Made by a program: the position numbers and the translations under genes. Under the pieces are notes generated by a model, which made no database searches, was not told the DNA's origin, and was given only the letters and a program-made list of their open reading frames with translations. Positions 1-64,000 of a DNA stretch of 64,000 nt are shown one piece after another (the first letter of the stretch is position 1; each line of letters begins with the position of its first letter). Origin of the DNA: Ascaphus truei (Eukaryota; Chordata; Amphibia; Anura; Ascaphidae); the NCBI GenBank assembly GCA_036426205.1, contig CM071571.1, positions 111,966,333 to 112,030,332 of the forward strand. The letters are read 5' to 3'.

Positions 1-146
1 AAGAGTTCTCACTTCCTGTTTCAAAAGACAGGCTTTCTAAGCCATCTTATCAGGCAGGTGGTGTTTAGTAATTAACTACCAGAGGTTAACCACCACACTG
101 CTGGATTAAAGGCACATTACTGAACAGGGATAAGTCCCCTGTTACA
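1..146 (-). repeat. 3' LTR (partial) of coiled-coil LTR element 1
   Basis: This stretch matches the end of the LTR at 3586-4249 almost base for base (for example the shared segment ending in CCCTGTTACA), so it is the downstream LTR of the same minus-strand element, cut by the window edge. On the minus strand it begins TGTAACAGGGG. The internal side is purine-rich on the minus strand (around 147-165), as expected for a polypurine tract next to a 3' LTR. Confidence 0.85.
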
Positions 147-205
147 TACCTCTCCTGTTTGTGGGAAGCTCGGGCTTACCACGGCCAAAGCCCATCCTTC
201 CACTC

Positions 206-2694
206 TCATTCTAGATATCTCTGTGACTTGAATGAGAATGGATGGAGGAAAAGAACCTCTGTCCCGCTGGGATTGGAGCCCTTTCTCCAATTTATTTTTG
301 TCTCCTCCCGAAGATGCTCGAGATCAGCACTCCTCAGTCGCTCGAGGAGGACTTTTTCCACGTAAAGTCTTTTTATCACGTGCGCGGTCTTGAGAATTCT
401 GTTGCATCGGGCACTCCTCTTTTTGTAGACAAAGTGTATGGCAACAGTTCTAGAGCAGTTAGGACTAGCCCTTAGAGTTATCTGCTCTTGAAGTGGTCTT
501 TCTGCCGCTTCTCCACACCACGGAGTCGCCAGTTCAGCTTCTTCAGCTAAGGATTCTTCTGGCTTTGATTCTGCACTCCTACCTCTGTTTGTTGCCTGTT
601 GGGCAGCTGTAGGTTTGGCTAGTGCTTTCTTTGGTGGCTCAAACTTCGTAATTTTGTTTTGAAGTTGCGTGGAGTCCCCAACTCTCACTGTACCCTTGTC
701 CTTGCGGGCATTAGTTACTGTGGGATACTGGTGCTTGGGCAGAGCCAATACCTTTTTCCGTATTGGAGGAATCTGTATCAGAGTCTCCTTCATATTCTGG
801 AGCTCTGTAATTTTTGTCGTCAAGGTTGCCGCTGAGTTTGTTTTCTCCTTGGTGTACTGACTCAAGGAAATGGAACAGTCTCTCTGTCTCTCCAGCTCTT
901 GCTCCAGTTTCTGAGCCTTCTCACGCTCCCTCTTATACAGAGTCACCTGGTATCGAAGCTCCGCTTCCAACGATGCTCTGAAGACATGCAGCGTGGCCTT
1001 TAGCTCCTCATACTGCTCTGTGGGGACGTACTGGGTATTCAGACGTTCCTGCAGCGCTGTACCTCTTTAGCAGCCTGCAGTTTTTCTTCCTGTAGCGTTT
1101 GCTGCTTCTCCTTAGTATACTGGAGGTGTGTACGCAGACCTTGCAGTTGGTTCTGCAGTCGGTGCTCTGCGTCAAACTTTTCCTTGACTTCTTCTGTTAA
1201 CTGAAAATTTTCTTCTTTCAGTTTTAAGTTTTCTCTTTTTAATCTTGAATTTTCTCCTTTTTCAGTCTCTGTATTCTTCAGGGCTTCTTTGCAGTCCTCC
1301 TTCCATTTACACACATCTGCTTTGAGAATGACCATCTCCTGGCGTGAGACTTCCTTCTCTAGGTTGAGGGTCTGAAGCTCCTTCTGAGAGACTTTGAGAT
1401 CTGCATTAAGATTACCAATAGTTTCTTTAGCAATGTCCAACTCCTAAGTGAGACTGTGTAGTTCCTATCTGGAAACTTCCAGGTCTGTGCGGCAGCTGTT
1501 GGTCTCATGATTTGAGGCATTCAGTGCTCTGCGGAGTGTCTGAACCTCTTTCTGAGATACGTCCACTTCTATCCGGACACTGTTGATCTCCTGTTGTGAG
1601 GCATTCAGCTCTATGCGAAGAGTGTGAACCTCTTGTTGGAAGACTGTCATCTGCTTCAGTGCCTCCTCATACTTCCGCTTTAGCGTAGCCACCATTTTAT
1701 CAGATTGGCTCTGCTTTTCATCCATGGCGGAAATAGTAGCCTTTGCAGTATCTAGCTCAGTCTTGAGATCGTCCAATTCTGTCCTGGCTAAAGAGTAAAT
1801 TGTGAGCACATCTTTTTGTAGCCTCACATTATTTTTCTGTAGCTCTGTGTTATCTGCTCTCTCAAGTTTCAATTGTTCTCGAAGTAGATCACAGTCACGC
1901 CTGACACTTTTCAGGGAGTCTTCAGGGCTGGTCAAGGGATCGTCACTCACTGGTTCCGGCTCCGCTTCCCTGGGATGGTTGGTTGAGGGTTCCTCACTGT
2001 TGGCACCGGACAGACACTTCTTTGGGGTACCCGACTTCTGCCTTGGGCCCTCTGGATATTCGGTTAACCGTGGGACGAATTCTCCATTTTCTCTAGGCTG
2101 CAGGGCAACTCTGTCCCCCATTTTCTCCACAGGATCTGCGGACGTGTCTGTTACTTCCACGCTAAGTGAAGAACCGCTTTTCTTTTTCTTTTTCCGCCTT
2201 TTTGATTTGGATGACACCGTCCCTTCAGGGATATTGGGGTCTCCATGTTCATTTGAAATGTTAGCAGCTTCATTATATACGCCAGGCTTTTCTTGCAGCT
2301 GCTTTAGCTGACAGAAATATTCGGTGATCCACTGCTCCCTCTCTGTCTCCTGCTGATCATATTCGTCATCCAAGGGAGCTTTCTTTTCTGTTCTTGCCGA
2401 GTTCAGGCACCCTCACCATTCTTGGGGTGTTTTGTGGTTGTGACTCGGTTCGGGTTCCCCGTAAGAGATGTCTTCCTCTTTATTGGACTGGAAGGGCCAC
2501 TCTTCCGTGGGGTAGGGTTCATTACAGGAACGCTGCATCTTGTCCTCCATTTTTAGGCTATCAGGTGTCATTTTCTTCCTGACCTCAGGAGGCGCTATTG
2601 CAGCTGTTGCCACTGTATTTGCTAGAACCCCCAATTGTGGTAGTCCTACAGATGGGCATATTTTGCTTGTAGAGGTCGTAGCTCTCACAGGCAT
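206..2694 (-). pseudogene. Coiled-coil ORF of LTR element 1 (broken)
   Basis: Four minus-strand open segments (2694-2413, 2373-1465, 1440-1039, 970-206) line up with the matching ORFs of the second copy at 18853-21559. The first three share one frame and are separated only by stops; one TGA here is TGG in the other copy. A frame change near 1040 leads into the last segment. The predicted product would be about 800 residues: a hydrophilic N-terminus, a lysine-rich stretch (RRKKKKKSGSS) resembling a nuclear localisation signal, then heptad-rich coiled coil containing 14-residue repeats of the type LNASQQEINSVR / VDVSQKEVQTLR. No zinc knuckle, protease, RT or integrase motif is seen. It could be a very divergent Gag or a captured host coiled-coil gene. 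I do not recognise a named protein. Confidence 0.7.
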
Positions 2695-3565
2695 CTCTGT
2701 AGACTTTTCTTTCTTGGTTAATTTTTTTTTCTTCCAATATCAGCAGTACTGTGCATGCATTTTCTTTTATCAGGTATACAAGATTGTGCAGTTGCTAGGT
2801 AAAAAAGTATATTTGCTATACACCATTTATTTGCTGGGTGCAATCCCTCCGCTTCAGCAACAGAATTTGGTTTTTGGTTCAGTAATTTTCAGTCTCATCT
2901 TTGGGTATTATGGCATTCACACTTCCCACTTTGGGTGTCTGTTTTGCTCCCAAGATAATAGGCATACTTTTTTACTTGCAGAAAAAAAAAACATTCTTTG
3001 CAGTGGACTCAAAACTCAGCAATTGGCTTTGAAAAACCTTTTCCTTTATAGGGCAATTTTACACTCAGTATTTGTTTGCTAAAAATTCCCTTGCTTCAGC
3101 ACAGTCTTGTATCAATTGTCACACTTTTCTGCATATACTTCATTCACAGCTGGTAGCCCTATGCGGTGTGGCAACCTTTATTTGCAAAATCAGTACCACT
3201 CGTGGGTCACCATCTGTATTCACTGCTTCAGCAAAACTTTTGAAAACAACAAACACCTATCCCTTTTCAAGGGCTGACTCACTTCTTGAACCCTGACTAT
3301 GGCTGGAAGGCAAAACCCCTATTTCAATGACCATATTACGCTTTGTGATGGGCAAATAAAGTTTTAGCTGCTTCAGCTTGGGATTGGAGTAAAGAGTCCA
3401 TCTGTGTTTTTGTAAGTTTCAGTGCAGTGGTGTGTCCCTTTAATTCTGATCTCTGCTACATGAGGTTTTTTTTTTTTTTTTTCTCAGACTGTTTGTAGGC
3501 AAAAAGCATAAAAAAAAATTTCACATAAAAATCTCCGGTCCTTTTTAACTATAAAGACACCTCTT

Positions 3566-3583
3566 GTCCCACCTCGGACACCA
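3566..3583 (-). promoter_or_regulatory. Primer-binding site, tRNA-Leu-like (element 1)
   Basis: On the minus strand, two bases after the LTR end, the sequence reads TGGTGTCCGAGGTGGGAC. It closely matches the complement of the 3' end of vertebrate tRNA-Leu (TGGTGTCAGAAGTGGGA, from established knowledge). The position immediately inside the LTR supports a role in priming reverse transcription. Confidence 0.7.
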
Positions 3584-3585
3584 TA

Positions 3586-4249
3586 TGTGGACGGATGTTC
3601 ACAGAGGTACGCAATTAGGAGGCTTTATAATGTGAAATTATAATAAGGCTTTATTGTGCCTTTTCCTTTTTATCAGGAAAACATCCAAACAAGGGGGGGG
3701 GGGAGACAAAGCTTCCGTTCACTTGGGAGTATTTCTAGTGAAAACACTATGCAATCAATTCACATCTCCCTAGTCAAGCATTTCTCCCCAGCCTCAAACA
3801 TAGCATGCAATAAGCAGATATAAGCAGTCTCTTAAGAATAAAAGTCTTATCTGTTTGTAAGCTTCTCTGCTCTCCTGGATCCGCACCCATGCGTGCACAG
3901 AAAATATCAGCATCCAGGTTTTAGAAGTCTTACTTGGTCCTTTTGGTTTGGAGGGAAAATCTTTACTGTCCCTGCTTCAGCTCCCTTGTCTTCAGCGTTT
4001 GTCAGCATACAGGTTTAGAAGTTTTCCCTGTGTCTTGAAAGCAGCTCTGCTATCTTTTAGCTCAAGACAAGTGTGTCTCCAAGTTCAGCTCAGGTGTCAG
4101 CTAAAGAGTTCTCACTTCCTGTTTCAAAAGACAGGCTTTCTAAGCCATCTAATCAGGCAGGTGGTGTTTAGTAATTAACTACCAGAGGTTAACCACCACA
4201 CTGCTGGATTAAAGGCACATTACTGAACAGGGATAAGTCCCCTGTTACA
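3586..4249 (-). repeat. 5' LTR of coiled-coil LTR element 1
   Basis: A 664-bp LTR that on the minus strand starts TGTAACAGG and ends CCACA. Its plus-strand end repeats the first 146 bases of the window. It also resembles the LTRs at 18317-18894 and 22436-23012 (AATAAGGCTTTATTG and AACATCCAAACAAGGGG motifs, same termini). The other target-site duplication is outside the window. Confidence 0.85.
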
Positions 4250-5150
4250 GTCCAGCTAACCAACCTCCAGAGGGAAGATCGAGAACGCGCCCTCATCAGA
4301 GAGCCAGGAAGTCCCAGATGCACCGGAAGTGACACGGACCTCCGGCGTGGATGCAGGAGCATTCCAAAGCAGCAGAGATCTACACGGGACACAGGGAGAT
4401 CGCGGCCCACTGTTTACCCATCATCCGCTGCTGATAACGCTGTCTTTTATCTTCATAAGTGTAAGCCTTCATTTGTAGTATGTTTTAAGAATATATTTTA
4501 GCTGTCTACACTATTTGGTCCTTTTCCTCTTTTTTGGAGATAAGTTGCTGGTAGTTGCTGCACCAACATCAGGGAACATCCACCCCTTTAAGTTGGATGA
4601 CTGCTCCTTTTTGCTACCTTCATGTGAGTAGCTATTTGTGAGCCTGTCTCATTACTATCACATTATGTTACAACATTTCTATACTATGTGATGGCTTTTT
4701 ATTTTACATGGCTGCAAGCTGTGATCCTCTGGTATTTTTTGGAAGTACCCTATGATGCAGCCTGATCAGGAACAGGGGCGGTACCGATCACGCGCATCAC
4801 GGAGGTCAGGGGGCAGAGCCTGGTACGCACATCACTCCCATGCTGGTCCTGTCCGTCACCAGAGCGGGGGCGGAGATTGGGACGTGCGTCAATGGGGAGG
4901 CTGGACGAATGCCCCTGTCACGCGCCGGAGTTAGCGCCATTAGGGCATAGCGGGGACGAGACAGACCGCACAAGATCCGCCTGCGCGTAACTGGGCCATG
5001 GGATTGCGCATCCTGGATGTCTGTCGCGGAAGGGTCTTTAAGGAGGAGACGGTCTGTGGCCGCCAGGTTGGCGATTCCTCACACCGGGGGTCTCCGGAGC
5101 TGACCCGCATTAATTTAGGCTCCGGAGACTCCTGGCTTCAATCCTAGATA
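4250..5150. other. Intergenic, no gene recognised
   Basis: This lies between the coiled-coil LTR element and the large DNA transposon. The 4740-5130 part is CpG- and GC-rich with a short open frame (4752-4934) of no recognisable similarity. It may be remnant LTR or Penelope 3' sequence, but I cannot support a specific assignment. Confidence 0.4.
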
Positions 5151-5174
5151 CAGTGGCGGCCGATCTGAGTCTAA
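5151..5174 (+). repeat. Left terminal inverted repeat of the 8.9 kb transposon
   Basis: TA followed by CAGTGGCGGCCGATCTGAGT, paired with the inverted right end at 14019-14042. CAGTG immediately after TA is typical of Tc1/mariner ends. Confidence 0.75.
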
Positions 5175-5689
5175 GTTGGCTAGATCCGCGGCTCTCAGAT
5201 TATCCCGGTTAGGTGCGTTTTTTTGTCATGTTCGCCCGGAGTGAACTGCGTTATTTTCGCGCTCGTGATATTAGCATTTTATTCTCGCTGTCTGCAATAC
5301 TGCAATGCCGTGTAAAAACTCAGGGGGGCATTTGCGAACTGTTGTCTTGGAAGTCTAATACCTTTGTGGTTCAACCTACGTCAGTACAGTCTGTGTGCGC
5401 GCACGCAGTAATTGTAAATTTGCATATTTAAAGTATACATGCATTTGCAGTGCTGTGCTGCTGTACAGTATGTCTCATTTGAAAATTGTTGAAACGCATA
5501 GGCGTGTACAGTACTGTAACAGTGTCACATTTCGGCATATACAGCGCTCTCCCCTCGCTCAGGATAATTAACTGCACTGCAGGGTATTTCAACTTCTTAT
5601 CTTCTGTGCAATGCAGTACATCTCTCCCACACCATTCCTTTGAATGTGTGTCTGGTTTCAATCACATTCCTGCTTGACAGCAGGAATTT

Positions 5690-7080
5690 ACTGCGCATGC
5701 GCCTGTAACTTCGCCCACCACTGCTTGCCTGAGTGAGTGACCAAAAAAAAATTACATTTTTTTTAATTGTATTTTTTTTTCTCCACAAGCCTGCAAAAAT
5801 CATCTTACTGTATTATGATATTCAATCTGTGCTGTAGCTTTTGACTGCGACCCTGTGCATTTGACTGCACATGGTTGATTTGTATGCTTTTTACGTACTG
5901 TATTTGGGGGTGTATTATTATGATGAACTGCCTTTTGAAATTAAAGTATGTCTTTAGCTTTGAACTTCATGCAGCTGTACCCTGTAGCCCCCTCCCCCAC
6001 GAACGCTAGCTCAAGGATTTGAAATTCCACAGAGTCGTTAATTTTCTGAATCTTGCCATTGTGTTCTTAATCCGTCCATAGCCGAGCTACAAAGCCTCAC
6101 TGCGCCTGCGTGTAATACTTTTAGAGATGGGATCTGCTTACTGCGCATGAGTCACCCAACCCCCCCTCTCCACAGAGTCGTTAATTTACTGAATCTTGCC
6201 ATTGTTTTCTGAATCCGTCCATAGCCGAGCTACAAAGCCTCACTGCGCCAGCGTGTAATTCTCTTTGAGATGGGAATTTTGAGACTTTGTTTACGGCAAT
6301 GCTTTGGAAAATCCCTTCTCGAATTTGATTTGCACAGAGCATCACCTCTCTATGCGCCTGTGTGTAATCCTCTTTCGGATGGAAGCTAGTTTATTCCTGC
6401 TCATGCGCCTGTAACTTCACCCACCACTGCTTGCTTGAGTGCCCCCCAAATTTTTTTTTAATTATGATTTTTTAACTGTTATTTTATCCACAAGCCTGCA
6501 AAAACAATATTGATATTACGATATTAAATCTGTGCGTTTGCCTGCACATGGTTTATTTGTGTGCTTTTTATGTACTGTATTTTGGGGGTGTAGGGATCAA
6601 ATTACAGTATTATGATGAACTGCCTTTTGAAATTACTGTACTCTACAGTACAGTATGTTATTTCTTTGAACTGCTGCACAACTAATCCTTCATCCCTCCC
6701 CCACGCACACACAAACTCTTATCGACAGACACCTCCACAGAGTCATTAATTTCTGAAGTTAGTTAGTCATTGTGTTTTTAATCCGTCCCTAGCCGAGCGT
6801 CAATCACCTCACTGCGCCTGTGTGTAATCTAATCCTTTTAGAGATGGTAGCTTGCTGCTTACTGCGCATGAGTCATCCAACCCCCTCTCTCCATAGAGTC
6901 GTTAATTTTCTGAATCTTGCCATTGTTTTCTTAATCCGTACATAGCCAAGCTACAAAGCCTCAGTGCGCCTGCGTGTAATCACCCCACCCCCCCAACCCT
7001 TTGAGGCTTTGTTTACGGTAACACTTTGGAAAATCCCTTCTCGATTTTGAAATGTAAATCCGATTTGCACAGCATTGTGA
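5690..7080. repeat. Tandem ~700-bp subterminal duplication with nested ~90-bp repeats
   Basis: Two units (about 5690-6390 and 6400-7080) share the same order: a CGCATGCGCCTGTAACTTC segment, a poly-T/ACAAGCCTGCAAAAA segment, two copies of a ~90-bp repeat, then a TTTACGG...TTTGGAAAATCCCTTCTCGA tail. The ~90-bp repeat (CCACAGAGTCGTTAATTT...ATCCGTCCATAGCCGAGC...CTGCGCC.GCGTGTAAT) occurs at 6027-6116, 6170-6259, 6734-6829 and 6890-6980. No coding frame is evident. Subterminal repeats of this kind can be transposase-binding sites, which is inference here. Confidence 0.75.
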
Positions 7081-7410
7081 GAATCGAGAGTTAAAAAAAC
7101 CATTAACTGTGTCATGTTGTTTTGTCATTCATTCTTATTCATTGGTGTACTGTAGGGGTGGGGGCGGGGGGGTTGTGGTTGTTGTCAATGATTATGATTA
7201 GCAGGAATGTGAATAAATATTTATTTTATTTTATCAAGAACCAAAAAATAAAAATATAAAAATAATAATGAATAATACATAATGCAGTCTTTATTAAGTT
7301 CTTTTGGCAGATTGAAATTGGATGAACATTTAGAAAACATTTGTAAAACATGGGGAAACATGAATAATGCACATTTATAAGAATATTATTTAATAATATA
7401 TACTGTAATG

Positions 7411-7412
<2 letters not shown>

Positions 7413-7442
<30 letters not shown>
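7413..7442. repeat. (AT)n microsatellite
   Basis: Pure alternating AT tract downstream of the transposase stop codon. Confidence 0.9.
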
Positions 7443-7446
<4 letters not shown>

Positions 7447-7964
7447 ATATTATTTTTTCCGTCTTTATCTTGTTCCTCATTATGTGTACAGTACAGTAGT
7501 TCATTGAGAGAGGAGAGGTTTTGTGCACATCATTACTGCTGTTTATATACTGTACATTTGACTGTACAAACAAATTAGACTGAACACAACACCCCACCTC
7601 CCCCCAGGCCACCCTTTTTTCCTGAAACGACAAGAAAACAAAAAATTAGTGCAGTTATGTGCGTACTGTATTATGGCATTGTGTGATGTGTAGTACTATT
7701 GTACATGGCTGGTGCTGCTTTCTCTGGAAAGAAAAAAATTGAGCAGTTAGTAGGCAGTTACTGTAGTACTGTCAAACTAGTCTATACTGGAACTACTGTA
7801 TACTCTGACTACTGTTAAATACTATGTACTGTAACCTGATGGTTGGTGCTGCTCTCTCTGTAAAGAGAAAACTGTAACTACTGTATACTCTGATTATTGG
7901 GAAAGAAAAAATGTGTGCCATACTTACCTGTATCATACTGTACTTACAATACTGCAGCACAGTT

Positions 7965-9656
7965 CTACTTTCCTGATGCTTGCCCATTACGCGCGATCAC
8001 AATGGGCAACACAGTGGCAATATGGTCTATATATTTATTGCAGCATTCCACAGTGAGTACATCGTTCCAAAAACTCATTATGCCTTTCAACAACTCGTCC
8101 TTTTTGGAGGGTTTCGCCACTTTCCGGATATGGTCCTTCAGCTGATGCCAGACCATTTCGATCGGATTGAAGTCTGGCGATCTGTCATTGGAAAAAAAGG
8201 ACAATTAGTTTAAGAGATACAGTACACAGTAAAAACAGTGGGAAAAAAATGAGACACGGTTACCGCACTTACTCCGCTGGCGTCTTCACCCAGTTGATAC
8301 AGCGCTCAAGGATATGCGCTGTTGACGCGGTGTGCTTTGGATCGTTGTCCTGGTAGAAGCGGTGACCATTCGGGAACTCGCGTGTGATGTATTGCACTAT
8401 CTCAGGGACAATGTTGTCTTGGAAGAAAGCTTTATTCATGATTCCTATAGCAAGAAAATAAAAGTGCTCAAAAAACTGCACAATAGTACAGTACAGTGCA
8501 TACAGTAAGGTTACACTAGTAAATACAGTGCATAAGGCTACATTATATTTGATATATTTTACCTTCAAAGATGACAATGCATCCTGGTCCACGCCTAGAG
8601 ATGGCACCCCACACATGCAGATTCACGGGGTGTTTTGGCCGCGGCTTCAAAGATATGCGGCCTTTTCTGTGGAATGCAAAGCTTGCAAATCTCTCCAGCG
8701 ACACAGTAGACTCATCAGTGAAGATGCAATCCTGGAAAGTCTCCCCACTGTCGATCCATGCCTGGGCCTGGACCACTCTTTTGATTTTGTTTGCATCCCG
8801 TATCATGGGGTACGCTCTGTAATGACAAGGAATAAATAATTTTAGCGGTACAGTACAGTTTCCTAAACAACACTTTTACCTCCTGTACTGTCCAGAACTA
8901 ACCTCACACGTCCATATTTCCATCCAATGCTGCATCTCATCTTCTTTATGCTGGTCTCGGATACAATGAGATTGTGATTTTCCTGCAGAGTATATTTGAC
9001 CCTTAATGCACTCTTCTCATCATTCTCCTCACTTATTTTGTCCACCAGAAGAGTTGTCTCCCTACAATGTAAAGAAAAACATTCCGGTAAGTAAAAATAT
9101 TAGAGACAGTAGATCAACAGGATATAAATATAAATATACAAAATATATATACTGTTGTAATATAAATATAAATATACAAAATATATATACTGTTGTAATA
9201 TAATATACAAAATTATATATACTGTTGTCAAATAAATAGAAATATTACCCAAAAGAATATGATAATACGTGTGTAATATAATATAAATATACAAAATATA
9301 TATACTGTTGTAATATAAATATAAATATACAAAATATATATACTGTAATATAAATCAACAGAAATAACAAAAATATTAGATACAGTACTGTAGATGTACA
9401 GTACATTTTTGGATCTAAATTTTTTTAAAAAGTTTTATAAATATACTTACGCGTTAGTTACCCTTACGCGTTAGTTACCCTTGGAGCCCTTTTGCGAATC
9501 TCTGTTTTTTCCATGTGCATGATAGCTCACGGTGGTTGCTGGCACAACGAGGCCAGAAGTAGCTAACCTGCGTTGGATAGCAGCAATTCGGTGTCCACTC
9601 GTGTACATCTCCTTAATTCGCATGCTGAGATCCTTGGAAATCTTTTTAACAACCAT
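7965..9656 (-). CDS. Intron-containing Tc1-like DDE transposase
   Basis: The exons read 9656-~9474, 9061-8903, 8816-8563, 8444-8273 and 8181-7965. Exon 1 carries an N-terminal HTH ([20 protein letters not shown]). Exon 2 holds a second HTH-like region ending IGWKYGRVR. Exon 3 holds the first catalytic Asp (CIFTDEST) and [17 protein letters not shown]. Exon 4 holds FEGIMN and the second Asp (YQDNDPKHT). Exon 5 begins within ESPDFNPIE, which holds the third acidic residue, and ends NGQASGK. Introns between exons 2-5 are GT-AG (donors GTTAGT, GTAAAA, GTAAGT; acceptors ACAG, ATAG, ACAG) and splicing restores the family frame at each junction. The exon 1-2 join is unresolved: candidate donors GTAACT and GTAAGT near 9450-9475 do not give a clean frame, so a small exon or an indel is possible. 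About 325 residues, close to the usual ~340. The enzyme would cut and join the element ends at TA. A pyrimidine tract and CACAG just before the ATG suggest a 5' UTR intron. Confidence 0.85.
9118..9345. repeat. AT-rich tandem repeat within first transposase intron
   Basis: Repeated units of the type AATATAAATATACAAAATAT followed by ATATACTGTTGT occur several times. A separate 17-bp direct duplication (ACGCGTTAGTTACCCTT) sits at about 9450-9482, right at the exon 1 donor region. Confidence 0.75.
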
Positions 9657-9914
9657 TGCTGTGAATAGAAAGAAATACAGTACAAACACAAGAATGTATA
9701 TTCAATGTTTAGTCGATGTGTATTCAATGTGCAGTGAATCCACAAAATGGATGGTGTATTTATACGGTAATGACTCACATTAGAGTATGCCCACTTTCAA
9801 CACCTGTACCTCGCCGCCATGCATAAAAGGTTACACACTTTGCATAGCCCACCACTCGATGATCTTTATCTGAACTTGCCCTTGTCCAGATACTGCATTG
9901 TGCCACCTGCTTCC
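9657..9914. promoter_or_regulatory. Divergent promoter between transposase and BEN genes
   Basis: The 258-bp gap separates the two start codons. A TATA-like TGCATAAAAGG at about 9821-9831 points toward the BEN gene. On the minus strand, CCGTATAAATAC at about 9753-9764 points toward the transposase. The BEN-side box (GTGCATAAAAGG) and neighbouring blocks such as ATGCCCACTTT.AACACCTG are conserved in the second copy near 59.81-59.88 kb, in the same head-to-head arrangement. This supports coordinated expression of the two genes; function is inferred. Confidence 0.6.
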
Positions 9915-11387
9915 ATGGAGCAACCCCGATTCTATGGACGCAGGAACCCACTCGACTCTGCCGTGCCTGTCAAGCAGAAAAAGCGAAAGGCGGTTGCCGT
10001 TTCCATGCCAAGGCAAAAGCGACAGGCTAAGGCCAATAAAGAAAACCTTCTGCTGACCCCAAAGGCTAAGGGTTTTCATAGACGTCAGCCTTATTATGTC
10101 AAGAAGATATACGGTGATGTACTCTCGACGCAAAACGATTGGCAGCCAACCCATCGAATCTGCAGACCACTTACTCACATACGCTTCGACGACTCTGCCG
10201 CCGCTGTCCCAGAAATCTTCAGCCCGTCTTCTCCACCCCTCGTCCTCGACGCTGCCACCGCCCTCCCGGAAACCCACAGGCCATCTTCTCCGGTTCTATC
10301 CGACGACGCTGCCGCCTCTGAAATCCACGGGTCACTTTCTCCTTTGCTCTTAGATGACCCTGCTTCTCGTCCGGAAATCCAAAGGTCACTTTCTCCATCC
10401 CTCTTCGACAACGCTGCTGCTTCTCCTCTACCGGATATCCACAGGTCACCTCCTCCACCCTTCTTCGACGATGCTGCCATCTCAACCCCCATCTCATCCT
10501 CGTTGCACCCATTCAGCCAGATGTCCACACGCCATGCACAAGACGTTAGACCAGATGCTGAAGGGGATAAGTGTGGATCTCCCCGGGAACTCTATTGTGC
10601 TAGCATAGATAGATTTGCTTCTGGAGACCATGTTAAATGTGGAGCAACGGATGCTACATATGGATCAACGGATGATACATATGGATCAACGGATGCTACA
10701 TATGGATCAATGGATGGATCGACGGATGGTGAAGATAGAGGCTGACATAGCGGGTATACATCATTTGCTCGGTGTTAATGCCCCTGTTTCCCCGATGTCG
10801 GAGCAGGGGGGTGACATGGATGTGATGAATGGGAGCATCGACCCCTTTCATCACCAAGCGCACCCCCTCCACCAGAAGATGTAGTGTACATGTATGCCGT
10901 TGAAGAGGACATGACAACCCCGTCAAGACCACGCCAGGAGACAACACGGCGACCAAGACCGGAGGAAAGCTTCCTCCCAGACAACCTACCATTGCCCGTC
11001 GCCTCAAGCACACCCGCTCGCAGAAGACCTACATTCGCTCGCATCGATACGGTGCCCGACATCACCCTGTGCGATCTGCCATTGGCGCTCAGGGAGAAGT
11101 ATACGGTGATGAGTGCTGGTGCACCCCACAAGTATGCCTTGCTTCTTTTTAAGCACCATGTTCCCTACTCGTTGTACTGCGACTGGGCCTTCAGAGTGAA
11201 CTACGAAGGAAATCGAGTAAAAAAGGCGCTTCCTGCCAATTTAAGAAAGACCATTCTGGATGAAATGCGGCGCTATTATACAATTACAGATCCTGTAATG
11301 AAAGGCGTTCGAGGCTGCATTAATGGCATTTTGCGCCATGCAAGGAATCGGCCACGGACGGACAATGTGGTGGACTTTCTGGTTTAA
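9915..11387 (+). CDS. BEN-domain-like protein gene of the transposon (frame-disrupted)
   Basis: The start MEQPRFYGRRNPLDSAVP is matched in the second copy by LDQPRFYGRRN. The N-terminal part is basic (KQKKRKAVAVSMPRQKRQAK), then PYYVKK, then about five proline/serine-rich repeats of roughly 18 residues (DDAAASEIHGSLSPLLLDD type). A second frame (about 10540-10880) gives a Met/Asp-rich coiled-coil segment (MDQRMIHMDQRMLHMDQ). The last frame (about 10815-11387) ends in a domain resembling BEN: YALLLFKHHVPYSLYCDWAF, KKALPANLRKTILDEMRRYY, VRGCINGILRHAR. The reading frame changes twice and a TAG lies at 10606-10608, so this copy looks damaged unless undetected introns remove these sites. BEN domains bind DNA or chromatin, which suggests a regulatory or target-binding role. 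The BEN call rests on pattern resemblance. Confidence 0.65.
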
Positions 11388-11533
11388 TCATGGGAACTGT
11401 AAGACCATACTGTTGTGCTGAACTGTGCTGTGCTGTACATGTTTTGACCTGCTGAACTTAAATAAAGGAGATGTTTTGACCTGCTTTACTGTATTTAACT
11501 TACTGTTTTAACTTGCTGTACACACACACAGGA

Positions 11534-11636
11534 CCTGCACAATTCCAGTCCCTGAGGGCCACAAACAGGCACAGTTTTCAAGGTTGTCCTGAAAACCGGG
11601 CCTGTCTGCTGCCCTCGAGGACTGTAGTGGTGCAGG
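11534..11636. repeat. Small palindromic MITE-like repeat, copy a
   Basis: The ends CCTGCACAATTCCAGTCCCT and, inverted, CCTGCACCACTACAGTCCTC form imperfect inverted repeats around GAAAACCGGGCCTGTCTGC. It was duplicated along with its surroundings. Confidence 0.65.
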
Positions 11637-11892
11637 CCTGACTGACTGTTTTGCACACCATCCCACTGTACTGTATACTGTATGTTTCTTTAATAAAGGA
11701 GATGTTGCGTTTTGTATACTGTATTTTATGAATAAAGATTTTTTTTAATCACAGGTAAGACCATACTGTTGTGCTGAACTGTATTGTACTCTACATGTTT
11801 TGACCTGCTGTACTTAAATAAAGGAGATGTTGTTGTGTGTTTTTTAACTTGTATTTATACAGAAATGTTTTAACTTGCTGTACACACACCGA

Positions 11893-11994
11893 CCTGCACA
11901 ATTCCAGTCCCTGAGGGCTGCAAACAGGCACGGTTTTCAAGGTAGTCCTGAAAACCGGGCCTGTCTGCTGCCCTCAAGGACTGTACTGGTGCAG
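11893..11994. repeat. Small palindromic MITE-like repeat, copy b
   Basis: Second copy of the 11534-11636 repeat, carried in the second unit of the tandem duplication; a few substitutions and a shortened right end. Confidence 0.65.
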
Positions 11995-13080
11995 ACTGTT
12001 TTGAACACCATCCCACTGTATATGTTTTGACTTGCCGTTCTTTAATAAAGGAGATGTTGCGTTTTGTATATTTTATGAATAAAGAATTTGTTTTTAAAAC
12101 ATGTGACTGTAAACCATACTGACTGACTGTAAATGTTTTTATTTTCTATACATAAATGTTTTCACAACTGTAGCAGTAAACCATACACCTGTTGATGTTT
12201 TGAATTGCTGTGCACTTAAAATGTTTCTACATTGTACAGTATTTGTAAATAAATGTTTTTGTACTTACTCCACCAATAAAAGAACATGTTGATTTGGTTT
12301 ACATTGTTCCATTGGCTCCTTTGCTACTGTAACAAAATACAGTGTTTCTAGAATGTCGAAGCATACTGCACTGTATACTGTAGGCATGCTCAGTATAAGA
12401 GTATTAAAAAAAATAGAAGACATATACTGTACTGTATGTACTGGCACTGTATACTGTCGAAGACACATAATGTATGTACAGTACTGTGATACATGTAGAA
12501 TAAATGCATAGTTTTTATTTTTTCGGGTTTATTACACAGTATACTGTATATAAAAAAGTATTGCATACTGTACGGCCGGAAAACATCAGCATACTGTTTC
12601 CGGTACAGTATTCTATCCTAATCAATAACAATGGCCACTAAACTGTAGACTCCGGTACGTGGGTTTTTAAATCCGATTCAGCAATGTGCTGGCTTTGTTA
12701 CACAAAGCGATATTATCCATCGAAATCCCTCCATTAGCCGTTTTCTTTTCTGAGGAAAAATAAAAGTTTTACTGTAATGGTCTAAAGAAGTTCCCAGCCA
12801 GTCCCACCAATAATTTTCTCGGGGGGCGTCTCCTGTTCACATGCGCATGCGCCTACCGTCGATGTAATGAAACGCATACTGTATGCGTTTCAAGAAGGTT
12901 CCAATGAGCATGCGCCTAGCGTTCCACCAATTGTTCAGTATCTGCAGTACAGTACTGTAGAAGCCGCTCAGCCAATGATATTGCTTACAGGAGAATCGCT
13001 TGACTTTTGAATCGCACCGATATTGATACTGTATTGTCAAAATAAAAAAAACACGGAAAATAATACGGCAACAATACTCA

Positions 13081-13659
13081 CCATAGAATTTCCCATTCAG
13101 CTGGTGCTGGCGCCGGTCCACTGCCAGTCCAGTGTTCTTGATCATCCACGTCGATAGTTTGCAGCGGGACTAGTCCACCTGTAGTCAGCTGATGAGGCTG
13201 GAAATTGCTTAGGTACATGCAAGCTTGATCGAAACTGCACGCGAAATCCAGCTCAGGCTCAGGGTTGTCACTGACGGTGGGACCGTTATTGGAAGCCGGT
13301 ACTGGTGCATTGCTTGGCAGCGACTGTCGTTTCTTAGTTGGTTTTAACACGACCTTTCGCCTTTTGCCGTCTGCATAATCATAGATACAGGAAAAAGCCG
13401 GTGATACACACCAATACCCTCCAACAAATTGTGGCTCAATACGATAAAAACAGGGATCGCTACATAACCTTTTCCTTATTGCACGCTTCCACGTATGAGG
13501 AGCTGGCGAAAATTTGTAAAAGTCATGGTTTTCGATAAAATACTGATAAATTTGAACAACTGTTGCCATCTTATTATCTGTTGCATTAATCGCGGCCCAT
13601 ATCAAATACGCGTAACTTCTGTCGGGTTTTTGGAAAACGGGCTGCACTTGAACACTCAT
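13081..13659 (-). CDS. Forkhead-domain-like DNA-binding protein encoded in the transposon
   Basis: The 193-codon frame starts MSVQVQPVFQKPDRSYAYLI. Residues about 11-90 follow the forkhead pattern in order: a SYAYLIWAAI helix 1 (family: SYA.LI..AI), IYQYFIENHDFYKF (family: IY.yI...fpyy), a recognition-helix region WKRAIRKRLCSDPCF (family: W.NSIRHNLS.N.CF), and a wing ending GGYWCVSP (family: G.yW.l.P). The usual SIRHNLS is altered to AIRKRLC. A basic block (GKRRKVVLKPTKKR) follows, then an acidic, Pro-rich tail. The frame closes at a TGA at 13078-13080 that overlaps a good splice-donor match (ATG|GTGAGT). An acceptor (TTTATTTTTCCTCAG) lies near 12750; joining there would create a stop at the junction. 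The gene lies just inside the right end. A DNA-binding role is inferred from the fold; the transposon role is unknown. Confidence 0.75.
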
Positions 13660-14018
13660 GGCAGGCGGCGGGTCTCTGGAGAATACTGTAACCGAAACTG
13701 GTCTTTGTCTTTCTTTAATATGAAAAGCCTAAATTGATACATTTTTGCAACCTCTTCCTTCAGTCTCAAGGCCAAGTTACAATAGCACACTGCTACACCT
13801 GCAAGTCGACACATTACTGAAGCGCATGCGCATTACAATTCATGAATATCTGCCATCTGGCGGACACGCGAAGAATTGCAACCTATTAAATTCGAACCAT
13901 TCTCAATAAACGCATCAACCGCGCGTCAACCGCGCATGACCCGTGGCTGAGAACGCAAAATGAATGCGGCATGCTCCAGGTGAAGTGCATCGCATGCCAG
14001 GGAAAAAACGGCGATGTG

Positions 14019-14042
14019 TTAGACTCAGATGAGCCGCAGCAG
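14019..14042 (-). repeat. Right terminal inverted repeat of the 8.9 kb transposon
   Basis: The reverse complement starts CTGCTGCGGCTCATCTGAGT and pairs with 5151-5174; it is followed by the flanking TA at 14043-14044. The adjoining inner region (about 13830-13990) is homologous to one half of the MITEs at 48781 and 56886. Confidence 0.75.
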
Positions 14043-14044
14043 TA

Positions 14045-16684
14045 ATACAAATAAAATTACATCCCAGCTTCAGTACCTTAGTGGCTAATCACTAAGGTAA
14101 TAAAGGGGTTAAATATCTGTAACCTTTTCTGTGGCACCATTAAAACACAAACACCAGCGAATGGCCAGTAGCCCCTTAATTACCTTATTGGTTAGTAACC
14201 ACTATGCTAATTAAGGCGGTAAACCCCTCTCTGTGACTCACCCAGGAGTCTAAACCACCTTCCTAAGGGCAACTACTCCCATCCCCCACCCCCTCTACAT
14301 GTATCACCACACACAAATGGGCAAAAGCACAAGTAGCCAAATATGGCAAGCTGCACTTTTGCCCATTTGTGTAGAAAAATAACCCAATTCCCAATAAAAT
14401 AAAATTGACATAACAATAAACACTAGTCAAGAAACCCATTGATTATCACTGTGATTATCTATGTACTCAATTGATAACCACATTGGCAATCAATGGGCAA
14501 CCTAAAAAGACACAATTAAATAAAATACAATGTGTTTCTTACCTCTTCCTCCTCCAACTGCAGCACCAACTACTCTTGACCCATGTAGCAATGTTACTCA
14601 GCTTGAAGAAGAGCATAATGCGCAGAAGTTCACAATGCCCAGTTGCTTGAAGAGGAGTCCCCGGTGAGGAGATCTTATCTTCTTTTTCTTCGTTGTTATC
14701 TTCCTCAGGTCCTGCAGATGTTGCCTTGTAAAAGAAAAATAGTATTGTGAGTTGTGCAAAAACTTCCCTAAATAAAAATAACATTCACTTAAATATTCTG
14801 TGGCTCTAAAAAGACTTATAAATGTAGAGGAAGCTTTTGATAAGTGAACGGAGACAACTTCATATATCTCTGCTATGGCACTCTTGCTAGGGTTAGGACA
14901 TTAAACGTTTTAAGTAGCAATTCCACCCATATTTTTTTACAGAGTTCGATAAATTGCAGGCATAGATATGCGAGCTCTAGAAATATATTTGAGGTGAATA
15001 CTTGTGAGTGCTGTAACTTCTTGGAATGGAAATTTTAAAAGCTTAATATAAAAAAGTAAAAGGAGTAGCACTCTAGTTCCAAATGGGATTTACAGTTATT
15101 TATTTCACCAAACAACCGTTTTGGTCCTTACATAAGGACCCATCTCAAGGTAATATAAGCAGAAAACTTTTAAACCCCATTAATTCAACTCATCAGAAGT
15201 GACATAAAGAAGTAGTAAAACAAAACCTAAAGCAACAAAATACAAAGCATTCTTGTGGTTTAGTTATAAAATATTTAAATCTAGCAATTTTACCCAAGTC
15301 AAGGACGTAAATTATACATCTCATGGTAAATCTCAAGCCCCAAAACATTGAAACCAACCTATGGTTCTATAGTATGTGGAAGGCAAAAATCTTGAAGCGG
15401 AAATATAACAGTGGAGGTGCCTGTCATTAGTTAGCAATTCAATTTAATATAGAGCCCGTGTTCAGTCTTTATGTTTTAATATCTCCCTAATGCTCAGATT
15501 CACTAAGTAATATTAGCCTTTATTCAAGTCAATGGGAGTTTTCAGACAACATACAGTAGAATAAACCCATTAGTGTGACGTTAGCCTGAGCTAATGTATG
15601 ATAAAATGACCACCGTAATCACTAAAGCAAATAAAATGATGTTGATTGAGTTCTTCGTGTGTTAACATTTTTTTACTTACATTACTGAAATGCAAATGAT
15701 CTAATTAGAGCCTATATCATATTCATGCCATATCAAGCAGATTCACTTATATGAATTGCTGAAAATGGGGCTATATTATTTAAATCATGCTTAAGTTTGG
15801 CATTGCTGACAAATTTGTAGAGTTCCAGAGGTAATGGAACCATGGAAGTGTAGACCACACAGGGATTCACAAAAGTATCAATAACTTATGAAAAGCAATT
15901 CCCAAAAAGAAAAATACACGTCCTCTTTCAGCGCTTATGATATTATAGTCCTATTCTAAGAAAAATTATTATTATTATCACTTACTGTATAATCACTATA
16001 TTCACCCAGAAAATATACTTTAGATGAACACAATAATCGTAGGTAATCAATGTAAAAAAAAAAGTATAAATGTATTAAATATTTGACCAGGATAAATAAG
16101 TATATGTCTACAGTGTATGTACTGTGGGCAGAGAAGGAGAATCCTATCACTTCTCAGTTAACACGACCATCAGTTAACATGATTTTATAAGTTAACGTAA
16201 CTTTGTTTCGCATATAAACATGCTAGCTACTACCGGAACACATACTGTACAGTAGGTGTTTGACATAACTAGGATTAATCATATTACTTTTGTTAAGCAC
16301 TTTAATATAGTAAACCATAATCCAATTACTTTTTTTAAAAGGGAGTTATTTCTGCATACAATTAGCTTAATGAATCTGGAATTAACCCAGGGAAAATAAC
16401 GTCCATTTCTGTTTAAGTTAAGGTCATCCTTACCTTCAAGGCTCTCCACTTATCTGCTCCATCCCCCTTCCTTGTCTTCAACCTGGCGGTATTTGCCTTC
16501 CCCATTTTTATATTCCAGATCTATTCCCCTCATTATATTATCATTGTTAGTCAATTCCTATCTAGTTATTGTTGTGTTCATGTTTTTAATCATCAATATT
16601 AAAATAGGTTTTGGTTTTATCAGACCAATCTTACCTGATGATCTAGTTATCATCCATTTCCAACTTTCTGGCTATATTACCAAC
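14045..16684. other. Intergenic, repeats only
   Basis: No coding region is supported. Short palindromic blocks of the type CCTTAGTGGCTAATCACTAAGG occur at 14078-14108, with a weaker one at 14180-14225, and related blocks appear near 44.4-44.7 kb, so they are a dispersed repeat. A hammerhead-like relic is listed separately at 15114-15150. Confidence 0.5.
15114..15150 (-). ncRNA. Decayed hammerhead-ribozyme-like motif (Penelope-type)
   Basis: On the minus strand: GAGATGG in place of CTGATGA, a strong stem II (GTCCTTA/TAAGGAC), then CAAAACGG in place of GAAAC. This layout matches hammerheads carried by Penelope-like elements, with core substitutions that should abolish activity. Confidence 0.4.
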
Positions 16685-18182
16685 TAAGCAACACGGGATA
16701 GAAAGAATCCTTAGTGATGCACTCACCTCCACTAATATTGAAAATAAATACATTTTAATAATTCAAAGAAAACATGACCCAATATTAAAACCTCAAAATA
16801 AGCGCCCATGGGTTTCACCAACAGTGAAAAAAGTGATTATTGTTCCACAGATAGGGGATAATAATATACACTCTAAATCAATTAATGGGACAAATTCCTG
16901 TATGAATATATATTCTGCTGTGATCAGACAGAGGGGCACATGAACCCCATACTTGTAGGCCAAGTGTAAATATGAAAGCTTCACAAAACTGTGTAATATT
17001 GCCACTAGTGGCTACTGTCGTGGAACAGGATTTTACATTTCTCTGTCTCCCTTTGCAGCTCATAGGATTCATGTCTCCCTAGTTTAGCTGCCTGCTATTT
17101 TCCCTGTCCCAGCAGCTAGCTGCATGGGAAAAGGCAACATTATTGTTACATGTTGTTTACACAGCCCTAGTCAGTGTTGGTTGCCTGCAATCTCCTATTC
17201 TCCTAGCTGAGGGTGGGCTATTCCTACCCCCCTGTCCTTGCTGACAGTTATTATAGTCTCACTTCACTTCTAGTGTGACCCTTGCCCCTCACTTCCTTTT
17301 CACCCTGGACTCTGAGTGAGTACCTGCCGGCTATTTGCCCCAGCAAGGCCTTTCTGTTTTTACACTGCCTTATCTTGATACACTGCACTTAGGAGAGAGA
17401 AGCACTCTCTACCCACACTACATCTGCAAGCACCTTTCTTCCTGTGATTTTCCCCCAATAAAACTAAGAAAGACAAAAGGACTTGTTGTGCTTTGGAAGA
17501 GGGAAGGCATGAGTTAAGCTAACTGGAATTATTCATACATCATTCGTGACCCTGGTTCCAGGATAGCTACAGTATAATACTCATGGTGAATGTTAACCAT
17601 GAGTGCATGGTAGAAGTAGTGCGTTATCCACTATTGTATTTCAGTGGAGATAGTATATCCAGATCTCTCATGTTACCCAGAATATTAACTCCTGCATCTC
17701 TAGATTCAACTGTTTTCAAATGAATCATCAAGGCATTCGCTCGCTATCATTACCATAGAGCCAAAGTGACATGCATATCACAAAGTCCTTTCAGCTATTG
17801 AACCTACATCTCTGACTGATCCTAGTGGGTTCCTTGATCGGCCCACATCATATTTAAACTGGCTGAATATGATTAGGTTCACAAGCTATTTGCCCAGTGT
17901 TACACACATTTCAAGACTAAGACCTGTGCCTTAGTTGCGCTAATGGCGTGCTGCTGACATCATTACCCAGGGTGATTTAGGGTATATATTATTATCCCTT
18001 GATGTCTGTGGAAAAAGAATACCTTTGCTCACTATTGGTGAAACACATGGGCGCTTATTTTGAGGTTTTAATATTAGGTTATGTTTTCTTTGAATTATTA
18101 AAACGTATTTATTTTCAGTATTAGTAGAGGTAAGTGCATCACTGGGGATTCTCTCTCTCCCATGTTGCTTATCGTTATTCAT
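16685..18182. mobile_element. Foldback element with ~190-bp inverted ends
   Basis: About 190 bp at 16685-16880 is repeated in inverted orientation at about 17985-18182, starting TAAGCAACA at both outer ends. Shared blocks include GTGATGCACT.ACCTC.ACTAA and CTCAAAATAAGCGCCCATGG. The 1.1 kb interior has no recognisable coding frame. It is a non-autonomous foldback DNA element or two oppositely inserted repeats; no clear target duplication was found. Confidence 0.6.
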
Positions 18183-18316
18183 CCCTGATAGCACACCTTC
18201 AGTACGTTAATAAAGAGCTGAGAAGCCCCCCCCTTTTTTCGTCTTATATTACCACCTAATAACACATTGGTAATATGTATTTGAAGTGACATTTTCATAC
18301 CAACATATATGATATC

Positions 18317-18894
18317 TGTAGGAGGAATGCGCACAGAGGTATGCAAGGGAGACTTGTTATGGTGAAATTAAATAAGGCTTTTATTGCGCCTGTTTCCTTA
18401 ACATCAGAAAAACATCCAAACAAGGGGTCAAACAAAGCTTCTATTCCATTGGGAGTATTTCTAGTGAAACCTATGCAGTCCACAACTCCCTTTAGATAAG
18501 CATGTCTCCCAGCCCCAAACATATATCTTGATATGAGCAGATATACCAAAAGTCTTATAAAGGAAAGTCTTATCTGTTTGGTGGGAAAGTCTTCTCTGTT
18601 CCTGGGTTGCTGCCTTTTTCCTCAGGTTTTGTCAGCATTCAGGTTTAGAGGTGTTTTCCCCTGTGTCTAGCAAGCAGCTCTGCTATTTCTTCTGGCAGGC
18701 TCAAGACATCTGTCCCCATGGCCAGTCTCACAGCTTGTGAGACTCAGGAACAATCTCCCTTCATGTCTCAAAAGACAGGCTTTTCTAAGAAGCTAATCAG
18801 GCAGGTGGTGTTGGATAATTGACTACCAGCAGTTAACCACCACACTGCTGGATTAGAGGCACGTTTCCTGAACAGGGATAACTCCCCTGTTACA
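18317..18894 (-). repeat. 3' LTR of element 2
   Basis: On the minus strand it starts TGTAACAGGGGAG and ends CCTACA. It is nearly the same as 22436-23012 across its length. The inner flank on the minus strand, ACAAACAGGGGAGGTA, is a plausible polypurine tract. Confidence 0.88.
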
Positions 18895-21559
18895 TACCTC
18901 CCCTGTTTGTGGGAAGCTCGGGCTTGCCACAGCCAAAGCCCATCCTTCCACTTTCATTCTAGATATCTCTGTGACTTGAATGAGAGTGGATGGAGGAAGA
19001 GAACCCTCAGTCCCGCTGTGATCGGAGCCCTTTCTCCAGTTTATTCGTGTCTCCTCCCGAAGGTGCTTGAGATCAGAACTCCTCAGTCGCTCGAGGAGGA
19101 CTTTTTCTAAGTATAGTCTTTTTGCTACGTGCGCAGTCATGAGATTTCCCTCGCGTCGGGTGCTCGTTTTATTGTAGGCAGACTGTATGGCAGCAGTTGC
19201 AGAGCGTTTAAAAAGAACCCTTTGAGTTTTCCGCTCTTGAAGCAGTCTCTCTGCACTTTTCCCACTTAATGGAGTTGCTAGTTCAGCCTCTTTGGGATTA
19301 AGTTGCAAATCCATTTCCACTTCCAGAGAATGTCCCATCTTTTCAGCTTCATCAGCTAAGGGTTCTTCTGGTTTTGATTCAGCACGTGTACCTTCTTTTG
19401 TTGCCTGTTGGGTGGCTGAAGGTTTTGCTAGTGCTTGTTTAGGTGATTCAAATTTTGCAACCTTGTTTTTCAGATGAGCGGTATTCCCAGCTCTCACTGT
19501 ACCCCTGTCTTCGTGGGTTTTTGTGGCTGTGGGATACTGACGCTTTGTCAGGGTCAATACTTGTCCTTGTAGAACTGTAATCTCATCTGCGAGAGATCCC
19601 TGTTTTTTGAGTGCATCTTGCAAGTCTCTTCTCAGGGAATTTACCCGCACGCTTTGTTTTCTCTGAGCTTGCTTCCACATTTTCACAGCATTGTGAAGCA
19701 CTATGAATTTCTTTGCTTGGGCCACAGTTACTTGTCTCAGTTTCTGGACCTTCTTGTGCTCCCTTTTGTGCCGAGTCACCTGGGTTCTAAGCTTGGCCTC
19801 TAGCGATGCTTCTGTGAGGCTCAGGGTAGCCTTCAGTTTCTCATGCTGCTTTGCGGGGACATACTGGGTAATCAGACGTTCCTGCAGCACCTGTATTTAT
19901 GTAACAGCCTGCAGATTGTCTTCCTGCAGAGTTAGCTGCTTCTCCTCAGCCATCTGGAGGTGCGTATGCAGACCTTGCAGTTGGTTCTGCAGTCGGTGCT
20001 CTGCTTCAAAAATCTCACCTTCCAAAAGTCTAATTATTTCTTTACTTCTTTTTTAATCTTAAATTTTCTCCTTTTTCAGTCTATGTACTATTCAGGGCCT
20101 CCTTGCAGTCCTCCTTCCATTTATGCACTTCTGCTTTGAGAATGACAGTCTCCTGGCGTGCAACTTCAATCTCCAGATTTAGGTTCTGAAGCTCCTTCTG
20201 AGAGACTTTGAGATCTAAGTTAAGATGGAGGATAGTTTTCTTTGAAATGTCCAGCTCCTCAGTGAGACTGTGAAGTTCCTTTCTGGAGACTTCCAGTTCT
20301 GTGGGGCAGCTGTTGATCTCACGATGTGAGGCATCCAGTGCTCTGCGGAGTGTATGAACCTCTTTCTGAGATACGTCCACCTCTGTCTGGACACTGTTGA
20401 CCTCCTGTTGTGAGGCATTCAGCTCTTCGCGAAGAGTGTGAACCTCTTGCTGAAAGACGGTCATCTGCTTCAGTGCCTCCTCATACTTCCACTTCAGCTT
20501 AGCCATCATTTTATCAGATTGGCTCTGCTTTTGATCCATGGTTGAAATAGTAGCATTTGCAGTATCTAGCTCAGTCTTGAGATCGTCCAATTCTGTCCTG
20601 GCTAAAGAGTAAATTGTGAGCACATCTTTCTGTAGCTTCACGTTATTTTTCTGTAGCTCTGTGTAACCATCTTTCTTTTGTTTCAATTGTTCACGGAGCA
20701 TATCACAGTCATGCCTGGCATTTTTCAGGGCATCTTCAGGGCTGGTCAAGGGATCGACACTCACTGGTTCCAGCTCCGCTTCCCTGGGATGGTTGGTTGA
20801 GGGTTCCTCACTGTTGGCTCCGGACAGACACTTCTTTGGGATACACGACTTATGCTTTGGGCCCTCTAGATATTCGGTTATCCGCGGGACGAATTCTTCA
20901 TTTTCTCTAGGCTGCAAGGCATCTCGGTCCCCCTTTTCCTCCACAGGATCTGCGGACGTGTCTGTTCCTTCCACGGTAAGTGAAGAACCGCTTTTCTTTT
21001 TCTGCCTTTTTGTTTTGGGTGACTCCGTCCGATCAGGAATACTGGGGTCTCCTTCTTTATTTGCTACTTCAGCGGCTTCATTACATACGCCAGGTTTTTC
21101 TTGCAGTTGTGTTAGCTAACAGAAATATTTGGTGATCTGCTGCTCCCGCTCTCCCGTCGATCATACTCATCATCATAGAGAGCGGTCTTTTCGGTGCGTG
21201 CTGAGTTCAGGCACCCCCACCATTCTTGGGGTGTTTTGTGGGTGTGACTCGGTTCGGGATCCCCGTAAGAGATGTCTTCATCTTAATTGGACTGGAAGGG
21301 CCACTCTTCCGTGGGGTAGGGTTCATTAAAGGAACGCTGCATCTTGTCCTCCATTTTGGGGGACCATATCAGGTGTAATTTTCTTCCTGACCTCAGGAGG
21401 CGCTATTGCAGCTGTTGCCACTGTATTTGCTAGAACCCTCAATTGTGGTAGTCTTACAGGTGGGCATATTTTGCTTGTAGAGGTCGTAGCTTTCACAGGC
21501 ATCTCTGTAGACTTTTCTTTTTCTTGGGTAAGTTTTACAATATCAGCAGTACTGTGCAT
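18895..21559 (-). pseudogene. Coiled-coil ORF of LTR element 2 (broken)
   Basis: Segments 21559-21326, 20974-20081 and 19890-18895 correspond to the ORFs of element 1. Shared landmarks are TSTSKICP near the N-terminus, LSGANSEEPSTNHPREAE, IYSLARTELDDLKTELDTA, repeats such as VSQKELQNLNLE, and LLERLRS.DL.HLREET.INWRKGS near the C-terminus. Frame interruptions fall at different places from those in element 1, which implies an intact ancestral frame of roughly 850 codons. The protein is mostly coiled coil and highly charged. The last open segment runs on into the LTR. Function unknown; a Gag-like structural role or a captured host gene are both possible. Confidence 0.7.
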
Positions 21560-22413
21560 GCATTCTCTCTCTCTTTAGGTATACATGATGTGCAGTTGAT
21601 AGGAAAAAACTTCTATTTGCTTTACACCCTTTACTTGCTAGGTTTAATCTCTCATTAGGTATACTGGATGTGCAGTTGCTAGGTAAAAACTTCTGTTTGC
21701 TTTACACCATTTACTTGCTAGGTGCAATATCCTCCGCTTCAGCCAAATAATGTGGTTTTCTGCTTGAGTTCAGTAATGTTCAGTCTCAACTTTGGGTATT
21801 ATGGCATTCACTCTTCACACTTTGGGATACCTTTTACGCAGCTCAGCAATTCCTTTTTCCCCAGTAGGACAATTTTACCCTCAGCACTTGTTTACTGAAA
21901 ATTTCCCTGCTTCACAGTCTTGAATCAATTTTCACACTTTTCTGCATATGCTCCATTCACAACTGGTAGTCCTATGCGGTGTGGCAGCCTTTACTTGCAG
22001 AATCGGTACCGCTCGTGTGTCACCATCTGTATTCACTGCTTCACTGCTTCAGCGAAACATTTGAAAACAACAAACGCCTATCCCTTTTAAGGGCTAACTT
22101 ACTTCTTGAACCCTGACTACAGCTGGATGGAAAAACCCCTATTTCAATGACCATATTACACTTTATTTGTGATAGGCAAATACGGTTTACCTGCTTCAGC
22201 ACGGTCTCCCTCCTCTTGGAATCGGGGAAAAGAGTCCATCTGTGGTTTTGTAAGTTTCAGTGCAGTGTAGATTTCCTGCCTGGGTGTGTCCCTTTAACTG
22301 GTCTCTGCTGCATGAATTTTTGTTTATGTTGCTCAGACTGTTTGTAGGCAAAAAGCACAAAAAAAAATTCACAGGCAATCTCCGGACCCCTTTTAACTTC
22401 AAGGACCACCTCT

Positions 22414-22433
22414 CGTCCCACTTCTGACGACCA
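22414..22433 (-). promoter_or_regulatory. Primer-binding site, tRNA-Leu-like (element 2)
   Basis: The minus strand reads TGGTCGTCAGAAGTGGGAC two bases inside the LTR. Apart from one inserted base it matches the expected tRNA-Leu complement TGGTGTCAGAAGTGGGA better than element 1 does. Confidence 0.75.
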
Positions 22434-22435
22434 TA

Positions 22436-23012
22436 TGTAGGAGGAACACGCACACAGGTATGCAAGGGAGACTTGTTATGGTGAAATTAAATAAGGCTTT
22501 TATTGCGCCTGTTTCCTTGACATCAGGAAACCATCCAAACAAGGGGTAAACAAAGCTTCTATTCACTTGGGAGTATTTCTAGTGAAACCTATGCTGTCCA
22601 CAACTCCCTTTAGATAAACATGTCTCCCAGCCCCAAACATATATCTTGATATGAGCAAATATACCAAAAGTCTTATAAAGGAAAGTCTTATCTGTTTGGA
22701 GGGAAAGTCTTCTCTGTTCCTGGGTTGCTGCCTTTTTCCTCAGGTTTTGTCAGCATTCAGGTTTAGAGGTGTTTTCCTCTGTGTCTTGCAAGCAGCTCTG
22801 CTATTTCTTCTGGCAAGCTCAAGACATCTGTCCCCATGGCCAGACTCACAGCTTTTGAGACTCAGGAACAATCTCCCTTCCTGTCTCAAAAGACAGGCTT
22901 TTCTAAGAAGCTAATCAGGCAGGTGGTGTTGGATAATTGACTACCAGCAGTTAACCACTACACTGCTGGATTAGAAGCACATTTCCTGGACAGGGATAAC
23001 TCCCCTGTTACA
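22436..23012 (-). repeat. 5' LTR of element 2
   Basis: Partner of 18317-18894. TG...CA termini on the minus strand; the ATATC target duplication follows at 23013-23017. Confidence 0.88.
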
Positions 23013-23169
23013 ATATCGAATAGGGGTGGTTATAAGTGTTGTTAATGCATGTCTAAATCTATTCAACTTTTGTACGGATATTCTAGCCAATTTGCACTCA
23101 TCACCCTGAAATTAGCTTGACTTGGCCTCCGCTGTGCAGGGGGGGTATATGAAACTGGACTGAAGCGTG

Positions 23170-23215
23170 ACAGCCTGATGAAGCACTTATATGTGAAATG
23201 TGTAGTGGTCTAAAA
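23170..23215 (+). ncRNA. Hammerhead-ribozyme-like motif (Penelope-type relic)
   Basis: An intact CTGATGA core lies at 23174-23180, followed by a short stem and GAAA at 23195-23198, then TGTGTAG. The last part looks like a CpG-decayed CGCGTAG, the usual continuation in amphibian Penelope hammerheads (known family feature). Activity is doubtful. Confidence 0.45.
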
Positions 23216-24816
23216 CGCTGTCCATTCACGCCAGAACGACGGAGACGGAACCCAGAAGTACGGAACAACCGCCGACATACAGCTGGTCCCAGCGCGTGGT
23301 ACATGTAGTCCGAGAACACTCTGCTTCCAGCGTCTCGATTGTCGACCAGCAATTGGCATTATGAACCATCTACCCAATGATCTTATCTTCTTTTATACTT
23401 GTTGCATACACCAATTTTATTTATCACTTGTGCGCTCTGTGTTTCTTCTTTCTTGATTTAACACTTAATATGGGTTTTACAAGGCAGTCGAATGGTTTGG
23501 CTGAGATCATGTTTAAACTTAAACATGTTTGCCAAGTACTGTATCATGTTAGATATAATTGCTTAAAATATAGTTTAGAAGATACAAATAACAATTTTAA
23601 AAAACGTAGAAAGAAAAATATGCTAAAACAGTTTTCTCCTAATTCCATAAAGGGTGAGCACAGTAAATACCCAAAGTACACCCCAAAATCAATGTTTTTT
23701 TTTAGCTGAATAAAAAAAAAACCCCATCAGCTATCTTTGCAAAATTCAGTATACAGCCTGTATTCAAGAAAGTCTGGAGCACATTTTTTGGTTACATTTT
23801 CTAGGGGGTTTCGGCTTGTCCACATAGATGAAATGATCAATATAGTGACTAAAAAGCATTATAATTACTGAAAAGAGCAGTGAAGCAGCTAAAATTCCTG
23901 CCAGTCACTCATTCATTAATGTGAAATGCATATGAAAGCTATCTGAGTTAATACATTGTACCTTGTAAATAACTGTTTATCCTGATTTCCAATCCAAGAT
24001 GGATACTTTTTATTACATTTTATTGGGGGAAGAGGTCCGAAAGTATTTTTCCAAAGCCGAATCTGATTTTTTAGTGTATACTGAATAAGGTGCTTTAGTG
24101 TTCCATGTAATTAGTAGGAATATCTAACATCCTTGTTGCTATATACAGTATAGAATAATGCCCTGCCAAAATCTGGTAAGGAAATCTAAAATCAATATTT
24201 ACTTTACATAATGTATCAATACAATCTGAATCTTTACAAGCAAACATAGTTTGCACGCTTAAATGCACTAAAGTGCAGTGGAGCAACACCCCCTGGTGGT
24301 CAATTTATACATAACGAAACGGTGCAAATTTTACTGTGCAGTACAGTAAAAACAGAAATGATCAGTGATATATTCCTTAGAATATTAGGCATAGCAATGC
24401 TGTTTTGAGCATGTGCTATTAGCTATAGCTAATATTTTACAATAACTGAAAAAAATCATTACTTTTTAATGTAGCCGTAGCACAATATTTTTTTATAGAA
24501 TTACTTTATAGAACACTACCATACTTTTCTTATACAGCTAATATTTTTGTTATATAATGTGATGTTGGTTTGTATAATAACTTTTCAATATATCCATTAA
24601 TAGTATTTGTTCTTTAACTTTCACAAGTAAATTATATCAAATAACACTTCTTTCATATTTTAAAAGATTGAAATCCAGAAATAATGTGTAATTTGAAGTG
24701 ACAGATCATGAAAACCTATGAATGAGACATATTTGAATACTTGGTTTAATACTGGATTAGAATTTTTGTAAACGTAAGAAAGGTTTGTATATTGAATTTT
24801 GTATAATATAGTATTA

Positions 24817-24862
<46 letters not shown>

Positions 24863-26250
24863 ACAAATGTAATGTATTAAGAATTACTATAGTGTACATT
24901 GTAACATGTAAATAGAACTGTATGAAATAGACTTAAGCAAAGTTTCAGAACGAAGATTACGTTTTCTTGAATTATCTGTTACATTCTGAAAACAAGTAGG
25001 ATACATTATACAAAGTTATTTCAGAAGATCGGGCACTTTTGGTAGAGTGGAGAGGTTATAGATCTGCCGATTTCTGAAATATCCTATATACTGTAATCTT
25101 CATTGAACAAATTTTAGGCTTTATCTGGTACTCAGGAGTTAACATTCCTCTACAGACTAAAGGTGCACAATGAGGAGACATGCTTTATTTAAACAAGCAA
25201 TGTGGGTCATTGAGCTCTTTTCTCATCTTCTTAGGATTCGGGCCCTGCTCTCCAGGAAAATTATACATTTTTCTGGAACTACTTATCTCAGCTGGAAGCA
25301 TCTGAGTCTAAAGCAGGCAACTTCGGAAAACAGAGTTACTTACAACAAATTTTCCAATATCTATCACATTTAGTGTGGGTCTCTTAAATATGTGTCACCA
25401 CGTTTAGAAAGCTACAGTATGTGCTCATTGCTGCAAAGATTTTGGCCTGTACAGCTGCTTATTTTTTTGCCAGACATAAGGCAGGGCGGTCATTTTGTTT
25501 CCTATGAGAAAATCCACTACATGACTTGGTTCCAAGAAGCATCCATATAAAATATGCTAACAATACATTCCATCAGTTATATGTACATTATGTAAGATGA
25601 TTAATCCAGTGAAACCTCACTAATATTAGGACTTAATTTGTTTTTCAGAAAACACATATCTTTTTATGACATTTGTCATTATTGTTCTGTGGTTCTGCAC
25701 TTTTATTATTTAGAAATACCACTTTTATAGACTCAAGATTACGAGATACCAGCTGCAGCAAGCATTTCCAAAGAATAAATTAGGTGGAATCTTTATTCGG
25801 TCGACAAAATTTCCATTTTACAGAGCCCCCATGGTCCCTATGGTGTCACCGGTGCTCCAGAGTACTAACAAAAAATACTTTGAAGATTGTAGGTTCCTCC
25901 AGCGTTGAGGGTTCTGACCTGAAGTTGGAGTTAATCAATGATGTTCATGCTCAGACTGAAATGAAAGCAGATCTATTCATAAAATTCAAGGAAGCAGTTA
26001 CTGCATTAATTTCAAGGGTGAAACTTTTCTCTGATCTAATCCTATCAATGATACTTTTTGCATCATTTACTGTATGGTATGGGAACTAAAGCAATTCATG
26101 AATAGATGCAATTATTTTGGAACTGTTTGAAATGTATATAATGTCAAACAGTTTTAGAAGTTAAAAAGAGTGTAGTAATATATTTAGAGCTGTACAATAT
26201 AAAAATATATAATATGAATATATAGTATAACCCATAATACTATTTGGGTC
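23216..26250. other. Intergenic, no gene recognised
   Basis: AT-rich unique-looking sequence. It contains a (TA)n microsatellite at 24818-24857. Open frames in it show no protein-like composition or recognisable motif. The sequence just after 23216 may be a Penelope 3' flank. Confidence 0.5.
24818..24857. repeat. (TA)n microsatellite
   Basis: About 40 bp of pure TA alternation. Confidence 0.95.
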
Positions 26251-28690
26251 TGTAAGAGATGTGTGCAGAGTTATGCTGTTTATGGTTAAATTAACATAAG
26301 GCTTTATTGCCAGTTCCTTTAAACAACACAGCAAACAAAAATATAAATGTAGCCTGGAGCTCCCGTGGCTCCTGGAGACCCCCCTCCCCTTGAGCAGCTC
26401 GGTCGCGGGTGCCGACAGACCCGACGGCTGCTTCCAAGGGTGGGGGCTGGAGCAGGGAGCAGCGCGGCTTCTCCTGCCTGCGGCCGGTTGCCGGGGACGC
26501 GATCGGGCAGTTGCTAAGGCCGCGATCGCGTCTCTAAGGTCCCGGCGGCCGGACAAGCAGGGCGCCGCCATTGAGGACACTGTTGCGCATGCGCAGGGAT
26601 GCGTAGGCGCAGGGAAAGCCCCCGAGACAGGGATAGCTCGCGCGAGAGCAGGGAGAGCTGAGGGAAGGTCGAGGCAGCCCGGGAAAGCTTGCGCAAGCGC
26701 AGTGAAGGTAGGGAAAAGCCCGCGAACCCCTAGCCTACCAGGGAAGGCTCGGAGCTGGGACTACATATCCCAAGAGCCTTTGCGAGCCCCATGTGACACC
26801 AGGGAGCCAATAGGGCTTAGGAGACCCCTGGGAAAAGAGATACATTTGGCGGGCTTGCAGCACGTTAGATCAGTCAGAGACCGGAGCAGCCCAGGGAAGG
26901 AGGTAGGGTACAGGAGTCCAGGACTCCCTGTACTAGGCCAGCACCCCCAGGGCTCGAGATAGCTCAGCTCCCCAGTAAGGTGAGTGTTGCCAGGGGCAGC
27001 CCTCAGGTTAGGGACCCTGCCACTTACATTAGTGGGAGCTGGGAAAGGAAGGTTACAGAGAGTTGGAGTCAGGGAGCTGTGAGGGAAGGAAGGGTGTGGG
27101 GAGCGAGTGCAGCTCCTGCCCCCATATAGGTACTCACACCCCAACGTAGGCCCCAACTCCCCACTAGGTTAGTGGGTAAGTGCTGAGGGAGGCCCAAGAT
27201 AGGGACGCTGCCCTCAGTGTAGTGCTGCATTGTCAGAGTCACGGCGGGCAGTGCTGTGAGGTCTGACAGGCAGGCACCTTGTTGCGCAGCACGTTGACTG
27301 CCAACCTCCAGTGAGCTACAGCTTGCTGCTGTAGGCGCTGGGACTAGTTATATAGTAGTGAGGCCGAGGGACTTGGGTAGTTAGGGGAGTGGGATAGGTC
27401 ATTACCCCGGCAGGCCCATAGGAGTTCCCCAAGCCACTACAGGTTGCTGCACTACAGGGACAGGCCCTAGGTTAGGATTCCTGTCACGTTAGTGCCACTT
27501 AGATTAGACAGGGACACAGCAGACGCTGCGTTCCTGTGAAGCGGTTCGGACCCACGTTGGGGTCCGCAGAGACTATTCCAGAGGGAGACCGCCCTGGTGG
27601 TCTGCGTACAAAGGAGTTCGGTTGGAGGATCAGACAGATTCATCACACGTCTGACCCTTTGAGAAGATTGTTGCTGACCCGAGCACCGGAGTGCTCGGCA
27701 GGTACTATCTAATACACAAGTGCACCAACGGGCCCTTAGTTTAATAGTGACTGCGCAGTCACCCATTGACTCTGTCTGCAAGAGTGCGGGACATTGGGTG
27801 GGGTTCTTTGGACACTGGGTGGGATCACCTGGTGTTGGGGAAGCGTCCTGCTGGACGTCGCAGTTAGTGTCTCCTCGTGAGAGGGACACCGGTTATGTGA
27901 TACCTGTCATGACGTGTTATATTCTGTTCTATCCTAAGTAAATAGTATTAGTTATTATATATCTGTGTATGAGTATTGATTGTTGTGATTGTCCTGCGAG
28001 GAACCACTCCCCCTCTGGTGGGAGCCATCGCAGGTGGAGGCGCTGAATTGAGTAAGTGGTTACCCCTAGTATAATTGCCCCAGGTTCCCCGTGGCGGAAG
28101 CTCAGCCCTCCTGCGAGCCAACAGGTAATGCACCACACCTATGGTAACACCGTATGTTTCTCCGCTCCCACAGTGTAATCTGCGATTGGGGGGGGGGAAT
28201 ACCCGTTACATAAATAAAACAGCAAAGACCTATCCTTGTGTAAGGGTTGACGCACTCCCCAGTCCCTATCTATAAGACTGGGGGGAAAAGCCCCTTACCA
28301 GCACACCACCCCCAAAGTCTCAGCGGTACCTTAAAGCAGATGGCCCTTCAGGTCAGTGGTGCCCATGTGTCATGGTGTGTTTGAGGGTCCAGCCTCTGGC
28401 AGGTTCCTGGATCCTCTCTGTCCAGGAAAAGAGGTCTGGTCCCATTGTGTCTTGCTTTCAAAACACAGTTCTCCTGTGTACTCAAGACCTTTTCTCTCCT
28501 TCTGTCAGCCCAGTTATAACTCAGCTAATGAAAATCTTCCTTCTGTGTCTCACATGATACTCTTTCACAGAGCTCTGATTAGTCCAGGTGGAGACTGGCT
28601 AATTGAGTAGCTGCAGTTAACTAGCTCCATGCTGGTGGTTCAAAGCTCTGATGCAGCTTTTCTCTAAAACAGTGATAAGTCCCTGTTACA
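26251..28690. repeat. Solo LTR of the coiled-coil element family, interrupted
   Basis: It starts TGTAAGAGATGTG and ends CCCTGTTACA, with GGGTC duplicated on both sides (26246-26250 and 28691-28695). After removing the inserted sequence at 26348-28210, about 570 bp remain, the same size as the LTRs of element 2. It shares their motifs in order: GCAGAG..ATGC, TTAAATTAACATAAGGCTTTATTG, TAATTGA.TA..TGCAGTTAAC and AAC.GTGATAAGTCCCTGTTACA. It is a diverged solo LTR left by recombination. Confidence 0.8.
26348..28210 (+). repeat. Solo LTR (TGTAGC family) nested in the older LTR
   Basis: TGTAGCCTGG...CCCGTTACA, flanked by TAAA on both sides (26344-26347 and 28211-28214). It is CpG-rich at its left half and shares GGTGGGAGCCATCGCAGGTG, GGAGGCGCTG and a CCCCAGG.TCCCCGTGGCGGA block near its right end with the units at 30384, 32874 and 56027. 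Open frames inside (26390-26962, 27467-27889) have low-complexity Arg/Pro/Ala composition and are not credible genes. Confidence 0.75.
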
Positions 28691-28695
28691 GGGTC

Positions 28696-30383
28696 ACTGA
28701 TATTGTTAATCACACAATTTAAAGCAACAGACCATGCTAATTTCCTTTTATTTATTTTTTGCTTTTTCCAATGCTGCTTTTATTTAAAAAATGTGACCCT
28801 TCGTTTAGTATATATGTGTTTGAAACTTTAAGTGTCAGGGAGGTTAAACTGGAGCTATCCCCATAGCCAGTTGCAGTCTAAAGATCCCCATGGTAACATC
28901 AGATGCTAGAGATTCTGAAAATCATGATATTTAATACTAGAAAATATATGATGAAGTGGCTTGAGGCGTCGGCACAAAATGCGTAGAATTATCTAGCCTC
29001 ACTTTTATAGTGTTTCATTAAACTGCCAAAATCGTTTGGAAGCTTGATGATCTGATGGCAATCCATAGCCTCTGAAAGATATGAAGGAAGGTCAGATCTT
29101 AAGATAACAGCATACTGTACAATGAGACACCCTCCATGTGATATACGTATAACACTTTAATATGCAGAACAGAGAACTTCTTAAGAACGTATTGAATGAA
29201 CACATGGACTCCGGATTTAGAGCCATGAAGCTTTGTGCACTCTTGTCCAGGCCTCGGAAGGATTTCGGGATGCCTTTTAACATATCTGAGTATGAGTGGT
29301 GGACAAGTGGAATAAGGAGAATAAATATAATTCGTGTTATTGAAATCCTAAGTAAGTGAGATCACCCTGTCTACAATATGTATATTTATAGGGGTTTGCT
29401 AGACTAAGGAATTTATACCTTATATAGCATCATCTCTAGGAGCCACAGAACAATCTTGTCCGGAGGCTGATTCAAACCAAGGTTGATCACTTTAAGAATG
29501 CAGAGGCAACTATATCTCTGGAACAAAGGAAGTCTGCAGATCATAGATTATTTTAAACTGGGTTGTATCTTTTGGAGGCTTGCCACCTAGCAACAGCTTT
29601 GCACACATCGCATTCTGCTCAATACCCATAACTCGAAGTCCTAGTGGGTTCATAGTATGTTGAAGTTTAAAATGTTTCAAAACAGCATGTGTCATTACAC
29701 CTGTGAATATTGCCTCTATGTTCTAAACCTCTGTTTGGGAGTATGTTTGGTTCTACCTATGAACTATAGGCCACATTCACATTCTAACCACCCACCCTGG
29801 GGCAACTACCCCCTTCACCTACCTCATCTGCCCCCAATAAACATATCAATACAATACATTGAACAACCTCCCTCCCCTCCCCCCCAAAAACATGAGTTAT
29901 GGTTTGGGAAATTTGGCCCCCCAGGTTAAGGGAGTTTTGGATTTTGAACCCTCGGGTGTGCCCATTTGTATTCTAAGTAAGATAAAACACACTTTATTTA
30001 CTTGACTACATTTTTGCAGAATGATTTCCAGTAGTGTGTAGGGGACTTTACAATGTACACTGCAGGTATTGCACTAGTCATGTGGTTTTTTAAAATGTTA
30101 CTGATTTCTTGCACAGCAGAATAATATGTACAGTATGTATTGTGAGGTACAAATGTTGTTACCCAATTAACAATGCAATAGGAAGGTGCTTTATAAATGT
30201 ACTGGTTTTGTAATGGGGTGTCCTTGTTAGATCAGCAGATTTAAAATAGTTTACTGACTGCCCAAACATTCTTTTCAGAAATGAAATACTGTATCTTGCA
30301 GCAGATGTTTATTTTTTGACAACCTATTCATTGTACAACATTTGTTATTATGGCAGATGTAATTACATTTTCCTTCTTTTATA
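28696..30383. other. Intergenic, no gene recognised
   Basis: No coding or repeat feature could be supported here. Confidence 0.5.
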
Positions 30384-31491
30384 TGTAGCTGGGTTCCCCT
30401 GGGTCAACATGTTGTGTTGGAGAGAGGTTGCAGTGCAGGGAACACTCCGACATATCGGAGGTCCAACGTTGAGGGCACCGCCATGTTAGAGGGGGGGCGC
30501 AGGAACGGCGAGACCAGAGGTTGCGCATGCGCAGAGAGAGATGCCCAAAAGCCCGCAAAGTAGGTGAGCTCTGATAGGGAGGGAGCTCAGGGACTGCAAC
30601 TCCCAGCGATCCCGCGGAACCCCGTGATGCGCAAGGACCAATCAGGCGTGAGGACAGGGGGAAAAGGGGGGGTGCTGGAGGCGCACGTTGGGCAGAGCTA
30701 GCGAGAGGAGGAAGGAGAAGGAGCTCCGGTTTAGGGAGGCATCCAGCCCCTACTTAGGCCTTGTACCCCAGGCCCAGATAGGCCCTGAGTCCCAGTAGTG
30801 TGAAGCTGAGATAGGGACTGGCCCTAGATAGGTTCCGGTTCACTTATTGTGTACGTATCGCTACCTGGACATTACCTACTCCGCGGCAGGTCTGGGCTCA
30901 GACTCCGCTGCGATGCTGCTGTGCGTCTGGGTGGGATCGCCCCGGACGCCATAGCCGACGTCACCTCAGCTCCACACCGATCCTTTGTGAAGACTGTTGC
31001 AGGACCGGGTACTGGAGTGCCCGGCAGGTAAAACTACAAGTGCACCAATGGTATCACCATTTATTCAAGACACAGTGGCTGCGCAGTCACACACACAGAT
31101 TCATTGTCTCACTTGAGGGTGGTGGGGATATTGCACGAGGGAACTGGACACGGGGTGGGAAGTGAGCGTCCCAGAGTATAGTGGGAGACGCAGAGTATAG
31201 TGTCATCTCTAGCGAGGAACATCTGTTGGAAAGAGAGAGAGGCTACGCGATTTCCATTCATGCTAGTAAAGTTATTGGTTGGTTATATTGCTGTGAGTGT
31301 GTGTTGATGTACATATTGTCCTGCGAAGAACCACTTCCCCTCTGGCGGAAGCTGTCGCAGGTGGAGGCGCTGCACCAAGTAACTAGTATTTCACGGCCCC
31401 GGGCTCTCCGTGGCAGAGGCTTAGGCCCTGTGAGCCTGCAGGTTATACAGCACACGGTAGCGGCCTGTATTCACTAGGAAACAGGGCTACA
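30384..31491 (+). repeat. Solo LTR (TGTAGC family)
   Basis: TGTAGCTGGG...GGGCTACA with TATA at both flanks (30380-30383 and 31492-31495). It shares the GGTGGAGGCGCTGCACC and CTCCGTGGC.GAGG blocks with the other members. 1.1 kb; no internal retroelement genes. Confidence 0.75.
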
Positions 31492-32183
31492 TATACACAG
31501 TACATGAATTAAGACAGAAACTTGCTATTGTTTTTTCTCTCCGGTTCTATAGTATTTGTTCCTTAAGTCAAGTGTCTACATTGGGTGCTGAAAACATTTT
31601 TGCAAAACACCCTACATAATCCTGTGTACAGAAAACATTTTGTGAATCATCTTAGGTCAATCAACAAAATGGATCTTCTAAAGTTTTACCCTGTTTCGTT
31701 GACTAAAAAAATAAATTAAAAAAATGACATTCCGCAGACAGAATGGATTTTGTAAAAGTCCTAGATTTGTTGACAAAACTAGTTAAACTTCACAAAATTC
31801 ATGGTCGGAGTGATGTTTTCTGTTTTAAATACATGACTAATTTGTAAATGCAGAATATTATGAGCAGCGCAGAATGTTTTGGGAACTATCTATTCCTTTT
31901 GTGAGGTATTCAGTACAGTACTTTCACAAATTTGAATGTTGTCAGGTATTTCGGGAAAGACACCACCATTGGTTTTAATTTGAGAGGAAATCATGAAAAT
32001 ATGATGCCACCAAAGTAGTTTATATTAATTGGCCAATCTACAGTTTATATTCAGTATTCTTCTGTATAATAACAGCGTAACTAAATAGTCTTAAATTACA
32101 TATCATACTACAGAGATCCTAATTTGATTTATAACAATATAGCCAGTATATTTTTATATTAAGTACAAAATCACCCTGGATTA

Positions 32184-32420
32184 GTCTTTGACAAAGTGCG
32201 GTGGATGCACGAAACGCGTCAGAGTTCTTTCTCTAGATGATTCTTTCGTTTTAATAACATGTCGTTGCTGTTCATTCATGTTTATTAAATTTTGCACCGA
32301 AAATCACCATCCAGCTTCCGTTTTTCTTCCTGCTTCCGGAACGCACGAGGCACCTGTTGGCACGCTGTGCACCGCCATCTTTCCCCCCATCCAGGGTGAT
32401 TTTGTACTTCATATGTCAGG
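32184..32420 (+). repeat. Penelope-type terminal fragment with hammerhead-like motif
   Basis: TTTGACAAAGTGC...GCACGAAACGCGTCAG at 32186-32222: a stem (GTGC/GCAC) followed by the hallmark GAAACGCGTC. The same GAAACGCGTCAGAG closes the Penelope element at 42770. The CTGATGA core is substituted, so it is a relic or variant. The following CTTCCGTTTTTCTTCC also resembles 42885-42900. Confidence 0.55.
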
Positions 32421-32873
32421 CTGAGAGCACACCAGAACCAGAAGGACCGTGTGTATAAAGGTCATTGACACTGTATTATTTATCACTATGGTCTAGCTCT
32501 AAGGGCTGTTGGAGTTATTATTTAGATAGGGGTCAGGGTCCCTAGTTCTTTTGGGTTCCCTTGGCATCCCTTTTCTATGTGTTACCCACACCCCAATTTT
32601 GAGCATTTTTGACCTGTATACAGTGTACTCTATATACATTTCCTGGTTCCTCCAATAACAACTGGTGCATTTGAAATGATGAATTAAGCTATATAGCTAC
32701 TTAACCATCTCCCAAGAGAAGCAATTTATTCCACTTTGAGCACTGGCAGAGAAGACTCTTCTCTGTCTATCTATCTCTATTTTTATATTAAACCGTGGTT
32801 ACGATGATCACCATGTGAATAATAAAACTCTTTAATTACCATTAAGAACAGATATCATTTCCATTATAAGATG

Positions 32874-34396
32874 TGTAGCCCTTTTTCTGACGCTCCCAAA
32901 GAGACTACGGGTAACTGCACACACCTGCGGGTCCAGGAGATCTGAGCCTCCGCTAGCTGGGAGCCTGGGGTAACACTTACTTAGCACAGCGCCTCCACTT
33001 ACCCAGGATCCCCGTGATGTGAGATTCCCCTGGGCAAGAAACATATACACACACATATGATTGAATCCAGTTTTACTGTAATGCAATAATAACGTCTTTA
33101 TAATGAACCGTGGCAATAACACATATCACATATAACCTTATACTATAACACTCATAACACTAGTGGCCCGGCCACTCTTATCAGGAGTAACGTCTCCGTC
33201 CCCTCACCACGTGCCCCACACACCGTGTCCATGTATGATACTATATTTGTATAGGCTCAGTCCTTTGGTCACTTCACTAGTGTCCCCAAAGAGTTACGCC
33301 TAAGGCGGGATCAGCGCCTGTTGACCGGTGTTGGTGCACTTGATGTAAATAATACCTTCCGGTCACGGCGGTGACCGGTAACAATTTCGCAAAGGGTCAG
33401 ACGAATCAGCGGCCTGCCTCCTGGGTCTCGATGTCCAGCCGTCTGGTCCCAAACGACTCGCCACAACCGCAACTCTGTGCTTTGTCCCTAACTGGTACTC
33501 AGTAAGGGTGATGCTCGCTACCACTATGGGACGTCCCTGCAGCACTGCAACCTACGGTGATTTTAGGGAAGAACTGTCCTATGCGGGGAAGAACTGTCCT
33601 ATGCAGGCGGGTCCCTGACCCCCTGCACCCACACTACCTCTCCCTTCACCTCCCGGATCCCCTCTCACTAGCTCCTCTGCTTAACCTGTGACAGCTGCAC
33701 TGTACTCAACCTGGTACCTGCAGCAACCGCACTGCACTCACTCTGGTACCTGCAGCTACACTGCACACACACTGTGCCTTCTTGTCAGCGCTCACAGCAC
33801 TGACAGCCGTGACACTGACAAGACTGCACACACACTCACACTTTAGGGCAGGGTCCCTACCTTAGGGGCCTTCCCTCAGAACCTACCCACTACCTTAGTG
33901 GGGATTGGGGCCTACCTGGGACCTGGGGATTACATGACCTGGTGTAGGAGCCACTTGCTCCCTACACCCTTCCTCCCACTTCCTGCTCCCAGCAACTGAC
34001 GTTTCCCTAAGACCGCGAAAAGTATCTATCCCTGCTCTGGGGAATCCTGGCCTCTCATTGGCCACTTGGGGACAACTGGGGTGCTTGGCCCTAAGCCTTA
34101 TGGGAACTGTAGTCCCGTGGAGGCCTCTTTAGCATTGGGGCCGTGTGCGCGCTTGTCCTGCGCATGCGCGAGTCCCTAATAGCCGCCGCAACTCCCTAGT
34201 CCTAACTGCGCATGCGTGCGTATCTGTAATGGCGGCCCCTGCTAGCCGGGTGCGCCGCGTGTCCTCGGAGCGCTCCCTGCTCCGGCCCCCACCTTCTCGT
34301 CATGCCGGCGGGTCCGTCGCTGCCTCCGGCGGCACCTGCGACCGCTTGGCACGCAAGGAGGGGCGTCTCTGGGACCAAAAAGAGAACGGGGCTACA
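32874..34396 (-). repeat. Solo LTR (TGTAGC family), reverse orientation
   Basis: TGTAGCCCTT...GGGGCTACA with GATG on both flanks (32870-32873 and 34397-34400). Family blocks appear reverse-complemented (GCGCCTCCACTTACCCAGGA). 1.5 kb, with no credible genes inside. Confidence 0.75.
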
Positions 34397-34749
34397 GATG
34401 CTAATTATAACAGTGTTATGTTTTCTAAAGTACAGTATACAGATGTGCATCGTTTTCAGTAAATTTTGTGAATTAGGTGAAATTTGCAGTGGGATTTTCT
34501 CAATAAAATTGGCAACAAATGCACATATGTAAAAGTCAATGTGCAACATCACGTAGCGCTTTACGCGCTGTTGTTTTCACCATTTTTGCAAAAACTCTGG
34601 CAAAACTGGTAACATTTTGGCAATGATAAATTTAAGAGAAAACCAGAACAAATGTTGTGAACAGATTTTAAGACATTAACATAACAAATTCTAGATCACA
34701 TACCTTTAGCAATCTTTATCACAGGTCACAGATTGTAACCTTTTACTAG

Positions 34750-35689
34750 TGTAGCCCCTGTAAGAAATAGTGGGCTACCTATCCTTCTCCTACTGGAGTA
34801 AGCCCTGGTAAGGGCAGGCGCCAGTAGTAATCATGGGCTTTCCCCCACCAAGCCCTGCCTTGAGTGATAGAGGTAGGCCCCTGACTCTGTGGCAGGCCTG
34901 AGACAGAGGGGATGTCCTGCTGACATCATAGGGGGCAGGGCTGTATCTATTTAGTGGGCTGCTCCTGTGTGTGTCTGAGTCAGTTCTGTGAGAGTCTGTG
35001 GAGAGTGGAGGCTGTTGGAGTTGTGAGAGAGGAGAGTGCTGGAACAAAGAGAGCATGTTCTGGGAGTTCAAGGAAACAGGAGAAAAGACACTCAGCCATA
35101 CTGATTAGAGCTGATAGCACTGTAGTGCTGTGGACCAATGCCCCTCACCCTGCTGAGAGGGTGAGGGGGGGAGATCTACCCTCACCCAGAGAGTATATCC
35201 TGGAGGTGGGGGTTGGGGCATTGAAGCTCTAACCAGCCCATCCTGCTAGGGTACAGCCTGGAGGAGAGTAGAGGAGGAAAGACCTGTACACATTTGGAGT
35301 GCACTGCTGTATATGAACTGCTGTGTGCCGCTGTGCATGAAGTGTTGCTGATCTGTTGTGTCAAGGACAATAAAGAGTGCTGCTATTTTATCAGAGACTG
35401 TGTGTAAGTTTAAGATCACTCACCCTGGGACCAGGGCTTCTTCTGGGAGGATCTTAACCTATCCCTATAGGTCTCGTCAGAAGATGGAGGCGCTGCACTG
35501 TTGCTAGAGAAGATGGAGGCATATACCCCAGAAGCTTGTCCCTGTTATCCCCTATACCAACGTGGGAGACTCAGGCCCTCCTGTTCCAAGCAGGTATGCA
35601 CCACCATAGCACATGTATCCAGCTCTCACTACACCATAGGGGCCCAATCTGTGACGGGGGGGAGGGGGGGGAGGGGAACATGGGCTATA
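34750..35689 (+). repeat. Solo LTR (TGTAGC family, divergent member)
   Basis: TGTAGCCCCT...GGGCTATA with CTAG duplicated on both sides (34746-34749 and 35690-35693). It contains AGATGGAGGCGCTGCACTG and a G-rich run just before its end, as in the 26348 copy. The terminal CA has become TA. Confidence 0.7.
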
Positions 35690-35693
35690 CTAG

Positions 35694-37699
35694 GATGAGG
35701 GATAAGGCTAAGTGTATTCATAAAAGTTCTCAATAAACTCATCAGTCCATGCAGATGTCTGCAACAGCTATAGTCTACGAAGGCCTGTACTTTCTACCCT
35801 TACAATTTTCTGGAAGATAAACTTTACGTGACACAGTAGATGCTAAATGTCTTGATTCTCTGCTGAGAATGGCTATGCATAACTCCATTCCATGTAGGGC
35901 CATTATTAGAGCTTATGACCCACCTTCCCACATGAAAAATGTTTATAAAATAAACTAAGGATGAAATGTTATTATTCTCACACTGTCTGAATGTATTATG
36001 TGATTCGTCGTACAGTAGAACTGTGGGTTTAGGATGTAATACTATTTATCAAATGCCAGTCCCACGAAGAATGTAATTGGGTTACCTTTATGTACTTACA
36101 TTTTTGGTCATTAAATAACCCTACATGAGTAAAGATGTAAAAACCTGTCCCTTTGAAAACATTTGAGCAGATGCAATTTATCTACAGTATTCAGAATGTC
36201 TGAAAAAAAGTGTTGTACTTGATTAATTTGTAATGTGCGTATGTGCCAAACTAGCCAATTTCTGCCATAAAATCACCACATTTTCATGAAACTTGGTGAA
36301 ATGTAATTTGAGTAACTCAGAGACTTCCATAACATGGGGAAGGAATCCCACAGTACGTTTAATAGAGGCCTAAGCACTGGTAAGTAAAAAAACAAAACAA
36401 TATTATCGCCAAGATAACTCCACATTATTTTTATGGTGCACCACTACAAATAATGTATTTTTTACCGCAACCTATAAAAATATTAGCAACATGACTAAAT
36501 ACCGGAGTTTTAGTCATGTTGATGCCATACATCAAGTTCCAGTTTTTATCAGAAAACACAATAATGCCAATAAATACCACCCTTTTTCTCACCGACTCTA
36601 GGCTGGCATTGGCCCTAATATTGGCAATCATATACACAGGCAAGATATAATAAGCTAACATGGAATAGGTGATAAAATATTAAGTACTCTTCTACACATT
36701 ACAATAACCACTGAATAGCCCTTATTGGTCAAGGGTTTCAATGAATAAGCTGACCACTAAGGGCTGCAAATGGGTTAATATTAACATTAAACTAAACTAT
36801 CTACCCCCCTTGTCTACCTCAATGGCTAGTAAAGTACTGCAGATTCTTTGATGTATCATGTGGTACTGTCTTTTTTTAAGATGACATCGTGGATTTGGCC
36901 AACCAATCCGTGATGTCATCTTTAAATAGAGGGAATCACATGGTACATCCAGAAATCTGGTTGATGCACCATGTGTTCCAGTGATGTTTTCTGTGATGGC
37001 CTAGGCCCCTATAAAATGTTTGGGTCCTCGCAGAAGCCCGGAAGTCTCCAACGGGGCCACATTCGGAAGTGAAGAATACAGATGAAGGAAATAGACTACT
37101 TTTAAGAAGAAAATAAGAATTACTCACCAAGAGAAGATTCTTGAAGCAACAGGGAATCGATGGCATCCAGTCAAGTTAAGGATCCCATGTCGCAGGCTTC
37201 GGATGGCATTGGATTAAAAAAATAGGCCATTGTTGGGTTTTTGTTTTTGCTTATGCCATTAGTCTTGGGATTACTTTGTATGGTTTTGTTTTTTGTTTAG
37301 GCCATGGAGGATTTTTTTATGGCATTTTTTAATGGTTGTGCATTGTCCCTTTTATTGGATTGGTTCCAGTAACGCAACCAGGTGGGGTGCAAGGGTGTAT
37401 TAACACACCCCAAGAATTTCATATATTTGACTATATTTACTTCCAGTTGCAGACGCCCCACACTCTTTCCCACAGCAATGAAACTGATTGTCATGGGAGA
37501 GAGCTGGGCTACTGTAAAAGAGGTTCATTATAGAGGTTTTTATGATATCATTGGACATTTTGTTGCTGCGGTGTTTTACTCTACTGCTTCATTATATATC
37601 CACAAATCTGCATCGTTGCAGCATCAATGTTTTGGGTGCAAACCCTATTCTCCAATCTACTACATTAATCTTTGGTGGCTCACTTTGCAGAAGATTTAA
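35694..37699. other. Intergenic, no gene recognised
   Basis: The only structured feature seen is an inverted repeat at 36878-36922 (AAGATGACATCGTGGATT and its complement, 9-bp loop), probably MITE-derived. Open frames are short and featureless. Confidence 0.5.
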
Positions 37700-37926
37700 G
37701 GAAATTCAGATTTAAAGACTTTGGATTTAAAGTTTTTTCTAAAGACTTACCTAGTATATGACTTATCTATATGTTATATATTTTATTCTATGTGGATTAG
37801 TTTTTTACACAACCAGGCGCTTTTTAATAATATTTTAATTTTTTCATTAAAGGATTTATATATATATATATTTTTTCTTTTTTTGATATAATCAATACAT
37901 AATACAAGTTATTGTACATATACGTG

Positions 37927-38587
37927 ATGGAGGAAGCTGACACGGACACAATTCCTAGCGATGGAGACACATATGTTTATGCGTGTGGGGATGACACTAA
38001 ACGCTCTAAAAAAGCGGCTCATCTGTTTGACGAAATTAAAGACATTATATGTGAAGAACCGTCAGACCTAACACACTACTTTGTAAAACTTGAGAGACTG
38101 TTGGTGCAGAATATCAGACTATGGTGGGATGTAACATCATTAGAAAACTATATAAGGAGTAACAGAATTCCCAGAAGTCTTCGGATCAAGAAAACCCCAA
38201 CTTTTGGCTTTACTAATAAACAATTCGAGTTAGATTGGTTTAAAGTCTTAGACCATTGTTCTATACAAATAATGGAACTAATAATCCAGCACAAATTAAC
38301 TGAGAAAGCGGTTATTATGTCAGAGATAAATATTCTAAGGGCTAAACTACAACCATTTGCTAAACAAGAGCAGTTTGTTAAAAATGATAAGACTGTTATC
38401 GAATATAGAATCTATAGAGGATGTTATCAGTGACAAAAAGCACAATAAATTTGAGAGAGATAAGACTGATTACATCAAAGGTCAAGTTTATTGTTGGCAA
38501 AGGCCACAGGTAATTAGGGAAGGCTTTGGTTCCAGTACGCCAAAGGGATCCTCTAAGAAACGCACCTATAAAACACCAGGGAAATAA
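37927..38587 (+). pseudogene. Penelope-like element, N-terminal region
   Basis: The frame starts MEEADTDTIPSDGDTYVYAC and continues about 165 residues to 38433, then shifts to the frame ending at 38587. Charged, helical sequence upstream of the RT; no conserved domain recognised. Placed here by collinearity with the RT frame downstream. Confidence 0.6.
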
Positions 38588-38746
38588 ATTTTAAAAACCA
38601 GGCATACAGAGACATCTAGCTTTGACTCAGATAATTCAGACTTTGAATCAAGGTCTCACTCCGTTTCCTTCGAGGGCCCATCAGATCATATCACAGATAA
38701 CCAGGGAAGAACTAGGCGTGACAGCAGATCCTCCATCTCACTAGTT

Positions 38747-39364
38747 TATTTATTTATAAAATATTTTACCAGGAAGTAATACATTGAGAGTAACCTCTCG
38801 TTTTCAAGTATGTCCTGGGCACAGAGTAAAACAAAATAATACATGGTTACAAATACAGTTACATAAATGAACAAGGTATACATTATATACAAGACATTGC
38901 GTGCACAGTTAAAGAAAATATATATTATGAGCGTATGAAACAGTTACAGACCAGATTAAAGTGTGAGACAGCCTTAGATTTGAAAGAACTTAAGCTGGTG
39001 GTGGATATGAGAGTCTCTGGTAGGTTGTTCCAGTTTTGGGGTGCACGGAAGGAGGAGGAACATCCGGATACTTTGTTGAGTCTTGGGACCATGAATAGTC
39101 TTTTGGAGTCTGATCTCAGGTGATATGTGCTGCATGTGGTAGGGGTGAGGAGCTTGTTCAGGTAGCTGGGTAGCTTGCCCAGAAAGTATTTGAGGGTGAG
39201 ACAGGAAAGGTGAACTTTGCGCCTAGACTCTAGTGATGACCAATCTAGTTCTTTGAGCATTTCGCAGTGATGTGTGTTGTAGTTGCATTGGAGAACAAAA
39301 ACGACAAATTGAATTGTAGAGGGTGTCAAGTTTGCTAAGGTGGGTTTGAGGAGCCGAGCCATAT
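38747..39364 (-). mobile_element. 5'-truncated LINE (L2/CR1/Rex-like) inserted in the Penelope element
   Basis: The minus-strand frame 39362-38925 encodes the C-terminal end of a non-LTR RT: LESRRKVHLSCLTLKYFLGK, LLTPTT.STYHLRSDSKR, RAPQNWNNLPETL and SLSSFKSKAVSHFN, all familiar in the L2/CR1/Rex tail. The 3' tail is the TTTATTTATTTATAAA end at 38747. ACTAGTT is duplicated on both sides (38740-38746 and 39365-39371), which proves insertion into the older element. Confidence 0.8.
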
Positions 39365-39499
39365 ACTAGTTAATATCAGACCTACAAATTCATCTAATCA
39401 AGCATCAGGTGCGTCTTTTCCATCTGGGTCAAAAAACTACGGAGGACAAGAAGATCCAAAAGGAAACGGGGGAGGCACAGGGAGACAAAAGAGGAAGAA

Positions 39500-41988
39500 A
39501 TACACTTAAACACAACGGACAACAATGTGATTAATCTGTCAGGCATAGAACTTTCATATGATCAGCTTTCATTGCTTAATAAAGGCTTGGGTTTCGCCCC
39601 AGTCCAGGACTTCCATCTTTTCCAAACAGTGATTGATCTTCAAAAGTTCACTCGAAAATTATCATTGAAATTTTTTTTTTATCACAAGGGGTCATTTCGA
39701 TCATTTGCGAAATGATATTTCTAGTGATGGAACTGATCTTACCAACCTGGGCTCGGGTGTGAATTTGGAGACTGATTGTGATGTTTCTTTGGTTAATAAT
39801 TTTACCTTTAAAGAACAATGTACTGTATCTGATCTAAATATGTTATTGGAACAACAAGGTGAATCTACTTATACATTCTCTCAACAACTGTTTGGTAGTC
39901 AGACTACTGGGTTTAAGAGGAAATCGATATTCTGCCCAAATTATAATAGGGGCCCCTATATAACGACGTTCGAACGATTAGTAGAACGAGATTTAAAATT
40001 ATTGGCTCAAGGATTTTCACATTCACATGTAAGTTCCAATAACCTTACTTATGTTGAGACTATGCAATTGGACTGTCTTAAGAAAAATCATGACATCGTG
40101 ATACGCAAGGCTGATAAAGGGGTGCTCTAGTGGTACTTTCGATAGATCAGTATAAACGTGAGGCACTGAGGCAACTGAGCAACGTAACTAACTATCAATT
40201 ACTTAGGTATGATCCCACACTGAAGTTTCTTGGAGAATTGGCTGAGGTTATTGATCTGGGCAAAATGTTATGTGTAATTAACAACAAAGAAATTGATTAT
40301 TTGAGCTGTCCACATCCCGTGATACCTGTATTCCAACATCTCCCGAAGATCCATAAATCGCTGGTTGATCCACCTGGACGCCCCATTGTTGTGAGCATTG
40401 GGTCTTTGGGAGATGGGTTATCGTGGTATGTGGACAGTTTTTTACAACCTTTGGTCTTCCGTCTGCCCTCATTCATCAAGGACACGACGGAACTTATTGT
40501 CGCCCTACAGGATGTGGTCTGGAAGAAGGAGTACAGGTGGGTCACACTAGATGTGGTTATACAACACGAGCATGGATTAAGAGCAATACGACACTTTTTG
40601 AATTTATCAGACATTTCTGTCACTCACGGGGCTTTTCTTTTGGAATCTATCACTTTTTTATTAACACACAATTATTTTATGTTTCATTCACAATTTTATT
40701 TACAGTTATTAGGCACTGCAATGGGCACCAGTTTTGCACCATCATATGCTAATTTATTTATGGGTTTTTGGGAAGCACATTATATATATATCACATTAAC
40801 AATTTATTTCGCACTAATATAATTTTCTTCAAGAGATATATAGATGATCTCATATTAATCTGGGAGGGTGACGAAGTTTCACTACTTTCTTTTATAGATA
40901 CACTTAGTCACAATAACTTAAATATTAATTTCACATTTGAACAAAATATACATCATATCAACTATCTGGACCTATTCCTTTACATAGATAACGACATGAC
41001 CATACAAACCGATATTTTCAGGAAGGCAAATTCCAAAAACACGTTGCTCAGGGCCAATAGTAGCCATCCACATTCTCTAATAAAGAGTATACCACAGGCC
41101 CAATTTATCAGGCTAAAAAGGCTTTGCTCTAACAATGACACATTTCTTAAACAATCAAAAGATATGTCAGACAAATTCAGGGCTAGAGGCTATACAGAGG
41201 AAATCATTAATACTGCCTTTAAATATGCTGATTCATTAGACAGGGCCATGCTTCTGAAAAAGAATAAATCCAAGAGACAAACAATCAAATCCAATTCTTT
41301 TATTAATACCCAGGATACATGTTCCATTTTTGTAACAACATATAGTAAACAATCAAAGTCTATCTGGGATATAGTCAATAAACATTGGCCAACATTATCC
41401 TTGGATAAGGACATCACAGAAATCACAAAATGTACACCAAAATTTACTTACCGTAAAGCGAAGACGTTAGCATCATATTTATCTCCTAGCCTCTTTGACT
41501 CCCGTTCTAATTACCCACAAATTCAAGGTATACCCAAGGGGTTTTTCTCCTGTGGCCACTGCTCAATGTGTCGCTATGCTCATTCCGTGAAAGTCATTAT
41601 GTATGATTCCAACAAAAAAAAGTATAATATCACTAGCTTCATCAATTGTAATAGTAGCTTTGTGATCTATATGTTATCTTGCAGATGTGATAAAAAATAC
41701 ATTGGTCGTACAACGAGACCGCTAAAGACTAGGATAGCAGAGCATGTGAGACTCATTAAAAAAACAGGACAAAATACATCCAGTATCCAGGCACTTTAGT
41801 CTTTGCCCAAAAGGTGGTATAGCCCATTTCACATATTCAGCAATTGAACATGTTCTGTGTCACCCAAGAGGAGGAGATAGGGTTAATAAACTAAATAGAC
41901 AGGAGATGTTTTGGATCCATACCCTGAACACACTTCAACCATCTGGCATAAATTTAGACTGCGAGCTAAAACACTTTTTGAACACTTA
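39500..41988 (+). pseudogene. Penelope-like RT and GIY-YIG endonuclease, frameshifted
   Basis: Collinear frames: about 39510-39715 (NLSGIELSYDQLSLLNKGLG, a typical Penelope pre-RT motif), 39705-40130, 40130-40822 (fingers and palm: HLPKIHKS, PPGRPIVVSIGSLGDGLSWY, GTAMGTSFAPSYANLFMG), and 40768-41799 (catalytic RYIDDLILIW, then NYLDLFLYID). A Cys-rich knuckle FSCGHCSMCRY precedes the GIY-YIG domain (SFVIYMLSCRCDKKYIGRTT, TRIAEHVR). The domain runs on past 41799 in another frame to LKHFLNT at 41988. RT copies RNA at a nick made by the endonuclease. At least three frame breaks make this copy inactive. Confidence 0.85.
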
Positions 41989-42746
41989 GCTTCTTCCTGT
42001 ACATATTGTGTTCAGGATATGAATCCCTATACTATACTATATTATACTATGTATATTCCTTTCATACTGATAGGAGTTTGTTAATATCATTATTTTATAG
42101 GTTTAAAATGTTTAGGGTTTTCTATTACATAGGATGTATTTCCATGATATCATTCTATAATGAATTATCTGTTAGACCTTGTCTTTAGCCAGCTTCTCCA
42201 ATAGTATCCGTATACATTGAAACTTATATAGCAGGTACTAATGTATATATATAATGTTGCATCCTTAGCTTCTTTTGCTCTTTAATAATTATTTGGTTCT
42301 ATTTATACTACTATAGTGATTATTATGTATTCATATATATGTGTACATTATCTATGATGAGCTAATCGAATTGTTGATGCAACATTTTTTCCACATGTTC
42401 TTTGTTTTTAAACTCCCCTTTCTTTCTGTATTGTTTGTCAAGTTGTAATATTGTAAGGTTGTTTTTTATGTGGATATCTCGTGACACACTGTGTTCATTT
42501 TTGAACACTCACGAGCACCTCCTACTCCCTCTTGATACTAGCCGATATTTCTCTATTCTGATTGGTTCACAGTCTATTGGCTGAGAAGGGTCACGTGATT
42601 GAGTTGAACCAATGGTTATGCAGCCGATTTTAATCTATTCTGATTGGTTCTCAGTCTATTGACTGAGACTGGTCATGTGGTGATTTTTGACCAATGATAG
42701 CACGGCTTAATGTATTTAGAGAGAAGAGGACGGAGAGGGTGTTACT

Positions 42747-42784
42747 CTTTCATAAAGTTCTACTATAGAACGAAACGCGTCAGA
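42747..42784 (+). ncRNA. Hammerhead-ribozyme-like motif at Penelope 3' end
   Basis: CTTTCATAAAGTTC, loop, GAACGAAACGCGTCAGA. The GTTC/GAAC stem and GAAACGCGTC match the amphibian Penelope hammerhead layout. The CTGATGA core reads TTCATAA, so it is degenerate. Confidence 0.5.
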
Positions 42785-42860
42785 GGTATTCTACCATGTG
42801 GATGTTTTTTTTTGTTTTTGATCATTAAAGTAATTTAGTTTTTACGCGCCTGGTTGGAGT

Positions 42861-44367
42861 TCTTTTTGGAGTAGCAGTGACCTCCGTTTTTCTTCCCATA
42901 CTGTAAAAGAGCATCCCCCCTTCATCAATGTTGTGGTGTCATTTGACGCTGTGTCGACATGGCGATGCAACGTAACAGCGCACTCTCACATGAAGCAGCA
43001 ATGTCATGACGAGGGCTGGCAGGTACAAACTTTGTACCCCCCCAATATAGATGGTGTCAGGAACATCCCTGACATTTGTCTGCTTACTCCTATTTTCATC
43101 TTGCAGTTCCTCTTCTCCTCCATAAGGACTGCTGTTCCTTCTGTTCTATTAAGGAACATTCCAGACTGAATCAGGAAGCTAGCCTCTTCCTGGAACTAAT
43201 AATTGGCTGCAACTGCTCCAGGGCTTTAAATAGCATTCAGCGTCTCCCATCCAGTACCAATTCAAAGTATGCCTATACTGGGTATGATTCCTTGCTTTTT
43301 CGATCCTGTCTGTGGTCCTGTTGTGTTTGTGGATCAGAAAATACAAATAAGACCACGCCCCTGTAAATCCAAGGTGGATCTGCTGCTCCCACTCTCTCCT
43401 GTGATCCAACTGGGCCAATTCAAACATATAAAAACACAAAAGAGAAGCACAAGAAAAAAATAATCAATGTTTGAAACTAACTTTATAGATAAAAATAGAT
43501 ACAGAAGAAATTCAACACTTACATCATGTAGTCCTGAATACAAGTTGGCACGGTCCCTCTCACCCCTCAAACCACCAGACGGTAAGTCGTTCTATATTAA
43601 GGATGATGACATCACCCATTAGGTAGGAGCCATTGGGGAGCTAATAGATGACACCACTATCTGGGACTACACCATGGCCCGCTGCACACTGCTCTGCATC
43701 CTACCTGATAAGGTGTTGTCATCATCCTTAAACAATTATTTAATTCTTGCAAGCTACTGGAACATATGACTGCCAAAAGAGAAGAGAGAGATGTTGTGTC
43801 CTTTGTTTGAGAAGTTCCTCGTGTTCACATCAGGGCCATAGCTAGGACTTACCAAGTGGATGGACAATTGTAACAGGTTTTTAGAATTTGGGTGATTTGT
43901 TATCTTATAGGTTGTTGGTAACAGGAGTGCCTTTCTAGCTTCCCCCTGGATGGACCGAGGGAGGTGAGAGACTCAAGCCCTTTGGCAGCGGAGAAACGGA
44001 TACTTGTTGAGGTTTAGTGCCTTCAGGTGATTTATCCCCAATGTAGAATATTGATAAGTGTCCTGATCAATATAATTTATGGGGCCCGCTCTGTGACAGC
44101 AGGGTTGCTTACAGAATAGGGAAGATAAGGTTTTTTTTTGGACCTGTACAGCAAATGGTCAAAAAGTCCAGCACTGGTACCTCTGTGGAATATTTAAATT
44201 CGGGGATTTAAATCCTGCAGGGGGATATCGGCACCTCATAACGGGGCCTGTATCTCATGATGTAGGGGGTCCCTGAGGCTGAAACCAATGTGGTTCAGCT
44301 CAGGAGACACCCTGCTCATGTACACTAGTATCAAAACACACATATAAATAAAAAATAATTCATTATA
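42861..44367. other. Intergenic, repeat remnants
   Basis: No supported gene. 44225-44345 is a diverged copy of part of the palindromic repeat that follows (GGGGCCTGTA..TC, GGTTCAGCTCAGGAGAC). Confidence 0.45.
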
Positions 44368-44726
44368 TTAGTGGCTATCCGCTATGGTAATGAAGCTGCT
44401 TTAATATAATTTTTATTAATATTGTGCGGGAGCAGGGGGTCTCCTGAGCTGAACTGCGTGGGACCCCCTGCTTCCCGAGTTACAGGCCCAGATATGGGGT
44501 GCCAGAATCTCCATTATTTACATGTCGCACGTCACGTGACGTGGATGCTTTAAAGATGGCGACGACACTGGCATCCGATGCCCCATACCGGGGCCTGTAA
44601 CTCGGGAAGTGGGGGGTCCCTGAGTCAGAAATCAAAGCAGTTCAGCTCAGGAGACCCCCTGCTCCCGCACACTATTAAAAAAAATACATTAAAGCAGCTT
44701 CATTACCTTAGCGGCTATCCGCTAAG
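44368..44726. repeat. Palindromic MITE, ~360 bp
   Basis: Arms of about 150 bp pair: GTGCGGGAGCAGGGGGTCTC with its inverted copy ending at about 44671, and CCCGAGTTACAGGCCC with GGGGCCTGTAACTCGGG. The outer ends TTAGTGGCTATCCGCTATGG and CCTTAGCGGCTATCCGCTAA resemble blocks at 14078-14108. Confidence 0.7.
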
Positions 44727-46051
44727 GCAATGAAGGGGTTAAGGCACAATAGCAGCTTTATTGGTGGAAATTGACCCACCCACCCCTATGCCCCTTAACA
44801 TACATAATATATATATATATTTTAATTCCTTCAACATTTCTTGCTATAGTGGTAAATCATGCCCATATTATATGAGCATGGTTTACTCACTGTACCAATG
44901 AATGTGTGAAGGGTGGGGATAGTTGCCTGGGGAGAGTGGTTAGGCCTCCTGGGTGGGTAGTGGGAGAGGGTGGGTTAACCCCTTAATTATATAGCGGTTA
45001 TTAAACACTAAGGTGATTAAGGGGTTAGGGAAAATTAGATTGTCTTTTTTTATGTACTGTATTGTTTGTGGCAACGGAGGACATGGACGGTGATGAGGAT
45101 GGCCTTCATCGTGGCAGCCTAGCAGGGGTGAGTGCAAGTTTTATTTATTTTATTTATGCTGCTTAATGTTGTATTTGAAATGACAAATGCACTATTATCC
45201 ATATCTGGATAATATAAATTTTGGCCATCATTGTACTTTTTGTGTTAGGGAGCGGGGGGGGGAGGGGGACACACGATTGGTACCACAGGCCAGCGGGACC
45301 TCAGGACTCCCGTGGGGATCACCCGAGGGCCTCGGACTCCCGCAGGGATCACCCGGGGACACCCGCCGGCCTGTTGTATTAATGGTGTGCTGAAAAAAAA
45401 GGTGAACAATGCTTTTCTGACTGCCTCCAGCTCTTTTGCGCCAGAAATCTGGCGTGCTTTTAATGTACGATTCACTTATTACTGCTTAGTGAAACATGTG
45501 GACTGGCAAAAAACGGCGTGTTTTTGTCTGGTTGGATGAATTTTTTTTCCATGGCTGAAAAAATGCCTTTTAAGGCCAATAAAGCACTGTTATCCCTGCT
45601 TATTGAATCGCGCAGCAGGCAGTATCGATCTTAAAGCCATTTATCGGTCTTAAAAGCAGTTATCACTGCTTAGTGCATAGCCCCCATACTTACATAGCCA
45701 TCATGTGCCAACTTGCACTACGCTGTATTTTAAATGAGAACTTTGTTCCATATTAATGAAAAAGGTTCCTTGCCAGAAATTGGTTTCTCAGCCAGGAATC
45801 TGTTTTCACCCATTCAATTCAAATGAAATATGACAAAATTACTCCATAAAGAAATAAGTAAGGGATATACACTATAACTCCATGTAACAAATAATTATTT
45901 ATTTAAATTCTTGGCTGAAGTGGGATTGTAACCCTTCAACTTTGGATAAACTCATGCTAGCTATTAAAGTTGCAGCACAGTAGCACTCTACTGAAGCAAT
46001 GAGATAGTCACTGACAGCTGATGGAGGGAAGTTACCAACTCACCATATTCT
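44727..46051. other. Intergenic, no gene recognised
   Basis: Short G-rich and direct-repeat stretches at about 45250-45370 (GGGATCACCCGAGGGCCTCG type) are seen. Nothing with coding character. Confidence 0.45.
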
Positions 46052-46158
46052 AGCCCAGATCTACAAAAGGGTGCTAAGCTTTAGCCCGCCTTTGCTCTTA
46101 TTAATATGAGTGGAAGTAAAGACGTGCTAAAGCTTAACACCCTTTTGTGGATCTCGCT
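46052..46158. repeat. Palindromic MITE, copy 1
   Basis: AGCCCAGATCTACAAAAGGG and, inverted, AGCGAGATCCACAAAAGGG; the arms include TGCTAAGCTTTAGC. Near-perfect hairpin. Confidence 0.75.
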
Positions 46159-46182
46159 TCTGAGTCTTCTGGGCAATACTAT

Positions 46183-46290
46183 GGCCCAGATCCACAAAAG
46201 GTTGCTAAGCTTTAGCAAGCCTCTGGTTCTATTCATATGAATGGTAGTAAAGGCAAACTGAAGCTTAGCACCCTTTTGTTGATCTGAGCC
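46183..46290. repeat. Palindromic MITE, copy 2
   Basis: GGCCCAGATCCACAAAAGG...CCCTTTTGTTGATCTGAGCC, the same family as 46052-46158 and only 25 bp away. Confidence 0.75.
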
Positions 46291-47705
46291 TTAGTCGTCT
46301 CCTATCCTTCTCTTTCTGCACTTTTCTTTGTATTTATTATACACCTGAGAGACAATATCTCACCTCTCTTCCATGACTCCATGGTAGATTATTGGATGTT
46401 ACTCATTTAAGCAAATATTCTAACATATTCTGATCAGTTCTGTGAACTTCTGTCTTTTCCTATATTTAAAAAATGATGTCAAGTCATGTTGTAATGGGTA
46501 AAATGGTATGTTGAAAAATTTCAAAAATATTCTATGTAAAGAAGAACTAGAATAGTACAGAATATAGTGTAAGCTTCTCAATACATGGTTTAACAAGTAA
46601 ACCACCACGGTTTGACATCTCACGAGAGGCACCTGGGAAACATGCTAATTTAAAGATCAAATATCTCATGCTTAGTATAGGGGAATCTATTTGGAGTTAT
46701 TTTAATCATTGGCCCTTTCTCTCTGAAAATGTTTAGGAAACGCTTTTGATCAAGTATTGCTTGAAGCGAATAGAACTCTCAAAAGCTTGTCCTAAAATAT
46801 CAATTATTAGTCCAGATAAAAAAAGTTTTCACCTACTGCTGAAGCAGAAAAAGAAAAATAGAGCACAGCAAAAATAGGCAAGGTCTGGAGGCAAAAAATG
46901 AATCGCTTATTTATTAGGCATAATGGCCACAAAAATCAGACACACGGGGTGAAGTCCTCTGACTTATATGCCCGCTGAGGGGTTCTCCATGTGCTGCGGA
47001 GCCCGTTCTAAGGTGATGAGTCAGCTGCTTTGCCCTTGATTTACATCTTCTGCTGGATCAGGTGAGGTGGATACCGCAATACTCCTCACAAACTGGGCGT
47101 AGTGGATGACTTTTATTTCCGATTTATGATTCTTGGTTTCGGTTTTAACCTTTATGCTACATATTGCTGTCTTCATCAGCACTCATTCCCTAATTGGACT
47201 TTCGTATACATCTAGTGTTTGAAGCACTGAATCAGGGATTTCTCCCAATTCGTTCCTACTGCTGAAGTACTAAATAATTTTGTATTATCTCACCACATCC
47301 ATCCCACTCAAAGAAAGAATGCAGAACACTACACACACCACAAGCAAACAGTCTGCCACGGTTCATAAAGTACAGGTACTTGTATAAATTCAGATGATTT
47401 CCTGGTTATGTACGTGAGATTAATATACTCTAGGGATAGTCCACTCCAATGAACTCACTGGTAGTGTTGGGGCACACAGTCGTATAAAGCATGTTGATTA
47501 GACAAAAGTTACAAACAATGCCTTGATAAATAAACTGTTTGCATGAAATGGCTGTCAGTGTGTAGGGCTAATAATCCTTGCTCCTTCACAGTACGAATAT
47601 GTGCTGCTAAATGTGATGCCATTTGGATTTGCTACAGTATATGGTGAGGTAAAAATTAGGGAATAAAAATTCTTGGAGGGAGCCAACTATCTGTGCAGCT
47701 AACAC
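46291..47705. other. Intergenic, no gene recognised
   Basis: No coding feature. A possible further hammerhead-like relic on the minus strand near 47145-47190 (GCTGATGAAGACAGC...) is too weak to list. Confidence 0.45.
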
Positions 47706-47810
47706 AAAAATCTAGCAGCATATGATAAATGACAGTCATCCCTGGGAAAGTAGTAAACTACTTACAACATCGTAGTGAAAACATTTATTGCTGAGGGTAG
47801 CAGAAACAGA

Positions 47811-47853
47811 CAACCTTTCAGGTCCTACACGGACCTTTCATCAGGTGCAAATA
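47811..47853 (-). ncRNA. Well-preserved hammerhead ribozyme motif
   Basis: The minus strand reads CTGATGA, stem II AAGGTCC/AGGACCT with a 4-nt loop, GAAA, then GGTTGTC. All core elements are present in order, as in Penelope-type minimal hammerheads. The inverted partner at 49519-49550 keeps CTGATGA but has lost the stem and GAAA. Confidence 0.6.
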
Positions 47854-47989
47854 ATATAGAAACGCACATTTAAATAGGCAAATTTTGGCACACAATCTAG
47901 TCAACCAGAAGTTCATTAGAATCCTCACAAACTCCATTAAGTACAGAAGACTACATCATGTAACAAAATCAACACATATCTAAATTACA

Positions 47990-48728
47990 TGTAGCCCTTG
48001 TACCCCCACCCTAAGTGATATTGAGGGTCTGCTTCTCATACCGTCTAGGTGTTGGGCTGCATACCTGTAGGCAAACAGGAGGCCTGAGTACTCCGCGATG
48101 GTATGGGGAGAACCAGGACAGGGTTGCAAGTTACCTTTGTTCTTCAGGGGTGCAGTGCCTCCAGTCAGCATAGATTCTCTGCAGGGGCAGGGGATGGCCC
48201 ATACTGACACCTTGTTCTTCTTTCACAGCAGCAGACAGTAATCACGCTGGTTCTGATACAACTGGCTTTATTGCATACAGATGGTAGTAACACAGTAAGC
48301 ATAGAGGTATCCTTTTTATATCTTGTCTCCCATGACTGTCAGAGCCCTGACTCAGGCATTTGGCCCATGTCAGGCCTCTTACACTCTCCTCCCATCTCCT
48401 GGTGGGATGGAGACAGTGGCTCCTCGCTCCACAGGTGGAGGAGAAAGACTGACTACCAGGAACAACCAAGAAGAACCACACAGAATTTAGGAGAGTGACA
48501 TAATTTATAACCTGAGATTGGGGGTTGAAACCCTGCCCCATAACAGAACAAGTTGAATACTGATTGGTGATCACTCACTTTTAGATAACCAATCAGTATC
48601 CTTCTCTCAGGCCGACACTCTCTGGTAGTTGCTAGGCCTGTCCTTGGATACCTGAAATGTATCCAAGTCTGCAATACACACACAGAGCCTAAAGAAGGAA
48701 TTAAGCCCTCCACTGCCTGCACCTAACA
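47990..48728 (-). repeat. Probable LTR-like insertion
   Basis: TGTAGCCCTT...CACCTAACA gives TG...CA ends. It interrupts the inverted-repeat unit exactly where its left arm stops matching. No matching target duplication was found, so the ends are tentative. Confidence 0.35.
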
Positions 48729-48780
48729 GGACTGATACTGGAAGGGCCCAGGAAAAAGTAGCGTCCGGGAGGCTATGCTA

Positions 48781-49156
48781 CTGCACCGACACACTTTATT
48801 CGAGCAAATACCCGGTATGTACCTGGCAGATACCTGGAATGCGCCACTCCTCACCTCTGACAAGCCCCGTTGCATTTGCCTTCCCAGCCTGGGTTCATGC
48901 CTGGCTGATGGGCGGCTGATCTGTTAAATGATAATGATTAGGATTTAATACAATGCTTCGCGGGTCTACCAGATGGCATAAATTCATGAATTTTATATAC
49001 TGTGCAGTATTGCAGCCAGCGGGAATAAAATGCTTCAATCCCTGCTTGGAAAATAACTCAATGCACTTGGGCAGAAAACAGTCACAAACCTCAATACACC
49101 CGGGTATACCCGAATTCGTGGGACTAGCCAAGCTCGAATAAAGTGTGTCGCCAGTG
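48781..49156. mobile_element. MITE derived from the 8.9 kb transposon family, copy 1
   Basis: 376 bp flanked by TA. Inverted ends: CTGCACCGACACACTTTATT and CACTGGCGACACACTTTATT. Its left half (AGGATTTAATACAATGCTTC, then CAGATGGCATAAATTCATGA) matches the inverted right subterminus of the 8.9 kb element (13830-13990). Its right half (inverted) matches the left subterminus around 5225-5310 (TGCAATACTGCA, TGCGTTATTTTC type). No coding capacity. Confidence 0.75.
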
Positions 49157-49164
49157 TATATACA

Positions 49165-49390
49165 TAAATATCACTGTGTTAAAAACAATATTAATGATGT
49201 GTAAGGGGATATTACCAACCTGTAAATGTGTTTATTAACCCACTACCACTGCAGTAAAACCGGATATGTCATCAGCATTTCACTGATAACATATCCGGTC
49301 TTACTGCAGTAGTTGTGAGTTAATAAACACATTTACAGGTTGGTAATATCCCTTTGCACATTATTATTGTTTTTAACACAGTGATATTTA
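49165..49390. repeat. Long near-perfect palindrome
   Basis: Two ~110-bp arms from TAAATATCACTGTGTTAAAA to its complement ending at 49390, centred near 49285 (CAGCATTTCACTGATAAC). It includes GGATATTACCAACCTGTAAA in both orientations. Likely a hairpin MITE. Confidence 0.8.
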
Positions 49391-49613
49391 TGCAATTGAG
49401 ATATGTGTTTGATTTTGTTATATTATGTAGCCTTTTGTACTTAATGAAGTTTGTGATGGTTCTAGATTTTCGTGCCAATATTTGCTTATTTAAATGTGTG
49501 TTAGTATGTTATTTGCACCTGATGAAAGGTCCGTCAAGGTCAAGAATGTATTCACCAAGGTGTTGTAAGTACAGTAGTTTACTACTTTCTAGGGGGACAG
49601 TTATTTATCATGT

Positions 49614-51800
49614 TAATCTATTGTGAGGTGACATCATTATTGATTCAATACTGATGTATGAGTACTGATACTTGAATACTGATACTTGAATACTGATGTT
49701 TGAATACTGATTTAAAACCTGCTACGTTTCATACAGTACTTGTTTTTAACTTTTGTCTAATACGCATGCCTTTTATACAACTGTGAGTGTCCCAGCGCTT
49801 TTATCTACATGGATCAATCTCACTCAATTTGTCAAAGTAACTTATATTTATCTAGCTATGGAATACCAATTCATTCTGTTACATCAGCAGAATCCAGATA
49901 ATTGCATCACATCGGAATGGAAATTGGCAAATCTTAAACAGAACTGCAAAAAAGTACAGTGTGTTCAAGCAGGATTGGAACACTATCCTAAGCAGATGTG
50001 TAAACTCTGGCAAGTATTATGTGCATCTGAAAATGGAACTAAAAAAGCCACGTCAAAACAGTACAGTATGTCCAAATAGACTGAAAACATAGTAAAATAA
50101 AATTAAAATAAACTATATTTAAAGTATGCAGGCAGATGCATAACAAATATACACATATTATTATCTCAACAATGCAATCGACTTCCTTAGACTGAAACAC
50201 CCTTAACTTTTACCTATTAGTTTGCTGTGAAAAAGTTTTCAGATCAAAGCCTAATTTTTATCAGATACTTATTTTACATTTGACCAGTTTTACTAGTGAT
50301 CACATCAGAATTAGTTAACACAAAACAAGAAAAAAATGCCAATGAACAATTTGCCTATAAACAGAAATATCACAAATGATAAAGGGAAAAAAGACAGTAA
50401 AAAGACATCCAAAGTGTTTGGTGTCCATGTAAACACTGAAATTGTAATAATGTATTTAAAAATACTTATAGTTGGTTAATGGGTGCTTAACTTCCTATTA
50501 CCTATTTCAATACATTCAATATGTAACTGCTATTATTAGTTTACTGGTGTACAGCGCTGTGTACTTTGTCCGAGCTCTGAAAGTAAAAAAGTATTATTAC
50601 TGTATTAACCAATACAAATTATGTATGGGACTTGAGCAGTACATATATTCAGATAATCTATGTATACATAGAGTTATGAAATAATTATCTTACCCTTACT
50701 TATAGACCCAATCTAAGATTTAATTTTTACTTGCATTTTAAGAGTACATTTAAAAATGTGTATTCCAAAAACAAACAGGAGTGAGGCTTATTTCAGGGTA
50801 TGTTAAGAAAGAAAAAAGGTATATAGTGCAATATGTATTAAATAAAATCATTATTTAAAAGTTGCCAATGCACTCACAATAGTAAAACGTGTTCAGGCTC
50901 TTCACAACAATGCTTATTGTGCCTCAGAATAAAAAGGACATACATAATGAAAAACAGTTTACTTTCAGCAGATTTAAAAATAAAAATTGCGAACACTCCC
51001 AAACAAATCAGAGTTTCAAGCATTTAGGAGCAGTTTTGGAGCAGTTTGTGTACTCAGCCAGTTCCCCACACAGAAGATTAGTCTTTCCGATTGTGTCTGG
51101 TCTCCTTCAGCATTCCTCCGTCCAGGTTGCACAATCCTCGATGGGATGAGTGACGTCACTTCCTGGGTTGGCTTGTACACCCCTTACTTCCCTCCTTTGC
51201 TTCTTCCTCTCTCACCAATGCCCTACATGTTCCGCTGTGTTAGCAGGTTCCTCAGGGGTTCATAGATACTGTTGCTACAGTCCATGGCTTTATATATTCA
51301 GGCACCTACTGTATGACATCCTCATATAAATATTCTAAGGTCTATATAAATCCTTATGTATTTACTTGTAGTTACTCTATTATTAAAAAGATCAGCATGC
51401 GTGCAAACTCACAGATACTGCAAAAGTATCAAAAATTAAACACATACAGTAGCTACATATATCTTTACACAAATAATAAACAAAAAGTACATATCGTCGT
51501 TGTAGAGGTAAAAGTAATTAACTACATTGTTTGAGTACTGAGGAAATGGTGATTAAATGTTTTTTTTGACAGGAAAATGTTTGTATTTAAAAAGGAAGGT
51601 ATTTTGATATGACAAGTTCTGAAGATTAGATGTCTTTGTGAGTCCTTAGAATTTTTTTTGTTTACTAAGACTATTTTCATTAAAAAAGTAAAAAATGCGC
51701 TTAATGAGTTTTACCTCTACAACGACAATATAATGCAGTAATATAGAAACCCATACATATATCATCAACTGTGTCAATTAAAATAAATTGCCATATAAAA
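49614..51800. other. Intergenic, no gene recognised
   Basis: A short 15-16-bp tandem repeat (ACTTGAATACTGAT type) at about 49665-49712. 51100-51270 may be a decayed Penelope terminus. No gene. Confidence 0.45.
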
Positions 51801-52395
51801 TGTAGTATCCCTCCTAAACTACAAGGGGAAGGCTTCCATGGTCCATTACATGTTGAAAAAAAGAGAACACATGAATAACAGATTCTAACAGGGGCAAGCC
51901 TGTTTACAACAGCTAGAGCTGTTCAGTGTCAGCCAGGTAGTGGTTAATCCCTCCCTAGAGGAAGGAAGGGCTTCTATCAAGCCCAACTGAGTCTAGATCG
52001 GGGTTTAAAAAGGCAGGAAATTGAACTGTTTGGCTTTCTCCCTGGTCTGTGTATAGATCACACATACAGTATGTGTCCTTGATCCCTAGGAACACCAGGG
52101 GATGCAGGCCATATCCCTGTGTCCTTGATTCCAAGGGACACAAGATGTCTATATAGATGTCTATTTAGACATTTATATAGACATACTTTATATGGACTTG
52201 CATATGCTGTAGAAGCTGAACTTTGGCCTAGGATAGCCCTATACTTTATTACTTTATATTGTCCTTTTTTTTTTTGCTGCACCTTGGCTGAGGAAAGCCC
52301 TATGTTTTTTTGTTGAAGATTTTTGATAAAAAAAAGCTTACATTTATTTTCCCAAAGCAAGTGTACTGTCTTCACCTCTGCACACATCGCCTACA
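51801..52395 (+). repeat. 5' LTR of a third coiled-coil LTR element
   Basis: TGTAGTATCC...ATCGCCTACA, 595 bp with TG...CA ends, immediately followed by a primer-binding site. The sequence is not recognisably similar to the LTRs of elements 1 and 2. No 3' LTR was found in the window. Confidence 0.6.
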
Positions 52396-52397
52396 TT

Positions 52398-52415
52398 TGG
52401 TGTTATCGGTGGGAT
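52398..52415 (+). promoter_or_regulatory. Primer-binding site, tRNA-Leu-like (element 3)
   Basis: TGGTGTTATCGGTGGGAT begins two bases after the LTR and shares TGGTGT and GTGGGAT with the tRNA-Leu complement. Confidence 0.6.
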
Positions 52416-53446
52416 ACCAGAGGTAGCCCTTGGATTTCAAAAGGGGAGCTGGAGACCATAAGGGGTAAAAAATTATTTGCAACAATTCCTGAAAAAAATC
52501 TGCACGACATGAGTAAAATGCTTCGAGGCTGACCTACAAAAGCATATACAGGAAAAATATTGATCCTATAAAGCCTCTGGAGGTCAGCGGTAGAAACACG
52601 TGTAGAGGACACCAGAATACAGAGCCATACATCAAGGAAGAAAACCAAGGTATACTACGCTGGATGAAGTGACAAATCCTATAATCTGTCTGGGAGACTC
52701 CTACAGATGGTGTCCCGCACAAGGTACAGAATCTGGGAGTTAACTCTGCCCTAGCACGTGTGCAGAAAAAAGGAGTTTTCAAAATGGCTTTGCAGCAGGA
52801 CTGAAAATTCACCAATATAGAAGAAATCAACTGGATAAGTCGTGTCTCTGTGAGCATAAATTTGACTGGTGACAGCAAGTGTTGAATTACCCATATTATC
52901 GCCAGCTACTGAAACCGCAAATGAAGCATAGTGGGTGCAGAAGTTTCAAGCAATGAGGTGGAGCTCAGTACTACTGATGCATGAATGTCCGACAAGTAAA
53001 TAAGAAAAAGGCTCATCGTATCAGCGTTTCAAGGGTTGATCTACAGCTGGAGTGGATCCCAGTGGCAGGAACAGCAGGCAGCGTGGTCGGGGTCACAAGC
53101 AGAGGTCGCCAACGAGGAGACAGGAACAGGACTTGGACTTGGGAACAGGACTGGGACTCGGGAACAGGGCAACAGCAATTAGCAAGAGCAACAAAAGCAG
53201 CAGTGAATACAGGAACCTAGCAGGTGCTGGAGGAACCAGTATACACAGGCAAGGGAGGAACAGGAAATTGAGGGTTATATAGGTCTGGCTGGAGGCATGG
53301 GACAGGTGCAAAGATGTCAGGTTTCAGATTCTGGAAGCAAGAGCAGCAGCTGTCCCGGTGGATATTCATGGGTACTGCAGGCTAGAACTTGACAGTGCAA
53401 AGGTGTCAGGTTTCAGAGTCTGGAAGCAACAGCAGCAGCATTCCCA

Positions 53447-54540
53447 GTGGATGTTCATGGGCACTGCATGCTAGAACCTGACAGTGTAGAGCTGGGAGTC
53501 TCTCAGCAGGAGGTCTGCCATCTCAGGGCAAAGCTGCAAGTCTCTCAGAACAAGATTCACGTTCTCAGCACAGAACTGGAAGTATCTCCCCAGGAGGTCC
53601 AGGGTCTCAGCACAGAGCTGTCTAAATTGAGGGATACTGATAAAAATATCCTGAATATTTCAAGACTGTAAAAAGAGAGAACAGAAATCTGAAAGAGGAT
53701 ATTTCAGATTTGAGAGACCAGGTCAGTGAAAGAAATGAGAAGCTTCAAGTAAAAAAATCTAAAGAAGCAAACGGAACATGAAATGTTACAGCTGTTGTTA
53801 GCACTGGAAAGGTCAGAGGCTGCAATAAGCATGAAGAGGGAAATCCCTATGTATTCAATTAGAACTTTCTCAAATCAGAGTGGACTCTGAGAGAAGGAAA
53901 GCGTGTTGACATTTCAGAAATACTGCAGAGCTTGTGTACAAAGAAGAAAGGAGCGAGAAAGCTATGTGTGTAAATGCTCACAACGGTTGTCATACAGGCT
54001 ACTTATAGAGGGATGAAAGCTAGTCGGCTTTTTCACCAGAATAAAGAAGCCTTCAGTCAGTATGGTGAATGCAACAGCAAAGGAAGACGTTTTAACATTT
54101 GAATTAATATGTAATAATGGTCTGTGATGAGAGATGTGCCCTATATGCAAATGCCCGGCCCGTACTGGAAGGCACCAATGCAAGGGAACCAAAGCACAGA
54201 TGTAGATTCTAGAGAGAGATGTCCTCCACTAAATCCACCAAGTCCTTTTTTCCACATGCCTACATCCCTCAAAGAACCATCACACAAGGACTATGACCAG
54301 AGCCGTTCAGCAGTACAGGCTGCGGAAAACGAGGACACCACCCTTCTAACTGCCATTGGATGCATTGCTCCTTTGCCGAGAAAGCCCACTTGAAAGAGGG
54401 ACCTTGTCCTCTCCTACTCCAGGTTCTGATTGCTGAAGGGACCATGCGGGTTCTCTTTGAATTCGGCTCCGCCAGGACGCTAGTGCTCAAGGATCTGGTA
54501 AACTCAGAGGCAATATCCAACGAAAAGGTCCACTACTGAG
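53447..54540 (+). pseudogene. Decayed coiled-coil ORF of LTR element 3
   Basis: The frame 53447-53671 contains ELGVSQQEVCHLRAKLQVSQ and ELEVSPQEVQGLSTELSKL, the same 14-residue coiled-coil repeat as in elements 1 and 2. Downstream, broken frames remain charged (KEMRSFK, ALERSEAAISMKRE), then a Pro-rich segment (54124-54393). It lies in sense behind the LTR and primer-binding site. Many stops; no pol motif. Confidence 0.55.
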
Positions 54541-56026
54541 GACTTTGCCTGGGACCAGGAGAATCTACATCCAGATACCTGATATTGCTATTAAAGAATT
54601 CATGTTTGTGAGTGTACATCTGTTCCTTATCAATATAAATATTTGTTATAGTATTACACCTTTGTGTTCTCTTTTCTTTTCCCTCCGTCCAAGGGAATAC
54701 AATCCAATCTCAAGATCTCTACTATTCTGCCATAGTGTAAGCCATTCTTATTCACATTTTTTCACTATTGGTATGGTTGTTTTTGCGCCCATTTTTCCCC
54801 CCCGCTGTTTAGACATAGGGACTGTGTCTTATTGGGTGCTGTATCACTGCCAGACACATTTCAGCACATTGTTGTTGCAATTCATTAATTTGCGTTTATT
54901 ATATCCTTCTATCTAAGAAATTAAAAACACCTGGAAAACATAGTTAGCCATGTTTACTAACAGTAAGTTGGAAGACTGCGAACAGCTCATTGCCTTATGG
55001 CAGAAGACTGCTTAGTAAGCCCAGCATATGTTTATATATGTATAAGTAGTTTATTTGTTTGTTTTCACTCTTTACTTTAGCATTAATAGTTTACTTTGAA
55101 TTTGATAATTGTGCTTATAGATCCTAAAAACATAATATTATCAAAATGTAACAATTAAAAATGTTATCAATACTTAACCACATGATTTTTTTTAAATCAT
55201 AGGATGCTAATAGACTCATGTTCTAGCATCAATATACCACCTCATTTCTTTAGCTGTGAAACACATAATAAAATATATTAAAATGTATTAATAAACAAAA
55301 GCACTGCTGTGTACTGGAAGAGGAATTGGGTTTTATGAAAGCTGAGTTAAAAGAAAGAGACTAATGTAATGTTGTACATTTATTTCTATTGCACATATGG
55401 AAACAGATAAGTGTTACTCTGCATTTGAAATGCACCCAAAAAAGACTGGATATACTGTAGAGAGAGCAACTGTGAATCACAAGGTTGGCAGAAAAACAGT
55501 TTCATCATGATTATAAGTTATTCTAAGCTTAGCATGCAAAAAAACAAACTGTGCAATGGGACGGTCATCCACTTTTGGGGGGGGAATTCTGAAATAAAAA
55601 ATAAATTACCACATAAAATGTGTGCATCAAATAAAATAATTCAATTTTTGCACAGAAGTTGTGCTCCATGAACCAAAATATACAACTGCATGACTCACGT
55701 ATATGAAAACTACATGAACTGATGAATTATGGAAGTCTCCCGTCAACTAGAAAATCAACGTTCTTCTGAAACATTGTCAACTGCAGAAACCAACCTTACT
55801 ACACTATGAATGGAATAAGAACAAAATAAAACAGACCATAAAGAAGCACCCAATTGTCAACCAAGCAAAAATGGTGTACATTTTTGATTGACAATAAAGT
55901 GGGTAAATTATGAGTGCATTGAGCAAGGTATGTTTGTGTTCTTAAATTTGTTTTGTCTGAAAGTTATAGAGAATTGCTCATTGAAAAAAAGGTCTGAGTT
56001 GAATTTTTGAAAAGGTGAAATATAGT
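54541..56026. other. Intergenic, no gene recognised
   Basis: No 3' LTR for element 3 and no coding region could be identified. Confidence 0.45.
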
Positions 56027-56815
56027 TGTAGCCAGGTTCCCCCTGCCTGTCAACCCCCCTCACCTTGCTGGCGATCGCGGGGGCCGCCGAGCCCAATGGC
56101 GGTCTCGTCGGCCGATCGCAAGGTGGAGCGGTGAGGATCCTGCTTCAGGTGGGTTGCCGGGGACGTGCGCGGCCGGTTGCCAGGGCTGTGATCGCGTTGC
56201 GAGGGCTCCCGGCACTCCTGAAGCAGGGCGGCAGGGCGCCGCCATTTCATATGAGTTCGCGCATGCGCTGTGAACATCTTGGTGCGGTGGCCAGCAGGGA
56301 AGCTCGCTCATGCGCAAGAGAAGCGCGCGGTTGACAGCCAACCAGCAGAGGGCTCTAGATGGGACTACATATCCCATGAGCCTAAGGAGTGCCCCACATG
56401 ACCCCAGGGAGCCAATAGGGCTACAGCATCTCCCTGCAGAGGAGATTAGATACATTTCGCGGGCTTTGAGCACGTTAGGCAGTCGGCGGCAGGAGCAGCT
56501 AGGGGAAGGAGGTAGGATGCAGGAGCCCTGCACTAGGCCAGCAGCCCCCTAGGCCCCAGATAGCCCTGAGTCACCAGTAGCTTTGAGTGTTTCAGGGACA
56601 GGCCCCAAGATAGAGACCCTGCCCCGGTGGGAGCCATCGCAGGTGGAGGCGCTGCACCGAGTACAAGGTTATTCCTATTATTTATACGTGCCCCAGGCTC
56701 CCCGTGGCGGAGGTTTAGGCCTCCTGTGAGCCTAACAGGTAAAGCACCACACCTGGTAACATTAAGTTCCCCGCACACATGCTATATGCTATTGGGTGGG
56801 GGAATACCCATTACA
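56027..56815 (+). repeat. Solo LTR (TGTAGC family)
   Basis: TGTAGCCAGG...CCCATTACA. Flanks TAGT and TATT differ by one base. It shares GGTGGGAGCCATCGCAGGTG, GGAGGCGCTGCACCGAG and CTCCCCGTGGCGGAGG with the 26348 and 30384 units. The arginine-rich open frames inside overlap on both strands and are not genes. Confidence 0.7.
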
Positions 56816-56885
56816 TATTGTATAATAGTTATACAGAATATAGCGAGAAGAGTCCTGGGAGGAGACTTAATACATCAGGAACATA

Positions 56886-57307
56886 CTGCTGCGACACACT
56901 TTATTCGAGCAAATACCCAGTATGTACCTGGCAGATACCTGGAATGCGCCGCTCCTCACCTCAGACAAGCCCCGTTGCGTTTGCCTTCCCAGCCATGGTT
57001 CATGCCTGGCTGACGGGCGGCTGATCTGTTAAATGATAATGATTAGGATTTAATATAGCCTGCAAATGCTTCGCGTGTCTACGATGGCATAAATTCATGA
57101 ATTGTAATGCAGTATATTAATATATACTGTGCAGTATTGCAGCCAGCGGGAAAAAATGCTCAATCCCCCTGCCTGGAAAATAACGCAATGCACTCGGGCA
57201 GAAAACAGTCACAACCACCTCATACACCAGTACAAAACCACCCTGTATACCGTAAACCACCCCTAACTTTGGGACTAGCCGAGCTCGAATAAAGTGTGTC
57301 GCCAGTG
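56886..57307. mobile_element. MITE derived from the 8.9 kb transposon family, copy 2
   Basis: 422 bp flanked by TA (56884-56885 and 57308-57309). Ends CTGCTGCGACACACTTTATT and, inverted, CACTGGCGACACACTTTATT. The first eight bases equal those of the 8.9 kb element's right end (CTGCTGCG), and the other end differs from its left end by one base (CACTGGCG against CAGTGGCG). TTCGCGTGTCTACGATGGCA and AAATTCATGAATTGTAATGC match inverted 13835-13895. Inverted 57115-57200 matches 5225-5310. Confidence 0.8.
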
Positions 57308-57309
57308 TA

Positions 57310-58389
57310 CTGTACGGTACAGTAGAAATATCATAGTCGGTGAATGATTTTTTTTTATAAACGAATTGAAAGAGTGCACTGTGTCCCAAAAAATCTATTC
57401 TTCAACTAAAATCATTGTATTCATGTTATTTTACAATTGTGCATGTTTTCTTAGTCTCTGCATGGTATGCATCATGTTCATACAAGAATGCATTAAGAAT
57501 AGTTTGTGTTTACTTGCAGTTGAATTCTATGACATGATAATCTTGACAGACAATTTTGACACATTTATTGGGCGCATACTTGAACTCGTATTACATATGA
57601 GTTACATATGTGCACCATTCAAAGACAACATTCAAAGTCCACCTCAAACTGCAATCCTCAACATAACGTAATTTTTATTTGAGTGAAAATGAAGATGATG
57701 TTCACAATACAAAAAAATTGGTTCTACTGTATACATTGGTGCACGGAGATGCACTAAATTGCTATTTTTCTGTGCATCTGTCTTACTTCAAAATTACTGT
57801 CCTGGGGGACAGTTTAGAATTGTGCTCTATTCTTTTATGCACTGTACATGTGAAAACTTAAAATGTTTAGTTCAAATATTGGTCCCCAGCATTTTCAGAA
57901 CACTGTAAATCCAGAATGACTTCAAATAGTTACTTTATAAATTATAACATGCTGTCGAAAATGACAAGAGACTAATTTATCAATAGGGACAAACATGAAT
58001 AACTAAATATTCACAGAGCAATTTACAGCCAGTATAACATGCAGATAGTCTTTATTGAGATGCTTGTATACAGATCATCCATAGGTCAAGTAATCTTCTT
58101 ACGAAATGTCCTCAGCATTCTTAATAAGTAAACTGCTTCTTTACCCTTGCAATATGACACAGAATTTAGATGATAGCCACAACTAAAAACGTATAAGGGG
58201 AAGTGTGGTGCCCATCTATATGGGTGTATCTGTGAACAAAATATCAATCTATTTTTTAAACTGGGATGAATTAGTTTAATATTGCATTTTTTATGTTCTT
58301 TGAAATGTATTACATTTTAATTAACTAGTTTCATAATGACCTAAAATCTATGTATGGATAAATTGAAAACAGTAATCTTTGGGTTAAAC
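57310..58389. other. Intergenic, no gene recognised
   Basis: AT-rich sequence with short open frames only. Confidence 0.45.
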
Positions 58390-58525
58390 CAGGGGTCTGA
58401 AACCAAGTCCTTAAGTCAAAAAGGGCCACCAACAAACTCACTGAATGAGTCACCTGTGCTTAAGCAGGGATATCCATAAAAGCTGGCCTATTTGTGGCCC
58501 TTTAGGACTGAGTTTAAGACCCCTG
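58390..58525. repeat. hAT-like MITE, 136 bp
   Basis: The inverted ends CAGGGGTCTGAAACCAAGTC and CAGGGGTCTTAAACTCAGTC are typical of hAT MITEs. The 8-bp flanks GGTTAAAC and AGTTAAAA agree at six positions. Confidence 0.75.
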
Positions 58526-59520
58526 AGTTAAAACCTATGTATGACAGCAATCTAAGAAACTGACAAAGTAGCAGGCCTAACAATTCTGGATTGAGATTGG
58601 TTGAGAGAATGTGTTGCCAGACTTTGAGTCAGGGAAGCAATCTGGTTGTCTAAATATTGGAATGTTCAGAGAAAGAAGACAGGTCTTTGCCCACCTCAGG
58701 GTGGTCCATATTCGTTGGGCTGTGCATACTGAAACGCTTGCGCTGCCCACGAGCAAGACAGGACCCCGGTACTGAGGTGGTGAAGTATTGAACCACACAC
58801 TCCCAGCAGCGGAAGCGTGGCTGGCAGGCGGATTGTCAACGTAGCTGGGTCTGGATTGGAGCGAGTGGGTTAGTCCAGATACTTGCCAAGGTCTTGGGAT
58901 GGAGATATCAGAATGGTCAAAATCTGTATAACCGTGGTGTAGGGTTGGAGAAGTCAGAATTGTGATGGTCCGTATAGCCGTGGTCAGGGTTGGAGAGGTC
59001 AGCAGAGTTGAGGGTAAGCCGGGGTCAATATCCACAGGAGTTTCCAAGAACAAGCTCGGTTGGTACACGTAGGGTTAAGCTGCAGAGAGAAAGCACAAGA
59101 CAGGGAGAAATGCACAACAGACGAGGAAGCACAAGGCTACAATTAGTTATGCTCAGCAATGACTCTGAGCATGAGCAGGGTATACGTGTGTAGCAGGAAC
59201 CAATAGAACAGGAGGCGGAGCAGAGATGCGGCCCCAGCGGGAGCTGCGACAGGCTGCAGGAGACAAATGGCTTAATGGTAGCTTGCCACGCAGCTGGGAA
59301 GCGGTGCCCGACATCACATTTGCGTGCCGCGTGCACGAGAAGCGAGACACGTCCAAGGGGGCGGAGCTAAGCTCCGTGGCACATTAGAAGAGCTGCGCGT
59401 GCGCTCTGTAAGCATAGCCGGGGTGCGCGCACACGCTGGATACAGTGTGGAGGTCTGAGAGACAACAGGTAAGGAGGGAACACATTGCAGAGGACGTGTT
59501 CCCCGATTCCTTACAGTCTG
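58526..59520. other. GC-richer intergenic, possible LTR remnant
   Basis: 59150-59515 has an LTR-like look (on the minus strand it begins TGTAAGGAATCGGGGAACAC), but the other terminus could not be found. No coding region supported. Confidence 0.3.
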
Positions 59521-59607
59521 ACAGTGCATTTTGCTAAATATCTGACAGCTGACAGTGCTTTTTGCTAAATCAGGTTCGAATTCAGTATCCAGCATCTGAT
59601 CTTTAAA

Positions 59608-59679
59608 AATTCCGTGTCCTTTCTTGTACATGTTCTGTATTCTTATTCTGAGATCCTTTGAAATAACTTTCTTCTGCAT
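59608..59679 (-). pseudogene. Transposase exon 1 relic, second copy of the large transposon family
   Basis: MQKKVISKDLRIRIQNMYKK aligns with [20 protein letters not shown] of the copy at 9656. The match is lost after about 24 codons and exons 2-5 are absent upstream. As in copy 1, a splice-acceptor-like pyrimidine tract ending CTATAG precedes the ATG. Confidence 0.7.
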
Positions 59680-59969
59680 CGCTGCTATAGAAAATAAATC
59701 AAGCACAGAAGAATGTATATTCGATGTATATTCAATGTGCATTGAATACACAGAAGTGATGGTATATTTGTAATGTTATGGGCCTCACTCGACAGGTTAA
59801 GGTATATGCCCACTTTTAACACCTGCAGCTCTTGTGCATGCCCGCCAAAAAAATCAAAGGGACACAGTGCATAAAAGGTGACACAAATTGCATAGCCTCC
59901 CACACGCTGATCTCTATCTGAACAAGTTCTTGAACAGAAACTGTTTTGTGCATTCTTCCATCGGCTGCC

Positions 59970-61300
59970 TTGGATCAACCCCGATTCTACGGACGAAGGA
60001 ACCTGCTTTCTTCTGCTGTGCCGACCACTAGAAAGCGACTGTTGGAAGCTGTTTTCAAGCCAAACCCAAAGGTGCCTGGAGAAAAGGTTCCGAAGGCTCC
60101 CAAGGCAACAAAGCCTGGCCCTTTTTATGTGAAGAAGAAAATGGCCAAAATCCAAAATGATCTATCTGTTGGGACTGGCAACAGAAGTGCCCCTGCACCC
60201 GCCGAAGCAGAATCGGATATCCCGGACTTTTCACTGCCATCGCCCACCGCCACGGATTCCAAAACATCCGCCTGCTCTGTCCCTTTGTCCACCGATGCTC
60301 ATCCGGAAAAACCCCCAGCTCACCTTCTCCAGCACCTAGCAACACCGATGTAAGTCCCGAAGCCCCCAGCTCACCTCCTCCAGCACCCATCCACGCCGAT
60401 GCTCATCCAGAAACCTCCAGCTTACCTGCAACTGCACCCAGCAATGCTGATGTAAGTCCCGAAGCCCCCAGATTACCTTCTCCAGTACCCAGCCATGCTA
60501 ATGTTCATCTGGGGGACACCAGAACTCCTTGCAGCAGATCCAGCTCGATCGCATGCATGCTGGATATTTTCAGTGGTATCGAAATCACTGACAACTCAAC
60601 AGAGCAATACAGGGACCGAATTGAGGCCAAGATGGATCGTCTTTTGTAGACCATGGTGAATATGGATACTGTAGGTGCATGGGTGGCATGGGTGTTCATC
60701 TTGATAAGATTGAGAGGAACATTGCGTGGCTCTATTCTTTGCTTCAAGTCCCTGCCCCTGTATGTCCGACGCAGGAGGGTGGCCTAGAGGTGCCTTATTC
60801 TTCCATGGAGGAACTACTGAATACCCCCCTACCCATGCAACCTCTCAATCCATGGATTTGACCTTCAAGTTGCCAACACCATGCACACCATGGGCCCCCC
60901 ATGCTCACCCCCTCCGTCTCTAGAACAAATGTATACCCTTCTGTTGGAGGAGATGACAACCCCGGTAAGCGCTAGGCCACGATAGGAGGAAAGCATCTTC
61001 CCTGACCATCTACCTCCGCCCATTGCCAAAAGCACACCTGCTCCAGCGCCCAGGATTGCACAGCTCCCAGACATCACCCGGAGAGACCTGAGCCCCAGAG
61101 TGTCCAGGAGAAATACAAGATTAGATCAGCAGATTGGTCTACCTCAGAAATATGACCAGTTCTATTTCTGTCTTCTATTTTGCATGTCTGGAGCTTGGCA
61201 AAGACAACCTGCAGGAAGCCCCCCCCCCTTGCTGCATGAAACTCTCCCAGCAAAACTGCCAGGTAAGACACAGTGCTCAAATCCATGCATGCCATGTCTC
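59970..61300 (+). pseudogene. BEN-type gene relic, second copy
   Basis: The start region LDQPRFYGRRNLLSSAVP matches MEQPRFYGRRNPLDSAVP of copy 1, with ATG replaced by TTG. PFYVKKK matches PYYVKKI. A proline-rich repeat array (units like SPEAPSSPPPAPIHADAHPE, about 60290-60510) stands where copy 1 has its own Pro/Ser repeats. The coiled-coil segment (VHLDKIERNIAWLYSLLQVP) and the segment before the BEN domain (STPAPAPRIAQLPDIT) follow in the same order. The BEN domain itself is reduced to fragments near 61170-61265. Several stops and frame changes. Confidence 0.7.
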
Positions 61301-61900
61301 TTCTCCCCAAATCCCCCAAAACCTAAGGTACTGTAAACCTCTTGTCCTATTGTAAAGTGCTGTAGTCAATGTCATGCATGCTTTGACTCCTCCAACACCC
61401 CCAAAATCAGAAGATACAAGGCACTGTAGACATAATGTACTGTTCCTCATGTCATGCCTTTTTCCCTCAAACCCTCCAAAACCTAGGGCACTTTAAAACC
61501 TCTAGTCCTACTTTCAAGTGCTGTAGTCCATGGCATGCATGCTTTGTTTCCTCCAACCCCCCTAAAAGACTAGAAGATACTGTTTAACAATAGACTGTAC
61601 TGGCGTCATGGTATAATTTTTTTCTATTTATTTTTTCTATTTTGCATGTCTGGTGCTGGGCAAGGACAACATGCAGAAACCCCCCTCCCCACCCTTGGTG
61701 CAGGAAACTCTCCCAGCAATACTGCCAGGTAAGACCCAGTGCTCAAATCCATGCATGCCATGTCCCTTCCCCCCAAACTTACCAAAACCCAAGGTACTTT
61801 TAAACCTCTAGTCCTACTTTAAAGTGCTGTAGCCCATGCCATGCATGCTTTTTCTCCTCCAGCCCCCCTGAAAAACTAGAAGATACTGTTTAACAATGGA
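61160..61900. repeat. Tandem duplication of the BEN-relic 3' part
   Basis: TCTATTTTGCATGTCTGG.GCT...GAAACTCTCCCAGCAA.ACTGCCAGGTAAGAC occurs at about 61174 and again at about 61637. A shorter block (AAAGTGCTGTAG.CCATG.CATGC) repeats three times, near 61355, 61518 and 61823. Confidence 0.75.
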
Positions 61901-62179
61901 CTGTACTGGCGTCATGGTTTAATACTTTAGTTGTTTTCATGTATATAGTAGTCACAATGTATTGTAGTCATAATGTATGGCTCCCCATGTCATGTCCTTT
62001 CTCCCCAAACCCTGTCATGCCCTTTCTCCCCAAACCCCCAAAAATCTGGATTGCATAATGTGCGGTGTGATTGTAAATACCTCTTCTGCATGCTTCTTTT
62101 CCTTGGGTCACCGCTTCACCTTGTATCTCACCTTGTATACGACCATCTGTATTCCTACTCGGGTCGCTTAGATTAACTA

Positions 62180-64000
62180 CAATCTAACCCAAGCCCCTCC
62201 TTCCGCCTCCTACATACAATTAATTTTTTTAAGACAACAACTCGCGGTCGCCCACTTGAGTTTCGACGGTATTGCAGACAATGCTAAACTGCAATTTGCT
62301 GCACCTGATAAAAACACTAGTAAACACACGACTTAACGTGGGAAAATTTCAAGACATCACGCATCTTGACTTGGTATGCTAAGGAATACAACCCTTGAAA
62401 TGTTTGGATAATGGCCGCTGCATCTGTATGTTATCAAAATGTATTAATACCTAATTTAGAGAAGAGAAAAAAACAGAATATTCCAAATTGCCTTAAAAAA
62501 CGTTTTTAAAATTGAAAATATGACTGTTTTCAAAGGGAAATAGCTTTTTCGTGTTTAACAAAGCGGCTCATATATTACCAAGTTAGCACCTCAATATCTA
62601 ATAAAGTTTTCATTATCATAAATTTTAAGTGTAAGTGAGACTAAATCAACAGCAAATGTTGGTTGATGGTCTATAAATCATGACTGTTTCCATTTTGCTT
62701 CTTATATTCTCCTTTCCCATTACATTAAGATAAGTAATATGCTATGTATTAACCAAAATGTTTTTTTTTTTTTAGGTATGTTACTGTAATTCAGTCAGAA
62801 ATACATATGGTTCACATGTATGCACTAAAGACATACATCTGTATTTCATGTGCCAACATCTCATATATTCTGATTAGTTTTCCAAAATGTTTAAGGATTA
62901 TGTATTGATGAATGTATGGAAAAAAACTAAAGTGTATTACATAAGTAGTGTATTGTAGTGTAATGTAATATATTGCTATTTGTCCTGTTTCAGAGACATG
63001 TCTTTGGTTATTGTCTTGTATGCAAGAAATTATATTTGTCATCATAATTGTATCCATTAATGAATATAATGCCTCCATCATTGTACTGTACTGTAGATAC
63101 ACTGCATGTGTGTAAAAACAGTGAATATAAGTAAAATATGTACAGTATGGGTATGTTACTTACTTGCAAATCATAATATATACATTAGGTAATAAACTTT
63201 CTGCCGCTGTTTGAAAATGTTTGTAACCAACACAATATCAAGCTTTATTTTGCTTACATATTCTGTATACAATCTCTATGTTACTCCCCATACCATGTAT
63301 CTCACAATTATCTTACCTGGTTGTATGACTTAGATACATAAGCGTCCATTAACTAAAGTCTCAGGGCTGCAAAACTAGGGCAAAACCAGTCCATAAAAAA
63401 TAGCACCATATTTATAACATTTACCATGAAAAATGAATCCCGCTGGAAGCAATGGAATTATTCCCGTTTGGAGCAAAACTAGGTATGTGCACCGGATTTA
63501 TCAGTTTTGCAGGTGGAAGACTTTAGTAAATCCTTCCATAGACAATTTGCATTCTTAAGACTTTTACTGTATCTTGACATATACCTGTAGTTATGAATTG
63601 ACCCAAAGTATTTATATTAGTTTATATCTATTTTGTAATGCTTGTTCTGTAGGGGTGTCCGCACAATTCAGAAACAAATACTTGATTTTGCAATGATTTT
63701 CCTACCAAGGGAAATAGGAACAAAATAAGAAATACTAGTTAATCTCCTTTTCCTGCTCCACCTGGATCCTGGAGAACACCCATGTCAGCACCTCAAAGAA
63801 CAAAGACATTTTAATTGAGACAGTAGCCAAAGTAATAACTGTTCAATTTGTAACACCCCAAGGTAATTTTTTTAATGTATGTATGCATGTATGTAGGTAT
63901 GTACAGACGAGCCAACGAGTATGCTAAAACTTGCCTTAAACTTGCCTTAAACTAGCCAGGTACATTTCAGTGACATTTCTGCAGAGGCTAATGGCCCATC
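62180..64000. other. Intergenic to window end, no gene recognised
   Basis: AT-rich with a small (GTAT)n-like run at about 63875-63905. The right end of the second large-transposon copy was not found and may lie beyond the window or be deleted. Confidence 0.45.

Follow-up and report, generated by a model that had tools for sequence, protein, structure and literature searches.

A probable 8.9-kb Tc1-type transposon of the tailed frog Ascaphus truei with an intron-split transposase and two putative accessory genes, one of the forkhead type

Transposons of the Tc1/mariner superfamily are very common; they normally carry one gene and usually measure 1.3-2.4 kb, and the Tc1 elements of vertebrates are seen as minimal and self-sufficient. 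A locus on contig CM071571.1 of the tailed frog Ascaphus truei raises the question of whether such an element can also carry genes for further DNA-binding proteins. Within the window (the whole stretch of 64,000 nucleotides that was analysed), TA-flanked inverted ends enclose three genes, namely a five-exon Tc1-like transposase, a divergent BEN-like gene and a forkhead open reading frame (ORF) (Table 1). The interval is large and rich in repeats. We consider it probable that these 8.9 kb are a single cut-and-paste transposon, Tc1-like in kind and now decaying, whose family has multiplied in the tailed frog. The two proteins encoded beside its intron-split transposase may bind the DNA of the element itself and regulate either its expression or its transposition.

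Table 1. Features of the 8.9-kb element and of related sequences in the window
Feature	Position	Strand	Remarks
Whole element	5151..14042	.	TA at 5149-5150 and 14043-14044; both end regions common to two small elements
Left terminal inverted repeat	5151..5174	+	19/24 identical to right end; motif TACASTGGCGRC
Left non-coding arm	5688..7050	.	Block present twice (5688-6328 and 6394-7050); ~107-bp unit in four copies
Transposase exon 5	7965..8181	-	Catalytic E in SPDFNPIE; DDE_3 match of spliced protein
Transposase exon 4	8273..8444	-	Second catalytic D; joints as in Ascaphus model P0002
Transposase exon 3	8563..8816	-	First catalytic D, FTDES
Transposase exon 2	8903..9061	-	Part of DNA-binding half
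Transposase exon 1	9450..9656	-	In this copy a 17-nt tandem duplication and an in-frame stop disrupt the 3' end; compared with P0004
BEN-like gene	9819..11387	+	Divergent from transposase; P0122 matches 10714-10845 and 10875-11378 in different frames
Forkhead gene	13078..13659	-	Intact ORF, 193 codons, single exon
Right terminal inverted repeat	14019..14042	-	Motif TACTGCTGCGRC; 19/24 versus left end
Small non-autonomous relative 1	48779..49158	-	380 bp, TAs included; fusion of the right and left end regions
Small non-autonomous relative 2	56884..57309	-	426 bp with TAs
Eroded fragment of related element	59543..61168	+	BEN-like gene (plus) and transposase exon 1 (minus) side by side, divergent layout as in 5151-14042

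The TA and the 24-nt inverted ends agree at 19 of 24 positions. Because four of the 3,587,425 TA-anchored pairs lying 3-15 kb apart within the window reach at least 19/24 (two others at 20, the element's pair tied with one more at 19), this match taken alone is suggestive, and the case for the ends is made by the homology of both end regions to two small elements. The left end region (5149-5322) matches these at 65% (68 bits), starting at the TA and running inwards, and the right end region at 72.5% (97 bits) over 13845-14001, within a homologous stretch of 13830-14001; the maximum among 300 random 200-nt pieces of the window was 28 bits. Agreement with the small elements at the right end includes the outermost 12 bases (TACTGCTGCGRC) but does not extend to the inner inverted repeat, which differs. 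The element and both small elements also have in common the left/right asymmetry of their TA-flanked outermost bases. The left-end motif TACASTGGCGRC occurs without mismatch at three sites in the window, every one the left end of a member of the family; the right-end motif does so at two, both of them right ends, and small element 1 carries it with two mismatches. The TA target-site duplication of Tc1/mariner elements is found at the element and flanks each of the two small ones on either side, and their terminal inverted repeat is found in the 19/24 match, with outermost bases and end regions as in two other elements. The preliminary description had proposed a single TA-flanked element of 8.9 kb, to be doubted if its ends were not shared. 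The ends and their homology with the small elements support that proposal, and the ends proved to be shared, since both small elements carry both end regions. The interval is very probably one Tc1-type element.

A very improbable alternative is that the interval is a chance mosaic, with ends derived from one small element and genes that are separate, older insertions. The size and repeat content of the interval would suit such an origin, but the eroded fragment has the transposase and the BEN-like gene paired again in this divergent arrangement, the interval has both the kind of TA-flanked ends and the kind of transposase that belong together, and a heptamer signature spans it. Of the 91 occurrences of TACTGTA/TACAGTA in the window, 49 fall within the element. 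No heptamer lies in the 5150 bp on the left, and the nearest occurrence to the right is at 15552. Inside the element it is crowded on either side of the BEN-like gene, with 18 copies in the 1687 bp adjoining the forkhead gene.

The transposase gene lies on the minus strand and is split by four introns, the exon junctions having been placed by hand. The spliced protein matches Pfam DDE_3 (2e-16; 60.6 bits, cut-off 28.6), as expected of a Tc1/mariner transposase, and the catalytic D, D and E are present as judged by eye. The match and the motifs confirm the earlier identification of a Tc1-like transposase. By hand count, the D-to-E spacing in the spliced model is 32 residues instead of the 34 of DD34E; among 96 measured homologues, 34 is found in 80 and 32 in 11; P0003, P0007 and P0009 also have 32. 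A midpoint-rooted tree built from 116 rows places the transposase in a group of 16 that has full SH-aLRT support; its 12 source-named members besides the window's are all from frogs or fishes, the coelacanth included. Protein searches returned annotated relatives of all three element proteins in Ascaphus truei. Those of the transposase (P0002, P0004 and P0014) are 73-88% identical and lie on contigs of three different lengths, all of chromosome scale. Such protein relatives support a frog origin of the element, as the preliminary description had it.

The second gene has Ascaphus relatives (P0122 and P0123), and the proteins that the searches returned included none from outside Ascaphus. Since its reading frame shifts within the gene, it looks broken in this copy, as does the transposase; the forkhead frame is intact. 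Comparison with the eroded copy in the window gave a pN/pS of 0.67 (bootstrap 0.55-0.82) over 221 codons, stop-bearing codon pairs having been dropped. That a second gene exists, as had been claimed, is upheld by this ratio, by the eroded copy and by the 78% identity to an Ascaphus relative. The claim that it belongs to the BEN class fared less well. Pfam gave no match to P0122 at E <= 10 or to the window ORF at E <= 1, and a PDB sequence search with the ORF returned nothing at E <= 5. A three-sequence profile of the BEN-like protein found only a fibronectin match in PDB, at E 6.7. When aligned to BEN with hhalign, the protein gave E 0.028 and a probability of 1.8%, whereas a forkhead control gave E 0.081 and 0.7%, and nine of 2000 shuffles scored as well as the BEN-like sequence against a small BEN HMM. 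BEN domains have a helical fold with a G-x-x-KK-x-L motif. This motif is present in BEND3/BANP and is aligned in the BEN-like protein; the structure model has a mean pLDDT of 44.7, and fold searches singled out no fold. The label BEN-like is thus a weak one, denoting a resemblance of the C-terminus at the level of motifs.

The third gene is a forkhead gene inside the ends, as was first proposed. Its ORF matches Pfam Forkhead (PF00250; 5.5e-15, 55.7 bits against a cut-off of 27) as well as forkheads among PDB sequences, the best being FOXL2 (7vou). The forkhead domain that it has in common with the FOX transcription factors aligns over ORF residues 31-125; the residues of the recognition helix, in contrast, are changed. 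Canonical forkheads contact bases through Asn and His of helix 3. Where FOXL2 reads WQNSIRHNLS the window ORF reads WKRAIRKRLC, so that RHN has become RKR. An altered target is plausible from this departure. Neither canonical sites (GTAAACA, 2 found in the element versus 1.8 expected by length) nor looser ones (RYAAAYA, 27 versus 24.7) are enriched. The C-terminal tail, which also sets the ORF apart from FOX factors, was matched among the search returns only in the one Ascaphus relative, P0001 (60% over 156 residues). Of the forkhead domain, P0001 retains just the second half (14.7 bits, under the Pfam cut-off), and the protein search returned no relative outside Ascaphus beyond the domain matches in Pfam and PDB.

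Whether the forkhead gene is resident bears directly on the interpretation. The element proper could consist of the transposase and the BEN-like gene, the forkhead being a passenger (a retrocopy or a nested insertion) in one copy or sublineage. Its single exon and its status as the sole intact frame beside two genes that look broken agree with this, as does the lack of a forkhead near the second transposase/BEN-like pair; that fragment is indecisive here, however, because its sequence stops within the BEN-like gene. Among the related sequences of the window, a further unbroken copy holding all three genes did not turn up. Nor do the small elements show a forkhead in their parent, since they share with the large element only the terminal ~170-210 bp; their inverted repeats also differ from those of the large element in the inner part. 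In favour of a resident gene, the forkhead start codon lies ~170 bp from end-region sequence common to the small elements. Against a passenger stands the diverged Ascaphus relative with the same tail, which is at least as diverged (60%) as the relatives of the BEN-like protein and the transposase. In addition, among the 25 of 54 inverted pairs listed, one hugs the gene (19 nt; 12596-12614 and 13680-13698), but it is built on the heptamer and has no visible target-site duplication. A passenger is distinctly unlikely on this evidence, and the forkhead is likely a resident gene of the element.

As a resident system, the element would work as follows. The transposase would cut at the paired TA-flanked ends, and a close relative of it may have mobilised the two small elements. 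The BEN-like and forkhead proteins may bind the subterminal regions or the left arm with its many repeats, and could control expression or transposition of the element, by analogy with the Myb-like protein of Harbinger. Regulation is our choice among the putative roles, which include the part in mobility or targeting suggested in the preliminary description. The extra genes might instead be cargo that acts on the host cell, through germ-line expression or chromatin state, and not on mobility. We hold this to be rather unlikely. Forkhead proteins are transcription factors, the RKR recognition helix makes an altered target plausible and, to our knowledge, Tc1 transposases normally need no partner, all of which would suit a host role; the pN/pS of the BEN-like frame indicates constraint that fits either role alike.

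Comparison with known systems places the element among vertebrate Tc1-like elements (the group of Xenopus laevis LOC121396371, Danio LOC326903, Lepisosteus and Latimeria), with which it shares a DDE_3 transposase, a helix-turn-helix region at the N-terminus, flanking TAs and short inverted ends that begin with CAGT on the left. It differs from them in its 8.9 kb, its four introns and its two extra genes, and from most Tc1-like homologues in its D-to-E distance. The one-gene norm earlier stated for Tc1/mariner has exceptions: the TBE elements of the ciliate Oxytricha have three ORFs (PMC4724952). TBE elements differ in their other extra genes, in a target duplication of 3 bp (ANT) and ends of telomeric repeats (PMC3731211), and in their ciliate host. 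PIF/Harbinger elements pair a transposase with a Myb-like protein (PMC9179366). They resemble the window element as DNA transposons with a second, faster-diverging DNA-binding protein and offer a model of accessory help, but belong to another transposase superfamily and encode a Myb/SANT-like protein instead of a BEN-like or forkhead one.

The best reading remains a new vertebrate variant of the Tc1-type element whose extra DNA-binding proteins would regulate it. A bolder version, possible though doubtful, is that a vertebrate Tc1 element transposes by means of three proteins. The forkhead and BEN-like proteins would then be partners of the transposase, either required for transposition or modulating it; they would recognise repeats of the element itself and would have evolved in concert with the transposase and with the inner inverted ends as these changed. 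A simple vertebrate transposon with accessory proteins, one of them of the forkhead type, would be an unusual example. If the gene set is resident in the family, Tc1 elements can acquire genes resembling those of transcription factors and retain them, and the tailed frog would provide a natural system for testing the effects of accessory proteins on Tc1 mobility.

The 8.9-kb big element, a candidate three-gene transposon of the Tc1 type, is bordered on both sides by TA, inside which lie 24-nt inverted ends identical at 19/24 positions. This match is no proof by itself because four of the 3,587,425 TA-anchored pairs that are 3-15 kb apart in the window score at least 19. Among the other high scorers, the two with a score of 20 come from a single pair of unrelated repeats, and the remaining one, at 19, joins ends of the two small elements. 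These two 0.4-kb non-autonomous relatives, of 380 bp (small element 1) and 426 bp (small element 2), are approximately 82% alike in the window self-comparison, and in both of them a right end region of the big element's family is fused to a left one. The match of the left end to small element 1 starts at the TA and runs inwards for 174 nt (65%, 68 bits). For the right end region the match is with small element 2 and covers 13845-14001 (72.5%, 97 bits), or 13830-14001 in the window self-comparison. As a control, 300 pieces of 200 nt drawn at random from the window outside these regions gave no more than 28 bits. The ends proposed in the preliminary description are therefore common to other elements.

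The outermost bases are asymmetrical, with a left form (TACASTGGCGRC) and a right form (TACTGCTGCGRC). They are found without mismatch at three and two window sites respectively, all of which are ends of the big element's family; at its right end, small element 1 is two bases off the right form. Further in, the inverted ends read GATCTGAGTCTAA / CATCTGAGTCTAA in the big element versus CACACTTTATTCGAGC in the small elements, and because of this difference the blastn match of the right end halts before the terminus. The inner parts of the big and small elements are unlike, yet the left and right sides of each are nearly identical, and the two ends of each element have apparently co-evolved. We interpret the differences as marking subfamilies in which both ends changed together, which would be expected where a single transposase must bind both.

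Features of the big element, its relatives and other repeats in the window
Feature	Position	Strand	Description
Big element	5151-14042		TA-flanked
Small element 1	48779-49158		
Small element 2	56884-57309		
Inner inverted-end parts, big element	5162-5174, 14019-14031		
Inner inverted-end parts, small elements	48790-48805, 49132-49147, 56895-56910, 57283-57298		
Transposase gene		minus	Five exons, GT/AG junctions placed by hand; protein of ~330 residues
BEN-like gene	9819-11387		Transcribed divergently from transposase
Forkhead gene	13078-13659	minus	One intact ORF; Pfam Forkhead 5.5e-15
Second BEN-like copy	59543-61168		Eroded; with transposase exon 1 in the same divergent layout
Near-palindromes	11532-11994		~100 bp, two copies 359 bp apart
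Related repeat units	1-4249, 18314-23012	minus (ORFs)	4.2-4.7 kb, direct orientation; long coiled-coil ORFs
Bounding direct repeats	1-146 / 4104-4249		99%
Bounding direct repeats	18314-18894 / 22433-23012		96%
Consecutive ORFs	39669-41799	plus	Three ORFs

A Tc1-like transposase does lie inside the ends, as first described: the spliced protein matches Pfam DDE_3 (2e-16), and a midpoint-rooted tree of 116 rows groups it with Ascaphus, other frog and fish rows. It forms one clade (support 100) with three Ascaphus truei gene models, P0002, P0004 and P0014, nested in a group of 16 (support 100) whose other named rows are Xenopus, Pseudophryne, Aquarana, Latimeria, Lepisosteus, Danio, Polypterus and Chaenocephalus. 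The three models, whose longest contigs are 310, 440 and 556 Mb, are 88%, 83% and 73% identical to the window transposase over roughly half to 60% of the length, and they share its exon joints where they overlap it. The second D and the E are separated by 32 residues, a spacing found in 11 of the 96 measurable homologues (120 listed); 80 of the 96 have 34. In this copy a tandem duplication of 17 nt is present, together with an in-frame stop, at the end of exon 1.

The forkhead-like gene is likewise located between the ends, inner to the end region (13830-14001) common to the small elements. Its best PDB match is FOXL2 (1.8e-9), and in that alignment it has WKRAIRKRLC in place of WQNSIRHNLS, the segment that contacts the bases in forkhead proteins. 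The only relative at E <= 0.01 is Ascaphus P0001 (60% over 156 aligned positions; longest contig 11,241 bp). The two have a distinctive C-terminal tail in common, and the first half of the forkhead domain of P0001 was not recognisable by Pfam. An additional exon is possible, since the stop codon of the gene sits within a splice-donor-like sequence (13076-13083; ATG/GTGAGT, minus strand). P0001 terminates at the same tryptophan.

The reality of the second gene is supported by two relatives at E <= 0.1, both from Ascaphus, P0122 (78% over 88%) and P0123. P0122 aligns in two frames (10714-10845 and 10875-11378), and the window copy is therefore frameshifted there. Between the two BEN-like copies pN/pS is 0.67 (bootstrap 0.55-0.82; 221 codons), a slight indication that the protein is under selection. 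The BEN identity given in the preliminary description, however, rests on motif-level resemblance. The protein had no Pfam match, PDB sequence searches returned nothing relevant, and the predicted model was of too low quality to assign a fold. Profile comparison was weak, with E 0.028 and a probability of 1.8% where the forkhead control had 0.081 and 0.7%, and 9 of 2000 shuffles scored as well against a small BEN HMM.

The distribution of a heptamer (TACTGTA/TACAGTA) favours the big element being one unit. This is supporting evidence only because the heptamer is also present, more sparsely, elsewhere in the window. The element occupies 14% of the window and contains 49 of the 91 occurrences, an approximately sevenfold enrichment over the rest that is found chiefly in non-coding parts. 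The best 8.9-kb stretch entirely outside has 11, and the 5150 bp to the left have none. Density per kb is 7.5 in the non-coding left arm, 4.7 in the transposase gene and 10.7 in the BEN-forkhead interval; the BEN-like and forkhead genes contain one each and the last 314 bp none. All evidence that the three-gene set recurs as a unit in other copies is indirect. More than one gene in the Tc1/mariner superfamily is already known, from the three-ORF TBE elements of ciliates (PMC4724952), and is not new; the set of transposase, BEN-like and forkhead genes, for which the preliminary description knew of no described family, was not found for a vertebrate element in the searches made.

Other repeats are present in the window. 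The near-palindromes downstream of the BEN-like gene, inside a duplication, are possibly small hairpin elements. The two related units, 77% identical over 4.4 kb, resemble a repeat family, of the LTR type or another. The three consecutive ORFs appear by eye to be reverse transcriptase-like with a C-terminal GIY-YIG-like motif (Penelope-like); a scan of the last two gave no Pfam match at E <= 0.01.

Tc1 elements move by cut-and-paste, in which the transposase acts on the paired ends and the element inserts into TA. The transposase of the big element would probably act on its paired ends in the same way, which fits all the parts, and the small elements have the appearance of deletion derivatives mobilised by such a transposase. 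A possible model for a second DNA-binding protein aiding a transposase is Harbinger, in which such a protein serves the transposase by joint import into the nucleus and by binding the TIRs (PMC9179366). An enrichment test for canonical forkhead sites in the big element was negative, which would be unsurprising if its forkhead protein has an altered recognition helix. We favour a role in which the BEN-like and forkhead proteins would regulate the element via its own repeats, for which the four ~107-bp units within a duplicated block of the left arm are candidates.
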